From assembly GCF_001750105.1 (NCBI RefSeq), contig NZ_CP014143.1, positions 2,223,001-2,287,000 on the forward strand: a DNA stretch of 64,000 nucleotides. The letters run 5' to 3'. The notes under the pieces were generated by a model. The model was given only the letters and a program-made list of their open reading frames with translations, was not told the DNA's origin and ran no database searches. Both the position numbers and the translations under genes were made by a program. Shown in pieces: positions 1 to 64,000 of the stretch; within the stretch, counting starts at the first letter, position 1; the number at the start of each line of letters is the position of its first letter. Source of the stretch: Microbulbifer aggregans (lineage in GTDB: Bacteria; Pseudomonadota; Gammaproteobacteria; Pseudomonadales; Cellvibrionaceae).

Positions 1-333
1 GGCGTGATGGTGAATATCTCCAGCCTGTCTCGCGCCGGCAACATGGGGCAGACCAACTACTCCGCCAGCAAGGCCGGTGTGGCCACCATGACCGTGACCT
101 GGGCCCGCGAACTGGCCCGCTACGGAATCCGCGTAGCCGGCATTGCGCCAGGCTTTATCGGTACCGATATGGTGGCGCAGATGCGCCCCGAGATTCTCGA
201 GGGTCTGGTCAAACAGGTACCGCTGCGTCGTCTTGGCGAGCAGGATGAGATCGCCTCTACTGTGGCGTTCATTCTCGAGAACGACTACCTGACCGGCCGT
301 GTGCTGGATATCGACGGCGGCGCGCGAATTTAA
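1..333 (+). CDS. Short-chain dehydrogenase/reductase, C-terminal part (5' end outside window)
   Basis: The open frame runs in from the left edge, so only about the last 110 residues are visible. It shows the SDR catalytic stretch: Ser in NISSLS, then YSASK (active-site Tyr and Lys) followed by the helix leading to ELARYGIRV. The PGFIGTDM loop and a C-terminal LTGRVLDIDGG follow, as in FabG/3-hydroxyacyl-CoA dehydrogenase-type SDRs. The Rossmann N-terminus is missing because of the window edge, so the substrate cannot be called. A strong terminator follows directly. Confidence 0.85.
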   Translation, partial: GVMVNISSLSRAGNMGQTNYSASKAGVATMTVTWARELARYGIRVAGIAPGFIGTDMVAQMRPEILEGLVKQVPLRRLGEQDEIASTVAFILENDYLTGRVLDIDGGARI

Positions 334-353
334 CGCTGTCCCCGCGGTTGATC

Positions 354-386
354 AAAAAAGGGCGAACCGGTCGGTTCGCCCTTTTT
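354..386. terminator. Bidirectional rho-independent terminator
   Basis: A 9-bp perfect stem (GGGCGAACC / GGTTCGCCC, 360-368 and 373-381) with a 4-nt loop, flanked by an A-run before and a T-run after. It can therefore end both the SDR gene (plus) and cfa (minus), which converge here. Confidence 0.9.
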
Positions 387-422
387 TATTTCCATTTCTA
401 GCAACCCGGACCGGGCCTCTCC

Positions 423-1571
423 TCAGGACACTCTCGCCACACCCCCGGGCCGCCGGTCTGACAGCAGCCACTGCCAGAGCTGGATGTGCCGCGCGCGGAA
501 AGCGCCGGCGCAGGACAGCAAATAGTAGCGCCACATACGGTAGAAGCGCTGGCCATATTGCCCGGCAAATCGCTCCCAGTGCTTTTCAAAATTCTCGTGC
601 CAGGCCATCAGGGTCTTGTCGTAGTCGCTGCCGAAATTATGCAGGTCTTCGCACACCAGCAGCCTGTCCGCCGCATCGCCGATCTGGCCCGCCGAGGGCA
701 GCTCCCCGTTGGGGAAAATGTATTTATCGATCCAGGGATCAGTGGAGGAGTGTCGTTGGTTCTTGCCGATGGTGTGCAGCAACAGCAGACCGTCGGGTTT
801 GAGGCAGCGTTTCGCCACCTGCATGAACGTGCGGTGGTTCCTGTGTCCGACATGTTCGAACATGCCCACACTGGCTATGCGATCGAAGTGCTGATCCAGT
901 TGGCGGTAGTCCCGCAGGTGCACGGTGACGGGCAGGTGGCCGAAGTGCTGTTCGATATAGGCGCATTGCTCCCGCGAGACGGTGACCCCCACGCACTCCA
1001 CCCCGTAGTGCTCGGCCGCATAACTCACCAGGCTACCCCAGCCGCAGCCGATATCCAGCAGACGCATGCCGGGCTTCAGGCCCAGCTTGCGGCAGATCAG
1101 ATCGAGCTTGGCCGTTTGTGCCTCTTCGAGGGTATCGGCGTCTTTCCAGTAGCCACAGCTGTAAGTGAGGCGGCTGTCCAGCAGGGTGCTGTAGAAGTCG
1201 TTGCCGAGGTCGTAGTGTCGCTCGCCGACCTCGAAGGCGCGGCGACGGCTCTGCCGGTTAACCAGATAGCTGCGAAGGATACGCAGGCCATTGCGCCAGG
1301 TACGGATATGGGGTGTGAGATCGGTGCGCAGCAGCCGGTAGAAGAACTGGTCCAGCGCCGGCACATCCCAGTCGCCGCGCATATAGGTCTCGCCGAGTCC
1401 CAGGCTCTGCCGGGTGACGATTTCATCCAATGCGCTGCGCCGGTGCAGGCGCATATCCCAGGGGCGGTCGCCGTTGATGCGGATATCCGCTTCCGCGAAG
1501 AGTTCATCCAGCAGGTGCTGGTCCCGGGGCGTGGTTGGTGCTGCCATTGATTGCTGTTGCTCACTTCCCAT
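423..1571 (-). CDS. cfa: Cyclopropane-fatty-acyl-phospholipid synthase
   Basis: This SAM-dependent methyltransferase adds a methylene bridge to unsaturated acyl chains of membrane phospholipids. The SAM-binding motif LDIGCGWGS is present, followed by GVTVSREQ, and further on by GMFEHVG and LLLHTIG, all typical of the Cfa family. The N-terminal lipid-binding region (ALDEIVTRQSLGLGETYMRGDWD) is also recognisable. I start at the ATG at 1571, giving 382 aa (the usual Cfa length), because it has a GGGAGG Shine-Dalgarno about 6 nt upstream. An in-frame ATG 48 nt earlier has none. The gene stands alone between two plus-strand genes. Confidence 0.93.
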   Translation of the reverse strand: MGSEQQQSMAAPTTPRDQHLLDELFAEADIRINGDRPWDMRLHRRSALDEIVTRQSLGLGETYMRGDWDVPALDQFFYRLLRTDLTPHIRTWRNGLRILRSYLVNRQSRRRAFEVGERHYDLGNDFYSTLLDSRLTYSCGYWKDADTLEEAQTAKLDLICRKLGLKPGMRLLDIGCGWGSLVSYAAEHYGVECVGVTVSREQCAYIEQHFGHLPVTVHLRDYRQLDQHFDRIASVGMFEHVGHRNHRTFMQVAKRCLKPDGLLLLHTIGKNQRHSSTDPWIDKYIFPNGELPSAGQIGDAADRLLVCEDLHNFGSDYDKTLMAWHENFEKHWERFAGQYGQRFYRMWRYYLLSCAGAFRARHIQLWQWLLSDRRPGGVARVS

Positions 1572-1710
1572 GGAAGCCTCCCTTGAGCACACGGTGATCG
1601 GGCTCTGGGGGCCTTCCACCGGTCGAAGTCCGTTTGCCAGGTCACTTCATTTAGTACAGCATTGCCCAAAATACCCACTTTCACCAAAATCGACAACCGG
1701 GACCCGTTTC

Positions 1711-2217
1711 ATGCCCATACTGCTGTTGCTGTTTATCGCCGTTCCCATCCTTGAGATGTGGCTGCTGATCACCGTTGGCCGGGAAATCGGCGCACTGCCG
1801 ACCATCGGGCTGGTGCTGCTCACCGCCGTGGTGGGGCTGGCGCTGCTGCGGCGGCAGGGGCTCTCCACCGTGTTGCGGGCCCAGCAGAAGATGCAGGTGG
1901 GGGAATTGCCGGCACGGGAGATGGCCGAGGGCATTTTCCTCGCTGTGGGTGGGGCCCTGTTGCTGACTCCCGGCTTCTTTACCGACGCCCTCGGCTTTGC
2001 CTGCCTGATTCCCGGTCTGCGGCAGCTGGTACTTGGGCGACTGTTGCGCCATGTGGTGGTCGTGCGTGGGACCGGTTATCCGCCCGGCGGCCAGTACGGC
2101 CCGCGCCGGAACCCCGGTCGCGAAAGCGACAGCGACATTATCGAAGGGGAGTACTCCCGTGACGACCGGCACCGTGTGCAGGATTCACGGGACCGCGACG
2201 GCAGCGACGAGCGCTGA
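1711..2217 (+). CDS. fxsA: FxsA family membrane protein
   Basis: A 168-aa inner-membrane protein with hydrophobic segments at about residues 2-22, 27-46 and 73-100 and a hydrophilic, Arg/Asp-rich tail. The N-terminus with an LEMWLLI motif, the R-QG turn and the GxxLLxPGFxTD motif are the FxsA family signature. In E. coli FxsA relieves F-plasmid exclusion of phage T7 when overproduced; its normal role is unclear. Location just upstream of groES is the same as in enterobacteria. The longer open frame upstream overlaps cfa antisense and was not used. Confidence 0.9.
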   Translation: MPILLLLFIAVPILEMWLLITVGREIGALPTIGLVLLTAVVGLALLRRQGLSTVLRAQQKMQVGELPAREMAEGIFLAVGGALLLTPGFFTDALGFACLIPGLRQLVLGRLLRHVVVVRGTGYPPGGQYGPRRNPGRESDSDIIEGEYSRDDRHRVQDSRDRDGSDER

Positions 2218-2304
2218 TTCCGCTTAATTTTTGAGCGTACCCGGGGCCGCCAGACCCTCGCGGCCCTAAATCCCCACCCTCTGCGCAGTTTTTTTACTTT
2301 TTCC

Positions 2305-2331
2305 TGTTGAAATCCCTTCCAGCGCCCATAG
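2305..2331 (+). promoter_or_regulatory. Putative sigma-32 (heat-shock) promoter of groESL
   Basis: GTTGAAA at 2306-2312 resembles the sigma-32 -35 box (CTTGAAA). It is followed after about 11 nt by GCCCATAG, resembling CCCCATNT. It sits 125-150 nt upstream of groES, the expected context. The spacer is at the short end of the known range, so this is a likely rather than certain call. Confidence 0.5.
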
Positions 2332-2456
2332 ATAGGGTGCACGCAGAATTTTGCCCCGGCCCTGGTGACAGGGCAGGGCGATGAGACCGGCGGCCTCCGG
2401 GCCAAGGGTCCTCCATCTGGAAAACCTTAAGAAACGACTCAATGGAGAGCCTATCC

Positions 2457-2750
2457 ATGAAAATTCGTCCTTTACACGACCGCGTCGTAGTACGCCGTAA
2501 GGAAGAAGAAGAGAAGACCGCAGGCGGCATCGTGCTGCCGGGCGCTGCCAAAGAAAAGCCCAATCAGGGTGAAGTGGTCGCCGTGGGCGAGGGCAAGCTG
2601 CTGGACAACGGCGACGTGCGCGCTCTGGCTGTAAAAGTAGGCGACACCGTGGTCTTTGGCCGCTATGCCGACAGCAACACCCTGAAGGTGGACGGCGAAG
2701 AGCTGATCATCATGAGCGAGAGCGATATCTACGGCGTGCTGGAAGGCTAA
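2457..2750 (+). CDS. groES: Co-chaperonin GroES
   Basis: The 97-aa heptameric lid of the GroEL folding chamber. It begins [12 protein letters not shown], has the mobile-loop region [14 protein letters not shown] that docks onto GroEL, and ends near YGVLEG, all canonical. The start at 2457 is chosen over the ATG at 2442 because a GGAGAG ribosome site lies 7 nt upstream and family members start at MKIRPLHD. It is first in a two-gene operon with groEL, 47 nt apart. Confidence 0.98.
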
Positions 2751-2785
2751 GCCCGGCGCTCACCCAAACGCACACACAGATTTGA

Positions 2786-4438
<1,653 letters not shown>

Positions 4439-4460
4439 GCCGGCCTTTCCAGCCTATCCA

Positions 4461-4488
4461 AAAAAGCCCCGCATTCGCGGGGCTTTTT
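4461..4488 (+). terminator. Rho-independent terminator of groESL
   Basis: AAAAAGCCCCGC (4461-4472), 4-nt loop, GCGGGGCTTTTT (4477-4488), followed by more T residues. It lies 22 nt after the groEL stop codon. Confidence 0.95.
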
Positions 4489-4492
4489 TTTT

Positions 4493-5052
4493 GACCGCTT
4501 TTCAGGGCGGATCGAACAGTAAAATCTGAGAACCGCGTTGCTCGGGTAACGTTGAAAACTCATCTCCCCGATGCACCGCTGGTGCAATTCACAGGTCAGA
4601 TTCTCGCGTGGTCGGCTGGCGAGGAAAACTGGAAGCCGAGCAAGAATGATTCGCAGCGCAGGCCCTTTGGAGGCCAACTTTTTGCCCGGAAAGCACTGGA
4701 AACTTGTGCGCCGTCCAGGGGGCTCCCGTGGAAGTTTTGCAAGCTCCGGCGGCGGTAGCTACGCCCCGGGGACCGACCGGCGCGTCGTTGTTCTGGGATA
4801 GTCCACTGTGGTTTGTAATGTCGGTTCCACTCGTCTATCTACTGTATCTGGGTCAGGCTGGATTGATTCCGGGAGGCGCGCCCTCGTTGCATTCCCGGAA
4901 CCTGACGACCCACATTTCCTTGTGTTTTGAGGCGCCGGGCTAGCGACAATAAAAGCCGGTGCTCTGAACCAGCGCGCTCACGTATCACAAATGGGGTGGC
5001 AGCCTTACCAATCTTCTGCCCCTGATATTGATATCGGGCAAATCAGGCGACT
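4493..5052. other. Intergenic stretch without a recognisable gene
   Basis: About 560 nt between the groESL terminator and the kinase gene. Short open frames occur (for example a TTG-started one at 4704-4943 with one hydrophobic stretch), but none has a convincing start, ribosome site or family motif. It presumably holds the kinase promoter; no clear promoter could be picked out. Confidence 0.6.
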
Positions 5053-6693
5053 ATGAATTCCTCCGACATTCAGGTACCGGGATACACTATTCACTCCGCT
5101 ATCGGCCATGGTGGCATGGCATCGGTATTCCTCGCTACCCAGGAGTCACTGAACCGCAAAGTGGCCATCAAGGTGTTGCGCAATCGCGATGAAACCGGGG
5201 TGGGGGAGCGGTTCATTAACGAGGCGCGTTATATCGCCAGCCTCAACAGTCCCCACGTCATCACCATTTACGACATCTCGACACTGGAGAATGGCGACTG
5301 CTACATCGCGATGGAGTTTATTGCCTGTGGTGACCTGACAGAGAATTTTGAGAACGTTTCCGGCGTGGAGGCTGCACTCGAAGTTATCAGGCAGGTGGCG
5401 CTGGGACTGGTGGTAGTACACGACAGCGGCATCATTCACAGGGATGTAAAGCCAAAAAACATCCTGTTCCGCAAGGATGGTACGGCGGTGCTGACAGATT
5501 TCGGCATCGCCAAGGAGATCGATAACGCCTCAGATTTGACCCAGGCCGGATTCAGCCTGGGCAGCCCCTCCTACAGCAGCCCGGAGCAGGCGCAGTGTCA
5601 TCCCATCGATCTGACCACCGATATCTACAGCCTGGGCGTCGTGCTGCTGGAGTTACTACTCGGTTACAACCCCTTCAAAGGCGACAGCCATACCGGCACC
5701 GCTCTGAATCATATTCAATTGCCAGTTCCCACACTGCCTGAAGAGTTCGATCACCTGACACCGCTGGTCCAGCGGATGCTGGCGAAAAGCCCGGAGGAAC
5801 GCTACCCGTCCTGTCGGGAACTGCTTGCCGACATAGAGCGAATACTGGAAGCGGACGACGGTGCGCATCGTGCTGAGCCTGCAACGCTTTTCCCTCTTGC
5901 GCCGTTTCGTCGATTTCACCTGCCCCGGATACGGCGCTTACCTAGCTGGCCCGAATTAAAGTTTCGGCGGCCATGGTTTCGTTCATCGCTGTGGGCTTTC
6001 CCGGCAATCTCTACAAAGAACTTAAGAGGCGGCTTGGCTGCAATGGCTGGCAGCGTGGTGATTGCGGCTGTTTATTTCGGCGCTTTTTACCAGACTGAAA
6101 CCGAGCGGGAGATCGAGCACTTGCTGCACCGGGCAGAGCAGAGCATGGAGGCCGGCCGCTATATGGCGCCCATCGCTGACAATGCCCATGAGCTCTACCG
6201 CCAGGTCCTGAAGCTGGAAAAGACCAACCTCAAAGCCATTTGGGGGGTGAAGACTGCGGAGCAAAAGCAAGTGGAGGCCTACCTGGTGCAAGCCGCACAA
6301 GCCCTGGGGGAGAGGCGCCTACAGCGGCCAGATGGAGACAATGCACTCCATTACTACCGCCAAGCCCTCGCTATCGATGCCAAAAATGCTCGGGCACGCA
6401 CTGGGATCAGGGATGTGATACAGGAATACATCCGGTTGGCGCGTACCGAGATGAGCGAGAGTGATTACAGTGAGGCCAACTACTACGTGGATAGCGGACT
6501 GAATATTGCCCCCAATAATGCACTGCTGCTTTCACTCAGGGACGAACTGGAGAGAAGGCAGGAGCAGGTCCTGGTGCGGCAGCGGGAACAGCCGCAGCGA
6601 CGGCCTGCGAAGACACGGGAAGAAACACCCACGGTGAGAACCTATATCCGCAGTGCACTCGACAAGTTGCGAGACAAGTTAGGTGGTAACTGA
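5053..6693 (+). CDS. Membrane-anchored Ser/Thr protein kinase with TPR-like C-terminal domain
   Basis: A 546-aa Hanks-type kinase. The N-terminal kinase domain (about residues 8-275) has the Gly-rich loop IGHGGMASVF, the ATP-binding Lys40 in VAIKVL, the catalytic loop HRDVKPKN (129-136), the Mg-binding D149 in DFGIAK, and the SPSYSSPEQ activation segment. A proline/arginine-rich linker leads to one transmembrane helix at about 327-346. About 200 residues follow that look like tetratricopeptide-type helical repeats (ALHYYRQALAIDAKNARAR; ANYYVDSGLNIAPNNALLL), predicted periplasmic. The layout suggests outside sensing and cytoplasmic phosphorylation. No cognate phosphatase or FHA gene is adjacent, so substrates are unknown. 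Confidence 0.9.
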   Translation: MNSSDIQVPGYTIHSAIGHGGMASVFLATQESLNRKVAIKVLRNRDETGVGERFINEARYIASLNSPHVITIYDISTLENGDCYIAMEFIACGDLTENFENVSGVEAALEVIRQVALGLVVVHDSGIIHRDVKPKNILFRKDGTAVLTDFGIAKEIDNASDLTQAGFSLGSPSYSSPEQAQCHPIDLTTDIYSLGVVLLELLLGYNPFKGDSHTGTALNHIQLPVPTLPEEFDHLTPLVQRMLAKSPEERYPSCRELLADIERILEADDGAHRAEPATLFPLAPFRRFHLPRIRRLPSWPELKFRRPWFRSSLWAFPAISTKNLRGGLAAMAGSVVIAAVYFGAFYQTETEREIEHLLHRAEQSMEAGRYMAPIADNAHELYRQVLKLEKTNLKAIWGVKTAEQKQVEAYLVQAAQALGERRLQRPDGDNALHYYRQALAIDAKNARARTGIRDVIQEYIRLARTEMSESDYSEANYYVDSGLNIAPNNALLLSLRDELERRQEQVLVRQREQPQRRPAKTREETPTVRTYIRSALDKLRDKLGGN

Positions 6694-6819
6694 TGGTGAA
6701 TGTCTTCGAAACCCAGTCGGCTTTACTCGAGGACTACACCAGAAATCAAAAGCCTAACTATCAGAGCCAATAGGTGCTTTTCGTCGATTGGTAGGATGAA
6801 AAACAGGCAGCTCCTGTAT

Positions 6820-7872
6820 CTAGTTAGCGATGGCCCCGAGCCCTCCGTAAAGCTGCGATTGTTCTCGGATCAGGTTTGGTGAGGCTGCCAGGCGGTCTAT
6901 CGGGCTCTGCACACCCTTTTCACCGCGGTTTACCACATGTGTATAGATTTCCGTGGTGCTGATATCAGCGTGGCCTAGTAACTCCTGGATCGTCCTCAGG
7001 TCATAGCCTGCCTCCAGCAGATGCGTGGCAAAGCTATGCCGAAATGCGTGGGCGCGAGCGGGCTTATGGATCCCAGCTGCCCTCACAGCCCGGCGAATCT
7101 GCTTTGCGAGGGCGGTTGGGTGTAAATGATGCCGACGCACAACGCCCGTACGTGGGCAGGGACCGACCCGGGATGCTGGGAAAAGGAATTGCCAGGCAGT
7201 CTCGCGGGAGGCGCTGGGGTATTTGCGGGCCAGAGCGTCCGGCAGATAAACCTCACCATAGCCCTCTGCTATATCCTGGGCATGCAGAAGCGCTACACGC
7301 TCGATCTGTCGCTTCAGGTCTGGCACGACTCCCTGGGGCAGCATGGTCGTCCTGTCTTTATTGCCCTTGCCGGAGCGCACGAAGATATTGCTGCTGGCAA
7401 AATCGATATCCTTAACCCGCAGAGATAGCAGCTCCGCAGAGCGCAAGCCCGAGCCGTACAGCAATTGGACACGCAACCGCCCGACACCATTGAGCTGAGA
7501 AAGGATGGCGGCAATCTCGTCACGGCTATAAACCACCGGGAGGCGCCGCGGGCGCTTCGCCTCAGTAAAGGCCAGGCCGTCTAACGGTTTTTCCAGAAAA
7601 CGGCCATACAAATAAACCATTGCATTGAGCACGATCCGTTGCGTCCCCACCGAGCAGTCGCGGTCTTCCGCGAGATGGGTGAGAAAATGCTCGACCTCCC
7701 GAATACCCATCTCATCGGGGTGCCGTTTACCGTGAAAAAGAATAAAGCGCCTGATCCAATGTATATAAGTGCGCTCAGTGGTATATGCCAACCCCGAGCC
7801 ACGCATATGTTGACGCAGTTTGTCTAAAAAACGTACAGGTTTCGTGGGGAGTCTTTGTCTGATGTCATCCAT
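6820..7872 (-). CDS. intI: Integron integrase (tyrosine recombinase)
   Basis: It catalyses attC x attI and attC x attC recombination, acting on the folded bottom strand of attC. Numbering from the ATG at 7872 (350 aa), the catalytic residues are R144 (GSGLRSAEL), H275 and R278 (HAFRHSFATH), H301 (LLGHADIS) and Y310 (TEIYTHV). The integron-specific insertion before the second catalytic box is present at about 207-240 (GEVYLPDALARKYPSASRE). The longest frame begins at 7914, but that ATG lies upstream of the predicted transcription start and its first codons overlap the LexA box. The internal ATG at 7872, preceded by GTGAG, also fits family N-termini (FLDKLRQHMR...TERTYIHWIRRFI) better. The gene looks intact and likely functional. 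Confidence 0.95.
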   Translation of the reverse strand: MDDIRQRLPTKPVRFLDKLRQHMRGSGLAYTTERTYIHWIRRFILFHGKRHPDEMGIREVEHFLTHLAEDRDCSVGTQRIVLNAMVYLYGRFLEKPLDGLAFTEAKRPRRLPVVYSRDEIAAILSQLNGVGRLRVQLLYGSGLRSAELLSLRVKDIDFASSNIFVRSGKGNKDRTTMLPQGVVPDLKRQIERVALLHAQDIAEGYGEVYLPDALARKYPSASRETAWQFLFPASRVGPCPRTGVVRRHHLHPTALAKQIRRAVRAAGIHKPARAHAFRHSFATHLLEAGYDLRTIQELLGHADISTTEIYTHVVNRGEKGVQSPIDRLAASPNLIREQSQLYGGLGAIAN

Positions 7873-7886
7873 AACGACACTCACGT

Positions 7887-7906
7887 AACTGTTTTTATAT
7901 ACAGTA
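7887..7906 (-). promoter_or_regulatory. LexA-binding (SOS) box of intI
   Basis: The plus strand reads CTGT (7889-7892), eight A/T bases, ACAG (7901-7904): a perfect CTGT-N8-ACAG SOS box with A/T core. It covers the -10 element and expected start of intI transcription. LexA repression of integron integrases is established in Vibrio and class 1 integrons, so SOS-controlled cassette shuffling is the expected behaviour here. Confidence 0.88.
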
Positions 7907-7929
7907 GTTGCCATTGCCTAGGCCGTCAA
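7901..7929 (-). promoter_or_regulatory. Sigma-70 promoter of intI
   Basis: On the minus strand TTGACG (-35, 7929-7924) is followed after exactly 17 nt by TACTGT (-10, 7906-7901), which is part of the LexA box. Transcription would start near 7894, downstream of the ATG at 7914. This supports translation from 7872. Confidence 0.65.
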
Positions 7930-8181
7930 TGTCTAGAACAGAAGCCTATGGCTTGTGTTCACCGGATCGGATAGGCTAACTAACTGTTTTAAAGGGGTTT
8001 GGAATGAGTGAGCGAAGCCTGTTAGAAGCGGAGAACACAAGTTCATGGCTTCTTTTTGTGGTGGCCTACTTTTGGTGAGACTTCAAGGCTTTGATCTTAA
8101 AAGACTTTTCTAAAATGAATTGAAAAGCGCCTGGGAACAATAGGCCTTTGCAACAAAAGCCCTAGGCGTATGAATAAAACT
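7930..8181. other. attI-side leader region
   Basis: About 250 nt of AT-rich, gene-free DNA between the integrase promoter and the first cassette, where the rest of attI and the cassette promoter (Pc) are expected. An imperfect inverted repeat is visible: AGAAGCC..GGCTTGTGTTC near 7939-7960 against the reverse complement of GAACACAAG..GGCTTCTT near 8030-8054. I could not choose a convincing Pc. Confidence 0.5.
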
Positions 8182-8188
8182 GTTATGC
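8182..8188 (+). other. attI x cassette 1 recombination core (G^TTATGC)
   Basis: GTTATGC at 8182-8188 lies 20 nt before the first cassette gene. It is the reverse complement of the left core GCATAAC of that cassette's own attC (8768-8774). The same complementarity holds across the array, so the crossover is placed between G8182 and T8183. Another GTTAG at about 8014 does not match the attC and was not chosen. Confidence 0.8.
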
Positions 8189-8207
8189 TTCATTCAGAGA
8201 AAACAAC

Positions 8208-8765
8208 ATGAAAAGAATAATCTCAATAACTTTCACCATTTTGGCTGTTTCTGGCTGTAAAACCACGTCCGTAAAAAATGATGTAGATACAGCATTCCAA
8301 ATAGCACACTTGGAATACTTAGGGAAAAAACTTTACGATGCTGTCCTTTCGGAAGATGGAAGCTCGCCCTACACAAGCAGAGAGCAAGATCTTTTAGAAA
8401 TGTCTAAAGATCTTGTGTGTGAAGGAAAGTACAAGGCCGTATCTGTAGTAGATGAAAAGTTTGAAACTGAAAATATATATCTGGTACTAAGTCCAGAGAA
8501 GGACTCTGGTGTTCAATTTGGGCGTCACCTGAAGTTTCGGTTCAGGTTAGGCACAAATGATATTGTAGATGTATCTCCATCTACAAAAACCTGTTTATTG
8601 GTCCCTGCTGAGGGAGATAGCATTCCCTTCTCTACACACCTGGTTTCTAACGTGCCAACTGAATTCCATGTGTTTTTGAGTCTTTACCACGAAAAACCAA
8701 TTTATGTCAGCACTTCTACCGGCCTCTGGAGTGTAGAAGCGGGTAAGGCCGCCTTGGTAAAGTAA
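8208..8765 (+). CDS. Cassette 1: hypothetical lipoprotein
   Basis: A 185-aa product not recognised as a known family. It has a lipoprotein signal peptide (MKRIISITFTILAVSGC, lipobox VSGC with Cys17), so the mature protein is probably anchored in the envelope. It contains a Cys-containing central region (LVCEGKY) and a beta-rich C-terminal half. As the cassette next to attI it is the best placed for expression. Codon use is AT-rich compared with the flanking chromosome, as for the whole array. Confidence 0.75.
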   Translation: MKRIISITFTILAVSGCKTTSVKNDVDTAFQIAHLEYLGKKLYDAVLSEDGSSPYTSREQDLLEMSKDLVCEGKYKAVSVVDEKFETENIYLVLSPEKDSGVQFGRHLKFRFRLGTNDIVDVSPSTKTCLLVPAEGDSIPFSTHLVSNVPTEFHVFLSLYHEKPIYVSTSTGLWSVEAGKAALVK

Positions 8766-8767
8766 AA

Positions 8768-8885
8768 GCATAACAATGCGCTGCAGGCCGACGTCTAACT
8801 TTTTGCACTTTATGCGCGGTCGCTACGCTCCTATTGTCGCGCATAAAGCGCACAAAGTTAGCCGCGCCTGAGCGCGGCGTTAGGC
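8768..8885 (+). repeat. attC site 1
   Basis: 118 bp. Left core GCATAAC, right core GTTAGGC. Long central arms (TGCACTTTATGCGCG against CGCGCATAAAGCGCAC) fold into the usual hairpin. Confidence 0.9.
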
Positions 8886-8911
8886 ATACAGGAAAAATCG
8901 AGCGTAATTAC

Positions 8912-9307
8912 ATGTTGTATACAGAAGCATTTGCCAGATACAAAGCAAAATTGAAAAATGTGAATTGGTCCGTGTCCGCAGAAAACTCGGACGGCGAGCT
9001 AGTTATTAGCCTTTGGAAGCATAGATTTACAAAGCCAGAAGGCAATACCATCAAGTACTTTGACTTTGTCACAAGATGGAAAGGACCAGGAAGTAACGAG
9101 TTAAAAGCTAAGTTGCAAGAGGCACATGCAAATAAACAAGTTATTCGTCCTGTTATTGCAAGAACGAGTGATGTAAATGCGGTAGAAGCTGGTGTAGATG
9201 CTAGCACACTCAAAAATGAATTCTTCGTTCGTGAAGATTGGTTCGGCACGCTAACAAATTGGGACGGTGATAACTTCGAAATTACCTTCGTGCGTCGTAG
9301 TGCCTAA
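8912..9307 (+). CDS. Cassette 2: hypothetical protein
   Basis: 131 aa. The ATG at 8912 is chosen because a longer frame would begin inside attC 1. The product is soluble with no signal peptide, and contains an SLWKHRF segment and an acidic C-terminal LTNWDGDNFEITFVRR. This resembles, from memory, small accessory proteins or domains found near HNH-type nucleases, but no catalytic motif is visible, so function is left open. The stop codon lies inside the left core of attC 2, as is usual in compact cassettes. Confidence 0.75.
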   Translation: MLYTEAFARYKAKLKNVNWSVSAENSDGELVISLWKHRFTKPEGNTIKYFDFVTRWKGPGSNELKAKLQEAHANKQVIRPVIARTSDVNAVEAGVDASTLKNEFFVREDWFGTLTNWDGDNFEITFVRRSA

Positions 9308-9421
9308 CAAACAGCGGCAGAGCGACAGTCAACGCTACGCACCTTTTGTATTACTCGCTGGCGCTCAAACATTAACACAAAAGATGCTCCGCGCTGGCTG
9401 CGCCTGCGCTGGGCGTTAGGT
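9302..9421 (+). repeat. attC site 2
   Basis: 120 bp. Left core GCCTAAC matches this cassette's start TTAGGC; right core GTTAGGT. Confidence 0.88.
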
Positions 9422-9428
9422 TTTGCCC

Positions 9429-9782
9429 ATGAACGTCCTGATCATCGCAATATCTGTATTTCTATATGTGCTTTTCGGTGTAATTTTTGGGTTTGCACTG
9501 AGTTCGCATAATGATGTATTGCTTGGGCGTAGACCAAACACAAAAAATAGGCTTGTTCTGTTTCTTGCCAGGCCGACGCAAAATATTAGAGGTATCGAAA
9601 GAGCAATTTTTGTAGTTGGTATGCTACTTTGGGTTCCTCTACTTGTAGGTATCATTGCAACACCTATAATTTTGGCGGCGAAGTATGCCAGTGAAATAGA
9701 AAAGGTGGTTTTCCTATTGCTCGTGCCTTGTGTTCTTATCGGCAAATTGTATGGTTCGTACAGGTGGCGTAAGCTCGTATGA
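9429..9782 (+). CDS. Cassette 3: hypothetical three-helix membrane protein
   Basis: 117 aa, family not recognised. Three hydrophobic stretches are visible at about residues 2-24, 60-85 and 93-112, separated by a basic loop (GRRPNTKNR). The ATG lies only 8 nt after the recombination core, leaving almost no leader, so initiation may be leaderless or rely on read-through from upstream cassettes. A TTG two codons earlier is in frame but within the core. Confidence 0.7.
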   Translation: MNVLIIAISVFLYVLFGVIFGFALSSHNDVLLGRRPNTKNRLVLFLARPTQNIRGIERAIFVVGMLLWVPLLVGIIATPIILAAKYASEIEKVVFLLLVPCVLIGKLYGSYRWRKLV

Positions 9783-9900
9783 ACCTAACAAGGCGCTGCA
9801 TCCGACAGCTTACTTTATGCACCTTTTGCGCGGTCGCTGTCGCTCATATTTTCGCGCAAAATGCGCATAAAGTAAGCTGCGGCTGAGTGCGACGTTAGGT
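9783..9900 (+). repeat. attC site 3
   Basis: 118 bp. Left core ACCTAAC matches the cassette start TTAGGT; right core GTTAGGT. Arms CAGCTTACTTTATGC and GCATAAAGTAAGCTG are nearly perfect complements. Confidence 0.92.
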
Positions 9901-9904
9901 GATC

Positions 9905-10237
9905 ATGAGCACAGAAGGAATAGCCTTAGTCAGCTACATCTTATTTTTAATATCCAGTATCGCTGGATTGGTATTTGGATTTGCTGGAGTGTTCTACTTC
10001 TTTGAAGCGAATCGGAACATGAAGGAAAATCGAAAATGGGGTGCGGTTTTTCCATTTGCTGCATTTATGCCCTCTGTGTTCACGGAGCTAGGTAACAAAA
10101 AAAGAGTAAATGCTCTTAGGTGTATCGGTTGCTTTCTGCTGTGTGTAGCAGTTGCAGGCGGAGCGGGCGCATGGAATCATCATTTATCATGTTGTGGGAG
10201 TAGGGCGCAAAATCCCGTGCAGGCGTCTATCACCTAA
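9905..10237 (+). CDS. Cassette 4: hypothetical membrane protein
   Basis: 110 aa, family not recognised. A long hydrophobic segment at about residues 7-35 (probably one or two helices) and another at about 80-96 with a Cys pair (CIGCFLLC) flank a short basic loop. The ATG at 9905 is used rather than the in-frame GTG at 9899, which lies in the attC core. The stop codon is inside the next attC. Confidence 0.68.
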   Translation: MSTEGIALVSYILFLISSIAGLVFGFAGVFYFFEANRNMKENRKWGAVFPFAAFMPSVFTELGNKKRVNALRCIGCFLLCVAVAGGAGAWNHHLSCCGSRAQNPVQASIT

Positions 10238-10375
10238 CAAACACAGGCAGTGAAGCTCCGGCCCTTCGGGCCTCCGCGGGACGTCTAACCTTATGCACGT
10301 TTCGCGCGGTCGCTACGCTCCAATTTTCGCGCAAAACGCGCATAAGGTAAGCCGCCCCTGCTGTGGGCGTTATAA
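10232..10375 (+). repeat. attC site 4
   Basis: 144 bp. Left core ACCTAAC, right core GTTATAA. The outer arms CACAGGCAG / CTGCTGTG show an unpaired G on one side, of the kind used as an extrahelical base by integron integrases. Confidence 0.92.
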
Positions 10376-10378
10376 GCC

Positions 10379-10732
10379 ATGAAAAAGATACTGATGATAG
10401 CCGTATGCTTCCTCATAAGTTGTACCGCATCAATTTCCCAAGTACAGGAATTTAGTGGCTCTGTTAATCTTGGACCAGAGGCCATGTATTTTATCGAATT
10501 TTGCTCCGAGGAAAGGTGGTGGATTTCTGAATCTTCATTCACCGCTGAAGGATGGGAAAAAATCGAGCAGGCATTGAATGCGCAGCCTCGATGTAGCTTA
10601 GAAACTATGCCATGTGCACATCAATCAGTTAGTGTATTGGTCTCAGGAGTAATCTCAGAGCCAGGGCAGTACGGACACATGGAACAGTATCGAAGGAAAA
10701 TCAATCTTGTCGCAATTAAACAAAGTCAGTAG
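10379..10732 (+). CDS. Cassette 5: hypothetical lipoprotein
   Basis: 117 aa with a lipoprotein signal peptide (KKILMIAVCFLISC; lipobox LISC, Cys15). The mature part has a WWISESSFTAEGWEKIEQAL segment and three further Cys residues. No family recognised. The ATG is 3 nt after the cassette's start core. Confidence 0.7.
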   Translation: MKKILMIAVCFLISCTASISQVQEFSGSVNLGPEAMYFIEFCSEERWWISESSFTAEGWEKIEQALNAQPRCSLETMPCAHQSVSVLVSGVISEPGQYGHMEQYRRKINLVAIKQSQ

Positions 10733-10744
10733 TCAGCGCAAGGC

Positions 10745-10840
10745 TTATAACAATCACAGGCAGTTTGCGCCGGCCCCTGACGGGGCCTCTGCGGGACAGC
10801 CTACGCTACGCTTCGGCTGCCCCTGCTGTGGGCGTTAAAT
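10745..10840 (+). repeat. attC site 5
   Basis: 96 bp. Left core TTATAAC matches the cassette start TTATAA exactly; right core GTTAAAT. It is shorter than the 144-bp class because the inner TGCGC-rich arms are missing. Confidence 0.88.
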
Positions 10841-10854
10841 GCCCATAAAAAATA

Positions 10855-11214
10855 ATGTGCAACTGTAAATTACAACTAGAACTAGTCGATATCAGTAACT
10901 CGCACACGGATTTCAAGTCCAAACTAGATCTGCTTGAAACTGGTGATTGGGTATTTCTTATGCAGTGCCCAGAGTGCGAGCAACTTTGGAAAGTTGATGA
11001 GTGGGACAAGTACCAGCAATCCTATGCCGTCAAAATTTCTGCTAAAGAGAGCTGGGAAGAATTCGATAGCACAGCTCTAATAAAAGCAAAAATCATAGAA
11101 AATCACGACGGCTTAACCAGCGCAGAGTGCTTATGGTCGGGCTGTACCGTTAAGCAAGTAAAAGGTAGCGCGTACTGTGTCAATCATCTGTGGAGTACGG
11201 GAGCCCGTGCCTGA
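10855..11214 (+). CDS. Cassette 6: hypothetical zinc-ribbon protein (copy 1)
   Basis: 119 aa. Cysteines are arranged as two probable zinc sites: C2/C4 with C38-x2-C41 (CPEC), and C92-x4-C97 with C108-x2-H111. No signal peptide or membrane segment, so a small cytoplasmic metal-binding protein is likely. Function unknown; zinc binding is inferred from spacing only. An identical second copy lies at 11954-12313 in cassette 8. Confidence 0.75.
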   Translation: MCNCKLQLELVDISNSHTDFKSKLDLLETGDWVFLMQCPECEQLWKVDEWDKYQQSYAVKISAKESWEEFDSTALIKAKIIENHDGLTSAECLWSGCTVKQVKGSAYCVNHLWSTGARA

Positions 11215-11217
11215 AGC

Positions 11218-11361
11218 GTTTAACAAACGCAGGCAGCTTGCTCCAGCCCTTCGGGCCTCCGCGGGACGCCCAACGCTATGCACATTTTGTGCGGGTCGCT
11301 GCGCTCCCATATTCGCACAGAATGTGCATAGCATTGGTCGCCCCTGCTGCGGGCGTTAAGG
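11218..11361 (+). repeat. attC site 6
   Basis: 144 bp. Left core GTTTAAC, right core GTTAAGG. The left core differs by its first base from the exact complement of the cassette start TTAAAT. Identical, apart from the junction bases, to attC 8. Confidence 0.92.
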
Positions 11362-11363
11362 CA

Positions 11364-11795
11364 ATGAAAACTCAGCAACTGTGGAACTACATTACATTTT
11401 CGAGCTTGGCTATAGTCTTGCTAATTAGTGCGTACTTTCTACATCTGGAGAGAGACTTCATATCAGGCTATAGAGTTTTCAAAGGCTATATCGTAAATGA
11501 TGAAGAGCTTTCAGGATTTTTCGAGTGTGGTGGGAAAGGAGGTGTTAGTTTCACTGACAAGGGGGAAACTGGTATCTACAAAGAATATTCCGCTCGCAAG
11601 GTGAAACTTCGCGAACCCATCTATGTAGAGGTTGTAGGTCGTATTACTGATGACGGGGGCCCGGGCTGGGGTACAGCTGGAGAGCCGTGGGATCAAAATC
11701 TAGAAATTCGCGAGCTGCAACGAATTAAAAGGTTACTGCCCGTAGCTTGCGGGGCTCGTCCGCCGATAGAGATAGAAACAACATATGAGGGTTAG
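11364..11795 (+). CDS. Cassette 7: hypothetical membrane-anchored protein
   Basis: 143 aa from the ATG at 11364; earlier starts lie inside attC 6. One N-terminal transmembrane helix (about residues 7-27) is followed by a soluble, beta-rich region with a Gly-rich loop (FFECGGKGGVSF, DDGGPGWGTAGEPW). Probably tethered to the inner membrane with an exported C-terminal domain. Family not recognised. Confidence 0.7.
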   Translation: MKTQQLWNYITFSSLAIVLLISAYFLHLERDFISGYRVFKGYIVNDEELSGFFECGGKGGVSFTDKGETGIYKEYSARKVKLREPIYVEVVGRITDDGGPGWGTAGEPWDQNLEIRELQRIKRLLPVACGARPPIEIETTYEG

Positions 11796-11939
11796 CCTTA
11801 ACAAGGCCAGGCAATTTGCTCCGGGCCTTTGGCCCTCCGCGGGACAGCTTACCTTGTGCACATTTTGCGCGGGTCGCTGCGCGCCCATTTTCGCGCAAAA
11901 TGCGCACAAGGTAAGCTGCCCCTGCCGGCCGCGTTAAAT
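11796..11939 (+). repeat. attC site 7
   Basis: 144 bp. Left core CCTTAAC matches the start TTAAGG exactly; right core GTTAAAT. The arms pair along their whole length (GGCCAGGCA / TGCCGGCC outside; CAGCTTACCTTGTGCA / TGCGCACAAGGTAAGCTG inside). Confidence 0.93.
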
Positions 11940-12454
11940 GCCCATAAAAAATAATGTGCAACTGTAAATTACAACTAGAACTAGTCGATATCAGTAACTC
12001 GCACACGGATTTCAAGTCCAAACTAGATCTGCTTGAAACTGGTGATTGGGTATTTCTTATGCAGTGCCCAGAGTGCGAGCAACTTTGGAAAGTTGATGAG
12101 TGGGACAAGTACCAGCAATCCTATGCCGTCAAAATTTCTGCTAAAGAGAGCTGGGAAGAATTCGATAGCACAGCTCTAATAAAAGCAAAAATCATAGAAA
12201 ATCACGACGGCTTAACCAGCGCAGAGTGCTTATGGTCGGGCTGTACCGTTAAGCAAGTAAAAGGTAGCGCGTACTGTGTCAATCATCTGTGGAGTACGGG
12301 AGCCCGTGCCTGAAGCGTTTAACAAACGCAGGCAGCTTGCTCCAGCCCTTCGGGCCTCCGCGGGACGCCCAACGCTATGCACATTTTGTGCGGGTCGCTG
12401 CGCTCCCATATTCGCACAGAATGTGCATAGCATTGGTCGCCCCTGCTGCGGGCG
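11934..12454 (+). repeat. Cassette 8: exact duplicate of cassette 6 (521 bp)
   Basis: From crossover to crossover this cassette and the one at 10835-11355 are both 521 bp and, by eye, identical in coding region and attC. The offset is constant at 1099 bp. Confidence 0.9.
11954..12313 (+). CDS. Cassette 8: hypothetical zinc-ribbon protein (copy 2)
   Basis: Identical in protein sequence to the cassette 6 product (119 aa; Cys pairs at 2/4, 38/41, 92/97 and the C108/H111 pair). Only upstream neighbours differ, so expression may differ between copies. See the duplicate-cassette entry. Confidence 0.75.
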   Translation: MCNCKLQLELVDISNSHTDFKSKLDLLETGDWVFLMQCPECEQLWKVDEWDKYQQSYAVKISAKESWEEFDSTALIKAKIIENHDGLTSAECLWSGCTVKQVKGSAYCVNHLWSTGARA

Positions 12455-12460
12455 TTATGG
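12317..12460 (+). repeat. attC site 8
   Basis: 144 bp. Left core GTTTAAC, right core GTTATGG. A copy of attC 6 with only the downstream junction changed. Confidence 0.92.
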
Positions 12461-12486
12461 TTAAGGCCAGGCTCATAGAGAGAATA

Positions 12487-12930
12487 ATGAAAAATATACT
12501 GCTGGGGATTTTTGCTGCCTTTGCAAATCAGAGCTTTGCATGTGAAGAGTCTGACGCGGACATTTTTGTGCGAGATGTAAAGGTATATCAGCATCAGGGG
12601 CAAACTTGTACACCCTTTCAGATACTTCTCAATGAATTTATAGAGAATAAAAATCGATATATTGATTCTGCGTACTTAAATATTATTGATGAAAACAATA
12701 AAGTAGTAGCTGAAGTCGCCCCAGAGTTGGAGCGCCCAGGCTTCGGTAATGTGCTTCTATCTATGTGCGTCTCAAAGGAATACATAGAAAATTCTCGGGT
12801 ATTTCTAAATGTAAAGCCGCGGCCATCGGTAAAATTAAACGGCGATGGGGTGATAACTACCGGAAGTGCTTTGTGTCTCGATACACGTGAGTTGGTACTT
12901 TCCAGGCTCGTAAAAGACGGTAGTGAGTAG
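12487..12930 (+). CDS. Cassette 9: hypothetical secreted protein
   Basis: 147 aa from the ATG at 12487, which has an AGAGAG ribosome site 3-4 nt upstream. A signal peptide is clear (KNILLGIFAAFANQSFA, cleavage before CEES). The mature protein has four Cys residues, suggesting disulphides, and a beta-rich pattern (SAYLNIIDENNKVVAEVAP). Probably periplasmic. Family not recognised. Confidence 0.72.
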   Translation: MKNILLGIFAAFANQSFACEESDADIFVRDVKVYQHQGQTCTPFQILLNEFIENKNRYIDSAYLNIIDENNKVVAEVAPELERPGFGNVLLSMCVSKEYIENSRVFLNVKPRPSVKLNGDGVITTGSALCLDTRELVLSRLVKDGSE

Positions 12931-12948
12931 GTGCTTCGTGCCAATTAA

Positions 12949-13092
12949 CCATAACAATCACAGGCAGTTTGCTACAGCCCTCCGGGCTTCCGCGGGACGT
13001 CTTACTTTGTGCGCCTTTTACGCGGGTCGCTTCGCTCCCAGTTTTGCGCAAAATGCGCACAAAGTAAGCCGCCCCTGCTGTGGGCGTTATGT
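12949..13092 (+). repeat. attC site 9
   Basis: 144 bp. Left core CCATAAC matches the start TTATGG exactly; right core GTTATGT. Confidence 0.92.
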
Positions 13093-13096
13093 GTAA

Positions 13097-13384
13097 ATGA
13101 GCATGGAAGAGATTTTCGAAAAATTGACTGAATACACGCTGGCTTTGAATGAAGGGCTGGAAACTACTAATCAAGCCAACGAGCGGCCGCTACTAACAAA
13201 GCATCTTGCGGCGGCAGCAGAAATGTTTGCGCTTCTTCACCAGTCAGGTAATGCAGAGTCAATCCATGATCTTGTTGCCACAGAGATTCGTGGTCATGGC
13301 TGGTCTTTTATTTCTGGCACCGCAGGTGAAAAAATCGCAAATAAATGGGTGGCATTCACAGATTCAATGGGTATGCCGCAGTGA
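13097..13384 (+). CDS. Cassette 10: hypothetical small helical protein
   Basis: 95 aa, soluble and mostly helical by composition (IFEKLTEYTLALNEGL; LLTKHLAAAAEMFALLHQSG). No signal peptide, membrane segment or known motif. The ATG follows the cassette core by 4 nt. Confidence 0.65.
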   Translation: MSMEEIFEKLTEYTLALNEGLETTNQANERPLLTKHLAAAAEMFALLHQSGNAESIHDLVATEIRGHGWSFISGTAGEKIANKWVAFTDSMGMPQ

Positions 13385-13387
13385 AAC

Positions 13388-13487
13388 ACATAACAAGTTG
13401 CAGCACTAAAACCCCAGCTGCGCTGGGGTCGGACCTCCGTTTCGGCGCTTCGCGCCTACACTGCGGCCCGTGTGCAAGGCGTTAGCC
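13388..13487 (+). repeat. attC site 10
   Basis: 100 bp. Left core ACATAAC matches the start TTATGT exactly; right core GTTAGCC. Its interior (CCCCAGCTGCGCTGGGG hairpin, CGGCGCTTCGCGCC) is unlike the 144-bp class, so this cassette has a different origin. Confidence 0.88.
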
Positions 13488-13500
13488 TTATAGGAGAATC

Positions 13501-14118
13501 ATGACATTTTCAGATTTGATGAGTATAGCTACGGCAGTAATCGGGTCTATTGGAGGTAGTGCACTCATTGTAATTGGCGCTAGCACTTGGCTTGGTAGGG
13601 TTTGGGCAGGACGCATTCTTGAACAAGATAGGCATAAATATGCTTCTGAACTTGAGCATATTAAGAATCAATTGGAGTCGGAGAGATCTAGGAACCAATT
13701 TATTTTCTCGTTGTACTTCGAGGGCCAGTTCAGAATTTACAATGATTTATGGTCGTCTCTAGTGGAGCTCCAGCATTGTGTAAAAAGCCTTTGGGAAAGC
13801 GCTTCTACCGCCAATGTACAGAAACTATCTAAGTCACTAAAAGAAGCAAAGCTCCAAGTTCAAAAAAGTGCACTTCTTATTGAGCCAGATCATTACATTG
13901 AAATAATTAATGCTCTAGAAGATTTTGAGAACTACCGAGTGGGAAAAGAAAAACTGGTCTCAATTAGGCGTGTATCTGACATTGAGCATTGGCAAATTGA
14001 CCAAATAATACAAGATAACCTATGCAATAAAGATCGAATATCTCAGTTCTCTGAGGAAATCTTAAACAAGATGCGAGGCAGGCTGCGACTGGCCGAGCCT
14101 CAACAAGCAGCAGGCTAA
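13501..14118 (+). CDS. Cassette 11: hypothetical membrane-anchored coiled-coil protein
   Basis: 205 aa with a good AGGAG ribosome site. One N-terminal transmembrane segment (about residues 9-33, Gly/Ser-rich) is followed by a charged helical region (RHKYASELEHIKNQLESERSR) likely to be coiled coil. A helical domain with EILNKMRGRLRL at its end completes the protein. Probably an inner-membrane protein with a cytoplasmic helical domain. Function unknown. Confidence 0.72.
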   Translation: MTFSDLMSIATAVIGSIGGSALIVIGASTWLGRVWAGRILEQDRHKYASELEHIKNQLESERSRNQFIFSLYFEGQFRIYNDLWSSLVELQHCVKSLWESASTANVQKLSKSLKEAKLQVQKSALLIEPDHYIEIINALEDFENYRVGKEKLVSIRRVSDIEHWQIDQIIQDNLCNKDRISQFSEEILNKMRGRLRLAEPQQAAG

Positions 14119-14231
14119 CAATTCGCTGCTGAGGGACAGCCTACTTTATGCACATTTTACGCGGCTCACTTCGCTCGTATTCTCGCATAAAATGTGCATA
14201 AAGCAGGCTGCCCCAGAGCTAGGCGTTAAAT
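14113..14231 (+). repeat. attC site 11
   Basis: 119 bp. Left core GGCTAAC matches the start TTAGCC exactly; right core GTTAAAT. Confidence 0.9.
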
Positions 14232-14550
14232 GTATATGGATAGATACGCGGTTTCTGCTCGATTAAGTCTGACCTCAATATTCGCAATGATTGCGTTTGT
14301 TGTGATATTGAACTTTTTACCGGGCGAACTATTTAAATACGCGCTGATGGACTTGTTTCTTGAAGTTTCAGGTATTCTTTTGACTACCAGTTTCACTCTA
14401 CCAGGTCTTTATCTCTGGGTTACGGGGTTTAAAAGGTATGACGAAGCTTTGGGCGGGTTCGGGCCAAAGTTGGTACTGTATTTCGTTTTTACAATACCTT
14501 ATGCGATCTACCTACAGTACCAGTATGAAAGCAGTGCAAAAAACATTTAA
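14230..14550 (+). CDS. Cassette 12: hypothetical three-helix membrane protein
   Basis: 106 aa. Hydrophobic segments at about residues 12-32, 40-65 and 82-100. The first ATG overlaps the last bases of the attC core (GTTAAAT-G) and a second in-frame ATG is 6 nt on, so the start codon itself depends on the recombination junction. Family not recognised. Confidence 0.65.
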   Translation: MYMDRYAVSARLSLTSIFAMIAFVVILNFLPGELFKYALMDLFLEVSGILLTTSFTLPGLYLWVTGFKRYDEALGGFGPKLVLYFVFTIPYAIYLQYQYESSAKNI

Positions 14551-14601
14551 CAAGGCAATGCAGCGGACTGCTGCGCAGCCGCGCTGATTGCGGCGTTAGC
14601 A
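14545..14601 (+). repeat. attC site 12 (short type)
   Basis: 57 bp, near the minimum known for attC. Left core ATTTAAC matches the start TTAAAT exactly; right core GTTAGCA. Arms GCAGCGGACTGCTGCGCAGCCGC form the short hairpin. Confidence 0.85.
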
Positions 14602-14615
14602 ATCAGGAGATAATA

Positions 14616-14993
14616 GTGATCGCATCAAAAAAAGAATATGAGACGGCATTATTGGGTGTTCGTGATAGCGGGCGACTTAGGGCTACAAAATTTTTGGAGA
14701 TGATTCGCGCTCAGTACAAGAGCCCAGGCCACGCGATTACATCAACGAATCTGGCTATTGCTGCGGGCTATGAAAACTTTAACGCTGCAAACCTTCAATA
14801 TGGCACTTTCGCAAAAGAAATAGCCTCGGGAATAAATTTTGTTCCTCCAAAATCAAAAAATGGAGATCCAAATTGGTATTTGACCATTTCAACGGTTAAT
14901 GCTTCATCCGATAGTACTGTCGATGGCCATTATGAGTTTGTAATGCGTCCAGAGTTCAAAGAGGCCCTGGAGTCCATGGGGTGGGTCAAGTAA
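14616..14993 (+). CDS. Cassette 13: hypothetical protein with HNH-associated N-terminal-type domain
   Basis: 125 aa, GTG start with an AGGAG ribosome site 6 nt upstream. The segment from about residue 35 (SPGHAITSTNLAIAAGYENF, then NLQYGTFAKEI) resembles the domain that often precedes HNH nuclease domains in McrA-like restriction proteins. No HNH motif follows: the protein ends at VMRPEFKEALESMGWVK. The resemblance is from memory and needs a profile search. Confidence 0.65.
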   Translation: MIASKKEYETALLGVRDSGRLRATKFLEMIRAQYKSPGHAITSTNLAIAAGYENFNAANLQYGTFAKEIASGINFVPPKSKNGDPNWYLTISTVNASSDSTVDGHYEFVMRPEFKEALESMGWVK

Positions 14994-14994
14994 T

Positions 14995-15138
14995 TGCTAA
15001 CAAGGCCAGGCAGTTTGCTCCGGGCCTTCGGCCCTCCGCGGAACAGCTTACTTTGTGCACCTTTTGTGCGGGTCGCTGCGCTCCCATTTTCGCACAAAAG
15101 GTGCATAGCATTGGTCGCCCCTGCTGCGGGCGTTATGG
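14995..15138 (+). repeat. attC site 13 (hybrid)
   Basis: 144 bp. Left core TGCTAAC matches the start TTAGCA exactly; right core GTTATGG. The left half resembles attC 7 and the right half resembles attC 6/8, so the outer arms do not pair although the inner arms do. Confidence 0.9.
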
Positions 15139-15156
15139 CAATTAAGAATCTAGAAT

Positions 15157-15627
15157 ATGAATTATTTAGCTACATGTGTATTGCTCATTTTTTCAACATC
15201 AATCCATGCTCAATCAATCGAGAAAATAGAAGAAAAATTACTAAAATTATATGAAGCTCAAGCCAGAAAGGTTCTTCTAGCAGAGCGAAGTGATCTTAAG
15301 AATGAAGATTTGGTATTAGTATCTTCTACATTTCAGTATAAGAATTCTGATTCAGGACCTATTACCAATAAATTTCTTACTTTTGTAGACAAAACAACCG
15401 AAGAGATTAAAGTTGAAGAGCTTCCCAAAATTAATGAAGAAAGCTCTATTCGTGAAAGGCTGAAAGTGCTGCGTGCGATGTCTGCGGCCACGAAATCCGA
15501 CAAAGATTTTGATGGCAATTACAATGAGTATGTTTACAAATCCTATGTGGTTTTTCTTGACATCGCAGAGGAACTAAAGCCAATTGCGGAAAGTAGTCAT
15601 AGCCAGCAGCGTCGTGTCAAACCATAA
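15157..15627 (+). CDS. Cassette 14: hypothetical secreted protein
   Basis: 156 aa. A signal peptide is visible (NYLATCVLLIFSTSIHAQS, cleavage near residue 18), then a charged Lys/Glu-rich helical region and a beta region (LVLVSSTFQYKNSDSG). Predicted periplasmic. Family not recognised. The stop codon lies inside attC 14. Confidence 0.7.
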   Translation: MNYLATCVLLIFSTSIHAQSIEKIEEKLLKLYEAQARKVLLAERSDLKNEDLVLVSSTFQYKNSDSGPITNKFLTFVDKTTEEIKVEELPKINEESSIRERLKVLRAMSAATKSDKDFDGNYNEYVYKSYVVFLDIAEELKPIAESSHSQQRRVKP

Positions 15628-15702
15628 CAAGCACCGGCACAATCGCGCACTCCGTGCGCTGGACTCGCAACAAGTTGCTCGCCTGTGCGGCGGGCGTTAT
15701 GC
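15622..15702 (+). repeat. attC site 14
   Basis: 81 bp. Left core CCATAAC matches the start TTATGG exactly; right core GTTATGC. Confidence 0.87.
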
Positions 15703-15716
15703 ATCGGGAGATAAAG

Positions 15717-15995
15717 ATGAAGTGCCCAAGTTGCTCAAATAAAATTGGCCTGTTCTCGAAGGAAGCGAACTCACTGGCAAAAAGTAAATCATGCCCAGAA
15801 TGTGGCGCGGAGTTCGCGATTGGGTTCAACTGGAAGCTAGTAGCAATACTGTTTCTTCCTTTCTGGGCCGTGAAGGTGTTCGCGGATTCAGTATTCAGCG
15901 CAAGCGGTGCATTCGACCTTGCGATAGATTTTCTTCTGTTCCTTGGTTTTATGCTGCTAGTTATTGAAGCGAAGCCTCACGAAACTGATGCATAA
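15717..15995 (+). CDS. Cassette 15: hypothetical zinc-ribbon membrane protein
   Basis: 92 aa from the ATG at 15717 (GGGAG ribosome site). An N-terminal zinc ribbon with two CxxC knuckles (KCPSC...SCPECGAEF) is followed by two transmembrane segments at about 39-58 and 63-84. This layout is common among small membrane proteins of unknown role. The stop codon is in the left core of attC 15. Confidence 0.73.
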   Translation: MKCPSCSNKIGLFSKEANSLAKSKSCPECGAEFAIGFNWKLVAILFLPFWAVKVFADSVFSASGAFDLAIDFLLFLGFMLLVIEAKPHETDA

Positions 15996-16049
15996 CAAGG
16001 CCGGGCAATATACTCCGGGACTTCGGCCCTCCGTGGGGCGGCGTTAGGG
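15990..16049 (+). repeat. attC site 15 (short, possibly deleted)
   Basis: 60 bp. Left core GCATAAC matches the start TTATGC exactly; right core GTTAGGG. It keeps only the outer left part of a 144-bp-type site (AAGGCCGGGCAATATACTCC, CTTCGGCCCTCCG) and appears to have lost the inner arms. Confidence 0.82.
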
Positions 16050-16080
16050 ATTTCGGGATTTTGAGCAAAAGGAGATTGGT

Positions 16081-16452
16081 ATGGCGAGTATGATTTATAA
16101 GACTCCAAAAGGGCGTATTACAAGAAAGGTCTTTTTATATTTTGGTGCGTTTCCGTTCTTTGGGATCATGTTAATTTCAATTTTTTTGGCCGCCGCTGTA
16201 GGATTGAGCGACAAAGAAATTTCCAGAATGTTGGTTTTCATGGTCTTGGTGTTTATCTATCCATGGGCGATGGTTTGCGTTAAGAGATTCCATGACGTTG
16301 GTTTTCCTGGCTGGGCCTTCGCGGCAATGCTGGTCCCATACTTAAACACTATCACGCTAATTTTCCTTGCTTGTTATCCAGGAGACAAAGGAGATAATAA
16401 ATACGGCCCAGATCCAAAGAGGTCAAGGCTCGGAAAACCAGAAGAGGCATGA
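16081..16452 (+). CDS. Cassette 16: DUF805 family membrane protein
   Basis: 123 aa. The DUF805 signature is visible: N-terminal GRITRKVF, then KRFHDVGFPGWAF and C-terminal CYPGDKGDNKYGPDP. Three or four transmembrane helices. DUF805 proteins are widespread small inner-membrane proteins without assigned function. The ATG has an AAGGAG ribosome site. This is one of the few cassette genes with a clear family. Confidence 0.88.
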   Translation: MASMIYKTPKGRITRKVFLYFGAFPFFGIMLISIFLAAAVGLSDKEISRMLVFMVLVFIYPWAMVCVKRFHDVGFPGWAFAAMLVPYLNTITLIFLACYPGDKGDNKYGPDPKRSRLGKPEEA

Positions 16453-16453
16453 T

Positions 16454-16597
16454 CCCTAACAATCACAGGCAGTACGCTACGGCCCCTCGGGTCTCCGCGG
16501 GACGTCTTACCTTGTGCACCTTTTGCGCAGGTCGCTACGCTCCCAGTTTTGCGCAAAAGGTGCACAGGGTAATCCGCCCCTGCTGTGGGCGTTATTT
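16454..16597 (+). repeat. attC site 16
   Basis: 144 bp. Left core CCCTAAC matches the start TTAGGG exactly; right core GTTATTT. Confidence 0.92.
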
Positions 16598-16630
16598 ACT
16601 ATCAGAATCACACAGTTGGAGGGATTCAAT

Positions 16631-16954
16631 ATGTTTTTGATAGATGGATTGATAGGGATCGCTTTTATAGTTGCTGTTCTACACTTGATCCTAACCATCA
16701 GCGGAATATCTAAACGCGCCGGAAAGCCAGCAGAGCACTATTTAGATATATCTTTGGCATGTCTGCTATTAATTCCTCTTATAACTGGCTACGCCTCGAC
16801 ATCAGAAAGAATCAGTGTGCTTTCTGCGAATATATTTATAACAATTTCTACAGCATCAGTGACAATCGGCGTCTTCCTACTTTCAAAAGGGTTAAGGAGG
16901 GCAACTTTCGAGTCGAGAAAGAGGGAAGCTACGGAGCGAGCGAGTGGCCAATAA
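16631..16954 (+). CDS. Cassette 17: hypothetical membrane protein
   Basis: 107 aa from the ATG at 16631, which has a GGAGGG ribosome site. Three hydrophobic segments (about 3-25, 40-55, 65-86) are followed by a very basic tail (RRATFESRKREATER). Family not recognised. Confidence 0.7.
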   Translation: MFLIDGLIGIAFIVAVLHLILTISGISKRAGKPAEHYLDISLACLLLIPLITGYASTSERISVLSANIFITISTASVTIGVFLLSKGLRRATFESRKREATERASGQ

Positions 16955-17037
16955 CAAGCTAATGAACTTGGCGTGCGAAGTCCGCGCGCCGGACGGTCTA
17001 CGCTGCGCTTCCGTTGCCGATTACTAGAGCGTTATGT
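16949..17037 (+). repeat. attC site 17
   Basis: 89 bp. Left core CAATAAC (one base off the expected AAATAAC); right core GTTATGT. Its interior differs from the 144-bp class. Confidence 0.82.
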
Positions 17038-17121
17038 ATCTTTTAGGTTTCAAGACCTGCTTTCATGATGGTGATATTGAAAGCAGGAGTTCATCCTTCA
17101 CCAATTACATTTGAGAATACT

Positions 17122-17328
17122 ATGAGCACAGGTACCGTAAAGTGGTTTGATTCTGACAAAGGCTATGGCTTTATCACTCCAGATGACGGCAGTAAAGATC
17201 TTTTCGTTCATCATTCGGAGATTCAGAGCGGTGGTGGTTACGCAAGCCTAAATGACGGACAGAAGGTCGAGTACGTAGTGGGGCAAGGTCAAAAAGGGCC
17301 ATGTGCAACAAAGGTTGTGCCTCAATAG
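17122..17328 (+). CDS. Cassette 18: cold-shock domain protein
   Basis: 68 aa, single CSD beta-barrel that binds single-stranded nucleic acid. The RNP1-type motif KGYGFIT and RNP2-type motif LFVHHSEI are intact, and length and N-terminus ([17 protein letters not shown]) are those of CspA-family proteins. Translation from 17122 is chosen because upstream residues are not part of the fold. The gene has about 85 nt of its own leader after the core, more than most cassettes, so it may carry its own promoter or cold-responsive leader. Confidence 0.92.
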
Positions 17329-17336
17329 AGAGTGGC

Positions 17337-17417
17337 ACATAACAAGCGTAAGCAGTTCACGCCGGCCCCTGGCGGGGCCTCTGTGGGACGCCTTACGCTT
17401 TGCTTCGGGCGTTATCT
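17337..17417 (+). repeat. attC site 18
   Basis: 81 bp. Left core ACATAAC matches the start TTATGT exactly; right core GTTATCT. Confidence 0.87.
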
Positions 17418-17426
17418 TTCGTTCCA

Positions 17427-17822
17427 ATGAGCCTACCCAGTTTGCCATTATTTTATATAACCGCGTTGATTCTGGCTCTTCTATTGGCAGGAGTCGGATT
17501 GGCCGGAATTAAATGGATCAAAAATTACAAGGTTATTTCCTGCGTAATTTCCAGCATTGGGGTAGCCCTCCTCGCGATCCTGGTGCTGGTCTCAATCATG
17601 TATAGCTCCAACGCGTTCTCTTCGCTTAGAGCCTCGGAATTGGTCCTGATTGGACTGCCGTTACTGGTATACGCCGTTGCCCTCCTGTTCCTCGCAAGAC
17701 TGGCAAACACTTCACTGGCCCTGACATGTCTTTTCGGCATGGGCGGCTTACTGGCGCTTTATCATCTGGGTGGTGCCGTTCTGATGTTATCTATATGTAG
17801 CTTTGATTCTCGAGGTTGCTGA
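17427..17822 (+). CDS. Cassette 19: hypothetical four-helix membrane protein
   Basis: 131 aa, almost wholly hydrophobic, with helices at about 7-29, 38-58, 70-90 and 98-120. The ATG at 17427 is 10 nt after the attC core; upstream in-frame codons lie inside attC 18. Base composition is closer to the chromosome than in other cassettes. Family not recognised. Confidence 0.65.
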   Translation: MSLPSLPLFYITALILALLLAGVGLAGIKWIKNYKVISCVISSIGVALLAILVLVSIMYSSNAFSSLRASELVLIGLPLLVYAVALLFLARLANTSLALTCLFGMGGLLALYHLGGAVLMLSICSFDSRGC

Positions 17823-17874
17823 GGTGCGAGCCAGTTCAGCTTATCCCAGCTATTGTTCGTGCTGATCCCAAATT

Positions 17875-17907
17875 GTCTAACTATTGACTGTCGCCCCTGC
17901 GTTAGGG
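17875..17907 (+). repeat. Degenerate attC remnant closing the array
   Basis: GTCTAAC (17875-17881) and GCCCCTGC-GTTAGGG (to 17907) look like the two ends of an attC with the middle lost. The left core does not match the last cassette's start (TTATCT, expected AGATAAC). The cassette may therefore be fixed, or this end was built by deletion. Confidence 0.5.
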
Positions 17908-18054
17908 TATCCACTAGATTTTACGAGCAGTATTTCTCTTAGCGGATGCATCGTTGATACTGTCCTTTGGATCCACTGGAGGGTAACAATGGCATGCTCA
18001 GATCGATCCCGTCGTAAGCCTTGATTGCGGGATGGCAATCGGCAAGGAGGCTCC

Positions 18055-18807
18055 ATGCAAGCCAAAGTAGGGTTAATTACCAATGCGCTGGACTTTGTTG
18101 GTCCACCGGCCGTGGAAGCTCTGTTGGAGGACGGTTACCGGGTGATTGCCCAGGACCCGGCTTTTGCGGATGAGGGCAGGAGGGAGGAATACGTCGGACG
18201 GCACTCGGGCATAGTGCCGCTGGGGCCAATGAATCCCTATGATCTGATCACCCGGGTATGGGACGAAAGTGGCAGGTTGGATGTGCTGATCAGCAACGAT
18301 ACCTTTCCGGCCATTCACACACCGGTGGATGAGGCCAATATCGAAGACCTCTATGCGACCGTCGAAAACGTGATGGTGGCGCCGTTCAAGCTGATGCAGG
18401 CGGCGATTCCCAGATTGAAAGCGCAGGGTTTTGGTAACGTCATACTGGTGACCTCCTCGCGAACGGAGCTGCCCTTACCGGGCGGGGCGATACCGGATAT
18501 GGCCCGCGCGGGGGCCAATGCCCTGGTGAAATCCTTGAGTATCGAGCTGGCACCGTTCGGTATCCCGGTAAATGCTATTGCCCCTAATTACCTGTACAGT
18601 GAGGCGTATTTTCCCCGGGCGAAGTTTATCGATGACCCTGCCGGCCAAGAGTTCATCCGGGAGGTTGTACCCGCGGGCAGGTTGGGTGAGCCGGAAGAGG
18701 TGGGTGAACTGGTGCGTTACCTGGCGAATATGAAAGGCTCCTTCCATACGGGGACAGTTATCAAGTTTGCCGGTGGCTGGCCCGCCGCCCCCAAGCGGCC
18801 CAATTAG
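18055..18807 (+). CDS. Halohydrin dehalogenase-like SDR-fold protein lacking the catalytic Tyr
   Basis: 250 aa, strong AAGGAGG ribosome site. It lacks the SDR cofactor motif GxxxGxG. It has instead T9-x4-F14-x-G16 (TNALDFVG), the halide-pocket signature of halohydrin dehalogenases. Further matches to HheA/HheC-type enzymes are LDVLISND, AIAPNYLYSE and a C-terminal FAGGWP. In the catalytic S-x12-Y-x3-R block, S134 and R151 are present, but the Tyr position (147) is Pro in GGAIPDMARAG. It is therefore either an altered enzyme or an inactive relative. It is followed directly by a PLA2-like gene. Confidence 0.75.
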   Translation: MQAKVGLITNALDFVGPPAVEALLEDGYRVIAQDPAFADEGRREEYVGRHSGIVPLGPMNPYDLITRVWDESGRLDVLISNDTFPAIHTPVDEANIEDLYATVENVMVAPFKLMQAAIPRLKAQGFGNVILVTSSRTELPLPGGAIPDMARAGANALVKSLSIELAPFGIPVNAIAPNYLYSEAYFPRAKFIDDPAGQEFIREVVPAGRLGEPEEVGELVRYLANMKGSFHTGTVIKFAGGWPAAPKRPN

Positions 18808-19218
18808 GTGAAACGTGGGGTAAGTGTGCGTTTACTGTTTCTCTTTTTCCTGTTGCTCAGCGCGCCGCTCTCGGCGCAGACCCTCGAGGCATTCAGTTCT
18901 GATGGCTGCAGTGCTTTTCCGGATGGGACCCTGGCACAACAGGAGCTCTGGCTGAGCTGTTGCACCGATCATGACTATGCCTACTGGAAAGGCGGTACCT
19001 TCCAGGAGCGTGTAGAGGCTGATGAAGCACTCCGTCAGTGTGTGGCTTCGCTGGGTGAGCCCGAGATCGCGGTGCTCATGCTTGCCGGTGTGCGAGTAGG
19101 GGGCACGCCTTTCCTGCCGACGGAGTTTCGCTGGGGCTATGGCTGGCCCTTTCCCCGTGGCTACCGGGCGCTGAGCGAGGAGGAATCGCTACAGGTAGAG
19201 GCTCTCGCCCCCAAATAA
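18808..19218 (+). CDS. Secreted phospholipase A2-like protein
   Basis: 136 aa, GTG start directly after the stop of the upstream gene, so probably co-translated. Signal peptide at about 1-23 (cleavage after LSA). The mature part holds DGCSAFPDG and CCTDHDYAYWKGG, the Cys/His-Asp arrangement of prokaryotic phospholipase A2-type folds (CxxHD). A Ca-dependent lipase activity is inferred only; the family is often annotated as hypothetical. Confidence 0.6.
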   Translation: MKRGVSVRLLFLFFLLLSAPLSAQTLEAFSSDGCSAFPDGTLAQQELWLSCCTDHDYAYWKGGTFQERVEADEALRQCVASLGEPEIAVLMLAGVRVGGTPFLPTEFRWGYGWPFPRGYRALSEEESLQVEALAPK

Positions 19219-19416
19219 CGGGTCCGTGGATTTACTGTTTTTCGGTTACATCGCCTTCACGGGTCTCCGTGAGCCAGACCTGTCTGCAGCTCTGCGTCTG
19301 ATTCCCTTCCATCTCCTGTCTGCTGCACTATCGTTGCCACTGTCCTTTTTCTTATTTGACGATCTCACATCTTACTCAGGGTGGGGCGCTCCAAGCTACA
19401 TCAAGGAAAGAACAGC

Positions 19417-20862
19417 GTGAAAAAAGATGACAGGAATCGCACGACGACCGATGCCGGTATCCCCGTTGCCAGCGACGAGTACTCCCTGACAGTCGGGCCG
19501 GAAGGCCCGATCGTGCTGCACGATCATTACTTGATCGAGCAGATGGCGAACTTCAACCGCGAACGTATTCCCGAGCGCCAGCCCCATGCCAAGGGCTCCG
19601 GTGCTTTTGGCCACTTTGAAGTGACACAGGATGTGAGTGCCTTTACCAAGGCGGCTGTGTTTCAGCCCGGTACCAAGACAGATACGTTGATCCGCTTTTC
19701 CACTGTCGCCGGCGAGCGGGGCAGCCCGGATACCTGGCGGGATCCGCGGGGATTTGCCCTCAAGTTTTATACCTCCGAGGGCAACTACGACATGGTCGGC
19801 AACAACACGCCGGTCTTTTTCCTCCGGGATCCGATGAAATTCCAGCACTTTATCCGCTCGCAGAAACGCCGTGCGGACAGCGGCCTGCGGGATCACGACA
19901 TGCAGTGGGATTTTTGGACACTGTCGCCGGAGTCGGCGCACCAGGTCACCTGGCTGATGGGTGACCGGGGCATTCCCAGGACCTATCGGCATATGAATGG
20001 CTATTCGAGCCACACCTATCTGTGGGTGAACAAGGACGGCGAGCGTTTCTGGGTCAAGTATCACTTCAAGACCGACCAGGGCATCGAGTGCCTGACCCAG
20101 GAAGAGGCGGACCGGATTGCGGGGGAGGATTCGGATGCCCACCGGCGCGACCTGTTCGATGCCATTGCGCGGGGAGACTACCCGAGCTGGACCCTCAAAG
20201 TGCAGATCATGCCGTTCGCCGAGGCGGAAAATTACCGCTTCCACCCCTTTGACCTGACCAAAGTCTGGCCTCACGACGACTATCCCCTGCAGGAAGTGGG
20301 GCGGCTGACGCTGGATCGTAATCCCACGGACTTCCATACCGAGATCGAGCAGGCCGCCTTCGAACCCAACAATACCGTGCCCGGTATCGGCTTCAGCCCG
20401 GACAAGATGTTGCTGGCGCGGGTCTTTGCCTACGCAGATGCGCACCGGGCAAGGATGGGCGTCAACTACAAGCAGATACCCGTCAATGCGCCCAAGTGCC
20501 CGGTGCACAGTTACAGCAAGGACGGAGCCATGCGGGTGCAGAATGTTGCTGATCCGGTTTACGCCCCGAATTCCAAGGGTGGCCCCAGCGCCGACCACAC
20601 CTACACGGAAAAATGGTCGGCAAGTGGTGACTTTGTGCACGCGCCCTACAAACCGCATAAGGAGGACGATGACTTTGTCCAGCCAGGCATGCTGGTCCGG
20701 GATGTGATGGACGATGGAGCACGGGATCGCCTGGTGTCCAATGTGGTGGGGCACCTGAAGGCGGGGGTATCGGACGAGGTACTGGAACGCGCCTTTGATT
20801 ATTGGCGCAAGGTCGACAAGGAATTGGGCGACCGCATCGAGCAGGGGGTGCGTAAAGGCTGA
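19417..20862 (+). CDS. Catalase (small-subunit haem type, KatA-like)
   Basis: About 481 aa from the GTG at 19417, which has an AAGGAAAG ribosome site. It dismutates hydrogen peroxide. The catalytic His57 is in [24 protein letters not shown] holds the active-site Asn, and [17 protein letters not shown] holds the proximal haem Tyr. There is no C-terminal flavodoxin domain, so it is a small-subunit (clade 3-like) catalase. No OxyR gene is adjacent. A periplasmic peroxiredoxin lies convergently next door. Confidence 0.97.
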
Positions 20863-20915
20863 ACGGGATAAGCAGGCCGACACCGCACGGGGCGGCCTGC
20901 CGAATGCGTCAGAAT

Positions 20916-21434
20916 TCAGCCCTTACGAGCGACGTCCAGCTCACCCAGGGTGCGAGCGATATCCTCGGCGCTGGTGGCGGGCTTGATATCCCGGTCGATT
21001 TTCAGGATGCGTCCGTCTTTGCCGATGTAAATGGTGACGCGCTTGGCGACATTCATGACTGGCATCAGCACATCGTAGGCTTTCGCGGTTTCGCCGTCGG
21101 GGTCACTGAGTAGAGGGAAGTCCGCCTTCTGCTCCTCGGCGAACTTCTTGTTGGTCTCCAGCTCGTCGGTACTCGCCATGAAGTAGGCCACATCGTATTC
21201 GCGGATCAGGTGCCCGTTTTCTGCCAGTGACTTGCACTCAATGGTACAGCCCTTGGTGAAGGCCTTTGGATACCAGGCGATGACCACCGCCTTGTTTCCC
21301 TTGTAGTCAGACAGCTTGTGGGTCTTGCCGTCAGACCCCTGCAGGCTGAACTCGGGCGCCTGTTCACCGACTTCCAGTGCCGCGAGGGGCAGGCTGAGCA
21401 GGGTGGCGACGAAAAAGCCGATAAGTCTTGTCAT
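20916..21434 (-). CDS. Periplasmic peroxiredoxin (AhpC/TSA, PrxQ/Bcp-like)
   Basis: 172 aa from the ATG at 21434. Signal peptide at about 1-19 (TRLIGFFVATLLSLPLAA). The thioredoxin-fold active site reads YPKAFTKGCTIECKS: the peroxidatic Cys is in GCT, with a second Cys four residues on. That is a C-x3-C spacing instead of the usual C-x4-C of Bcp. It probably reduces peroxides in the envelope with an external thiol donor. It converges on katA. Confidence 0.88.
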   Translation of the reverse strand: MTRLIGFFVATLLSLPLAALEVGEQAPEFSLQGSDGKTHKLSDYKGNKAVVIAWYPKAFTKGCTIECKSLAENGHLIREYDVAYFMASTDELETNKKFAEEQKADFPLLSDPDGETAKAYDVLMPVMNVAKRVTIYIGKDGRILKIDRDIKPATSAEDIARTLGELDVARKG

Positions 21435-21600
21435 GATTGATCCCATCGTTGTTTGTGTATGCGGGTAAGCGTCTTTAACAGAGGCTACTACTTACTGTCC
21501 GGTTATTTCCATAGACCGGAAGGGTTTCGACTATACGCGCCGGCAGGCGCTGCTGTTGTCTCGGTTCAGGTTTTACCATTTCCCGGAGTGGCTGTCCCCT

Positions 21601-21939
21601 GTGTCTGATACGCAATACCCGGTGACGCCGGATCAGCGTTATTTTGTCGTCCGCGGCAGGCTGTGGCGGCGGTCGAATCCGGCTTTGAGTAATGAACAGC
21701 GCGAGCGGCTGGTGCGTGAATTGATGCGCTGCCGTTCTGCGGTTGGGCGCGCCAAACGCAGCGGTGACTCTGAGGCGGAAAAAATCGCCCGCAGCGGTGT
21801 TCACGCGGCCAAGGTGGCGCTGGGCGAGCGGGGACCGGTCTGGTGGGACGACGGCGCACCGGACTACAACCGCTACCTGGTGAAGAATACGCCCTATCGG
21901 GACTGGTATACGCAGCTGCGTACCCATGAGGGTGAATAG
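21601..21939 (+). CDS. Conserved hypothetical protein (VRGRLWR family)
   Basis: 112 aa with a GTG start at 21601; a longer TTG-started frame exists but the conserved part begins here. The sequence YFVVRGRLWRRSNPAL, then RCRSAVGRAKRSGD, LGERGPVWWDDGAPDYNR and NTPYRDWY, recurs in many proteobacterial hypothetical proteins, from memory. No function is assigned to them. Soluble, basic, no signal peptide. Confidence 0.75.
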   Translation: MSDTQYPVTPDQRYFVVRGRLWRRSNPALSNEQRERLVRELMRCRSAVGRAKRSGDSEAEKIARSGVHAAKVALGERGPVWWDDGAPDYNRYLVKNTPYRDWYTQLRTHEGE

Positions 21940-22003
21940 GTAAGGGATTGGCGGGAATGCGTGCAGGCTATGATCTTGTGATGCGAGAGAAAATGGTCCG
22001 ACT

Positions 22004-23272
22004 ATGAGTCAATCCTCCTCCAAGCTTGGCATCAACGGCGCCTGGTCCATGGCTGTGGGAGGGATGATCGGTGGTGGCATTTTTGCCACGCTCGGCGTGG
22101 TCGTCACCATTTCCGGCTCTCTTACCTGGCTCAGCTTCCTGACCGCAGGGCTGATTGCCCTTGCCACCGGGTATAGCTATGTCCATCTGGCTTCCCATTA
22201 CCACAAGGGCGGTGGTGCTTTCACATTTCTTCGGGAAGTCGGTGCGACAAACATCGCCGGCACGCTGTCCTGGGTGCTGCTGGTGGGCTATGTGCTCACG
22301 AATTCGGTTTACGCCTTCACGTTTGGTCAGTACCTGGGCTATGTGCTCGATATGGGCGCTTGGGTGCCCCGGGCCTCCGCGTTTGCGATCATGGTGTTGT
22401 TCATCGGTTTGAACCTGCGCGGCGTGGCGGAGGCGGGTGGCGTCGAAATTTTTCTGGTCTGGGTGAAGTTGATCGTGCTCGTTGGGCTGGCCACTTGGGG
22501 CCTTTCCCGGTGGCAACCGGAAATGCTGTCCCGCGGGGTTCCCGATGCCAGCCTGGCTGCAGCGCTGTTTGGTGCGGCGTCGGTTTTTATGGCCTACGAG
22601 GGTTTTCAGCTGCTGGCCTACGATTACGATGACATCCACCAGCCGGACAAAACCTTACCGCGATCGGTTTTATCGGCGATCGTGGTGGTGATCTTCGTTT
22701 ATATCCTGGTAGCACTGGGGACGGCCATGCTGATTGGCGCCGATGGTGTGGTGCAGCATGAGGAGGTGGCGCTGGCTATTGCAGGGCGGGAAGTATTGGG
22801 CACCACCGGCGTGGTGATTGTCACCATTGCCGCAGCCTTCTCCACCGGCTCGGCGATTAACTCGACGCTGTTCGCGACTGCCCGTCTTGCCCATACCGTA
22901 GCCCGGGCCAATGAACTGCCAAAAGTCCTGACGCACCAGAATTCCGCCGGCATTCCGGACAGGGCAGTTCTTCTGCTGGGCTTTGCCGCGGCAATTCTCG
23001 CAGCACTCGGCACCCTCACGGCGCTGGTCGAGGCGGCGAGTCTCTCCTTCCTGGTAACGTTTGCTGTTGTCTGTGCGCTGGCTTTTCATAAGAAAACGGG
23101 CCGGCGCTGGATCACGGGCTTTGGCGCCGTTGCTGCGACGGCATCGGCACTCGCACTGGTAGTCCGACTTGTATCGGAGGATCCGCTCACCCTGTTGTTT
23201 TTTGCCGGGCTGGTTGTGGCCGCGGTGGTGATCAGGCCGCTGTGGCTACGAAGAGGGAAGGGCGACTCGTAG
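22004..23272 (+). CDS. APC-superfamily amino acid permease
   Basis: 422 aa, about 12 transmembrane helices. The N-terminal GGMIGGGIFATLG is the substrate-binding unwound helix 1 of the APC family, and FMAYEGFQLLAYDYDD matches the helix 6 region. Substrate cannot be told from the sequence. It is followed about 100 nt later by an M42-like peptidase gene on the same strand, which hints at peptide or amino acid use. Confidence 0.88.
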   Translation: MSQSSSKLGINGAWSMAVGGMIGGGIFATLGVVVTISGSLTWLSFLTAGLIALATGYSYVHLASHYHKGGGAFTFLREVGATNIAGTLSWVLLVGYVLTNSVYAFTFGQYLGYVLDMGAWVPRASAFAIMVLFIGLNLRGVAEAGGVEIFLVWVKLIVLVGLATWGLSRWQPEMLSRGVPDASLAAALFGAASVFMAYEGFQLLAYDYDDIHQPDKTLPRSVLSAIVVVIFVYILVALGTAMLIGADGVVQHEEVALAIAGREVLGTTGVVIVTIAAAFSTGSAINSTLFATARLAHTVARANELPKVLTHQNSAGIPDRAVLLLGFAAAILAALGTLTALVEAASLSFLVTFAVVCALAFHKKTGRRWITGFGAVAATASALALVVRLVSEDPLTLLFFAGLVVAAVVIRPLWLRRGKGDS

Positions 23273-23370
23273 TTTTCTGTTTGCGCTAGTGGCCAAAGGC
23301 GATATAAACGGCGGATGTAAGCGAGGGCTCCCGCCCGGGTGCTGCTTAATGGAACGGGGAGGGTACGAGA

Positions 23371-24435
23371 ATGGAAAAAATCGAGGACTTCATTGACCTG
23401 TTGAAGGTCCTGGTTCGCAGCCCCAGCGTGGTAGGGGCGGAGCATTCGTTCTTTCGGGTGTTGCAGCGTGAGCTCGAGGAGCGGGGCGCACAAGTAACCT
23501 GGTATGAGGGCGTGCTGGTGGCCCATGGCCAGCGGCCGAATTCCGCCATGTTCTCCGCCCATATCGACCGCCATGGCCTGATCTGCACCGGGCCCAACGA
23601 ATTCCAGTATGCGGCGTTCGTGGCCGGTCGTCGCTCTGACCTGCTGGGCAACTCCGTGTCAGAAAAGCTGATGATGAAAATTGTCGACCGCTTTCACGGC
23701 GTGCCGGTGATGGCTTACGAACCCTGGTCGGGATCCTATCGCGGCGCTGGCATCATCGACAAGGCTTACGTCTGTGAATACCGCAACAACCTGATTTTTG
23801 AAGTGGACGGGCTGGAACACCTAGTGGCGGGTACGCCGGTGGCGTTTACCGATCGCTTGACCATTGAGGACGGTATTCTCAGCGCCCAGCTGGACAATGT
23901 CCTGACCGCCGCCCACCTGGTGCATCTGTTCGCGCTCGGTTTCCAGGGCACCGCGTTTTTTACCGCCCAGGAGGAGGCGGGCAGTAGCTGGCGCTACCTG
24001 CTCGAATGGTTCCGCCGTTTTAATGGTGCCACCGACCGGCTGGTGGTGGTGGATACCAGTCCTTACCCGGACCGCGAGACGGCGGACCGCCAGCAAGTGG
24101 TCCTGCGCCGTTGCGATGCCAATGCCGCGTTTCACCCGCAGACCACGGAGCAGCTCGAGGGTTTGTGCCGGCAAGAGGGGATCAGTTTCGCTTACAAGGA
24201 TACCTACATCGAGGAGCTGAACCGCCAGGCCGAGGCAGTGGGTGGCGAGCCGCAGTCCCTTGGCAGTACCGAAATGGGGCGCATCGCGGCCTCGTCAGGA
24301 GGGTTTGTGCAGGGGACTACCTTGCAGATCCCCACCACCGGCTATCACACCATGGAAGAGTCCGCGAGCCTGGAGGCCAATACCGGTTTCAGCCGCCTGC
24401 TGACGCGCTTCTGTCGGGAGTCCGATGCGCTGTAA
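23371..24435 (+). CDS. M42-like (M20/M42 clan) metallo-aminopeptidase
   Basis: 354 aa, good GGGAGGG ribosome site. Probable di-zinc ligands and catalytic residues are visible in order: AHIDRHG, SAQLDN, TAQEEAGSS (general-base Glu pair), VVDTSPYPD and TTGYHTMEE (final His). This is the order of the M42 glutamyl aminopeptidase/cellulase-M family. Cytoplasmic, no signal peptide. A role in peptide breakdown with the preceding permease is inferred. Confidence 0.85.
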   Translation: MEKIEDFIDLLKVLVRSPSVVGAEHSFFRVLQRELEERGAQVTWYEGVLVAHGQRPNSAMFSAHIDRHGLICTGPNEFQYAAFVAGRRSDLLGNSVSEKLMMKIVDRFHGVPVMAYEPWSGSYRGAGIIDKAYVCEYRNNLIFEVDGLEHLVAGTPVAFTDRLTIEDGILSAQLDNVLTAAHLVHLFALGFQGTAFFTAQEEAGSSWRYLLEWFRRFNGATDRLVVVDTSPYPDRETADRQQVVLRRCDANAAFHPQTTEQLEGLCRQEGISFAYKDTYIEELNRQAEAVGGEPQSLGSTEMGRIAASSGGFVQGTTLQIPTTGYHTMEESASLEANTGFSRLLTRFCRESDAL

Positions 24436-24582
24436 AGCGGGTGCAGCTCAGTGGGCGGCAGGCCGGTGTACTCGTGCAGTTGCAGTCGGTGGTTTTCGTT
24501 CATCCATGGCTTCGGTGTCCGGCTCAGGAACCGGCGGGCCGCTTCGGAAACCGAGCGGCCGCTTGTGGTCTAACCAGGCGGA

Positions 24583-24849
24583 TTAACTGTCGTCTGGCTC
24601 TTCGGAAAGAATCTCGGCGGTATTCGGATCTACCTTCACTTTGACGGGCTTGCCCTCCTTGAAGGCCTCGATTTCCCAGCGTCCATCGTCGAGGGAAACC
24701 TCGACAATCGGCGTATAGCCTTGCTGCTCCAGCGTGGTCAGCACAGTGGAGAGTGCCATGGCGCCGGGTGGGGGTTTTTTATCGGCGGCTGCCAGTGGCG
24801 ACAGGGTTGCGCCGGCAATGGCCAGCGCCAGTGCAATGGTGCGTTTCAT
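24583..24849 (-). CDS. Secreted PepSY-domain protein
   Basis: 88 aa from the ATG at 24849 (GGGGAAG ribosome site). Signal peptide at about 1-22 (cleavage after LAAA), then a single PepSY fold (LEQQGYTPIVEVSLDDGRWEIEAFKEG...VDPNTAEIL). Such proteins are thought to modulate proteases or sensor kinases in the envelope; here there is no such neighbour, so the partner is unknown. Confidence 0.85.
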   Translation of the reverse strand: MKRTIALALAIAGATLSPLAAADKKPPPGAMALSTVLTTLEQQGYTPIVEVSLDDGRWEIEAFKEGKPVKVKVDPNTAEILSEEPDDS

Positions 24850-24923
24850 ACGGCTTCCCCTGGCTTGAATAGCGCCGGGGCCGACCGTGGGCCGGCCCCC
24901 TTTTCCAATGAAGTCCGCGTGCA

Positions 24924-25412
24924 TTATGGGGCCTGGCTGTCGAGGCGCTGCTCCATCATGCTGCACCACTCCGCACTACCGCCATCCGGACCGTGGGCGC
25001 CGTCGCCGCCGGTGAGGCGGTCCATGGCGCGGAACCATTCGTCGGTGCCGACTTCCGGCAGCCCGTCGCTATACATTTCGGCGACTTTTGCGTCTACGCC
25101 GGGCATGGCGACGACTTTCTCATGGACCCACTGAAACCACTGCGGGGAGCAGGTCTCCACCTCGGTAGCAGAGCCCATGTCGGATGCACTCGATTGGTCC
25201 TGGCTGCCGGACTGGTCCTGGCCGTAGCCATTGTCAGGCATGGCGTCGTCGGTAGCCTCCCCGGGGGCGGTGCGTTCTTCCGCGGGTTCAGAGACTTCGA
25301 TGTCTTCCTCCATGGTCTCCACTTCTGTGGGTTCTACGGTTTCAGTTCTCTCGCCGCAGCCGACAAGCCATAGCGGCATCAGCAGGGCGGTCAGGACAGC
25401 AAAGCGGTACAT
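24924..25412 (-). CDS. Hypothetical lipoprotein
   Basis: 162 aa. Signal peptide with lipobox LVGC (Cys19), then an acidic low-complexity linker rich in Glu, Thr and Asp/Gln (to about residue 80). A small C-terminal domain contains two Cys residues (ETCSPQWFQWV; SAEWCSMMEQRL) that could form a disulphide. Outer-membrane or periplasmic-facing lipoprotein of unknown function. Confidence 0.78.
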   Translation of the reverse strand: MYRFAVLTALLMPLWLVGCGERTETVEPTEVETMEEDIEVSEPAEERTAPGEATDDAMPDNGYGQDQSGSQDQSSASDMGSATEVETCSPQWFQWVHEKVVAMPGVDAKVAEMYSDGLPEVGTDEWFRAMDRLTGGDGAHGPDGGSAEWCSMMEQRLDSQAP

Positions 25413-25564
25413 AGGGCACCTCTCGGTGATGAGTGAACGTTGCTCCCGGCAAAGATTGCCGAGGCGCGATATTTGCCCCTAAGCATAGGTGGAATTTCGC
25501 GACTGTGGGGATGATAGGGTCACGAGTTGGCAATGACCCGGAGGTTGACTTTGGGATTGATACA

Positions 25565-25583
25565 AATGAGAATCCTTCTCAAA
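25565..25583 (+). promoter_or_regulatory. Fur box upstream of the ferric iron transporter
   Basis: TGAGAAT-C-CTTCTCA (25567-25581) is a 7-1-7 inverted repeat with one mismatch, extended by A/T flanks, 28 nt before the start codon of the iron-binding protein gene. It fits the Fur consensus (TGATAAT-n-ATTATCA), so iron repression is predicted. Confidence 0.82.
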
Positions 25584-25608
25584 TTAATCAGGCAATCAGG
25601 GATTTTCG

Positions 25609-26652
25609 ATGCTCTCCAGATCTCTATCCAAAGGCTTTTCCTGCATCGCTGTGGCTGCTGCCACTTTCGGGTTTGCACTGACCAGTGCGGCCGCCGAACA
25701 GGTGAATATCTACTCCTACCGCCAGCCCTTTCTTATCGAGCCCGTCCTCGACGCATTTACTGACGAGACCGGTATCGAGACCCGGGTGGTTTACGCCAGC
25801 AAGGGACTGGTAGAACGCCTGGAGCGTGAGGGCCGTAACAGCCCTGCCGACCTGGTACTGACCTCCAACACCAGCAACCTGATGCAGCTGGTCGACGAGG
25901 AGCTAACACAGCCCGTCGACAGTGAAGTGCTAGAAGAAAACATTCCCGCCCAGTTCCGTGATGAAGAGGGGAACTGGTTTGGTCTGACGACTCGCGCGCG
26001 ACTGATCTATGCGTCCAAGGATCGGGTCAAACCGGGCGAAATCACTAGCTATGAAGAGCTGGCCGATCCGAAGTGGAAGGGGCGTATTTGCACCCGCAGC
26101 GGCAAGCACCCTTACAGTCTGTCGCTGATCGCCTCCATGATCGCCTACCACGGCGAAGCGAAAACCAAAGAGTGGCTGGAAGGGGTCAAGGCCAACCTGG
26201 CCCGCAAGCCCCAGGGCAATGACCGCGCCCAGGTGAAGGCCATCAGCGAGGGCGTCTGTGATCTGTCTCTCGGCAACAGCTACTACTTCGGCAAGATGAT
26301 TACCAATGAGGAAGAGCCGGAGCAGATCGAGTGGGCCAAGTCTGTCAATCTGGTGTTCCCGAACCAGGATGACCGCGGCACGCATATGTTCATCTCCGGT
26401 GCGGCTGTGACCAAGCATGCCCCGAACCGCGACAACGCCGTAAAGCTGCTGGAGTTCCTGAGCGGTGAGCAGGCGCAGTACCTGTATGCGGAAAAGAACT
26501 TTGAATTCCCGGTGCGTCCGGGTGTAGAACGCTCAGAGCTGATTCAGGAAACCATGGGTGAGTTCAAGGAAGACGACCTGAGTCTTACCGAAATCGCCTC
26601 TTACGTGCCGGCGGCATCGAAGCTGGTGGATGAGGTCGCCTTCGATTTCTGA
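25609..26652 (+). CDS. Periplasmic ferric iron-binding protein of ABC transporter
   Basis: 347 aa FbpA/FutA-type binding protein. Signal peptide at about 1-29 (cleavage after SAAAE). It starts with VNIYSYRQPFLIEPVLDAF, shows the SYYFGKM segment whose paired Tyr residues bind Fe(III), and has the usual length. It delivers iron to the permease encoded 110 nt downstream. A Fur box precedes it, and a hairpin between the two genes probably keeps this protein in excess. Confidence 0.92.
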   Translation: MLSRSLSKGFSCIAVAAATFGFALTSAAAEQVNIYSYRQPFLIEPVLDAFTDETGIETRVVYASKGLVERLEREGRNSPADLVLTSNTSNLMQLVDEELTQPVDSEVLEENIPAQFRDEEGNWFGLTTRARLIYASKDRVKPGEITSYEELADPKWKGRICTRSGKHPYSLSLIASMIAYHGEAKTKEWLEGVKANLARKPQGNDRAQVKAISEGVCDLSLGNSYYFGKMITNEEEPEQIEWAKSVNLVFPNQDDRGTHMFISGAAVTKHAPNRDNAVKLLEFLSGEQAQYLYAEKNFEFPVRPGVERSELIQETMGEFKEDDLSLTEIASYVPAASKLVDEVAFDF

Positions 26653-26722
26653 TCGATTTGATCAGACTGCATAGAGAACTGCGTGTGGGCATTGAGCCTG
26701 CGCGCGGTGCTTGGGGGTCGAT

Positions 26723-26750
26723 GGCGCGGCACTGCATACGGTGCCGCGCC
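26723..26750 (+). promoter_or_regulatory. Intercistronic stem-loop between binding protein and permease genes
   Basis: A perfect 10-bp stem GGCGCGGCAC / GTGCCGCGCC with an 8-nt loop, followed by TTCTGTGTTTT. The T-tract is imperfect, so partial termination or 3'-end protection of the upstream message is more likely than full termination. Confidence 0.65.
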
Positions 26751-26761
26751 TTCTGTGTTTT

Positions 26762-28474
26762 ATGAGCAAGCAGGAATCTGCCATGGGGTCGTCGCCGTCC
26801 GGTCGCCGCTGGTTCTGGGTAGTGCTGATCGTCGCACTGCTGGTGGCACTGCCGGTGCTTTCGGTCTTTGCACTGGCCTTTTTCCCCGAGGAAAATATCT
26901 GGCCGCACCTGTGGGATACGGTGTTGTTCCACTATATCGGCGCGACTCTTACGCTCTCATTGGGTGTTGCCCTTTGCACCCTGGTCACCGGTGTTGCCGC
27001 GGCCTGGCTGGTCAGCATGTGCCGCTTCCCGGGGCGTCGCTTTTTTGAGTGGGGCCTATTGCTGCCGTTTGCGGTACCCGCCTACGTGATTGCCTATGTC
27101 TATACCGACCTGCTGGAATACGCGGGGCCGGTACAACAGTTTTTACGCGAAACTTTCGGCTGGCAGACATCCCGGGATTACTGGTTCCCCGAGATCCGCA
27201 GCATGGGCGGCGCTATCGCCATGCTCTCGCTGGTGCTTTACCCCTACGTCTATATGCTCGCCCGGGCGGCGTTTCTGGAACAGTGCGGCAGTATCCGCGC
27301 GGCCAGTCGTTCCCTGGGGTGTAGTCCGTGGCAGAGTTTCCTGCGGGTGTCCCTGCCGATGGCGCGACCGGCGGTTGCCGTGGGGTTGTCTCTGGTGTTG
27401 ATGGAAACCCTGAACGATTTTGGCACCGTGGATTTCTTTGCGGTTCGCACACTGAGCGTGGGTATTTACGATACCTGGCTCAGCCGCGGAAATCTGGGCG
27501 GTGCCGCCCAGATCGCCTGCAGCACGCTGGTGTTTGTGGTGTTGCTGGTGACGCTCGAGCGTATGGCCAGGCGCCGACAGCGTCACTTCGTGCAGTCTCC
27601 GGGGGCGAAGCGGGATTACTACGTGCTCAGGGGCGGCCGTGCGCTGGCGGCGACAATTTTCTGTAGCCTGGTACTGCTGGGCGGTTTCGGAGTGCCGACG
27701 CTGGTGCTGTTGCAGTATGCACTGGGTAACTTTGCCAGCTACTGGACCGATGATTTTCTCTCCATTGCCGGCAACAGCTTTTTGCTGTCTTCAGTCGCGG
27801 CACTGGCGACAGCGCTGCTGGGCTTGCTGCTCGCTTACGGCAAGCGCCTCGCGTCGGGCAACACCGTGCGCGCATTGGTGGGCTTCTCCAAACTCGGCTA
27901 TGCCATGCCCGGTGCAGTCATGGCCATCGGTGTGATTATTCCGCTGGCGGCCTTTGACAACACGCTGGATGATTTCGCCCGTCGGTACCTGGATACTTCC
28001 ACTGGCCTGCTGCTCTCCGGCAGTGTGTTCGCGATTTTGTTTGCCTACACGGCTCGTTTCCTGGCGGTTTCGACCGGTGCCATCGAATCGAGTCTGGACA
28101 AAGTGACGCCATCCATGGATCGCGCCTCCCGCTCACTGGGGCGCAACAGCTGGCAGACGCTTTGGGCGGTGCACCTGCCGCTGGTGCGGGCAGGTATCCT
28201 CAGCGGTGCCATCGTGGTGTTTGTCGACTGTATGAAAGAGTTGCCGGCGACGCTGCTGTTGCGGCCGTTCGGTTTCGATACGCTGGCCACGTATGTATAT
28301 CAGTTCGCCTCTGACGAAATGCTCGAGCGTTCGGCGCTGGGGGCGCTGATGATTGTGCTGGTGGGGCTGTTGCCGGTGATCCTGTTGAGCCGGGCCATGC
28401 GCGGGCGGGGGGATGACACGGAAGAGAAGCCGGCGGAAGTGGCGGAGCTGCCGACCACTGCCGCCATCGGCTGA
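26762..28474 (+). CDS. Ferric iron ABC transporter permease (fused double domain)
   Basis: About 570 aa, FbpB type: two homologous permease halves, each with about six helices. Each half carries the EAA loop that touches the ATPase (first: AASRSLGCSPWQSFLRVSLPMARPA; second: RASRSLGRNSWQTLWAVHLPLVRAG). The start could be 26762 or the ATG at 26783, which has a better AGGA ribosome site. It works with the binding protein upstream and the ATPase encoded convergently just downstream. Confidence 0.92.
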   Translation: MSKQESAMGSSPSGRRWFWVVLIVALLVALPVLSVFALAFFPEENIWPHLWDTVLFHYIGATLTLSLGVALCTLVTGVAAAWLVSMCRFPGRRFFEWGLLLPFAVPAYVIAYVYTDLLEYAGPVQQFLRETFGWQTSRDYWFPEIRSMGGAIAMLSLVLYPYVYMLARAAFLEQCGSIRAASRSLGCSPWQSFLRVSLPMARPAVAVGLSLVLMETLNDFGTVDFFAVRTLSVGIYDTWLSRGNLGGAAQIACSTLVFVVLLVTLERMARRRQRHFVQSPGAKRDYYVLRGGRALAATIFCSLVLLGGFGVPTLVLLQYALGNFASYWTDDFLSIAGNSFLLSSVAALATALLGLLLAYGKRLASGNTVRALVGFSKLGYAMPGAVMAIGVIIPLAAFDNTLDDFARRYLDTSTGLLLSGSVFAILFAYTARFLAVSTGAIESSLDKVTPSMDRASRSLGRNSWQTLWAVHLPLVRAGILSGAIVVFVDCMKELPATLLLRPFGFDTLATYVYQFASDEMLERSALGALMIVLVGLLPVILLSRAMRGRGDDTEEKPAEVAELPTTAAIG

Positions 28475-28483
28475 GCGGCGGTT

Positions 28484-29533
28484 TCAGTCGGAAAAAACCA
28501 GCGGACTCTCAAGGCGCAGCGGCACCTCGTTGCCGGGCTCAAAACGGTAATCGGTGCTCAGTGTGGCCTCTATCTTGCGCCCGTTGGGCAGTCGGAAAGC
28601 GTAGAGGGCGCTGTTGCCGAGAAAGCTCTTGGAAAGCACCTGTACCGTGACGGCATTGGCGTGCTCGCCGGGAACCAGGTCCTCGCTCCGGGCAAATACC
28701 TCCACCGCCTTGCCGATGTGGCCGCTTTCCAGTCGAGCGGCCGGGCTGACGGCCACCCGGCCCAGTGCCGTTTCCACCCATCCCTCACTAATCCACTTTC
28801 CGCGCAGCAGGTTGCCCTCGGAAACGATGCGGGCCACGGCCGCGTTGGCAGGAGTGCGGTACAGGTTCTGCGGTGTATCCCACTGCTGTAAATGGGCGTT
28901 GGCAAGAATCCCCAGTTTGTCACCGGCCGCGAACGCCTCACTCCGGTCGTGGGTCACGATCAGTGCGGCGATGCCCTCTTCGCGCAGAATGTGGCGGACT
29001 TCCGTGGCGAGGCTGCGGCGCAACTCGGTATCCAGGTTGGAAAAGGGCTCGTCCATCAGCAGTAGCCGTGGTTTCGGAGCCAGCGCGCGAGCCAGGGCCA
29101 CACGCTGCTGCTGGCCACCGGACAACTGATGCGGATATTGCTGTGCGTGCTGGGCAAGTTGCACGAGGGCGAGCAGCTCGCCGACCCGCGCCGTGCGTTC
29201 GACCCGGGGCAGGTCGCGCAGGCCGAAGCCGATGTTCTGCTCCACGGTGAGATGGGGAAAGAGCGCGTAATCCTGGAACACCACACCGATCTTGCGCTGC
29301 TCTGGTGGCATCACCCGGCGGTTATCGCTCAGGGGCTCGCCGCCGAGTGCGATCGAGCCCCTGGCCAGCGGCTGGAAGCCGGCAATGGCATGTAGCAGGG
29401 TTGTCTTGCCACAGCCACTGGGCCCCAGCAGGCAGGCGATTTCGCCCGCTTGCAGGTCAAAGGAAACCGATTCGAGAATCAGCTTTTCGCCGTAGCGACA
29501 TTCGGCATCAATGACTTGGAGAAGCGGCTGCAC
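28484..29533 (-). CDS. Ferric iron ABC transporter ATP-binding protein
   Basis: 349 aa FbpC/PotA-type ATPase. Walker A GPSGCGKTT, Q-loop VVFQDYALFPHLT, signature LSGGQQQRVALARAL, Walker B LLLMDEP and the H-loop IVTHDRSEA are intact. A TOBE-type C-terminal domain follows (ALGRVAV...VFARSEDLVPG). Iron as substrate is inferred from adjacency to the binding protein and permease, since it is transcribed towards them with only a 9-nt gap rather than within their operon. Confidence 0.9.
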   Translation of the reverse strand: MQPLLQVIDAECRYGEKLILESVSFDLQAGEIACLLGPSGCGKTTLLHAIAGFQPLARGSIALGGEPLSDNRRVMPPEQRKIGVVFQDYALFPHLTVEQNIGFGLRDLPRVERTARVGELLALVQLAQHAQQYPHQLSGGQQQRVALARALAPKPRLLLMDEPFSNLDTELRRSLATEVRHILREEGIAALIVTHDRSEAFAAGDKLGILANAHLQQWDTPQNLYRTPANAAVARIVSEGNLLRGKWISEGWVETALGRVAVSPAARLESGHIGKAVEVFARSEDLVPGEHANAVTVQVLSKSFLGNSALYAFRLPNGRKIEATLSTDYRFEPGNEVPLRLESPLVFSD

Positions 29534-29640
29534 GATGGACCCTGATGATGACTGGGTTGGGAATTATCGCTGCTCGTGGCGAGCGGGCAAAGTCTCGGTA
29601 CGGTGAAAAGCACAACCCGGGCCGCGGCCCGGGATTGTTC

Positions 29641-30909
29641 TCAGAGGTTGCCGAGCACTTCCACCATGGCGCCGGTCAGCTGGCGCAGGTCTTCCTCGCT
29701 GGTGACATAGGGTGGCATGGCGTAGACCAGTTTCCCGAACGGGCGCAGCCAGACCCCGCGATCAATCAGGGCTTCCTGCACCTGCATCATGTTCACGGGT
29801 TGTTTCATCTCCACCACGCCAATGGCCCCGAGGGCACGCACGTCGGCCACATCATCCGCGTCTTTGAGCGGCGCCAGCTCTTGCCGCAGCTGCTGTTCGA
29901 TGCGCGAGACGCGCTCCTGCCAGGGGCTGGAAAGCAGCAGTTCAATACTGGCGCTGGAGACGGCGCAGGCCAGCGGATTGCCCATAAAGGTGGGGCCGTG
30001 CATGAACACGCCCGCCTCGCCGCGGCAGATCCCGTCGGCGACCCGATCGGTGCACAGGGTCGCGGCCATGGTCATGGTGCCGCCGGTCAACGCCTTGCCA
30101 AGGGTGAGGATGTCCGGGCTGATACCGGCATGCTCGCAGGCGAACAGCTTGCCGCTGCGGCCGAAGCCGGTGGCAATCTCGTCGGCAATCAGCAGCAGGT
30201 CGTATTCATCGCAGAGCGCGCGCACGCGTTTCAGGTATTCCGGCGAGTAGAAACGCATGCCGCCGGCACCCTGCACGATGGGCTCCAGAATCACGGCGGC
30301 CAGCTGATTGCGGTTTTCTTCCACCAACTGGCGCAGTTCGGCCACGTCCTCGTCGCTACAGGGCTCGTCGAAGTTCGGCTTTGGCGCCGGCGCGAACAGG
30401 TGCTGGGTCAGGTGACTGGCAAACAGGTGGTGCATGCCGGTGACCGGGTCACAGGTGGCCATGGCGCCGAAGGTGTCGCCGTGATAACCGTTGCGCAGGG
30501 CCAGCAGGCGGTTTTTCTCCGGTCGGCCCTGGGACTGCCAGTACTGCAGGGCCATTTTGATGGAGACTTCCACCGATACCGAACCGGAGTCGGCCAGGAA
30601 AACCCGCTGCAGAGGCGCGGGGGTGATTTCCACCAGTTTCTTGCTGAGTTCAATGGCCGGCTCGTGGGTGAGGCCGCCGAACATCACGTGGGACATTTTC
30701 TCCATCTGTTCCCGCATGGCGCGGTTCAGTTCCGGCACGTTGTAACCGTGCAGGGTGCACCACCAGGAGGACATGCCGTCGATCAGGCTGCGACCGTCCT
30801 CCAGGTAAAGGCGCACGCCCTCGGCGCGGGCCACCGGGTAAACCGGGGGTGGATCAATGAGGGAAGAGTAGGGGTGCCAGATATGCTGGCGGTCGAAATC
30901 TAGATCCAT
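29641..30909 (-). CDS. bioA: Adenosylmethionine-8-amino-7-oxononanoate aminotransferase
   Basis: 422 aa PLP-dependent enzyme of biotin synthesis: SAM + KAPA to DAPA. It starts FDRQHIWHPYSSLIDPPP as BioA does, with SSWWCTLHGYN, GYHGDTFGAM, LIADEIATGFGR (cofactor Asp) and LGKALTGG (Schiff-base Lys). The start at 30909 is chosen by homology; a longer frame runs back through a palindromic repeat. No other bio gene is in the window. Confidence 0.95.
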   Translation of the reverse strand: MDLDFDRQHIWHPYSSLIDPPPVYPVARAEGVRLYLEDGRSLIDGMSSWWCTLHGYNVPELNRAMREQMEKMSHVMFGGLTHEPAIELSKKLVEITPAPLQRVFLADSGSVSVEVSIKMALQYWQSQGRPEKNRLLALRNGYHGDTFGAMATCDPVTGMHHLFASHLTQHLFAPAPKPNFDEPCSDEDVAELRQLVEENRNQLAAVILEPIVQGAGGMRFYSPEYLKRVRALCDEYDLLLIADEIATGFGRSGKLFACEHAGISPDILTLGKALTGGTMTMAATLCTDRVADGICRGEAGVFMHGPTFMGNPLACAVSSASIELLLSSPWQERVSRIEQQLRQELAPLKDADDVADVRALGAIGVVEMKQPVNMMQVQEALIDRGVWLRPFGKLVYAMPPYVTSEEDLRQLTGAMVEVLGNL

Positions 30910-30935
30910 GGTCCGTAATGCAATCAGGAAATTGG

Positions 30936-31007
30936 TCGTCACCCCGGCCAGTGCCGGGGTCCATTGTGTTCTCTCAATCTGGATGCCGGCCCGCGCCGGC
31001 ATGACGA
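30936..31007. repeat. REPIN-like pair of inverted palindromes
   Basis: Bounded by TCGTCA and TGACGA, it contains two hairpins (CCCCGGCCAGTGCCGGGG and TGCCGGCCCGCGCCGGCA) in inverted order with a short AT-rich middle. This is the layout of REPINs, which are dispersed in many gammaproteobacterial genomes. It lies between bioA and the ABC permease gene. Confidence 0.75.
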
Positions 31008-31019
31008 CAGGAAGGTCGG

Positions 31020-33494
31020 TCAGGCCAGCTCGCGCAGTACCTTGAGCGGTGGCTCGCTCACCGAGCTGCGGCAGGCCAGGGTGCCGGCGGTACCCACCAG
31101 CAGTGCGCCCGCAATTGGCCCCGCAACCCATAGCAGCGGGTGCAAGGTGAAGGGCAGCTCGAACACTCGCTGCGACAGCACCGCCAGCGTGGTCTCTGCA
31201 CCGGCGGCTGCCAGCAGGCCGGCGGCAACGCCGAGCAGGCCGAACTCGATCACCAGGCTTTGCAGCAGCAGGCGGCGGCGTCCGCCCAGTGTGCGGATAA
31301 TTGCCGCTTCCTGCAAACGCTCGGCGATACTGGCACGTACGCCGGCAATCAGCACCAGCACACCGGCTACGAGCATCAGCGCCATCACCGACTCGATGGC
31401 CAGGGAGACCTGGCTGATGGTGTCGCGGATGCGCTCGATGATCTTGTCGAGCTCGATCACGGTGACGCTGGGGAAAGCGCGCACCAGATCGTTCACGAAC
31501 AGTTTTTCCTCCGGCGGCAGGTGAAAACTGGTGATGTAGGTCGCGGGGAAATCCTCCAGGCTGCCGGGCGCGAACAGCATGTAGAAGTTCGGGCGCATGC
31601 TGTTCCAGTCCAGTGTGCGCAGGCTGGTGATGGTGGATTCCACTTCCAGTCCGCCGATGGAAAACTTCAGCTGGTCGCCCAGCTTCAGGTTGAGGCGTTC
31701 CGCCAGTTCTGCTTCCACCGAGACGCCTTTATCCGTATCCACACTCTCCCACCAGTCGCCGGCGACGATGCGGTTGTCGGGAGCGAGGTTTTCCGTCCAG
31801 CTCAGGTTCAGCTCCCGGCGCAGGGCGCCAGCCTGTTCCTTGCGCTCTTTTGCCGGTACATCGTTGATGGCGACCAGTCGGCCGCGCACCATCGGGTAGA
31901 GCTCAGTCGAGGTGACGCCGTTGTCGGTCAGAAGGCGCTCGACATTCTCTTTCTCATACGGGGCGATATTGATCAGGAAGTGATTGGGGGCATTGTCCGG
32001 CAGCTGCATGCGCCACTCATCAATGAGTGCAGTGCGCGCAAAGACCATCGCCAGCATGGCCAGCAGGCCGGTACCGAAGGCGGCAATCAGCAGGGTGTTG
32101 AAGGCGGCCCGGCGCTGCAGGCTGCCCAGCGCGATACGCCAGCTGCCGCCCAGCTTCGCCAGCCGGCCGCGCACCAGCAGTCGGTTGACCAGCGCACTGC
32201 CACCCACCAGCAGGGCCATGCCGGCAAACAGGGCCAGAGTGATCGGCAGGCTACCGGACAGCCACCAGATCAACAGCAGCATGGAGGTAGGGCCGAGCAC
32301 CAGACCCAGCCACTCGCGCCGGTCAGGGTTGCTCCAGTCGCGGCGCAGGGTCTGCATGGGGTCGGTGCGGGCGAGACGGAACAGCGGTGGCAGGGCAAAG
32401 CCGAGCGCGCAGGCGAGGCCGGTCACCAGGCCCACCAGTAGCGGGTTCCAGCCGCTCGGGGGCGGGTCGACGGGGAAGAAATCCGCCATCAGGCTCACGG
32501 CCTGGGCCTGAATCAGGCTACCCAACAGCAGACCGGCAGCGGTGGCGATCAGTGCCAGTGCGGCCAGCTGGCCCAGATAGATGCCCAGCACCTTGCCGCG
32601 GCCGGCGCCGAGGCTTTTCATCACGGCCACGTAGCTGGTATGACGCAGGCTGTAACGACGCGCGGCGAGGCCCACGGCGACACTGGCCAACAGCACGGCG
32701 AGGCTGCCGGCCAGGAACAGGAAACGCTCGGCCCGGTCGAGGGCGGAAGCCACACGGGGCTGCCCCTCGCGCAGGTCGATCACCCGCTGGTGCTCGGTGA
32801 GACGGGGCTCCAGCCATTTGAAATAGTTGTTCAGGGCGACATCGTCACCGGCGAACAGGTAGCGGTACTGCACGCGGCTGCCGGGCTGCACGACATTGGT
32901 GGCTTGCAGGTCGTCCCGGTGCATCATCACCCGCGCGCCCATGGAAAACAGGTTGTCGCTGCGATCCGGTTCATGATCGAGCAGGCCGGTAACGGTGAAG
33001 TCGGATTCGCCGATCTGCAGGTTATCGCCGATCGAGAGCTCCAGCAGTGGCAGCAGGCGGGGTTCCATCCACACCTCACCCCGGGGTGGACCCTGTTGTA
33101 CCACGCGGGGTTCGGCGTTGGCGCCGGGCCGCATCTCCAGGTGGCCCACCAGTGGGTAACCGTCGCTGACCGCCTTGATGGCGGCGAACTGGAACTGGTC
33201 ACCGGCGGACAGCATGGAGGCGAACTGGACCGTCTGTGCCTGCTCGAGACCGCGGTCGGCCGCCTCGTCGAGCCAGGCCTGTTCGACGGGTTTACTGCTG
33301 TTCACCACCCGTTCGGCGGCGAGGAAGGTCTGGGACTGGATATACATGGCGCGGGTGAGGCGATCGCTGAAATGGGCGATGGCGGTCACACAGGTCACCG
33401 CCAGCACCAGCGCCGTGGCGATCAGGGCCAGCTCGCCGCCGCGCCAGTCGCGACCGAGCAGCTTCAGTGGCAGCAGGGGATTGGCGGAAGACAT
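31020..33494 (-). CDS. ybbP: ABC exporter permease, FtsX/YbbP family
   Basis: 824 aa with an N-terminal membrane helix, a large periplasmic domain, and two clusters of helices with FtsX-type cores (about 250-430 and 690-810). Such proteins act with YbbA-type ATPases in mechanotransmission or lipid/lipoprotein handling. Its ATG overlaps the stop of the ATPase gene by one base (TGATG), so the two are translationally coupled. The pair lies divergent from tesA, the same gene set as in E. coli. Confidence 0.88.
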   Translation of the reverse strand: MSSANPLLPLKLLGRDWRGGELALIATALVLAVTCVTAIAHFSDRLTRAMYIQSQTFLAAERVVNSSKPVEQAWLDEAADRGLEQAQTVQFASMLSAGDQFQFAAIKAVSDGYPLVGHLEMRPGANAEPRVVQQGPPRGEVWMEPRLLPLLELSIGDNLQIGESDFTVTGLLDHEPDRSDNLFSMGARVMMHRDDLQATNVVQPGSRVQYRYLFAGDDVALNNYFKWLEPRLTEHQRVIDLREGQPRVASALDRAERFLFLAGSLAVLLASVAVGLAARRYSLRHTSYVAVMKSLGAGRGKVLGIYLGQLAALALIATAAGLLLGSLIQAQAVSLMADFFPVDPPPSGWNPLLVGLVTGLACALGFALPPLFRLARTDPMQTLRRDWSNPDRREWLGLVLGPTSMLLLIWWLSGSLPITLALFAGMALLVGGSALVNRLLVRGRLAKLGGSWRIALGSLQRRAAFNTLLIAAFGTGLLAMLAMVFARTALIDEWRMQLPDNAPNHFLINIAPYEKENVERLLTDNGVTSTELYPMVRGRLVAINDVPAKERKEQAGALRRELNLSWTENLAPDNRIVAGDWWESVDTDKGVSVEAELAERLNLKLGDQLKFSIGGLEVESTITSLRTLDWNSMRPNFYMLFAPGSLEDFPATYITSFHLPPEEKLFVNDLVRAFPSVTVIELDKIIERIRDTISQVSLAIESVMALMLVAGVLVLIAGVRASIAERLQEAAIIRTLGGRRRLLLQSLVIEFGLLGVAAGLLAAAGAETTLAVLSQRVFELPFTLHPLLWVAGPIAGALLVGTAGTLACRSSVSEPPLKVLRELA

Positions 33495-34213
33495 CAGGCA
33501 GACACCTCCGACAGGCTGCCGTCGTCGCGGCCGGCCGCCACGGCCACTTCACCGGCGGCCATGCGCAGGTGGGCCTGGCAGCGCTGGGCCAGCCGCTGCT
33601 CGTGGGTGACCAGTACCAGGGTGGTGTCGGATTCCGCGTTCAGCTGGAACAGCAGGTCGATGATCTTTTCGCCATTGCCGGCGTCGAGGCTGCCGGTGGG
33701 CTCGTCTGCAAACAGGATGCCGTCACTGCCACTGATACTGCAGAAGGCGCGGGCAATGGCGACCCGCTGTTGCTCACCGCCGGAGAGCTGGCGCGGATAG
33801 TGGTGCAGCCGGTGTTCAAGGCCGACACGCTTGAGGAACTCTTCGGCGCGCCCGGCGGCGTTGCGCTCGCCGCGCAGCTCACTCGGCAGCATGACATTCT
33901 CAAGGGCGGTGAGGCCTGGCAGCAGCTGGAAGGTCTGGAACACGAATCCCACCGAGCGGGCCCGCACGGCGGCCCGCTGTTCCTCATCCATTGCGGTGAT
34001 CTCCTCGCCGGCCAGCCAGATACGCCCTTCGGTGGGTTTGTCGAGGCCGGCCAGCAGGCCCAGCAAGGTGGATTTGCCCGAGCCGGAGGCGCCGGTGATG
34101 GCGAGGCTCTCGCCGCGGGCCAGTTGCAAGGAGATGTTGTTCAGCAGGGTGAGGGGACCTTCATTGGTGGTCACCCGGTGGATCAGGTTCTCGGCCCGAA
34201 GCATGGCGGTCAT
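33494..34213 (-). CDS. ybbA: ABC exporter ATP-binding protein, LolD/YbbA family
   Basis: 239 aa. Walker A GASGSGKST, signature LSGGEQQRVAIARA, Walker B GILFADEPTGSLD and the family motif VGFVFQTFQLLPGLTALENVMLP mark the MacB/LolD/YbbA class. Partner of the overlapping FtsX-type permease gene. Transcribed divergently from tesA across an 81-nt gap that must hold both promoters. Confidence 0.92.
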   Translation of the reverse strand: MTAMLRAENLIHRVTTNEGPLTLLNNISLQLARGESLAITGASGSGKSTLLGLLAGLDKPTEGRIWLAGEEITAMDEEQRAAVRARSVGFVFQTFQLLPGLTALENVMLPSELRGERNAAGRAEEFLKRVGLEHRLHHYPRQLSGGEQQRVAIARAFCSISGSDGILFADEPTGSLDAGNGEKIIDLLFQLNAESDTTLVLVTHEQRLAQRCQAHLRMAAGEVAVAAGRDDGSLSEVSA

Positions 34214-34294
34214 CGAAACTCTTCCTTATTGTCGGCAATTGCGCAAAGCTGTGCGTATAAGCGGTTATACGCAAAAAGCAGTGGAGAGTATGAC

Positions 34295-34954
34295 ATGACG
34301 ACAGATTTTTTCCGGCGCTTCGGCCTTCACCTCGGCCTGTGTTTGCTGCTGCTCGCCCCACTGGGCGTGGCCCGGGCCGGAACGCTGCTGGTGCTGGGAG
34401 ACAGCATCAGTGCAGCCTACGGTTTGGAGCAGGCCGACGGCTGGGTGGAGTTGCTGCAGTCGCGGCTGGAGCAGGCCGGTGAAAAGGTAAAGGTTGTGAA
34501 CGCCAGTGTCAGTGGCGAGACGACCTCTGGTGGTCTGGCGCGCCTGCCGCGCCTACTGAAGGAACATGAACCGCGCTGGATGATTCTGGAGCTCGGCGGC
34601 AACGACGGTCTGCGCGGCTATCCGCCGCAGGCGCTGCAGCGCAACCTGCAGCAGATGATTCGCCTGGCCCGGAATGAGGATGTGGAGGTGCTGCTACTGG
34701 GCATGCGCATGCCACCGAACTATGGCCGCGCCTATACGGAGGCCTTTGCCGGCGTCTACCCGAAGGTGGCGGAGGCTGAGGAGGTGCCCCTGGTGCCCTT
34801 CTTCCTGGAGCCCATCGCCCTCAAGGAAGGCGCCATGCAGACGGACGGCATCCACCCCACCGCGGAGGCGCAGCCGGCGCTGCTGGACCACGTCTGGCCC
34901 TGCGTGCAGCAGTTACTGGAGGATGGGGTGAACAGCGAGTCGTGTACTCCGTGA
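34295..34954 (+). CDS. tesA: Multifunctional acyl-CoA thioesterase I / lysophospholipase (arylesterase)
   Basis: 219 aa SGNH hydrolase exported to the periplasm. Signal peptide at about 1-28 (cleavage after ARA). Block I GDSISAAYG carries the catalytic Ser37, block III is GGNDG, and TDGIHPT carries the catalytic Asp and His. The start at 34295 has a GGAGAG ribosome site; a very long upstream frame is antisense to ybbA. Confidence 0.93.
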   Translation: MTTDFFRRFGLHLGLCLLLLAPLGVARAGTLLVLGDSISAAYGLEQADGWVELLQSRLEQAGEKVKVVNASVSGETTSGGLARLPRLLKEHEPRWMILELGGNDGLRGYPPQALQRNLQQMIRLARNEDVEVLLLGMRMPPNYGRAYTEAFAGVYPKVAEAEEVPLVPFFLEPIALKEGAMQTDGIHPTAEAQPALLDHVWPCVQQLLEDGVNSESCTP

Positions 34955-35025
34955 TCGAAATGCGTACAATCGCGGCCTGATTTCCGGGGCAGAGTCGACC
35001 TGATTGGCGGCGCTGCCGGCGGTGA

Positions 35026-35104
35026 CTCGTCGCGGGACACGCTGTGGATGCGTCCTCGCACGCTCTACACGGCCATCCATGGCCGTGTAAGGTCCCGCGA
35101 CGAG
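35026..35104. repeat. Nested palindrome upstream of ttcA
   Basis: A 13-bp perfect outer stem (CTCGTCGCGGGAC / GTCCCGCGACGAG, 35026-35038 and 35092-35104) encloses an 11-bp perfect inner stem (TACACGGCCAT / ATGGCCGTGTA, 35066-35089, 2-nt spacer). It lies in the 221-nt tesA-ttcA gap. There is no T-tract, so it is not a normal terminator; it looks like a dispersed intergenic repeat. Confidence 0.7.
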
Positions 35105-35175
35105 CCCCCGCCACCAGCGCCTGCGCATATGGCGTCGATGCCCCGGACCTTGAGGTCTGTATTCAGAGAAGCACC

Positions 35176-36096
35176 ATGTCCGAACTGGAAAATCGCCGCG
35201 AGCGGCTGGAATTCAACAAGCTGCAGAAGCGCCTGCGCCGCAATGTGGGCCGCGCCATCGCCGACTTCAACATGATTGAAGAGGGCGACAAGATCATGGT
35301 GTGCCTGTCCGGTGGCAAGGACAGTTACGCGATGCTGGATATCCTGCTGAACCTGCAGAAGACCGCACCGGTCAACTTCGAGCTGGTGGCGGTCAATATG
35401 GACCAGAAGCAGCCGGGTTTCCCGGAGCACATCCTGCCCGAATACCTGCAATCACTGGGGGTGCCGCACCACATCGTGGAAAAGGACACCTACTCGGTCG
35501 TGAAGGAAGTGGTGCCGGAAGGTAAGACCACCTGTGGCCTCTGCTCGCGCCTGCGGCGTGGAACCCTGTACGGCTTTGCCGAGGAAATCGGGGCCACCAA
35601 AGTGGCGCTGGGTCACCACAAGGACGATATCGTCGAGACCCTGTTCCTGAATATGTTTTACGGCGGCCGCCTGAAGGCGATGCCGCCGAAGCTGCGTGCC
35701 GACGACGGCCGCAATATCGTGATCCGCCCGCTGGCCTACTGCCGCGAGTCGGATCTGGTGAAGTTTGCGGAACACAAAGACTTCCCGATCATTCCCTGCA
35801 ACCTGTGCGGCAGCCAGGAAAACCTGCAGCGTCAGGCGATCAAGAAGATGCTGCAGGAATGGGATCGGCAGTTCCCGGGGCGTAGCGAAAATATTTTTGC
35901 GGCACTCACGAGAGTATCCCCGTCACAGCTGGCGGACGGGGACCTTTACGACTTCGTGAACCTGGAGCTGGATCGTACTAAGCCAGCGGCTGCTGTGCGT
36001 GACGATCAGGCAATAGAGCGCCGGGTGAACTCCTGGGTGCCGGATGGCGACGAAGGGGAGGAGGCTCCCCTGTATATCGAGGCGCTGAATCTGTAG
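35176..36096 (+). CDS. ttcA: tRNA 2-thiocytidine(32) synthetase
   Basis: 306 aa. The PP-loop SGGKDSYAM binds [13 protein letters not shown] gives a CxxC pair and CNLCGSQ a further CxxC, ligating the Fe-S cluster that TtcA needs. The N-terminus ([24 protein letters not shown]) and [16 protein letters not shown] match TtcA. The start is the ATG at 35176 rather than an upstream one inside the palindrome. Its 3' end overlaps the convergent gene by 119 bp. Confidence 0.96.
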
Positions 36097-36577
36097 GGTC
36101 GGCACCGCTCACCAGCTGCGCGTAACTCTGCTCGAAGTCCCGTTGGGACGCTGCAGGGCCGTGATGGAAATGCTGGTGCCAGAGCCTCGCCATGGTGGGG
36201 ACGTCATCCTCCGCCACCTTGTCGGCGTCCGCGGCCCGGTAGATTAGCCAGGCAATGGCCGTCGCATAGCGGAGGTTGGTGGTCAGCTCACTGTGCGGGT
36301 GATCCAGGAAGTCCCGCTGACTCGCCAGCCCGCGCACCTTGGAGGCGAGCGCGGGGTGCCCAATCAGGTAGTCATCCCAGATCTCGCGGTGGGTGTGCGG
36401 TTGAATTTGATAAATGCCAAGTCCATGGCGCCGGCCCTGCTTGAGATGAAAACCGAGCTGCGACTCCTGCGCGGCTGTACCCAGCAGCAGGTTTTCCATT
36501 CCCGCAGACCAGGCTCTCAGGTGCTTGAGGGTCGGACGAATGACCAGCAGTCGTAACTCGTCCAGACAGATGCCCAT
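35978..36577 (-). CDS. Lysozyme/transglycosylase-like protein, phage-type
   Basis: 199 aa from the ATG at 36577. The segment [30 protein letters not shown], with the Glu in AAQES and a following GIYQI, resembles small phage and prophage proteins with a lysozyme-like fold. [13 protein letters not shown] then MARLWHQHF also fit. No signal peptide. The last 40 residues are Pro/Arg-rich and read antisense through the end of ttcA, so the original stop may have been lost. No other phage gene is nearby. Confidence 0.6.
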
Positions 36578-36770
36578 AGTGTTGTCAGTTCTCCGTGTCT
36601 CTTCCCAATATTTAGTTTGTGGATTGAGCTGGCGCCAGCTAATGGGTAGATTTACGCGCAATAAACACAAAAATTAATGGCGACGCCTATTCTCATTGCC
36701 ATCTGTGCAAGGACTCGCTAACCGGGTTCGAGGCTGGGCCGGCCGCCAACAAAGCTGAAAGGGAGTTCCC

Positions 36771-38237
36771 ATGTCCGGACAATGGCTCGTCGCGCTGACC
36801 TTTGTCGCCTATCTCGCGTTGATCCTCTTGATCGGCGTTTACGCCTATCTGCGCACCAAGAACGCCAGCGATTACTTCCTCGGCGGGCGCTCTCTGCCAC
36901 CGGCGGTGGCGGCGCTGAGTGCCGGCGCGTCGGATATGAGCGGCTGGCTGTTGCTCGGCTTACCGGGTGCGGCTTATGCCAGCGGACTCTCCTCTGGCTG
37001 GATCGCCATCGGGCTCTTCTCCGGCATTGTGCTGAGTTGGACGGTGATGGCGCGACGCCTGCGTATCTACACCTATGAGCTGGACGACGCCCTGACGGTG
37101 CCCGCCTACCTGCACCGCCGTTTCAATATGGGGCATCCCTATCTGCGCACGCTGTGCGCGTTTTTCATCCTGCTGTTTTTCCTTTTCTACGTGGCCTCGG
37201 GCCTGATTGCCGGCGGCAAGCTGTTCGAGACCGTGTTTGGCTGGGATTACCGCTGGGCGGTAGTGATCGGTGCGGCGGCAGTGATCTCCTACACATTGTT
37301 TGGTGGCTTCCTGGCGGTCTCCTGGACGGACGTATTTCAGGGCCTGCTGATGAGCCTGGCGCTGGTGATCGTGCCGCTGGTGGTGATCATGGATGAGGGC
37401 GGCTTTTCCGCCAGCTGGGGCAAGTTGCAGCAGCAGGTGCCCGAGTTGATGCACTGGATGCGGGACAGCAGTGGGCAGACCCTGGGCATCGTGGCCATTC
37501 TCAGCTCCCTGGCCTGGGGGCTCGGCTACTTCGGCCAGCCCCATATCCTCGCCCGCTTCCAGGCGGTGCGCAGCGCTGATGATGTGCCGGTGGCCGCGTC
37601 GGTGGCTGCTGTCTGGTCACTGGCTGGTTTCCTCGGCGCCATGGCGGTGGGCCTGTTCGGGCACCTGGAGCTGGCCCAGGTCCTGGCGGACGGCGAGCGG
37701 GTATTCATGGCGCTGGTGGAGGCCCTGTTCCACCCGGTAGTGGCCGGGGTGCTGCTGGCGGCAATCCTGTCCGCCATCATGAGTACAGCGGACTCCCAGT
37801 TGCTGGTTTCCTCTGCGGCGCTGGCGGAAGATATCTACCACGTGTGGTTTGGCCGCAGCACCAGCCCCGAGGCGATGGTGAAAGTGGGGCGCTGGGCGGT
37901 GGTCGCGTTGTCCCTGGTCGCAGTCTGGGTCGCTATGGAGCCGGACTCCAAAGTGTTGGATGTGGTGGCCTATGCCTGGGCTGGACTCGGTGCGGCCTTT
38001 GGGCCGGCGACACTGATCAGCCTGTTCTGGTCGCGCATGACCGGTGCCGGCGCCATTGCCGGTGTGCTGGTAGGCGGCATGACGGTGCTGGTGTGGAAAC
38101 AGCTCTCCGGCGGCATCTTCGATATCTACGAGTTGTTGCCGGGCTTTGTTTTCTCCGCAGCTGCTATCGTGATAGTTAGCGCAGTGACGAAATGTCCTGC
38201 CGAGGTGGCCCAGCGACACCGCGAAATCGTGGGCTGA
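36771..38237 (+). CDS. putP: Sodium/proline symporter
   Basis: 488 aa SSS-family transporter with about 13 helices. The N-terminal KNASDYFLGGRSLPPAVAALSAGASDMSGWLLLGLPG is characteristic of PutP, including the Ser-rich sodium-site region; LSAIMSTADSQLLVSSAAL matches helix 8. An AGGGAG ribosome site precedes the ATG. No putA is nearby. A GC-rich hairpin without a T-tract follows at about 38277-38299. Confidence 0.92.
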   Translation: MSGQWLVALTFVAYLALILLIGVYAYLRTKNASDYFLGGRSLPPAVAALSAGASDMSGWLLLGLPGAAYASGLSSGWIAIGLFSGIVLSWTVMARRLRIYTYELDDALTVPAYLHRRFNMGHPYLRTLCAFFILLFFLFYVASGLIAGGKLFETVFGWDYRWAVVIGAAAVISYTLFGGFLAVSWTDVFQGLLMSLALVIVPLVVIMDEGGFSASWGKLQQQVPELMHWMRDSSGQTLGIVAILSSLAWGLGYFGQPHILARFQAVRSADDVPVAASVAAVWSLAGFLGAMAVGLFGHLELAQVLADGERVFMALVEALFHPVVAGVLLAAILSAIMSTADSQLLVSSAALAEDIYHVWFGRSTSPEAMVKVGRWAVVALSLVAVWVAMEPDSKVLDVVAYAWAGLGAAFGPATLISLFWSRMTGAGAIAGVLVGGMTVLVWKQLSGGIFDIYELLPGFVFSAAAIVIVSAVTKCPAEVAQRHREIVG

Positions 38238-38387
38238 GCTACCTGCTCAAGGCTGTGCGGGACGCATCGCCGCAGACCGGGCCGGCAATCGCCGGCCGGC
38301 GGTTACCTCGGCGGCAGAGCGTGGTCGCCGAGGGCGAAAAGGATTTCCATCCGCAGGAATTAACCACAACGCGGTTGGAGATACTGG

Positions 38388-38900
38388 GTGATAGAAGTTC
38401 ATCTCGGTGATATCACTCGATTACAGGTCGATGTAATCGTCAATGCGGCCAATCGCCACCTGTCCGGTGGTGGTGGGGTCGACGGGGCCATCCACCGCGC
38501 GGCGGGGCCCGAACTGTCTGAGGCCTGCCGCGCGATCGGCGGTTGTCCGGTCGGTGAGGTCAGGGCCACACCGGCATTTTCCCTCCCTGCAAAACGCATC
38601 TACCACACGGTGGGCCCCGTGTGGCGAGGCGGTAATCTCGGCGAGCCAGAGCTGTTGTCCAGCTGCTATCGGCACTGCCTCTCCCTGGCGCGGCGCGAGG
38701 GAATGAAATCCATTGCCTTCCCGGCCATCAGTTGCGGGGTCTATGACTATCCGCCGGAACTGGCGGTGGAGATCGCCGTTGACCAGGTCCAGGATCACTT
38801 GGATCGGGAGGCGCCCCCAGAGCAGATTATTTTCTGCTGTTTCGACGCGCGGATGGCGGATCTCTATCGCCTCCAGTTGGAGGCGGTCGTGCGCCGCTGA
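38388..38900 (+). CDS. Macrodomain protein (O-acetyl-ADP-ribose deacetylase-like)
   Basis: 170 aa, GTG start with GGAG ribosome site. Macrodomain landmarks: GDIT near the N-terminus, DVIVNAANRHLSGGGGVDGAIH (catalytic loop with Asn and Gly-rich turn), YHTVGPVW, and AFPAISCGVYDYP (ADP-ribose phosphate loop). It binds ADP-ribose and probably removes it from proteins or O-acetyl-ADP-ribose (YmdB-like). No ADP-ribosyltransferase is adjacent. Confidence 0.93.
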   Translation: MIEVHLGDITRLQVDVIVNAANRHLSGGGGVDGAIHRAAGPELSEACRAIGGCPVGEVRATPAFSLPAKRIYHTVGPVWRGGNLGEPELLSSCYRHCLSLARREGMKSIAFPAISCGVYDYPPELAVEIAVDQVQDHLDREAPPEQIIFCCFDARMADLYRLQLEAVVRR

Positions 38901-38978
38901 AGCGCAGTTGATTCTTGTCCTCGCGTCCAACATTATTGGCGCACACTACGCACAATAAAAACACGCGAGGATGAGAGT

Positions 38979-39443
38979 ATGCGCAGCGCGGAACAGTGGT
39001 TCTCGGAGTACGGCGAGAGCCACCAGAACCCTACCAATAAGGCGATCCACTGGATTGCGGTGCCGGTGATTTACGCTACGGTGGTGGGTTTGGTCTGGTC
39101 CATTCCCCAGCCGGCGTTTATGGCCGAGATTCCCTGGCTGAACTGGGCCGTGGTGGCGCTGGTGCCGGCACTGATGTTCTATGCCGTGATGTCCTTCTCC
39201 CTGGCGCTCGGTATGGTCGCTATCAGTGTTGTTTGCCTGTGGGGCTGGTCGGTCGTCGACCGGCTTGGGTTCAGCGTCTGGCAGGTGTCGCTATTACTCT
39301 TCGTGGTGATGTGGATCTTCCAGTTCATCGGCCACCATGTAGAGGGCAAGAAACCGTCCTTCTTCAAGGATGTGCAGTTCCTGCTGATCGGTCCGGCCTG
39401 GGTGATCGGCTTCCTTTACCGGAAACTGGGTATCCGTTACTGA
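38979..39443 (+). CDS. Mpo1-like (DUF962) membrane protein
   Basis: 154 aa, four transmembrane segments. The conserved YGESHQNPTNKAIHWIAVP near the N-terminus and FIGHHVEGKKPSFFKD later carry the His residues of the Mpo1/DUF962 family. In yeast these form the iron site of a dioxygenase acting on 2-hydroxy fatty acids. Lipid alpha-oxidation is thus a family-based guess. Confidence 0.88.
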   Translation: MRSAEQWFSEYGESHQNPTNKAIHWIAVPVIYATVVGLVWSIPQPAFMAEIPWLNWAVVALVPALMFYAVMSFSLALGMVAISVVCLWGWSVVDRLGFSVWQVSLLLFVVMWIFQFIGHHVEGKKPSFFKDVQFLLIGPAWVIGFLYRKLGIRY

Positions 39444-39493
39444 GTTCTGGGGCAGTTGCCCGATATCAGCCCGGCTGTCCGGCCGGGCGCAAC

Positions 39494-39979
39494 TCACCGG
39501 TTGTAATGCACCGGTACTTCCAGTGTTTCCTTCACCTGCTCCATCACCACATAGCTGGTGCATTCCTGTACTTCGGGCAGGGTGAGTAGTGTCTCACCGT
39601 AAAACTTCCGATAAGCGCTCATGTCTGCCACTCGCGCCTTGATCAGGTAATCGAAGTTGCCTGAGACCAGGTAACACTCCTGTACCTCCGGTAGCGCCGC
39701 CACCGCGTTGCGGAATTCCTCGAACGCATCCTGGGCGGATCGGTTCAGGCGGATCTGCACGAAGACCACCAGGGCCGCATCGAGAAACTCCGGGTTGATC
39801 AGGGCGGTATAGCCCTGGATAACGCCGTCACTTTCCAGCCTCCGTACCCGTTCTACACATGGCGTCGCAGTCAGGCCCACCTGGCGGGCCAGTTCGGCAT
39901 AGCTGGTGCGTCCATTCTTCTGTAGAACGCGCAGGATGTTGCGGTCGATGGTGCTGAGTTCATTGGCGCGTTTGCGCAT
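39494..39979 (-). CDS. Lrp/AsnC family transcriptional regulator
   Basis: 161 aa. N-terminal winged helix-turn-helix (IDRNILRVLQKNGRTSYAELARQVGLTATPCVERVRRLE) and C-terminal RAM ligand-binding domain (LPEVQECYLVSGNFDYLIKARV). It is divergent from alanine dehydrogenase with a palindromic site between them, so it very likely senses alanine or another amino acid and controls ald. Confidence 0.93.
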   Translation of the reverse strand: MRKRANELSTIDRNILRVLQKNGRTSYAELARQVGLTATPCVERVRRLESDGVIQGYTALINPEFLDAALVVFVQIRLNRSAQDAFEEFRNAVAALPEVQECYLVSGNFDYLIKARVADMSAYRKFYGETLLTLPEVQECTSYVVMEQVKETLEVPVHYNR

Positions 39980-40029
39980 GGCGGGCTCCCAAGTGGTCGA
40001 TTCGCTTAAAAAAGCATCTTTTTAACGGC

Positions 40030-40054
40030 ATAGCCAGTGGAATCCACTGGTTAT
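40030..40054. promoter_or_regulatory. Palindromic operator in the lrp-type/ald intergenic region
   Basis: ATAGCCAGTGG-AAT-CCACTGGTTAT, two 11-nt arms with one mismatch, midway between the regulator and ald. It is the most obvious binding site for the Lrp-type regulator and could control both genes. A possible -10 (TATACT, 40093-40098) lies downstream towards ald. Confidence 0.65.
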
Positions 40055-40175
40055 GAGAAAAATCTACCACAAATTCACTTGAAGGTCGGCCCTATACTAG
40101 CCGAAATCACAGAGGCAGGACGAAAAACCGGCCAGTGAAGCGCGGGCGTCCTTCAATTTTGAGGAGTAGAGAAAA

Positions 40176-41321
40176 ATGTTGATTGGTGTACCAAAAGAGA
40201 TCAAAAACCACGAGTACCGTATTGGCCTGACTCCGGCCAGCGTACGCGAGCTGATCAGCCACGGCCACGAGGTAATCGTGCAGAAAGACGGTGGCTCCGC
40301 CATCGGCTTTACCGATGAAATGTACGTTGAAGCGGGTGCCCGCATCATCGATACGCCGGAAGAAATCTTCGCCACTGCTGACATGATCGTCAAGGTGAAA
40401 GAGCCGCAGCCCCACGAGTGCGAGATGCTGCGCCCCGGCCAGATTCTTTACACCTACCTGCACCTGGCACCCGATCCCAAGCAGACCGAGCTGCTGGTGA
40501 AGTCCGGTGCAACCTGTATTGCCTACGAAACCGTGACCGACCGCTTTGGCGCGCTGCCGCTGCTGGCTCCGATGTCTGAAGTTGCCGGCCGTATGTCCGT
40601 ACAGTGCGGCGCCCACCACCTGGAAAAAGCCCAGGGCGGCCTCGGCGTTCTGCTGGGCGGTGTTCCCGGCGTTGCTCCGGCCAAGGTGCTGATCATCGGT
40701 GGCGGTGTAGTGGGTACCAACGCAGCCAAGATGGCTCTGGGTATGGGCGCCGACGTGACCATCCTGGACCGCTCCCTGCCGCGTCTGCGTCAGCTGGACG
40801 ATATCTTCGGCGGCGCTGTGCGCACCGAGTACTCCACCAACGACGCGATCGAGTCCCATGCTCTGGAATCCGACCTGGTGATCGGTGCTGTTCTGATTCC
40901 GGGTGCCGCAGCGCCGAAGCTGCTGACCCGCGACATCATCAGCCGCATGAAGAAGGGTGCCGTTGTTGTGGACGTGGCGATCGACCAGGGCGGTTGTTTC
41001 GAAACCTCCAAGGCGACCACTCACCAGGAGCCGACTTACGTCGTCGACGGTGTGGTGCACTACTGTGTTGCCAACATGCCGGGCGGTGTTGCCCGTACCT
41101 CCACCATGGCCCTGAACAACGCTACCCTGCCGTTCGCCGTTTCCCTCGCCAACAAAGGTGCCAAGCAGGCCCTGCTGGACGACGCCAATCTGCTGGAGGG
41201 CCTGAACGTTCACGCCGGCATGGTGACTTACCAGGCAGTGGCCGATGTACTGGGCTACGAGTTTGTAGATCCGAAGCTTGCCCTGCAGAAATCTGCAGTG
41301 CAGCAGGGTGAAGTGGCCTGA
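40176..41321 (+). CDS. ald: Alanine dehydrogenase
   Basis: 381 aa. NAD-dependent oxidative deamination of L-alanine to pyruvate and ammonia. It begins [22 protein letters not shown]; Lys and His substrate residues are in [10 protein letters not shown] and YTYLHLA; the NAD site is [23 protein letters not shown]-terminal [23 protein letters not shown] is typical. GAGGAG ribosome site. The gene shows strong codon bias. Regulated by the divergent Lrp-type gene. Confidence 0.97.
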
Positions 41322-41418
41322 TCGGCCGCTTTACCGCGCTTGATTGAGTAACGTGCTTATTCTTGTTTGAGCAGACTTTCTCCCCAGGGGCGCGAATGTG
41401 CCCCGCTCTGTGAGACCC

Positions 41419-41466
41419 GGTGGCGGGAGCCACCATTTTTGAGCCGCGTATTTACGCGGCTTTTTT
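41419..41466 (+). terminator. Tandem rho-independent terminators after ald
   Basis: First hairpin GGTGGC-GGGA-GCCACC (41419-41434) followed by ATTTTT. Second hairpin GCCGCG..CGCGGC (41443-41460) followed by a run of T. Confidence 0.85.
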
Positions 41467-41519
41467 ATTTCTGCTTTTCTAGTGCTGCCGGGTGGGGGCG
41501 GAGAGACTGCGGGTCCCGG

Positions 41520-41903
41520 TCAGACCGCTGGGCGGTCTCCGGGGATTCTGGACATCAGCAGGTAGGCGATACCGATCATCACCGGTACCGAGGCGACGGC
41601 CAGCATGCCCTTGAGTGCATGACCGCTCGGGTCGGGGGTGAAGAAGCCCATCAAGGCGAGCCCAAGGGCAATGGCGACCCAGATAATGCCGGTGCGGACG
41701 TCGCGCTTGGGGTGAGCACCATAGATCCTCATCTGCTCTACCACCGACGCGGCCATCTGATTGTCTTTTTCCAGTGCGAGGCGAATGGTTTGCTGCACTT
41801 CCAGGTTGGCTTTCTGGCGGAAATGCAGAGCCATCCAGACCAGCAGGCCCACCAAAAGAAAAAATGCAAAGGGGATCAGTAGGGCGAGAGTGCCTTCATT
41901 CAT
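41520..41903 (-). CDS. Hypothetical inner-membrane protein
   Basis: 127 aa. One N-terminal helix (about 5-27), a cytoplasmic amphipathic stretch (HFRQKANLEVQQTIRLALEKDNQM), then two helices (about 72-87 and 97-115). It resembles DUF6249-type proteins seen in gammaproteobacteria, often near sigma-factor genes; none is present here. Function unknown. Confidence 0.75.
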   Translation of the reverse strand: MNEGTLALLIPFAFFLLVGLLVWMALHFRQKANLEVQQTIRLALEKDNQMAASVVEQMRIYGAHPKRDVRTGIIWVAIALGLALMGFFTPDPSGHALKGMLAVASVPVMIGIAYLLMSRIPGDRPAV

Positions 41904-41993
41904 GATTGTCGTGCTCCTGGTTTAAGTCGATGCCGGAAATCGGCGTTGCTTAATCAATAGATGCGCGACAGGGGGTGTTTGGATGCAGTGACG

Positions 41994-42710
41994 TCAGCGC
42001 CCCGGGAAAAGACGCCCGAGAAGCACTGGCAATGCCGTCTCGACCCGCAGGATTCGTGGCCCCAGGTGTACGCCCTCGAAACCCTTTTCCTGCAACTTTT
42101 CAACCTCGTAGGGAATAAAGCCCCCCTCGGGCCCGACTGCCAGGGTAACGGGCTCGTCCATATCCACCGGGCAGGGGCTGTCTGTGACCGGGTGCGCAAC
42201 CAGGCGGCGGGAATCTGCGGCGATCTCGTCCAGCTCATCCTCGACAAAAGGCTTGAACCGCTTGCGCAGTTCGATGGTGGGCATGCGGGTGTCCACGGCC
42301 TGTTCGAGCCCGAGCAGGCACAGTTCGCGCAACTTCTCCGGTTGCAGCCAGGGGGACTGCCAGTAGGACTTCTCTACCCGATAAGCATTGACCAGATAGA
42401 TTCTCTTGGCCCCGAGTGTGGTGACATGCTCGATGATGCGCTTGAGCATTTTCGGGCGGGGCAGGGCGAGTATGACTGTCAGAGGCAGTGGTGCGGGTGC
42501 GGACTGCTGCAGCGTGACCTCGAGTTCCACCCGGTTGTCATCGATATCCAGTACCCGTCCGCGACCGATGGCGCCGTCGAGCAGCCCAACCTTGAGCCTG
42601 TCACCGGGTGCTGCGCGGTGCACCTGCTGGATATGCGCATGTCGACGGCCGGTCAGCGTTACGCGGGTCGCTTCGGTGAAATCTTCGGGAAACAGAATAA
42701 TAAGATTCAA
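41994..42710 (-). CDS. rsmE: 16S rRNA (uracil(1498)-N3)-methyltransferase
   Basis: 238 aa SPOUT methyltransferase. It methylates U1498 of 16S rRNA in the assembled 30S subunit. The trefoil-knot SAM site is seen in LAVGPEGGFIPYEVE and LGPRILRVETALPVLLG; the N-terminal PUA-like part has RRHAHIQQVHRAAPGDRLKVG. The TTG at 42710 is used as start because homologues begin MNLILL..EDF at this point; the frame continues upstream without support. Confidence 0.93.
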   Translation of the reverse strand: MNLIILFPEDFTEATRVTLTGRRHAHIQQVHRAAPGDRLKVGLLDGAIGRGRVLDIDDNRVELEVTLQQSAPAPLPLTVILALPRPKMLKRIIEHVTTLGAKRIYLVNAYRVEKSYWQSPWLQPEKLRELCLLGLEQAVDTRMPTIELRKRFKPFVEDELDEIAADSRRLVAHPVTDSPCPVDMDEPVTLAVGPEGGFIPYEVEKLQEKGFEGVHLGPRILRVETALPVLLGRLFPGR

Positions 42711-42818
42711 AGCGCTGTTCTCAGGCTGCTGCCGTGCTGTTGTCCTGTTGCAGGGGCAGGTGTGACCTCTCGCTTTTCCCATGGGCTGGCGCAAGAGGCA
42801 CAGTGGGAAAGCGTCCTG

Positions 42819-43664
42819 TCAGCGGGAAGCGCTGGCTTCCGCGCCCTTGCCCAGGCCTTCATAGGCGCGCACCCGCACAATGCGTCCCTTTTCCTCCTCG
42901 GCAATGGTTTCGGCGATGTACTGCGCCAGCTGCTCGACAGTGGTGTCACAGGTCACCAGTTCGCAGCGGCTGGCGGGCAGGGTGAGGGTAAACTTGCCCT
43001 GTCGGGCGGTATAGGCGAACCCGAGTTGATCTCCACCTTCACTGCCATGCAGATCCTCTCTGGTACCCAGGTAGATGTCCCGCCAGCGCTCGGCCCAGCG
43101 CTCCTCCCACTCCGGGTCTCGCGTCCCGTCGACAAAGATCTGTATCCGCGAGCGGTGGCCGTGGGCGATGCGCTGACAGTTGCCGTCGTGCTTTTTCAAG
43201 CCGTGGCTGTAGTGGTAATAGGGGTCGTCGATGTGCTCGCTGCAAAACTTCAGTTGGAGTTTTGCCACGCTGCCGGGAAAGGCACCGCTCAGCTGGGTAA
43301 CGCACCAGGCGGCGGCACTCTCTTCAAAAATTTCCTCGGCTTCCACCAGGGCAAAAGCCTGCTCTGGCCCGCCCACAGTAATCTCGCCACCATCCTTGAG
43401 CTTCCAGGTGAGCGCCAGAGTATCTCCGCTTCGCTGTAGCTCCAGATGGGGGGATTGCACTGGCACCAGCAAGCGGTGATCCACCTCGTCGTCGAGCCAG
43501 TTGCGCAGGGTTTTCTTCACGATCCCGAAGTCACACACCATTCCCTGATCGTCCAGCGCCCCGTCGAGAGCGGCGCTTGCGAGCCAGGTCTCGCCCACCA
43601 GGCCGCGAGCGTGGTCCAGGTAGCTGAAATCTACATTGGTGAGGTTGTCGACAAACAGGTGCAT
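42819..43664 (-). CDS. 6-pyruvoyl-tetrahydropterin synthase / QueD family protein, double domain
   Basis: 281 aa, about twice the length of QueD. The first half contains GLVGETWLASAALDGALDDQGMVCDFGIVKK and LDDEVDHRLLVP. The second holds SEHIDDPYYHYSHGLKKHDGNCQRIAHGHRSRIQIFVDG, with the His residues expected for zinc (HGHRS) and the catalytic Cys in NCQRIAHG. A role in pterin or 7-deazaguanine synthesis is likely, but the two-domain form may act on a different substrate. No que or fol genes adjoin it. Confidence 0.82.
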   Translation of the reverse strand: MHLFVDNLTNVDFSYLDHARGLVGETWLASAALDGALDDQGMVCDFGIVKKTLRNWLDDEVDHRLLVPVQSPHLELQRSGDTLALTWKLKDGGEITVGGPEQAFALVEAEEIFEESAAAWCVTQLSGAFPGSVAKLQLKFCSEHIDDPYYHYSHGLKKHDGNCQRIAHGHRSRIQIFVDGTRDPEWEERWAERWRDIYLGTREDLHGSEGGDQLGFAYTARQGKFTLTLPASRCELVTCDTTVEQLAQYIAETIAEEEKGRIVRVRAYEGLGKGAEASASR

Positions 43665-43833
43665 GAACTGCCTTAGCGGTTGGAGTCAGGGAAAGGGTTA
43701 AAAACGCGGCCCATAGTATAACCGCTAACAGGGGTAGAACTCGCGCCTGCGAGTCTCTATAATCGCGCCCTCTTCGATGCTGATCGCACGTCGATATCGG
43801 TCGGAGTCTTAAGCCAAGCTTAAGTAGTGTAGT

Positions 43834-43943
<110 letters not shown>

Positions 43944-44159
43944 TCCATTTCTGCCCTCTGAAATTCCCATTCCCCACCATTCCCCCGCCATTGCCACAGC
44001 CCCGGGCTCATGCAGTATTTTTCTCCGCAGAAGCCGCTTCGCAGGGAATAATGTGCCGATGTTTCGTGCTGAACCGCCATCCGGTCCCGCGTAGTCTTGT
44101 CCCTATGCTATAAACGGCGTCACTTGTAACCGATTCCGATAAAGACAAAGAGGGAACCG

Positions 44160-46043
44160 ATGAAGAAACTTGCTCTGGCGATTGCGGCCACAGTGGTTTT
44201 TGCCGGTTGTGATAGCGGCGAAACCGGAAAAGAGACTACCCAGCCGACAAATGCTGCGGCCCAGGTGAGCAGTGAGGCCGCCCAGGGTGCCCAGAACGGC
44301 GGCGATCTGACCGCGGCTGATGCCAAGGCGTTCCTGGAGGAAGCCCAGTCCCGCCTGGCCGAGATGGCGGAAGAGCTGAGCCATGCGAGCTGGCTGGCCT
44401 CCACCTACATCAATACCGACTCCCAGTATGTGGAGTCCCTCGCCTCCGAGCGTTTCACTTCCCTGGCCGTGGAGCTGGCTAACGAGGCGGCGCAGTTTGA
44501 CGACCTGCAGTTGGATGCTGAAACCCGCCGCCAGCTGACCATGCTGAAGCAGGCACTGGTTCTGCCAGCGCCCAAGGACCCGAAACTCACCGCGGAACTG
44601 GCCCAGATCCAGTCCAAGCTGCAGGGCATGTACGGTTCCGGCAAGTACTGCACCGGCGAGGGTGATGCAGAGAAATGCTACAGCCTGACCGAGATGGGTC
44701 GCCTGATGGCCGAGAGCCGCGATCCGGAACAGCTTAAGGATCTGTGGGTTGGTTGGCGCAAGGTGTCCCCGCCGATGAAACCGCTTTACGAACGCCAGGT
44801 GGAGATCGCCAATGCCGGTGCGCAGGAGCTGGGCTATGACAACCTCAGTGTCATGTGGCGCTCCAAGTACGACATGGGTGCCGATGACTTTGCCGCGGAC
44901 ATGGACAACCAGTGGAACAAGGTGAAGCCTCTGTACAAGGCGCTCCACTGTCACGTGCGGGCCAAGCTCAACGAGCGCTATGGTGATGACGTGGTGCCGC
45001 CCAACGGCAAGATCCCCGCACACCTGCTCGGTAACATGTGGGCCCAGGAGTGGGGCAATGTCTATGACGTCGTCAAAGACGAGGATATGGAGGCGCCCTA
45101 CGACCTCGATGCGCTGATCCAGGATTCTGGCATGAGCGAAAAGGATATGGTCAAGGTGGGTGAGAAGTTCTTCACCTCGCTTGGCTTCAAGCCGCTGCCC
45201 GAAACTTTCTGGGAGCGCTCCCAGTTCACCAAGCCCCGCGACCGCGATGTCGTCTGCCATGCCAGTGCCTGGAACCTGGACAGCAAGGATGATATCCGCA
45301 TCAAGATGTGTATCCAGAAGACGGCCGATGATTTCATCACCGTGCACCACGAGCTGGGCCACAACTTTTACCAGCGCATCTACAAAGACCAGCCGTTCCT
45401 CTACCGCGAAGGCGCCAATGATGGTTTCCACGAGGCGGTGGGCGATGCCATTGCACTGTCCATTACGCCGAAGTACCTGAAGGAAATTGGCCTGATGGAC
45501 GAGGTGCCCGGCAGCGACAAGGACATCGGCTTCCTGATGCGCCAGGCGCTGGACAAGATCGCCTTCCTGCCGTTCGGTCTGATGGTGGATAAGTGGCGCT
45601 GGCAGGTATTCGATGGCGAGGTACAGCCGGGCGACTACAACAAGGCCTGGTGGAAGCTGCGCGAAGATTACCAGGGCATCCAGGCCCCGGTAGCACGCAC
45701 TGAGGCGGACTTTGATCCGGGTGCGAAATATCACATTCCTGGCAACACCCCGTACGCTCGTTACTTCCTGGCGCGTATTCAGCAGTTCCAGTTCCACCGC
45801 GCTCTGTGTGAAGCCGCCGGCGAGCAGGGACCGCTGCACCGCTGTTCCATCTACAACAACGAAGCGGCCGGCGAGAAACTGCGCGACATGCTGGCCATGG
45901 GCGCAAGCAAGCCGTGGCCGGATGCCATGGAAGCGATTACCGGTCAGCGTGAGCTGGATGCCTCTGCCATCATTGACTACTTCCAGCCCCTGATGGCGTA
46001 CCTGGAAGAGCAGAACAAAGACCGCCAGTGCGGCTGGGAATAA
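44160..46043 (+). CDS. M2 family peptidyl-dipeptidase (ACE-like), lipoprotein
   Basis: 627 aa. Signal peptide with lipobox FAGC (Cys17), then a Glu/Ala-rich linker. The gluzincin zinc site HHELGH (H397, E398, H401) is followed by EGANDGFHEAVGDAI carrying the third ligand Glu. The helical fold and WGNVYDVV match bacterial angiotensin-converting-enzyme homologues, which remove C-terminal dipeptides. Envelope location predicted. GAGGG ribosome site. Confidence 0.93.
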   Translation: MKKLALAIAATVVFAGCDSGETGKETTQPTNAAAQVSSEAAQGAQNGGDLTAADAKAFLEEAQSRLAEMAEELSHASWLASTYINTDSQYVESLASERFTSLAVELANEAAQFDDLQLDAETRRQLTMLKQALVLPAPKDPKLTAELAQIQSKLQGMYGSGKYCTGEGDAEKCYSLTEMGRLMAESRDPEQLKDLWVGWRKVSPPMKPLYERQVEIANAGAQELGYDNLSVMWRSKYDMGADDFAADMDNQWNKVKPLYKALHCHVRAKLNERYGDDVVPPNGKIPAHLLGNMWAQEWGNVYDVVKDEDMEAPYDLDALIQDSGMSEKDMVKVGEKFFTSLGFKPLPETFWERSQFTKPRDRDVVCHASAWNLDSKDDIRIKMCIQKTADDFITVHHELGHNFYQRIYKDQPFLYREGANDGFHEAVGDAIALSITPKYLKEIGLMDEVPGSDKDIGFLMRQALDKIAFLPFGLMVDKWRWQVFDGEVQPGDYNKAWWKLREDYQGIQAPVARTEADFDPGAKYHIPGNTPYARYFLARIQQFQFHRALCEAAGEQGPLHRCSIYNNEAAGEKLRDMLAMGASKPWPDAMEAITGQRELDASAIIDYFQPLMAYLEEQNKDRQCGWE

Positions 46044-46357
46044 TCGCGCGCTGAGCGAGCATTGCTCGCTGCGCGATTATTCGCCTGGCCAGGGAAGGCC
46101 GGGCCGGAATTAGCCCCATGGAAGGCTGCTTGCGAAAAACTTCCCCGCGCGTACGGCGAGCACTGCTCACCGCGTGGCTGTTCTCAAGGAAAAAGGTCGC
46201 CCGGCCAAGGCAGGTTTTTGCTCCCTGCAAAACCTGCATTTCCGCCATCTGTGGCGGTCAGGCGCCGGGCCGGAATTAAATCCAGAGAAGACTGCCAGCG
46301 ACAGGGCTTGTCTGTAGCGAAGGTTCGCCTTTTCTATGGAGCAAAACGCAAGTCAAT
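46039..46357. other. Gene-free stretch with a large hairpin
   Basis: Begins with a hairpin across the M2 stop codon: AATAATCGCGC...GCGCGATTATT (46039-46049 / 46071-46081) enclosing AGCGAGC..GCTCGCT (46054-46070). The rest has two copies of GCCGGGCCGGAATTA (near 46098 and 46265) but no credible gene. It could be a decayed repeat or gene. Confidence 0.6.
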
Positions 46358-46393
46358 AAAAAGGCCGGGCAGCTTTCGCTGCCCGGCCTTTTT
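46358..46393. terminator. Bidirectional rho-independent terminator
   Basis: AAAAAGGCCGGGCAGC (46358-46373), TTTC loop, GCTGCCCGGCCTTTTT (46378-46393). It serves the minus-strand fadL-type gene and, from the other side, the M2 transcript. Confidence 0.93.
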
Positions 46394-46419
46394 GCTTTTG
46401 GCTCTGGGGCCGTTGGCAA

Positions 46420-47838
46420 TCAGAATGTGTAGTTCACGGAAGCGCCAATCAGCCATGCCTCGATATTGGTGGTTTCACCATCGAAGTAAGTAGGTACCGG
46501 CAGTCGACCAAACTCCTGAACGGTTTCGTCGTCGCCCCACAGGTAGGCGAAGCCACCGTCGATGCTGAGGTGTTTGTCGAACTTGTAGGTACCACCGAAA
46601 GTGATCCACTGGCGATCGGTATCGGGGATCGACAGGGTGCGCCAGGTGACAGGCAGTCCTACACCGATAGTCTCTTCAACCTCTGTGATGCCATTTTGAT
46701 TCAGGCCGTCCCGCGCTGCGCCTTCATCATAGGCGTAGCCGATGCGCCAGGTGACCTCTTCACAGGGGTAGTATTCCCCGGCGATGCTGTAGCGGAAGCC
46801 ACTCTCAAAGTTCTCTTCCTTGACGAGCAGAGGATTGAAGGGCTCATCCTCCACGCCCAGGCGGGCTGAAGGAATGAATGCTTCCAGTCGCTCGAAGTCA
46901 TCCCAGTCTGTCCACATAACGCCAGCTGCGATGCCCCACTGCTCGTCGAAACGATGGTAGAAACCCAGCTCCAGGGTATCGGGCAGATCCAGGGTCACGT
47001 CACCGCGGGCATTGTCGAATGGAGGGAATGCCGGCTGCAGGGCAGGAGGCAGGGCAACCGTTGGCAGGAAGTCTGAACTGACGTCGCCTTCCAGTTTCGG
47101 GTCAATCTCTGCGTGATAGGAGATACCAAAGCGGGTCTGGTCGTTGATTCTCCAGAGTGCACCAATAGCCCAGCTTACATCCCAGTCGTCAGCATCGTCA
47201 TAGTCGAGGATTTTGCTGCCAGAAAGATCCGGGTTCAGCAGGAAATCGCGCGGCACCATGGTATTCAGCTTGGCATCCGCATAAACGAAGTTTACGGAAA
47301 CACCAATGCTGAACTGATCATTGAAATCGTAGGCAACCGAAGGTGCGATATTTACCGTCAACAGCTCGGTCTGGTCGGCGATATTGGTCACAGGCCAGGT
47401 GGGATCGAAATCAGTTTCCAGGCCATAGGTGGTGTACATCGCCAGGCCCAGAGACCAGCAGGGATCCAGCGGTACCGCCACATAGCCGTTAGGTACGAAT
47501 GCGTCGGTCGCATAGTCGTCGGCGGTATCGAAGATGCTTGCGCTGCCCAGACCGCCGGTACCATCGGGGAAGAAGTAGGTTGTGGTACCCGCCGCATCGA
47601 TTTCAGGGTTGACGTAGATGAAGCCGCCGCTGAGGCTGATGCTGTCGAATAACGCAGAGCCGGCTGGATTCCGTCCGAGAATCGAGGCGTTGTCACCAAT
47701 CGTATTCTCTGCCGCATAGGCTCGGCCGAGGCCGGTAGTACCAGATTCCTGAAGGTAGAAACCGGCAGCCATACTGCCGCTGGAAACGGTGCTGATGGCA
47801 ACAGCCAGTGCTGCACGGCGCAATAAATTCTGTTTCAT
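46420..47838 (-). CDS. FadL/TodX family outer-membrane transporter
   Basis: 472 aa beta-barrel for long-chain fatty acids or other hydrophobic compounds. Signal peptide at about 1-24 (cleavage after SMA), the plug-domain start AGFYLQESGTTGLGRAYAAENT, and ASILGRNPAGSALF with the FadL NPA motif. It ends in aromatic NYTF, as outer-membrane barrels do. Substrate cannot be called from the sequence. Confidence 0.93.
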   Translation of the reverse strand: MKQNLLRRAALAVAISTVSSGSMAAGFYLQESGTTGLGRAYAAENTIGDNASILGRNPAGSALFDSISLSGGFIYVNPEIDAAGTTTYFFPDGTGGLGSASIFDTADDYATDAFVPNGYVAVPLDPCWSLGLAMYTTYGLETDFDPTWPVTNIADQTELLTVNIAPSVAYDFNDQFSIGVSVNFVYADAKLNTMVPRDFLLNPDLSGSKILDYDDADDWDVSWAIGALWRINDQTRFGISYHAEIDPKLEGDVSSDFLPTVALPPALQPAFPPFDNARGDVTLDLPDTLELGFYHRFDEQWGIAAGVMWTDWDDFERLEAFIPSARLGVEDEPFNPLLVKEENFESGFRYSIAGEYYPCEEVTWRIGYAYDEGAARDGLNQNGITEVEETIGVGLPVTWRTLSIPDTDRQWITFGGTYKFDKHLSIDGGFAYLWGDDETVQEFGRLPVPTYFDGETTNIEAWLIGASVNYTF

Positions 47839-48100
47839 GAGGTCCCACTCTGTATTGCTGATGACTCTTTGCCGGCGCGCACGATCCGGAAGTTCGGAGG
47901 AAGCGCATCCGACCGGAAAGCTTTTTCACAAAGCTTCCAATTCTCGCAATGTATTCCTTGGTACAAAAAAAATACTAGCAGCGCGATACTGTCGCGTTGC
48001 CATACCTGAGGAAACGGGCGACTTTATAAAGAGAATGGGTCAAAAAATCTATCGCGGGGCGTGACTTTTTTTTGCCTTTTGGCGGGAAATTTGAAGTTTT

Positions 48101-48811
48101 TCAGGGCGTATTGATGCTTTTTCCATCGATGATCAATTCGGTCAAAGCGATTTGATAGGTTTCGCCATCTTCTTCCTGCTGTAGCTTTACCAGTGCGTAG
48201 TTCCAGCCAGGCGCAAACCAGATATTGGTTTCCCGATCGTCGTCTTCTCTTACCCGCTGGACTTTGACGGTCTCCACCTCCCCGAGCGGTGTCTTCAGCG
48301 TTTCTTTTCCGGCAATTTTGAAACGGTACTCACGCAACTTCTTGCCGTCGGTGACAACGTACTGAAGGTCTTTTTTTCCTGCCGCAACATCCAGCGCCAG
48401 TTGCAGCTGGTAACTGATTTTGTCCTGGATTTTCTCTGGCGCATTTTCCAGCGTGCGATCGGTGTTGGTGAGATTGACGACTCGTTTTTCGCCGGGCTCG
48501 AAGTTGAGTGAGGTATGGCGATTACGACCCAGCCCGGTGCGCCGATATTCATAGTGCAACGGTGAGAGTTGGCCGTTCTGTTTCAGGAAGCGTGAGTATT
48601 CATTGATGTCGGCGAAAAACGAGTCCGCCTGAAAGTCGAGCCGCCAATTGCCGGCCTTGCCGGACAGGGAGCGGGTGGCAGTGACTTCGAAGCTTCCGTA
48701 GCGGGCCTCGTAAACGGCGCGAAAGGGTTTCAGTTCCGTGGCGCTGACCAGTGGCGTCAGCAGAAGTGTGGCGAAAATTGAGACCAGTGTGGCAAGTCTG
48801 CGAAATGGCAC
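48101..48811 (-). CDS. DUF3108 secreted protein
   Basis: 236 aa from a GTG at 48811 with a GGAGGT ribosome site. Signal peptide at about 1-24. The DUF3108 pattern is visible: FRAVYEARYGSFEVTATRSL, then HYEYRRTGLGRNRH, KISYQLQLALDVAAGK and VREDDDRETNIWFAPGWNYALVKL. Periplasmic, role unknown. It follows purN on the same strand, as it commonly does in related genomes. Confidence 0.88.
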   Translation of the reverse strand: MPFRRLATLVSIFATLLLTPLVSATELKPFRAVYEARYGSFEVTATRSLSGKAGNWRLDFQADSFFADINEYSRFLKQNGQLSPLHYEYRRTGLGRNRHTSLNFEPGEKRVVNLTNTDRTLENAPEKIQDKISYQLQLALDVAAGKKDLQYVVTDGKKLREYRFKIAGKETLKTPLGEVETVKVQRVREDDDRETNIWFAPGWNYALVKLQQEEDGETYQIALTELIIDGKSINTP

Positions 48812-48944
48812 TGTTGACCTCCAGATGTCCGGGCCGGGGATGCACCACTTTAGCATCCGGCTGCCGTTCCTGTCTGGAGTGGCGCCGGGGCCAAAGCCTG
48901 TAGAGGCTCTGACACCAGCGCAATCATTTAGTGCGATAAAGAGG

Positions 48945-49619
48945 TCAGGAGACCCGGCTGTCGATGCGATGGCCGGAGGCGGGCAGGGGGTGTCCGTCCA
49001 GTTCAGCCCGATCACATGCCATGCGCAATCGGCCTTCGGCGAACCACTCTACCGCCAGGGGGTAGATGATGTGCTCCTGCACCTGAACCCGCTGGGCCAG
49101 GGATTGGGCGGTGTCGCCGGACTCTACCGGCACCACGGCCTGGACGATGGGCGGGCCACCATCCAGTTCCTCGGTAACGAAATGCACCGTGGCACCGTGC
49201 TCACTGTCACCGGCATCCAGGGCGCGCTGGTGCGTGTGCAGGCCCTGGTATTTCGGCAGCAGTGAAGGATGGATGTTGATGAGTCGGCCACTGTAATGGC
49301 GCACAAAGCCGGGAGTCAGGATACGCATGAAACCTGCCAGTACTACCAGCTCCGGTTGGTAGCGATCGATGACCTCGATCAGCGCAGTGTCGAAGCCCTC
49401 GCGGTCCAGATATTCCCGGTGATTGACCACGGCGGTCTCGATGCCTGCGTCGTTGGCCCGGGCCAGTCCGTAGGCCTCCGGCTTGTTGCTGATGACAGCG
49501 CAGACTTCATAGGGGCACTGTTGTTCCGCAGCGCCATCGATGATGGCCTGCAGGTTGGTACCGCTGCCAGAAATCAGCACCACCACTCGGCAGCGGTTGT
49601 CATCATTGCGCACTGACAT
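48945..49619 (-). CDS. purN: Phosphoribosylglycinamide formyltransferase
   Basis: 224 aa. Transfers formyl from 10-formyl-THF to GAR, step 3 of purine synthesis. RVVVLISGSGTNLQAIID binds GAR phosphate. The catalytic Asn/His/Asp set is in LINIHPSLLPKYQG and HFVTEELDGG. Its ATG shares one base with the purM stop (TGATG), giving translational coupling; a TTG one codon earlier was rejected. Confidence 0.97.
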   Translation of the reverse strand: MSVRNDDNRCRVVVLISGSGTNLQAIIDGAAEQQCPYEVCAVISNKPEAYGLARANDAGIETAVVNHREYLDREGFDTALIEVIDRYQPELVVLAGFMRILTPGFVRHYSGRLINIHPSLLPKYQGLHTHQRALDAGDSEHGATVHFVTEELDGGPPIVQAVVPVESGDTAQSLAQRVQVQEHIIYPLAVEWFAEGRLRMACDRAELDGHPLPASGHRIDSRVS

Positions 49620-50668
49620 CAAAGCCCTGCCAGCTCCACCGCTTCATCGCCTGCATTGGCAGATTCGATACTGCCGACAATAAAGGCTTCCTCGCCCAGC
49701 TGGCGCAGGGTTTCCAGCGCCTTGTCAGCCTGCTCTTCGGGTACGCAGATCACCATGCCCACACCGCAGTTGAAGGTGCGGTACATTTCGCGGCCATCGA
49801 TATTGCCGGCCTGCTGCAGCCAGCGGAATACCGGCGGCATCTCCCAGCTGGTCACATCGATCTTCGCTTTTGCGCCTTCGGGCAGCACCCGCGGCAGGTT
49901 CTCCAGCAGGCCGCCACCGGTGATGTGGCTGAGCGCATTGACCTGCACGGACTTGCCCAGTTCGAGCAGGTTTTTCACATAGATGCGGGTGGGCGCCATC
50001 AGCGCTTCGGCCAGAGTCTTGCCGCCCATATCCTGCTGCAGGTCCGCGCCACTGATTTCCAGTACTTTGCGGATCAGGGAGTAGCCGTTGGAGTGTGCGC
50101 CGCTGGATGCGAGGCCGATCAGCTTGTCGCCGGTTTTGACCTTGCTGCCGTCGATGATTTCGGATTTCTCCACCACGCCGACACAGAAGCCGGCCAGGTC
50201 GTAATCGTCACCCTCGTACATGCCGGGCATCTCGGCGGTTTCACCACCCACGAGAGCGCAGCCTGCCAGTTCGCAGCCGCGGCCGATGCCGGTCACCACC
50301 TGGGCGGCCACATCCACGTTCAGCTTGCCGGTGGCATAGTAATCGAGGAAGAACAGGGGTTCGGCACCCGCGACTACCAGGTCGTTGACGCACATGGCGA
50401 CCAGGTCGATACCGATGGTGTCGTGAATACCCAGGTCCATGGCGAGGCGCAGTTTGGTGCCAACGCCATCGGTGCCGGATACCAGTACCGGTTCGCGGTA
50501 CCCGGACGGCAGCTCGCAGAGGGCACCGAAACCGCCCAGCCCGCCCATGACTTCGGGGCGCTGGGTGCGCTTGGCCACGTGCTTGATGCGGTCGACCAGC
50601 GCATTGCCTGCGTCGATGTCGACACCGGCATCTTTGTAACTGAGGGACTGGGGTTTGGAATCGCTCAT
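49619..50668 (-). CDS. purM: Phosphoribosylformylglycinamidine cyclo-ligase (AIR synthetase)
   Basis: 349 aa. Converts FGAM to AIR with ATP. It begins [22 protein letters not shown], with [27 protein letters not shown] and [16 protein letters not shown] as in PurM. First gene of the purM-purN pair, reading away from the DUF2066-hda operon. Confidence 0.98.
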
Positions 50669-50984
50669 GATTCTTCCTGCAATGGGGGGATTCGAGAGGG
50701 CGCGTATTCTAGCTCGGAGTCGCTCGTGTAGCCACGCCCTGTGCCGATCTGCGGCTTTTCGACCGGATTTTCCCTGCCTTGGGCCCTAGGGAGCGCCGTC
50801 ATTGATGTGCTGCAAACGCGGCAGGCGTCCCATTTGTGCGAACTCGGGGCTGGGAGAAAAAGCCGACACTGATACAATAGCCGCTCGGAGCCTGCCTGAG
50901 GTCTGGCTCCAGGGCCCTGAGCCGCATTGGACGACGACTCTGCGGAATGGCCCGTCAAGAATCACGATGTTTGGGAGAGATCCG
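50669..50984. other. Divergent promoter region between purM and DUF2066 gene
   Basis: 316 nt without a gene. A TACAAT at 50873-50878 could be a -10 for the plus-strand operon, but no good -35 was found. No clear PurR-type palindrome was recognised. Confidence 0.5.
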
Positions 50985-52082
50985 ATGCACAAGCTGCTCC
51001 GGCACGGGTTGGCGGCTCAATTGATAGCGCTGTTGCTCTGCGCCCTGGTAATGCCTGCACAGGCGCGGGTGGTGGCGGACCTCTACGAGGTCGTAGAGGC
51101 CGTACCCAGCCGCGGGACCACGGATCGCGCCGATGCCATCGGCCGGGGTCTGGAGCGGGTCTTTGTGCGGGTGACCGGGGACACAGCCATCGGCAGTGAC
51201 CCGCAGCTGCGCCCCGAGCTCCGGCGGGCCGATCGGTTCCTGCAGAGCTATCGCTACGAAGTTGAAGACAACCAGCTTTACCTGCACCTCTCCTATGACC
51301 CGCAGGCTGTCTCTGAGCGTGTTCGCCGCCTGGAGCTGCCTTTGTGGCCCAATAATCGCCCCGGAACCCTGGTTTGGCTGGCGGCGGACACTCTGCAGGG
51401 TGGGCGCGCAGCGCTCAGCGAACAGGACGCTCCTGAACTCTATGCGGCGCTGGAGGGGATGGCGATCGACAGGGGGCTGCCGGTGGATTTCCCGGCCATG
51501 GATCCGGTAGATCGCAGTGCCATGCCGCTGGGTAACCTCTGGGCCCAGGATGAGCGGGCCGCCGAGCGCGCCGGTGTGCGCTATCGGCCGGATGCCACCC
51601 TTATGGGACGGGCGCTGGAGCTGTCTGCGGATCGCTGGCAGGCCAACTGGCTGCTGATCCACGGCGGCCGGGCCCATGCGTTCGATGCCACCGGCAGCTC
51701 GCTGGAGGAGGTCGCGCAGCAGGGAATCGATGGTGCGGCGAACCTTCTGGCCCAGCGCTACGCGGTGCGCACTGGTGGCCAAACCGGTCCACAGAATGCC
51801 CTGGTACTGGAGGTCTCCGGTATCAATGAGTTCGCCGATTACACCGGTGCTATCGCCTATTTGCAGGGGCTGGCCCAGGTGAGCAGTGCCGAATTGCTGG
51901 CGGCGGACAACGACCGCCTGCGTTTTTCCATTACTTCGACGGTCGGACTGGATCGCCTTCGCGATGCGCTGGCCCTTAACCGCAGGCTGAGTGCCGGTGC
52001 GGAAGAGGATCCGATCGATCTGACTGGTTACCGTGCACCTGTGGGTAGTGCGGAAAACCCCCTGCGTTACCGCTGGCACTGA
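50985..52082 (+). CDS. DUF2066 secreted protein
   Basis: 365 aa from the ATG at 50985 (GGGAGAG ribosome site). Signal peptide at about 1-24 (cleavage after AQA). DUF2066 features are AIGRGLERVFVRVTGD near the N-terminus, RRADRFLQSYRYEVEDNQLYLHLSYD and RRLELPLWPNNRP. Function unknown. It is directly followed by hda (1-nt gap), the usual gammaproteobacterial order. Confidence 0.9.
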   Translation: MHKLLRHGLAAQLIALLLCALVMPAQARVVADLYEVVEAVPSRGTTDRADAIGRGLERVFVRVTGDTAIGSDPQLRPELRRADRFLQSYRYEVEDNQLYLHLSYDPQAVSERVRRLELPLWPNNRPGTLVWLAADTLQGGRAALSEQDAPELYAALEGMAIDRGLPVDFPAMDPVDRSAMPLGNLWAQDERAAERAGVRYRPDATLMGRALELSADRWQANWLLIHGGRAHAFDATGSSLEEVAQQGIDGAANLLAQRYAVRTGGQTGPQNALVLEVSGINEFADYTGAIAYLQGLAQVSSAELLAADNDRLRFSITSTVGLDRLRDALALNRRLSAGAEEDPIDLTGYRAPVGSAENPLRYRWH

Positions 52083-52083
52083 G

Positions 52084-52809
52084 ATGAGTAACAAACAAGG
52101 CGCGCCGCAGCAGTTACCCTTGGGGGTTTCCCTGCGCGACGACGCCACTTTCGATAATTTTTACCTCTCCGGGGAGGATGCCAATCGCCAGGTGGTCGAG
52201 GCTCTGCAGGCTTTTGCCTCGGGCCGGTCACCAGAGCAGGTGGTCTACCTTTGGGGGGAGCCGGGGAGTGGTGTCAGCCACCTGCTGCAGTCAGCCTGTC
52301 AGAGTGCTGAAGAAGCTGCCCGCAGCTTCCAGTACCTGCCGCTGACAGACCTGATGGCGATGGACCCCGGTGTGATGCTGGATGGTCTGGAACAGCTGGA
52401 CCTGGTATGCATCGATGACCTGCACCAGATTGAAGGCCAGCCTCGCTGGCAGGAGGCGCTGTTCCACCTTTACAACCGTGTACGGGATAGTGGTGGTCAG
52501 TTGCTGTTGGGCGCCCGTAAACCACCGCGCGGTCTCGAGCTGACGCTTGCGGACCTGCATTCACGGCTGCAGTGGGGGCTCACTTTTCAGTTACAGGCGC
52601 TCACCGACAATGACAAGCTGGAGGCCCTGCGCCGGCGCAGCCGCCTGCGCGGCTTTGATCTGTCCGAGGATGTGGCCCAGTACATTCTGCACCGCGCCCC
52701 GCGTGACACCCGGGCGCTGTTCCAGTGCCTGGAAACCCTCGACCGGGCGTCGCTGATGGCCAAGCGCAAGATCACCATTCCCTTCGTCAAGGAAGTGCTC
52801 GGTATCTGA
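52084..52809 (+). CDS. hda: DnaA regulatory inactivator Hda
   Basis: 241 aa AAA+ protein homologous to the DnaA ATPase domain. With the sliding clamp it triggers ATP hydrolysis by DnaA and stops re-initiation. The N-terminal QQLPLGVSLRDDATF holds the clamp-binding QLPL motif. The P-loop is degenerate (GEPGSGVSH, no Lys), which also occurs in other Hda proteins; LVCIDDLHQI is Walker B. LGARKPP, ALRRRSRLRGF and ILHRAPRDTRALF complete the match. Confidence 0.95.
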   Translation: MSNKQGAPQQLPLGVSLRDDATFDNFYLSGEDANRQVVEALQAFASGRSPEQVVYLWGEPGSGVSHLLQSACQSAEEAARSFQYLPLTDLMAMDPGVMLDGLEQLDLVCIDDLHQIEGQPRWQEALFHLYNRVRDSGGQLLLGARKPPRGLELTLADLHSRLQWGLTFQLQALTDNDKLEALRRRSRLRGFDLSEDVAQYILHRAPRDTRALFQCLETLDRASLMAKRKITIPFVKEVLGI

Positions 52810-52831
52810 GTACTGTCCGGCAACCCGATTC

Positions 52832-54187
52832 TCAAAGTCGCAGTATCTGACGGTACTGCGCCACCTTCACCTTAAAGGGCGTGTGGTCATTGAGGTGCAG
52901 CCGCATGCAGTCCGCTGCATCCGGCTCCCCGTGCACCAGTTGGATCCGGGTCCCTTTTTCGAGCTTCGAATTCAGTAGCCACCGCGTCAGATCTTCGTAA
53001 TCGCCATGGGCCGAGAGCCCGTCCAGCTTCTCCACCTGCGCCCGGCAGGGAATGTAGTCGCCGTGGATTTTCACCGAACTCGCCCCGGCGACCATCCTGG
53101 CTCCACGCGTGCCGCCCGCCTGAAAACCGACAAAAAGCACTGTCGTGCGATGGTTGGGCAGCAACCGCTTCATGTGATGCAGTATCCGGCCCCCGGTGGC
53201 CATGCCGCTGCCGGCGATGATGATGTGGGGGTAGGTGATCTGTTCCAGCGCTTTTGATTCCTCGACGTCCCGGGTGTAGGTGACCATCTGGCCCATTTCC
53301 CGGCACTGTGCTTCGGTGAGCCGGTGGAGTTCGGGGTAGCGCTGGTAAATATGCGATGCATCGATTGCCATCGGGCTGTCCAGAAAAACCGGCAGCTTGG
53401 GAATTTCACCAGCCTCCATGGCGGATACCAGCAAGTGCTGGATCATCTGGGCTCGGCCCACGGCAAAGCTCGGGATCAGCAGTACACCACCCCGTGACAC
53501 GGCTTCGTTGACGACTCGGTTTAACTCGCTACGGACATCCAGATCCGGGTGACGGCGGTCACCGTAGGTGGATTCGAGCATTAACAGATCGAGAGGGGGC
53601 AGCGGTTCGGGAGGGTACATCACAACATCGTCGGGCCGTCCCACATCCCCGGAGAAGCCCACCCGCTTGCCATCGGCTGTGATGATGGCACTGCCGGCGC
53701 CGAGGATATGGCCGGCACCCTGGAGGTGGAAGTAGAGATCGCCAACCTGGCACTCTTCCCTGAACTCGATGGGCTGAAACAACTCGAGGCTCTGCTCCGC
53801 TGTTTCACCATCATAGAGGGGTTCCGGATGTTTGTGCTTGCTCAGCCGGTGTCGGGCGTAAAAGCGGGCATCTTCTTCCTGGATATGGCCGGCATCCGGC
53901 AACAGGATGGAGCAGAGGTCTTGTGTGGCGGGGTGACAGAAGACCGGCCCCCTGTAGCCCAGTTTGTACAACCGCGGGATATAGCCGGAGTGATCCAGGT
54001 GGGCGTGGGTCAGCAGGATGCCATCGATGGATTGAATATCGAAGTCGGGAGTCTGCCAGTTCCGTTCCCGCAACCACTTGTAGCCCTGATAGAGGCCGCA
54101 GTCCACGAGTAAGCGAGTGTTGTTGTGTTCTACCAGAAACTTGGAGCCGGTGACGGTCTCGGTGGCGCCCAGGAAAAGAATGTTCAC
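52832..54187 (-). CDS. MBL-fold beta-CASP nuclease
   Basis: 451 aa. Metallo-beta-lactamase motif 2 LTHAHLDHSGYIP, beta-CASP insertion with PMAIDASHIYQRYPE, and motif C in GLSAHGDYEDL. The N-terminal FLGATETVTGSKF is typical of the Ysh1/CPSF73-like bacterial branch, RNA 3'-processing-type nucleases. Last gene of a three-gene operon; its start overlaps the PRPP synthetase-like gene stop by 4 nt. Confidence 0.9.
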   Translation of the reverse strand: MNILFLGATETVTGSKFLVEHNNTRLLVDCGLYQGYKWLRERNWQTPDFDIQSIDGILLTHAHLDHSGYIPRLYKLGYRGPVFCHPATQDLCSILLPDAGHIQEEDARFYARHRLSKHKHPEPLYDGETAEQSLELFQPIEFREECQVGDLYFHLQGAGHILGAGSAIITADGKRVGFSGDVGRPDDVVMYPPEPLPPLDLLMLESTYGDRRHPDLDVRSELNRVVNEAVSRGGVLLIPSFAVGRAQMIQHLLVSAMEAGEIPKLPVFLDSPMAIDASHIYQRYPELHRLTEAQCREMGQMVTYTRDVEESKALEQITYPHIIIAGSGMATGGRILHHMKRLLPNHRTTVLFVGFQAGGTRGARMVAGASSVKIHGDYIPCRAQVEKLDGLSAHGDYEDLTRWLLNSKLEKGTRIQLVHGEPDAADCMRLHLNDHTPFKVKVAQYRQILRL

Positions 54188-55107
54188 TTTTTTGCGACTT
54201 CCTCAGAACGATTGGTGGGGTTCTCCAGCAGCTTCTTTATGGCAGGGGCCAGGACCGGGCTCAGGTCCAGACTGTTCCCCGTTCCCGGGATACTGTTACT
54301 CGCCAGCAGATGCCGGATGCCGGCCTCTCTGAGTTTCGCTTGTGCCCCTTCGGCGTAAAGCCCATGCACCGTCAGGCAGTCGATTTGCGTGAAACCCGCC
54401 GCCCTCAGTCTCTTCACTGACTCCAGTATCGTGTGCCCGCTGGAGATCACATCGTCAAGCAACACCGCGGTATGACCGGTGAACCTGGCGAGCCCGGCAA
54501 AGGTAATTTCTACCGTTCGATCTCCCAGGCGGCGTTTCTCCCCGACCGTAATCGGGCTGCCAGTATGCTCTGCTACCGTGCTGACCCACTGGCGGCTCTC
54601 AGCGTCCGGACCAACCAGGAGGCAGGGCTCATTCCGCCTGGCAACCCAGTCTGCGAGCACCGGAGCGGCGCTGACTGCGGTGGCTGGGATGGAATACACC
54701 TCATCCAGACGATGAATGCGGTGCAGATGCGGATCGGCGCAGGCAAGCCAGTCGAAATAGGCGGAAACGAGGCGTGCGAAACTGGGCGCCGTGACCGCTT
54801 CGCCGGGGTGGAAACGGCGGTCCTGGCGCATGTAACACAGGTAGGGGGCGACCAGGCCGACATCGGCGGCCCCCAGCTCCCGCAGAGTGTCGACCAGAAA
54901 CAGCAGTGCCGGCACTTCCGGGTCGGGATTGGCGAGGTTTGCGAGTACGATGCAGCGCCTTCCCTTCACCGTGCTCAGGACTCGCAGGTAAGTCTCCCCA
55001 TCCGGGAAACGACGCCGCTCCAGCGCTCCCGCTTCTGCCCCCAGGGCCTCACAGAGCGGCCTGAACAGGGGAAGGTCGGAATTCATGGCGATCAGGAGCG
55101 GTTTCAC
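54184..55107 (-). CDS. Ribose-phosphate pyrophosphokinase-like protein
   Basis: 307 aa PRPP synthetase homologue. RRFPDGETYLRV, YLCYMRQDRRFHPGEAVTA and the PRPP loop VLLDDVISSGHTI are recognisable. The last differs from the usual VDDIIDTAGT, so it belongs to a divergent Prs branch rather than the housekeeping enzyme. It overlaps both neighbours by 4 nt, so the three genes are translated together. A role in ribose phosphate salvage is inferred from the AMP-phosphorylase-like gene upstream. Confidence 0.85.
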   Translation of the reverse strand: MKPLLIAMNSDLPLFRPLCEALGAEAGALERRRFPDGETYLRVLSTVKGRRCIVLANLANPDPEVPALLFLVDTLRELGAADVGLVAPYLCYMRQDRRFHPGEAVTAPSFARLVSAYFDWLACADPHLHRIHRLDEVYSIPATAVSAAPVLADWVARRNEPCLLVGPDAESRQWVSTVAEHTGSPITVGEKRRLGDRTVEITFAGLARFTGHTAVLLDDVISSGHTILESVKRLRAAGFTQIDCLTVHGLYAEGAQAKLREAGIRHLLASNSIPGTGNSLDLSPVLAPAIKKLLENPTNRSEEVAKK

Positions 55108-56615
55108 GGCTGGGGCCCAATATCAAACAGGTCGCGGTTCTGGTGGTAGTAATCTCTTGCGTAGGCCAGTTCCCCCGGCGTGTCGGCGTAAAGCGTGGCC
55201 AGTGGCTGGCCGGGTATGACGCTGTTCCCCACTTTGATGTGCAAGCGCAGTCCGGCGAGGGGCGAGCTGGGGGCGCCCGCCAGCTTGGCCAGCTGGGCGA
55301 GTCGCCGGTTGTCCATGCCCAGCAGCTTGCCGGTGCGCTGGGCTCGCAGGCGACAGTGATGGGGTGCTTCCTGCAGCGTCTTGAGTCCCCCCTGGGCGCT
55401 GCAGATTCGTTGAAACTGTTGCCACGCCTGTCCCGAGAGGAGTATTTCCCGGGCCTTGGGCAAGGCGGCGTCCAGAGTTTCACCGGATGCCATCGACAGC
55501 ATGTTTGCAGCCAGAAACAGGGAGCGCTCCGCCAGATCCGGTGGCGCCTCGGGGCTATTGCGGAGTACGGAGAGCACATCGCGAGCCTCTTGATTGGGGC
55601 CAATACCGTAGCCAATGGCCTGCGTGCCATCGGTAATCACGCAACGGAGTTGCAGGCCCATCGCTTTGGCAACCTGACGAAATAAGCCGGCCAGTTCATT
55701 GGCCTCTTCCACTGAGCGCAGTTTGGCGGTGGGGCCGACTGGCATATCGATGAGTATGTGATTGGAGCCGGCGGCGACTTTCTTTGACAGCACAGAGGCT
55801 ACCAGCTGACCGGGGCTATCCAGGTCCAGCGCCCGCTCGATGCGGATCAGCAGATCATCCACAGGACTGAGTCCAACCTCGCCGCCGGCAGCCAGGCAGG
55901 CGCCCGTTTGTTCCACCACATCCTGTAACTGCTCAAGGGACAGGTCGACCTCGGTGAGTTCCTCCATGGTGTCCGCGGTGCCCGCAGGCGAGGTGATGGC
56001 GCGGGAGGAGGTCTTGGGAATCATCAGCCCGGCGGCACTGGCGATAGAGATCACGATTGGTGTTGTCCGGTTGCCGGGCAGGCCGCCGATGCAGTGTTTA
56101 TCGAATACCCGTTCGGCCCCGGACCAATGTAACTGGTTGCCGCTACTCACCATGGCCCGGGTCAAGGCGGTTACTTCCACAGATGAGAGATGACCGGCCG
56201 CGCTGGCGGTCAGGAAACTGGCGATTTCGATATCCGAATAAAGTCGTCGACTGATGTCGTGGACGATCGTCTTGATTTCGAGTGGGTTCAGTTCATGGCC
56301 GTAGATTTTTTTACGCAGGGCGCTGAGGGAGCGCACCAGCGGAGCGTGCCGTACGTGAACAGGTTGTTCCTCTCTCAGCTGCAGGAATTCCCAGGCGCTG
56401 TCGGAAAAGCCAATGGTGCCTTCAGCCAGCAGCTCGTTGCTCACAATATTGAGCGTGGCAATGAGACTGTGTTCTTTCGCCTGCACCTGCAGGCGGGTGT
56501 TGGCGCTAAACCCTTCCGCGCGGCAGATGGCACAGTCACTGCGCATGAAGATGATGGGCTCTTCATGGGTGTCGACACCCATCAGGTGTGCAGTGAGCGG
56601 GGGAATATGTCGCAT
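55104..56615 (-). CDS. Thymidine phosphorylase family protein, AMP-phosphorylase-like
   Basis: 503 aa, with about 90 extra N-terminal residues like archaeal AMP phosphorylase and unlike E. coli DeoA. The phosphate and substrate regions read KHCIGGLPGNRTTPIVI and IPKTSSRAITSPAGTADTMEEL, matching the AMP-phosphorylase branch. Predicted reaction: nucleoside monophosphate + phosphate to base + ribose 1,5-bisphosphate, or a related phosphorolysis. First gene of the operon, divergent from a Usp gene. Confidence 0.85.
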   Translation of the reverse strand: MRHIPPLTAHLMGVDTHEEPIIFMRSDCAICRAEGFSANTRLQVQAKEHSLIATLNIVSNELLAEGTIGFSDSAWEFLQLREEQPVHVRHAPLVRSLSALRKKIYGHELNPLEIKTIVHDISRRLYSDIEIASFLTASAAGHLSSVEVTALTRAMVSSGNQLHWSGAERVFDKHCIGGLPGNRTTPIVISIASAAGLMIPKTSSRAITSPAGTADTMEELTEVDLSLEQLQDVVEQTGACLAAGGEVGLSPVDDLLIRIERALDLDSPGQLVASVLSKKVAAGSNHILIDMPVGPTAKLRSVEEANELAGLFRQVAKAMGLQLRCVITDGTQAIGYGIGPNQEARDVLSVLRNSPEAPPDLAERSLFLAANMLSMASGETLDAALPKAREILLSGQAWQQFQRICSAQGGLKTLQEAPHHCRLRAQRTGKLLGMDNRRLAQLAKLAGAPSSPLAGLRLHIKVGNSVIPGQPLATLYADTPGELAYARDYYHQNRDLFDIGPQP

Positions 56616-56787
56616 CGATACCCGAAAGCCTGCAGCGCTCCTTGTTTGAGGATGAAATCCGTGTCTACCGCGTGTCCTAGCAGCCTCGACACCGCCATAA
56701 TGAGAAGCTGTGGTTGCTCAAACAGAACTGGTTTGAGCGTAACATGATCATTCTGGCGTGCCTCGGGGAAAGGAGTTTAAACAGCAT

Positions 56788-57723
56788 ATGCAGAACTTCC
56801 GCAAAATACTCTTTGTCAGTCACGGTACCGTCGATGAGAGCGACGGCTTGATGCAGGCGTTGAGTGTCGCCAGAGTCAGTGGCGCCACATTGACTATTGT
56901 GGTGGTTTGCCCGCACCTGCCAGAGGGTTTTACCGACTATGAGGGGGCCTATAAGGACGGATTGATCGCGAGAGCCGGGCAGTCCCTGAAAAAGTCTCGG
57001 GAACTCCTCAGTATCGACGAAGGCCAGGTGGCAGCAGAAATTGAAGTGGATGCCGGCGATACCCCTGCCGAGAGAATCATCCAGCGCGTTTTGAAAGAAG
57101 ATTACGACCTGGTTGTGAAAAATGTCGAGGGCCGCACGCATCGCAAGGGCTTCAAAGCCATGGATATGGAACTGCTGCGCAAATGTCCGTGCCCGGTCTG
57201 GTTGAGCCGGCGTATTGAACACCCCCGCGAAGAGGTGCAGGTGGTTGTGGCGGTGGATCCCGAGGATGAGCAACCCAGCGCCTACGACCTCGGCATTCGT
57301 TTATTGCGTCTGTCCCGTGCGCTGGCTGACAGCTGTAGCGGGACCCTGCATGTCGTGTCCTGCTGGGATTACGACGTCGATGAATACCTGCGCCACAACT
57401 ACCCCATCAACATCTCCGATGAGGAGCTGGATCGGGCGCTGGAAAAGGCGGGCGCAAACCATCGTGGCAAGCTGGATGCGCTGATCCACGCCGCTGGCAT
57501 CGAGGGCCCTATGGAGGTCCACCACGCAATCGCCCGACCGGATTCGTTTATTCCCCTGCTGATTGAAGAGAAGCAACTGGATATTCTGGTGATGGGTACG
57601 GTGGCCCGCACCGGCATCCCCGGATTCATTATGGGCAATACGGCGGAAAATATTCTGCAGCGTATTACCTGTTCGCTGCTGGCGCTGAAGCCCAGCGATT
57701 ACACGTCACCGGTGAAAGCCTGA
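56788..57723 (+). CDS. Tandem universal stress protein (UspE-like)
   Basis: 311 aa with two Usp domains. The first starts FRKILFVSHGTVDESDG; the second has VQVVVAVDPEDEQ and ends with the ATP-binding-type motif DILVMGTVARTGIPGFIMGNTAENIL. The ATG at 56788 is used; an AGGAG lies 12 nt upstream, a bit far. Divergent from the AMP-phosphorylase-like operon across about 170 nt. Confidence 0.88.
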   Translation: MQNFRKILFVSHGTVDESDGLMQALSVARVSGATLTIVVVCPHLPEGFTDYEGAYKDGLIARAGQSLKKSRELLSIDEGQVAAEIEVDAGDTPAERIIQRVLKEDYDLVVKNVEGRTHRKGFKAMDMELLRKCPCPVWLSRRIEHPREEVQVVVAVDPEDEQPSAYDLGIRLLRLSRALADSCSGTLHVVSCWDYDVDEYLRHNYPINISDEELDRALEKAGANHRGKLDALIHAAGIEGPMEVHHAIARPDSFIPLLIEEKQLDILVMGTVARTGIPGFIMGNTAENILQRITCSLLALKPSDYTSPVKA

Positions 57724-57753
57724 AGATCTGGAGCCAGGCACTTTACCGACAAT

Positions 57754-57783
57754 AAAAAACGGGCCCTGCCGGGCCCGTTTTTT
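57754..57783 (+). terminator. Rho-independent terminator after usp gene
   Basis: AAAAAACGGGCCC, TGCC loop, GGGCCCGTTTTTT (57754-57783). It also faces the convergent DUF885 gene. Confidence 0.93.
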
Positions 57784-57835
57784 GTGGATCGAGTACCCAT
57801 TTGCGATGGGCACGGTTCGAAGGTGAAGCCTGCAA

Positions 57836-59737
57836 TTACTGCTGGGCCTTGACCTCCGCGACCCACTCATCCACCAGTTCCTCGAGGACGTCCAGCGGCA
57901 CCGCGCCGTTGGCAAGGACCACATCGTGGAACGCGCGTATATCGAATTGATCGCCCAGGGCTTCCTTGGCCTTCTCACGCAGCTCGACAATTTTCAGCAT
58001 GCCGATCTTGTAGGCAGTCGCCTGACCGGGCATGACGATATAGCGCTCGATGGCCTTCACCTGGTCACCTTTCGGGTTGGGGGTGTTTTCTCCCAGGTAA
58101 TCGATGGCCTCTTCACGAGTCCACTTCTTGCTGTGGATGCCGGTATCGACAACCAGTCGCGCGGCGCGCCAGAGTTCCATCGCCAGACGGCCGAAATCGG
58201 AATAGGGGTCCTGATACAGACCGATCTCCTTCGGCACCAGTTCGGAGTAGAGGCCCCAGCCCTCGGTGTAGGCGGTGTAGCTGCCAAACTTGCGGAATTT
58301 CGGAATACCCTCCAGTTCCTGGGCAATGGACAGCTGCATGTGGTGGCCCGGAATGCCCTCGTGGTAGGCCAGCGCCTCCATCTGGTAGGTGGGCATGTCG
58401 CTGGTGTTATACAGGTTGGCGTAATAGATGCCGGGGCGCGAGCCGTCCGGTGCCGGACGCTGGTAGAACGCCTTCCCGGCGGACCTCTCGCGGAACGGCT
58501 CCACCGCCTTGACGACCAGGTCGGCCTTCGGCTTGGTGATAAACAGTTCGTCGAGTCGACCCTTCATATTGTCGATGATGGCTGTGGCTTCCTTCAGGTA
58601 GCGCTGCTTGCCTTCCTCGGTATTCGGGTAATAGAACTGCTCATCGGTCCGCATGAATTCGAAGAATTCCTGCAGGGAGCCCTCGAAACCGACTTTTTCC
58701 ATGATCTCGCGCATCTCACCGTGGATACGCTCCACTTCCTCGAGACCCTTCTGGTGGATCTCGTCGGCGGTCATATCGGTGGTGGTGTAAACGCTGAGGC
58801 GATGGTTGTAGTAGTCGTCACCTTCGGGGAATTTCCACGCGCCGTCGTCAGTGGTGGCTTTTTTCTCCAGTTCACCCAGGTGGGCGATCAGCTCTTCGTA
58901 GGCGGGCTGGACGCTATCGACCATGGCAGTCTTGGCTTTTTCAATCAGGGCCTGTTTCTGCTCGTCGCTGATCTCCAGTTTTTCTACCTTGCCTTTGAAA
59001 TCTTTCAGCAGGGTACTGTCTTTGCCATCGGTGTAGGGGGCACCGGTAATCAGGTTTTTGCCGTCACTGATCACATAGGGGAAAACAAACTTGGGCGGAA
59101 TAATGCCCGCCTCGGCACGGTCATCCAGGTTGGCAATCAGCTGGTCAAAGTGTGCTGGCAGCGCATTGAGTCGAGCAATGTAGGCCTCTGCATCATCGAC
59201 ACTGTCAATTCTGTGCTGGTTGATCAGCAGGGAGGCCACACCGGTGTGCACGGCGTACATCTGGTTAACCGGATAGGTGTGCAGTCGCCACTTGAAGCCT
59301 TCAATATCCTGCTCTTTATTGCGGATCGCCAGTTTCAGGCTCAGAGCGGTGGACTCGTCCAGCTGGCTCGCGTCGATTTCCTTCAGTTCTGCCAGTTGGC
59401 GCTTGACGATTTCATGGGATTCTTCTTCGAATTCCGGGGAGAGGTTGTCCCACTTATCGTAATCTTCCTTCATGCCGAGGAAGGTCTTGAACGTCGGGCT
59501 GCGGTCGAGAAGCTCCTGGAAGTGATCCTCGAACAGCTGGTTGGCCTTGGCCACCATTTCCGGGTTCACCGAGGACTCCTGTGCAGATCCGGAAGTGGCT
59601 GCCTCTGCGCCGTCCGTCGTGGTCTCCGCGCTAATCTCGGTGTCCGGGCTCGGGGCCGGCTTTTCTTCAGCCCGGTCACAGCCGGTGATCACCAGTGCGC
59701 TGATGGCTGCGGCAATCAGGGTCTTGTTCAAGTGCAT
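57836..59737 (-). CDS. DUF885 family lipoprotein, putative metallopeptidase
   Basis: 633 aa from the ATG at 59737 (a second ATG 9 nt upstream is possible). Signal peptide with lipobox VITGC, then a Thr/Glu/Ala-rich linker. The family core YHEGIPGHHMQL (a zinc-binding HE..GHH arrangement) is followed by YTEGWGLYSE, which supplies a downstream Glu. DUF885 proteins are presumed envelope peptidases related to gluzincins. A second member is encoded at the right end of the window. Confidence 0.88.
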   Translation of the reverse strand: MHLNKTLIAAAISALVITGCDRAEEKPAPSPDTEISAETTTDGAEAATSGSAQESSVNPEMVAKANQLFEDHFQELLDRSPTFKTFLGMKEDYDKWDNLSPEFEEESHEIVKRQLAELKEIDASQLDESTALSLKLAIRNKEQDIEGFKWRLHTYPVNQMYAVHTGVASLLINQHRIDSVDDAEAYIARLNALPAHFDQLIANLDDRAEAGIIPPKFVFPYVISDGKNLITGAPYTDGKDSTLLKDFKGKVEKLEISDEQKQALIEKAKTAMVDSVQPAYEELIAHLGELEKKATTDDGAWKFPEGDDYYNHRLSVYTTTDMTADEIHQKGLEEVERIHGEMREIMEKVGFEGSLQEFFEFMRTDEQFYYPNTEEGKQRYLKEATAIIDNMKGRLDELFITKPKADLVVKAVEPFRERSAGKAFYQRPAPDGSRPGIYYANLYNTSDMPTYQMEALAYHEGIPGHHMQLSIAQELEGIPKFRKFGSYTAYTEGWGLYSELVPKEIGLYQDPYSDFGRLAMELWRAARLVVDTGIHSKKWTREEAIDYLGENTPNPKGDQVKAIERYIVMPGQATAYKIGMLKIVELREKAKEALGDQFDIRAFHDVVLANGAVPLDVLEELVDEWVAEVKAQQ

Positions 59738-59811
59738 ATTTGGCATTCCCGTCTGGTTGAAATCGTTATGGGATGGGGAAGTGCCGCCGGGAGTCCGGCG
59801 GCTCAAAAGCA

Positions 59812-59836
59812 AAAAGCGGGCATTGAGCCCGCTTTT
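59812..59836 (-). terminator. Rho-independent terminator after sodB
   Basis: AAAAGCGGGC (59812-59821), ATTGA loop, GCCCGCTTTT (59827-59836), just past the sodB stop on the minus strand. It can also work on the opposite strand. Confidence 0.88.
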
Positions 59837-59849
59837 CAGATCACAGGGA

Positions 59850-60431
59850 TCAGGAGAAGTTCTGGTTCACGAAGTCCCAGTTCACCAGCTTCCAGAACGC
59901 TTCCATGTATTTCGGGCGAGCGTTGCGGTAGTCGATGTAGTAAGCGTGTTCCCAGACATCACAGGTCAGCAGCGGAGTCTGGTCGCTTTCGGTCAGCGGG
60001 GTAGCGGCGTTGGAGGTGTTGACGATCGCCACGGAGCCATCGCTCTTCTTGACCAGCCAGGTCCAGCCGGAGCCGAAGTTGTTGACTGCGCTGTTGGTAA
60101 ACTCTTCTTTGAATTTCTCGAAAGAGCCGAAGGCCTTGTTGATGGCTTCTTCAACAGCGCCCGTGGGCTCACCACCGCCGTTGGGGCTCAGGCAGTTCCA
60201 GTAGAAGGTGTGGTTCCAGATCTGGGCTGCATTGTTGAACACGCCACCGGAGGAGGACTTGATCACTTCTTCCAGAGTCTTGTCGGCGTCAGCGGTGCCT
60301 TCCAGCAGGCCGTTCAGCTTGTCGACGTAGGTCTTGTGGTGCTTGCCGTAGTGATATTCCAGGGTCTCCTGGGAAATGTGCGGTTCCAGGGCGTCCATCG
60401 CGTAGGGAAGTTCGGGAAGAACGTGAGCCAT
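59850..60431 (-). CDS. sodB: Superoxide dismutase (Fe)
   Basis: 193 aa. Dismutates superoxide in the cytoplasm. Metal ligands are His27 (YHYGKHH), His in NHTFYW, and Asp/His in [26 protein letters not shown] and the [10 protein letters not shown] segment are of the Fe-SOD type. Length and start are canonical. Confidence 0.97.
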
Positions 60432-60702
60432 GCTGTATTCCTTCTTCTGTCTGATAAGTCTGGATTTGTGGGTCTGGTCATTCTACACATCGGGTGTAGC
60501 AGATCTAACCCGGCGCACAAACTGCGCGCTTGCCCCCTCTATTGGGGGCAGATTTCCCAAAGGCAAGAGGGCAGAGGAATCTTATCGTCGAGGCGGTTAC
60601 TTTTTCGTCAATTTTTGGTATAACTTGCCGCTGAATTCCACCAATCTACGCCCGAAGGGAAGCAATGGATTCCCGGGGCGTGACTATCAGGACTGTGTTT
60701 GT

Positions 60703-61446
60703 ATGCAACGCAAAGAGCCGACTATAGGTGGCGGTGCGCCGTCCATCGAGCCGCAACTGGACAACAAGCCGATCGGCGGTGGCCCCCAGCGGCCGGCCCC
60801 GGCACCGCTGGAGCCTGAAGAGAGCCGTGGCGGTGTCTCCATGGTCGGTGTTTTCGCACTGATCCTGGCCCTCGCTGGTCTGGGTGCTTCCGGCTTTCTC
60901 TACAACCAGTGGCAGTTGAGCCGCGCGGCGCTGTCCGACGCCGAGAGCCGTATCGTGGAGCTGGAGAAGCGCTTCGAGATGTCCGACGAGGAGTCCACCG
61001 CTTCCGTCGAGGTGCTGAACGCCAAGGTCAAGGATAACGCCTCCGAGATCCGCAAGCTGTGGGGGGTTTCCTACGACACCAACCGCAAGAACATCGCGGC
61101 CAACAAGAGCGCAGCTGCTGAAGCCAAGAAAGAAGTTGCGGCCCTGTCCAGCAAGGTCAACGGCCTCAGCTCCAGCGTGAAGAAGATCGCTGCGGTCGAG
61201 AGTGCTCTGGCGGAGCTGAAGAAGGACAACACCTCCACCCAGCGCGAGATGACTGATAAGCTGGCCCGACTGGAGCGTCAGCTGTCTTCTGTGCGCAGTG
61301 ACCTGACGGCCCGCGTTGGCGCCAATGAGGAAGCGGTGGAGTCCATTGACGCCTACCGCCGCTCTGTGAACAAGGACCTGGTGCAGCTGCGCGACGCCGT
61401 GCGCTCGCTGCAATCCGGTGCCAGCAATACCGCGTCCTCGCTTTAA
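60703..61446 (+). CDS. Coiled-coil inner-membrane protein
   Basis: 247 aa. A Pro/Gly-rich cytoplasmic N-terminus (to about 45), one transmembrane helix (about 46-67), then a long periplasmic heptad-rich coiled coil (about 75-245; VSYDTNRKNIAANKSAAAEAKKEV). Similar proteins are common in this group and are annotated as hypothetical or ATPase-like; a structural role is a guess. Upstream frame extensions lack start support. Confidence 0.8.
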   Translation: MQRKEPTIGGGAPSIEPQLDNKPIGGGPQRPAPAPLEPEESRGGVSMVGVFALILALAGLGASGFLYNQWQLSRAALSDAESRIVELEKRFEMSDEESTASVEVLNAKVKDNASEIRKLWGVSYDTNRKNIAANKSAAAEAKKEVAALSSKVNGLSSSVKKIAAVESALAELKKDNTSTQREMTDKLARLERQLSSVRSDLTARVGANEEAVESIDAYRRSVNKDLVQLRDAVRSLQSGASNTASSL

Positions 61447-61615
61447 CCTGTCTTTCCGAGGCCGGGCGGTCACTTCGCCCGGCCCTCGTTCTTCCCGCAC
61501 TACGCTCCTGACAGATCCCGCCATTTGGCCCACGGGCATCCCTCAAAGTGCATGCCCCCAACTGGCTGCTAATTCGTGTAAAATCGCCCGCCTGAGACGT
61601 TAACCGGAGCTGGCT

Positions 61616-63124
61616 ATGACCACTATCCGTCAGGATGATCTGATCGACAGCGTTGCCGACGCGCTGCAATTCATTTCCTACTACCACCCGCAGGATTTCA
61701 TCCAGGCCCTGAACAAGGCCTACGAGAAGGAAGCCAACCCGGCGGCCAAGGACGCCATGGCCCAGATCCTGATCAATTCCCGCATGTGCGCCCAGGGGCA
61801 CCGTCCCATCTGTCAGGACACGGGCATCGTGACCGTGAAGCTGAAAGTGGGCATGAACGTGCAATGGGATGCGGACATGAGCGTGACCGACATGGTCAAC
61901 GAAGGTGTGCGTCGCGCCTATAACAACCCGGACAATGTGCTCCGCGCCTCAATCCTAGAAGATCCGGATGGTGCCCGCAAAAACACCGGCGACAATACCC
62001 CGGCGGTGATTCACTACGAGATCGTTCCGGGTGACACCGTGGAGGTCTATGTGGCGGCCAAGGGTGGCGGTAGTGAGGCGAAGAGTAAATTCGCCATGCT
62101 GAACCCCTCCGATTCCGTGGTGGACTGGGTGCTGGAAATGGTGCCGAAGATGGGCGCTGGCTGGTGTCCGCCCGGCATGCTCGGCATCGGTGTCGGTGGC
62201 ACCGCCGAGAAGGCCATGCTGCTGGCGAAGGAGTCCCTGCTGGATCCGATCGATATCCAGGAGCTGCAAGAGCGTGGCGCTGCCAATCGTGCCGAAGAAC
62301 TGCGCCTGGAGCTGTACGACAAGGTCAACAAGCTGGGTATCGGTGCCCAGGGCCTGGGCGGCCTGACTACCGTGCTGGACGTGAAGGTCAAGGACTACCC
62401 GACCCATGCCGCCAACAAGGCAGTGGCGATCATTCCGAACTGCGCCGCCACCCGTCACACCCACTTCACGCTCGACGGCAGCGGTGCAGCGCACCAGACG
62501 CCGCCGAAGCTGGAAGACTGGCCAGAGATCACCCGCGAAGCCGGCGGCAACACCCGCCGTGTGAACCTGAATGAGGTGACCCGCGAAGACGTGCTCAGCT
62601 GGCAGCCGGGTGAGACGCTGCTGCTGAACGGCAAGATGCTGACCGGTCGTGATGCCGCTCACAAAAAGATGGTCGACATCCTGGCCAAGGGCGAAAAGCT
62701 GCCGGTAGACCTTCAGGGCCGCTTTATCTACTACGTGGGCCCGGTGGATCCGGTGCGTGAAGAGGTGGTTGGCCCGGCTGGTCCGACGACCGCAACCCGC
62801 ATGGATAAATTCACCCGTACCATGCTGGAAGAGACCGGCCTGCTGGGCATGATCGGCAAAGCCGAGCGCGGCCCCACTGCCATCGATGCCATCCGCGACA
62901 ATCAGGCCGTGTACCTGATGGCCGTGGGCGGTGCGGCTTACCTGGTGGCCCAGGCCATCAAGGACGCCAAAGTGGTTGCCTTCCCCGAGCTGGGAATGGA
63001 AGCCATCTACGAGTTCGATGTCCAGGATATGCCGGTCACCGTGGCCGTCGACAGCAAAGGCGAGTCGGTACACAACACCGGGCCGCTGATCTGGAAAGAA
63101 AAGATCGAAGAGGGTGCGGTTTAA
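61616..63124 (+). CDS. Class I fumarate hydratase (iron-sulphur)
   Basis: 502 aa single-chain class I fumarase interconverting fumarate and malate in the TCA cycle. [4Fe-4S] ligands are probably C66 (RPICQDTG), C184 (GWCPPGMLGIGVGG) and C276 (IPNCAATRH). The C-terminal half has GRFIYYVGPVDPV and PTTATRMDKFT with the catalytic Arg/Asp/Thr region. Oxygen-sensitive cluster enzyme, in keeping with SOD and catalase nearby. GGAG ribosome site. Confidence 0.95.
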   Translation: MTTIRQDDLIDSVADALQFISYYHPQDFIQALNKAYEKEANPAAKDAMAQILINSRMCAQGHRPICQDTGIVTVKLKVGMNVQWDADMSVTDMVNEGVRRAYNNPDNVLRASILEDPDGARKNTGDNTPAVIHYEIVPGDTVEVYVAAKGGGSEAKSKFAMLNPSDSVVDWVLEMVPKMGAGWCPPGMLGIGVGGTAEKAMLLAKESLLDPIDIQELQERGAANRAEELRLELYDKVNKLGIGAQGLGGLTTVLDVKVKDYPTHAANKAVAIIPNCAATRHTHFTLDGSGAAHQTPPKLEDWPEITREAGGNTRRVNLNEVTREDVLSWQPGETLLLNGKMLTGRDAAHKKMVDILAKGEKLPVDLQGRFIYYVGPVDPVREEVVGPAGPTTATRMDKFTRTMLEETGLLGMIGKAERGPTAIDAIRDNQAVYLMAVGGAAYLVAQAIKDAKVVAFPELGMEAIYEFDVQDMPVTVAVDSKGESVHNTGPLIWKEKIEEGAV

Positions 63125-63141
63125 CTTCCTCTCCCTCCCTT

Positions 63142-63179
63142 AAAAAAGGCCGGGCTCCGTGAGGGGCCCGGCCTTTTTT
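63142..63179. terminator. Bidirectional rho-independent terminator
   Basis: AAAAAAGGCCGGGC (63142-63155), 10-nt loop, GCCCGGCCTTTTTT (63166-63179), between the convergent fumarase and DUF885 genes. Confidence 0.93.
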
Positions 63180-63237
63180 TATTTCGGCTCGGTATGAGCG
63201 GGGGCGCCCGCGAATGAGTTGCGGGCTACCCGGTCGA

Positions 63238-64000
63238 TCAATCCTCCTGTAATTCCGCCACCATCAACTCCCGAATCACCGGCACCGGCGCATTGCCGTA
63301 GCTGAGGAATTTTTCGTGGAAGGCTTTCAGATCGAAGTCATCCCCCAGTTTTTCCTTCATCTCCTCACGCAGCGCGAGGATGTCGGCGTAACCGGCGTAG
63401 TAGCTGGTCAGCTGTACCTGGCTCAGGGTAGCGCGGCGCCATTTGCCCATGGCCTCCGCTTTCTGCTGGAAGCCCTGGCGCACCATCAAGTCCAGCGCCC
63501 GTTGTTCGTCGATACCTTTCACCTGAATCTCGTAGTCGAGGATGGTGTTGATCACAACGCGCAACCGCCACTTGTAATACATCAGCCACAGCTCGGGAGA
63601 GAAGTCGCCGTAGCCGGCCTCGAGCATCATCTGCTCGGTGTATACGGCCCAGCCCTCAACCATGGCGCCATTGCCAAGAATGCTCTTGATCAAGCTGGGC
63701 GACTTGTTGGCGTAGATAAGCTGGGTGTAATGCCCGGGAATGGCCTCATGGATATTGAGGATCTGCATCAGGTACTTGTTGTATTCCTTGAGCAGGCTAT
63801 CGGCGCGGTCATCACTGAATTCCTCAATGGGCATCACGTTGTAATACGTATTGGCACCTTTGTCGTAGGGGCCCGGCGCGTTGATGGAGGCTACTGAAAA
63901 GCCGCGCATATAGGGTGGCGTAGTGCGCACGACCAGGGGTTTGTCCTCGTCCAGAGTCAGTAGGTCTTTTTCCTTGACGAAGGCCACCAGTTCCGGAATC
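63238..64000 (-). CDS. DUF885 family protein, C-terminal part (5' end outside window)
   Basis: At least 250 residues; the frame stays open to the right edge. The family core HEAIPGHYTQL and MVEGWAVYTEQMM match those in the other DUF885 protein (HEGIPGHH, TEGWGLY), and the C-terminal LGDDFDLKAFHEKFLSYGNAPVPVIRELM is conserved between the two. Predicted envelope metallopeptidase; a signal peptide cannot be seen. Confidence 0.88.
   Translation of the reverse strand, partial: IPELVAFVKEKDLLTLDEDKPLVVRTTPPYMRGFSVASINAPGPYDKGANTYYNVMPIEEFSDDRADSLLKEYNKYLMQILNIHEAIPGHYTQLIYANKSPSLIKSILGNGAMVEGWAVYTEQMMLEAGYGDFSPELWLMYYKWRLRVVINTILDYEIQVKGIDEQRALDLMVRQGFQQKAEAMGKWRRATLSQVQLTSYYAGYADILALREEMKEKLGDDFDLKAFHEKFLSYGNAPVPVIRELMVAELQED

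Follow-up and report, generated by a model that had tools for sequence, protein, structure and literature searches.

A probably functional chromosomal integron in Microbulbifer aggregans, and integrase-less arrays that may draw on the same cassette pool

Introduction

Sedentary chromosomal integrons such as those of Vibrio, Xanthomonas and Pseudomonas are the closest described counterparts of the locus analyzed here. Cassette arrays have also been reported at several places in one genome: the integron section of the account of Saccharophagus degradans 2-40 describes, besides a core integron, five satellite clusters that have its 140-bp repeat in common; some genes are duplicated between clusters, and most satellites are tied to transposase genes (PMC2386152). 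More than one IntI was counted in 22% of IntI-bearing genomes (PMC9024848), with examples in Shewanella (PMC9229058). Class 1 integrases recombine at secondary sites away from their own attI, in the case described producing plasmid inversions (PMC10127599). Neither attI heads, exact cassette copies nor p133 (a gene introduced below) feature in section 7 of the S. degradans account (PMC2386152), and the passages on multiple IntI in PMC9024848 and PMC9229058 do not mention exact exchange between arrays or integrase-free attI platforms. The integron passages on Treponema (PMC3607928) likewise contain nothing on an attI without an integrase. A literature search on narrow phrases gave no match, an absence that is weak evidence.

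The integron of M. aggregans (array A) resembles a sedentary chromosomal integron in that intI reads away from the array, an attI and a LexA-type box are present, and tandem cassettes mostly of unknown function carry attC sites of similar length. It differs in its moderate size (18 cassettes), in having attC sites of a 144-bp type whose bottom strand folds into a branched structure, and in sharing cassettes exactly with further arrays on its chromosome. Among those, arrays C, D, E and F are like CALINs in having attC sites and no intI; unlike CALINs they have an attI-like site at their start, which in D is decayed, and array C is fixed behind ubiD, at most genus loci read, together with the conserved p133. 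Where the class 1 study describes plasmid inversions between secondary sites, Microbulbifer has conserved, array-bearing heads.

Results and Discussion

Anatomy of array A

Array A lies within a 64,000-nucleotide stretch of the chromosome (the window), to which the following coordinates refer.

6820 to 7914, minus strand: intI-A, integron integrase, open frame of 364 aa (TIGR02249, PF00589, PF13495)
7889 to 7904, strand not applicable: LexA-type box CTGTN8ACAG, overlapping the annotated intI-A start
8123 to 8188, plus strand: attI-A, core G^TTATGC at 8182-8188; leader ..TATGAATAAAACTG kept in relatives; left limit arbitrary
8183 to 8879, plus strand: cassette 1, ORF 8208-8765 with weak lipoprotein signal, attC 8768-8885; same as B12
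8880 to 9415, plus strand: cassette 2, ORF 8912-9307, attC 9302-9421
9416 to 9894, plus strand: cassette 3, ORF 9429-9782, attC 9783-9900
9895 to 10369, plus strand: cassette 4, ORF 9905-10237, attC 10232-10375
10370 to 10834, plus strand: cassette 5, ORF 10379-10732, attC 10745-10840
10835 to 11355, plus strand: cassette 6, Cys-rich ORF of 119 aa 10855-11214, attC 11218-11361; same as A8 and B1
11356 to 11933, plus strand: cassette 7, ORF 11364-11795, attC 11796-11939
11934 to 12454, plus strand: cassette 8, repeats cassette 6 exactly, attC 12317-12460
12455 to 13086, plus strand: cassette 9, ORF 12487-12930, attC 12949-13092
13087 to 13481, plus strand: cassette 10, ORF 13103-13384, attC 13388-13487
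13482 to 14225, plus strand: cassette 11, ORF 13501-14118, attC 14113-14231
14226 to 14595, plus strand: cassette 12, ORF 14236-14550, attC 14545-14601; same as C1
14596 to 15132, plus strand: cassette 13, ORF 14616-14993, attC 14995-15138
15133 to 15696, plus strand: cassette 14, ORF 15157-15627, attC 15622-15702
15697 to 16043, plus strand: cassette 15, zinc-ribbon-like ORF 15717-15995 (below cut-off), attC 15990-16049
16044 to 16591, plus strand: cassette 16, DUF805 ORF 16081-16452 (PF05656, 78.6 bits), attC 16454-16597
16592 to 17031, plus strand: cassette 17, ORF 16631-16954, attC 16949-17037
17032 to 17411, plus strand: cassette 18, cold-shock ORF 17122-17328 (PF00313, 96.4 bits), attC 17337-17417
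17427 to 17822, plus strand: ORF past the last attC, without an attC of its own

IntI-A is an integron-type tyrosine recombinase by its match to TIGR02249 (419.6 bits; cut-off, 265), and both its IntI-type extra segment and the residues R..K..HxxR..H..Y were recognized by eye. The LexA-type consensus CTGTN8ACAG matched exactly at 7889-7904 and nowhere else in the 64 kb, yet it was also present in 57 of 100 shuffles; among 31 IntI starts of the genus, 22 have such a box. This box, together with an MDD.. start common to IntI-B, suggests that the real IntI-A start is near 7872. IntI-B is encoded ∼1.2 Mb away and has an open frame, a LexA-type box and a score above the TIGR02249 cut-off; no third integrase in the genome exceeded it. 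The two integrases belong to two deeply separated clades, and both look intact.

The attI-A core is complementary over 7/7 positions to R'' of cassette 1, so that an attI with a G^TT-joined cassette stands directly beside intI. Eighteen attC sites, recognized as R''...R' pairs by eye and by DNA folding, were found again by an automatic chain finder, which in its final form returned exactly those 18 (an over-strict filter had returned 1 and a first relaxation 14 of the 18; both relaxed forms were run against shuffle controls). The controls yielded at most 4 sites in 20 mononucleotide shuffles of the array A region, 1 site on its opposite strand, and 0 to 3 sites when four further 11.1-kb segments of the window were scanned on both strands. 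When a covariance model trained on 30 attC sites from relatives only was applied to the bottom strand (E < 0.01), 15 of the 18 sites were recovered and nothing further on that strand in 64 kb; the sites missed were 13388-13487, 14545-14601 and 16949-17037. On the top strand, all 10 matches (E up to 1) fell at known attC sites. Compensatory changes in 21 of 46 pairs of the 144-bp attC type (133 cells versus 39.5 after shuffling) mark the bottom-strand fold as conserved.

The intact integrase, attI junction and 18 attC sites of a preliminary description of this DNA were therefore borne out, as was its remark that the left core is nearly always the reverse complement of the first bases of the same cassette: R'' and R' are exactly complementary in 15 of 18 cassettes and complementary over 6/7 positions in cassettes 6, 8 and 17. 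Its count of 19 cassettes has to be lowered to 18; the supposed nineteenth is the ORF at 17427-17822, behind which neither the chain finder nor the covariance model found a site. Integrase aside, Pfam matches above cut-off were limited to the cold-shock and DUF805 products, which had been named earlier along with a zinc-ribbon type that stayed below cut-off. The suggestion that the cassettes form a reservoir of phage-defence genes found no support, since PADLOC (E ≤ 0.01) detected no specific defence family among the 18 ORFs, its sole match being the generic CSD_V for the cold-shock protein.

Exact cassette copies between arrays

The Microbulbifer chromosome carries at least six cassette arrays (A to F), two of them, A and B, with an integrase. 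Identical cassettes were observed within A and between arrays (A1 = B12; A6 = A8 = B1, 521/521 positions; A12 = C1, 370/370), breaking at the G^TT crossover, the sequences parting 3 to 5 nt past G^ on the right. Exact copies with such breakpoints point, indirectly, to IntI catalysis of attI × attC recombination, and they support the initial view of array A as a complete, apparently active integron, although a copy could have come from outside, from cells of the same species, instead of from a sister array. Every copy cluster in this genome (G000; 3/3) includes a first-cassette, attI-proximal member (P = 0.003); this bias was significant here only, and over all 13 within-genome clusters it was not (4/13; P = 0.09).

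Copies at ≥99% identity within a genome also occurred in G008, G021, G018, G015 and G002. Between genomes, the best cassette pair reached 95.03% (of 446 cassettes, 441 were compared). Array A had no cassette in common with the arrays of related species (one genome per species) at ≥90% over 80% of the shorter body, which likewise favors an active integron. Some chains of relatives were cut by contig ends or lacked a credible first site (among them L027, L028, L043, L044, L053, L056 and L057); their array sizes are unreliable, and they were kept in the all-against-all comparison. A fixed gene order across distant genomes, which the preliminary description had named as evidence against an integron, was absent from the related-species arrays compared.

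Homologous recombination or segmental duplication, rather than an integrase, could in principle account for the sharing, as near-identical attC repeats common to arrays could pair, left ends of shared blocks are less well defined than right ends (in several pairs the attC sites ahead of them are alike), and in G008 the neighboring pieces A13-A14 and C7-C8 are shared as one block in the same order. We consider this extremely unlikely. Of 18 pairs, 17 have their right end 3 to 5 nt past G^, and the exception continues into the next shared piece. The site within the G008 block looks false, so the block may be a single cassette, and the remaining shared G008 cassettes are scattered (C4, C5 and C6 = A18, A23 and A6). 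In this genome exact sharing is confined, at the depth searched, to A, B and C, and blastn found no stretch of ≥170 bp that D, E or F has in common with these three.

Heads of the integrase-less arrays

Arrays C, D, E and F each comprise at least two attC sites with no neighboring intI and are thus classed as CALINs; the 17- to 18-kb stretches around them contained no credible IntI remnant (best E, 0.31). Arrays C, E and F open with an attI-like site and array D with a decayed one. The attI pattern GAATAAAN{0,1}CTGTTA occurred five times in 3.86 Mb, four of these heading arrays A, C, E and F, and a reversed-pattern control gave none; the fifth match (3032913) was discarded because it falls within an open frame, judged RecB-like by eye, and no cassette follows it. 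Such heads of CALINs may have been overlooked because IntegronFinder 2, as its description states, does not detect attI outside class 1 (PMC9024848).

Head E is an attI by sequence: two stretches of it, one of 36 bp (89%) and a separate one of 26 bp (92%), are homologous to the attI-A region, and its GTTAGTG is complementary over 7/7 positions to R'' (CACTAAC) of the first cassette. Head D resembles integrase-linked attI over 28 bp. Heads C and F, each complementary over 7/7 positions to its first cassette, are like IntI-linked attI over the 10- to 13-nt core only, though 39 bp of the two heads match each other at 95%. Heads C, E and F are candidate targets for IntI binding and insertion.

That short likeness of heads C and F might indicate instead that the integrase-less arrays arose by off-target insertion at ordinary genomic secondary sites, a route proposed for CALINs in part of the literature (PMC8618304), attI-like secondary sites being described as frequent across genomes (PMC10127599, in its passages on such sites). 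This origin is very unlikely, as random secondary sites would give neither the attI-like stretches of heads E and D and the resemblance between heads C and F, nor a core whose position behind p133 is constant at 20 of 21 genus loci.

A conserved platform with p133

In array C, ubiD, the unannotated 133-aa gene p133, ATAT-centered palindromes, the attI core and the cassettes follow one another on one strand. This design recurs across Microbulbifer and, sporadically and without ubiD, in other Gammaproteobacteria. Within the genus p133 was present in 25 of 48 genomes, and at the loci read (n = 21) ubiD adjoined in 19, in 20 a core complementary over 7/7 positions to the first attC had a constant location behind p133, and no IntI was matched in any of the surrounding stretches. 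At one locus (L176 in G019) the core was visible by eye and was not matched by the script. Outside the genus eight p133 loci were read: three (L197, L198 and L200) had no such head, and three others (L194 to L196) had a core by eye and at most one credible attC.

Genomes with p133 mostly also encode an integrase, IntI exceeding the cut-off in 30 of the 33 searched; G046 has kept p133 and yielded no IntI, G017 yielded an IntI fragment only, and in G417 intI lies directly beside p133. The proposal that the platform core always follows the IntI type of its own genome was dropped, G021 having a single A-type IntI and a B-like core. Strong purifying selection acts on p133 in the genus, to judge from dN/dS values of 0.04 to 0.14 in the 4 of 6 pairs that allowed the calculation. 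The p133 product had no Pfam domain, no match of its profile to the PDB (best E, 0.58) and no Foldseek match at E ≤ 0.001. Array F is without p133, and in G541 p133 is broken across two frames with the array still present, so p133 is not required for array formation or persistence.

Cassettes served in trans

We regard it as probable that array A is a working chromosomal integron and a node in a network of at least six attC arrays with one cassette pool, in which some heads are served in trans. IntI-A or IntI-B would use the folded bottom strands of cassettes to excise or copy them and would place them at attI sites, including those of C, E and F that have no integrase alongside, where either or both enzymes may act; as in class 1 secondary-site recombination (PMC10127599, in the case it describes), an integrase would thus work away from its own attI. 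The donor copy would survive through replication, and first cassettes may be expressed by read-through from ubiD-p133. Arrays C, E and F would then be integrase-free landing platforms, that is, CALINs still working and not debris. In favor of this reading count the exact copies with G^TT breaks, the two apparently intact integrases, the attI pattern at the heads of A, C, E and F, and the conserved platform with p133. Weighing against it are the possible origin of copies in other cells of the species, the first-position bias limited to this genome, the lack of sharing with D, E and F, the core-only likeness of heads C and F to integrase-linked attI, the p133 genomes that yielded no IntI or a fragment (G046 and G017), the B-like core of G021, and the arrays (F, and that of G541) lacking an intact p133.

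Alternatively, C to F could be decayed integrons, ordinary CALINs left after loss of intI, with heads that are remnants and shared cassettes that predate the loss. Degradation of integrons has been proposed as the origin of CALINs (PMC9024848, in its discussion of them), and the degenerate head of array D, the homology of head E to the attI-A region, the adjoining intI and p133 of G417, and the lack of cassettes common to D, E or F and A, B or C are all consistent with decay. Nevertheless, we consider decay unlikely: A12 and C1 are exact over 370 bp with C1 first at the core, purifying selection on p133 is strong in the genus, the surroundings of C to F hold no credible IntI remnant, and the C arrays of G000 and G012 have no cassette in common at ≥90% despite p133 genes that are 93% identical. 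More tentatively, and with considerable doubt, the p133-palindrome-attI-cassette locus might be a distinct integrase-free integron, a stably inherited platform whose dedicated protein, p133, attaches to the palindromes and creates attI as a target or regulates it, while integrases encoded elsewhere cut.

Implications

Integrase-less arrays have hitherto been proposed, in the account of IntegronFinder 2, to be decayed integrons (PMC9024848). If a working attI, fed in trans, has persisted in many CALINs, the places where a genome can expose new cassettes would outnumber its integrases, and attI outside class 1 would be worth searching for. Exact copies between named arrays would preserve single integrase events as a natural record, and in p133 there is a concrete new gene for study. 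Should the reading of p133 loci as platforms be true, many CALINs would work as satellites in a cassette economy that spans the cell.

An ordinary chromosomal integron in the window

The preliminary description claimed a complete, apparently active integron in the window (array A), and its reality was borne out by an integrase above the family cut-off, an attI core (^ marks the crossover point) and 18 attC sites:

6820-7914, minus strand: intI-A, integron integrase (TIGR02249, 419.6 bits; cut-off 265)
7889-7904: LexA-type box CTGTTTTTATATACAG, exact pattern match
8182-8188: attI core G^TTATGC
8768 to 17417: the 18 attC sites of array A

The output of a chain finder was exactly these 18 sites, with controls of at most four sites in shuffles and at most three in other parts of the window. 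A covariance model trained on 30 attC sites of related genomes (none from the Microbulbifer aggregans genome) recovered 15 of the 18 on the bottom strand with no other bottom-strand match in the window, and its top-strand matches coincided with the same sites. For sites of the 144-bp type, the fold is supported by compensatory changes: 21 of the 46 pairs showed them, with compensated cells numbering 133 vs 39.5 in shuffles, and slid versions reached ≤10. In the consensus structure, the stem includes a spacer that is left unpaired, one extrahelical base and a tip that branches. Catalytic residues (R, K, HxxR, H, Y) can be recognized by eye in the IntI-A protein, together with the additional segment of IntI-type integrases. 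An exact match to the LexA-type box is not rare by itself (present in 57 of 100 shuffles); the box was present at 22 of 31 integrase starts examined in the genus. Nineteen cassettes had been counted previously; the count is 18, plus one ORF without an attC. We rate array A as an ordinary member of the chromosomal integrons.

By eye, a protein-kinase-like gene (5053-6693) lies between groEL and intI-A and is a relative of a gene near intI in two other stretches (L063, L073). In numerous other relatives, groEL is found near the integrase; in G001 and G015 (L048, L049), a B-type rather than an A-type integrase adjoins groEL, i.e., the same chromosomal site holds the other integrase clade. The window also holds a bacterial small SRP RNA gene (43842-43938).

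Among array A products, only the cold-shock and DUF805 proteins matched Pfam above cut-off; NCBIfam cold-shock models matched the former strongly, yet below their cut-offs, and all remaining family matches were below cut-off. The suggestion that the cassettes form a reservoir of phage-defence genes found no support: in a PADLOC scan of 19 proteins (18 array A ORFs plus the p133 product, below), only the generic cold-shock model CSD_V matched among the 18 ORFs, though families absent from databases cannot match.

Exact cassette copies link several arrays

The genome (one contig of 3,864,326 bases; the nearest named integrase comes from Microbulbifer marinus, at 87%) holds a second integron, array B, with 16 attC sites, and at least four integrase-less arrays, of which D to F were found by genome-wide covariance-model search:

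3466127-3467116 (chromosome): IntI-B, second integron integrase; open frame, above family cut-off
about 1.29 Mb: array C, without any integrase
about 0.42 Mb: array D, three attC; headed by a decayed attI of A type resembling the one in G002 (28 bp, 96%)
about 2.65 Mb: array E (L164, G000:C1:2652962-2652975), A-type attI without integrase
about 977 kb: array F (L240, G000:C1:975117-977480), three attC; palindrome-plus-core leader like that of C (39 bp, 95%), without p133

Among the rows tested, a fully supported split placed IntI-A and IntI-B in different groups, with a long branch flagged by the tool beside the B group; integrases from other genera fell on the IntI-A side. Cassettes A6 and A8 are identical over 521 bp, and B1 is an exact copy of both. 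B12 matches A1 from end to end: their 707-bp alignment has two mismatches, both immediately beyond the crossover and so within the following cassette. C1 is an exact copy of A12 (370/370). Thus the attI-proximal cassettes of three arrays (A1, B1 and C1) are all duplicated within a different array (P = 0.003 under random placement). Within array B, cassettes 3 and 13 are near-identical (99.7% over the body). No cassettes of D, E or F were found in common with A, B or C.

Similar sharing was seen within genomes of other species of the genus. In G008, array A and the C-type array have four cassettes in common at 100%, plus a piece at 98.7%. Two cassettes are shared in G021, and G002 has one at 99.3%; arrays B and C of G018 share one, and a pair of B-type arrays in G015 shares two. 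Clusters at ≥99% identity numbered 13 in six genomes (including three in M. aggregans), among 13 genomes with at least two arrays (a hand count of arrays of ≥2 attC, some uncertain); the best pair between genomes reached 95.03% (441 of 446 cassettes compared). First-position bias over all 13 clusters was weak (4/13, P = 0.09). Of 18 pairs checked, including three within a single array, 17 had the right end of the shared block 3 to 5 nt beyond G^. The exception is in G008, where two neighboring pieces form the block and might be a single cassette divided by a spurious site. Five pairs had left ends precisely at G^TT; in other pairs, whose preceding attC sites resemble each other, the left ends were blurred.

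Conserved integrase-less platforms

Array C is placed behind ubiD and p133, an ORF of 133 amino acids. Relatives of p133 were found in 25 of 48 genus genomes, in 10 of the 145 genomes drawn from the order (two of the 10 in the genus) and in 5 of 398 in a phylum sample, M. aggregans included (profile search, E ≤ 1e-8, at most ten candidates scored per genome). At 21 genus loci read (M. aggregans and 20 of the other 24), ubiD was immediately upstream in 19, and 20 had an attI-like core that was complementary at 7/7 positions to the first attC and lay within 160 nt of where the p133 match ends; no integrase was found in these stretches (1.5 to 18 kb). Integron integrases above cut-off were found in 30 of 33 p133-bearing genomes searched (25 genus and 8 of 12 known outside), with none in G046 and G073 and a fragment in G017. 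In 23 genomes without p133 behind ubiD (0.6 to 1.5 kb read), no p133-like sequence was found there; in G011 (L218) this position holds an attI core of the B type with two attC, and six genomes have a single attC-like site by script and no core.

Outside the genus, G173, G432, G541 and G453 carry p133, a 7/7 core and 4, 12, 8 and 5 attC, respectively (by script), with no integrase in the stretches read; p133 of G541 is broken across two frames. ubiD was not found beside eight p133 loci read outside the genus. In G417 an integrase directly adjoins p133. On two contigs (L106, L121), one from Chloroflexi and one from Acidobacteria, p133-like ORFs stand beside integron integrases.

Judged from codon comparisons, p133 is under strong purifying selection in the genus (dN/dS of 0.04, 0.10, 0.11 and 0.14 in four pairs; synonymous sites saturated in two more). 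The stretch from p133 to the core is rich in palindromes (42 vs 22.9 in shuffles; largest 37 of 200), with no excess in attI regions beside integrases (28 vs 32 in A, 18 vs 20.4 in B). Enrichment of an ATAT-type motif there (48 vs 14.9; largest 36) is descriptive, as the motif was written after looking at the sequences. The predicted p133 structure was confident (mean pLDDT 90.2, pTM 0.61), and comparison with solved folds gave no match. Its constant position before attI suggests a role at that site, and our guess is that it acts there. Against its being needed, array F has the leader and no p133, so such a leader is able to move or be maintained in its absence.

The attI pattern GAATAAAN{0,1}CTGTTA had five matches in the genome, four heading A, C, E and F; the fifth, inside an open frame, is presumably due to chance, and the reversed pattern had none. 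Two blocks of the array E head are homologous to the attI region of array A. By eye, the gene in the first cassette of array E resembles an HNH endonuclease, and array F lies behind an RND-type permease gene.

Known elements and a proposed route of copying

Neither complete chromosomal integrons nor CALINs are new, and genomes that encode several integrases are likewise known. According to a Xanthomonas paper, CALINs can be mobilized in trans (PMC12444791). The nearest published relative that we encountered is the set of Saccharophagus satellites (PMC2386152). The literature searched, in part as excerpts (including PMC12444791, PMC8618304, PMC9024848, PMC9229058, PMC10127599, PMC3607928 and PMC2386152), gave no description of attI platforms that lack an integrase, are conserved and have a companion gene, which is weak evidence of absence; we rate the array network with its platforms as a new variation on these known elements.

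Most likely, SOS induction would raise IntI-A and IntI-B, and each integrase would recombine folded bottom-strand attC sites with an attI. A single strand is processed in integron recombination, so replication could leave the donor array intact and yield copies. The array C cassettes run in the same direction as ubiD and p133, which makes cassette expression by read-through plausible. The new point is that attI sites without a neighboring integrase most likely take part in recombination.
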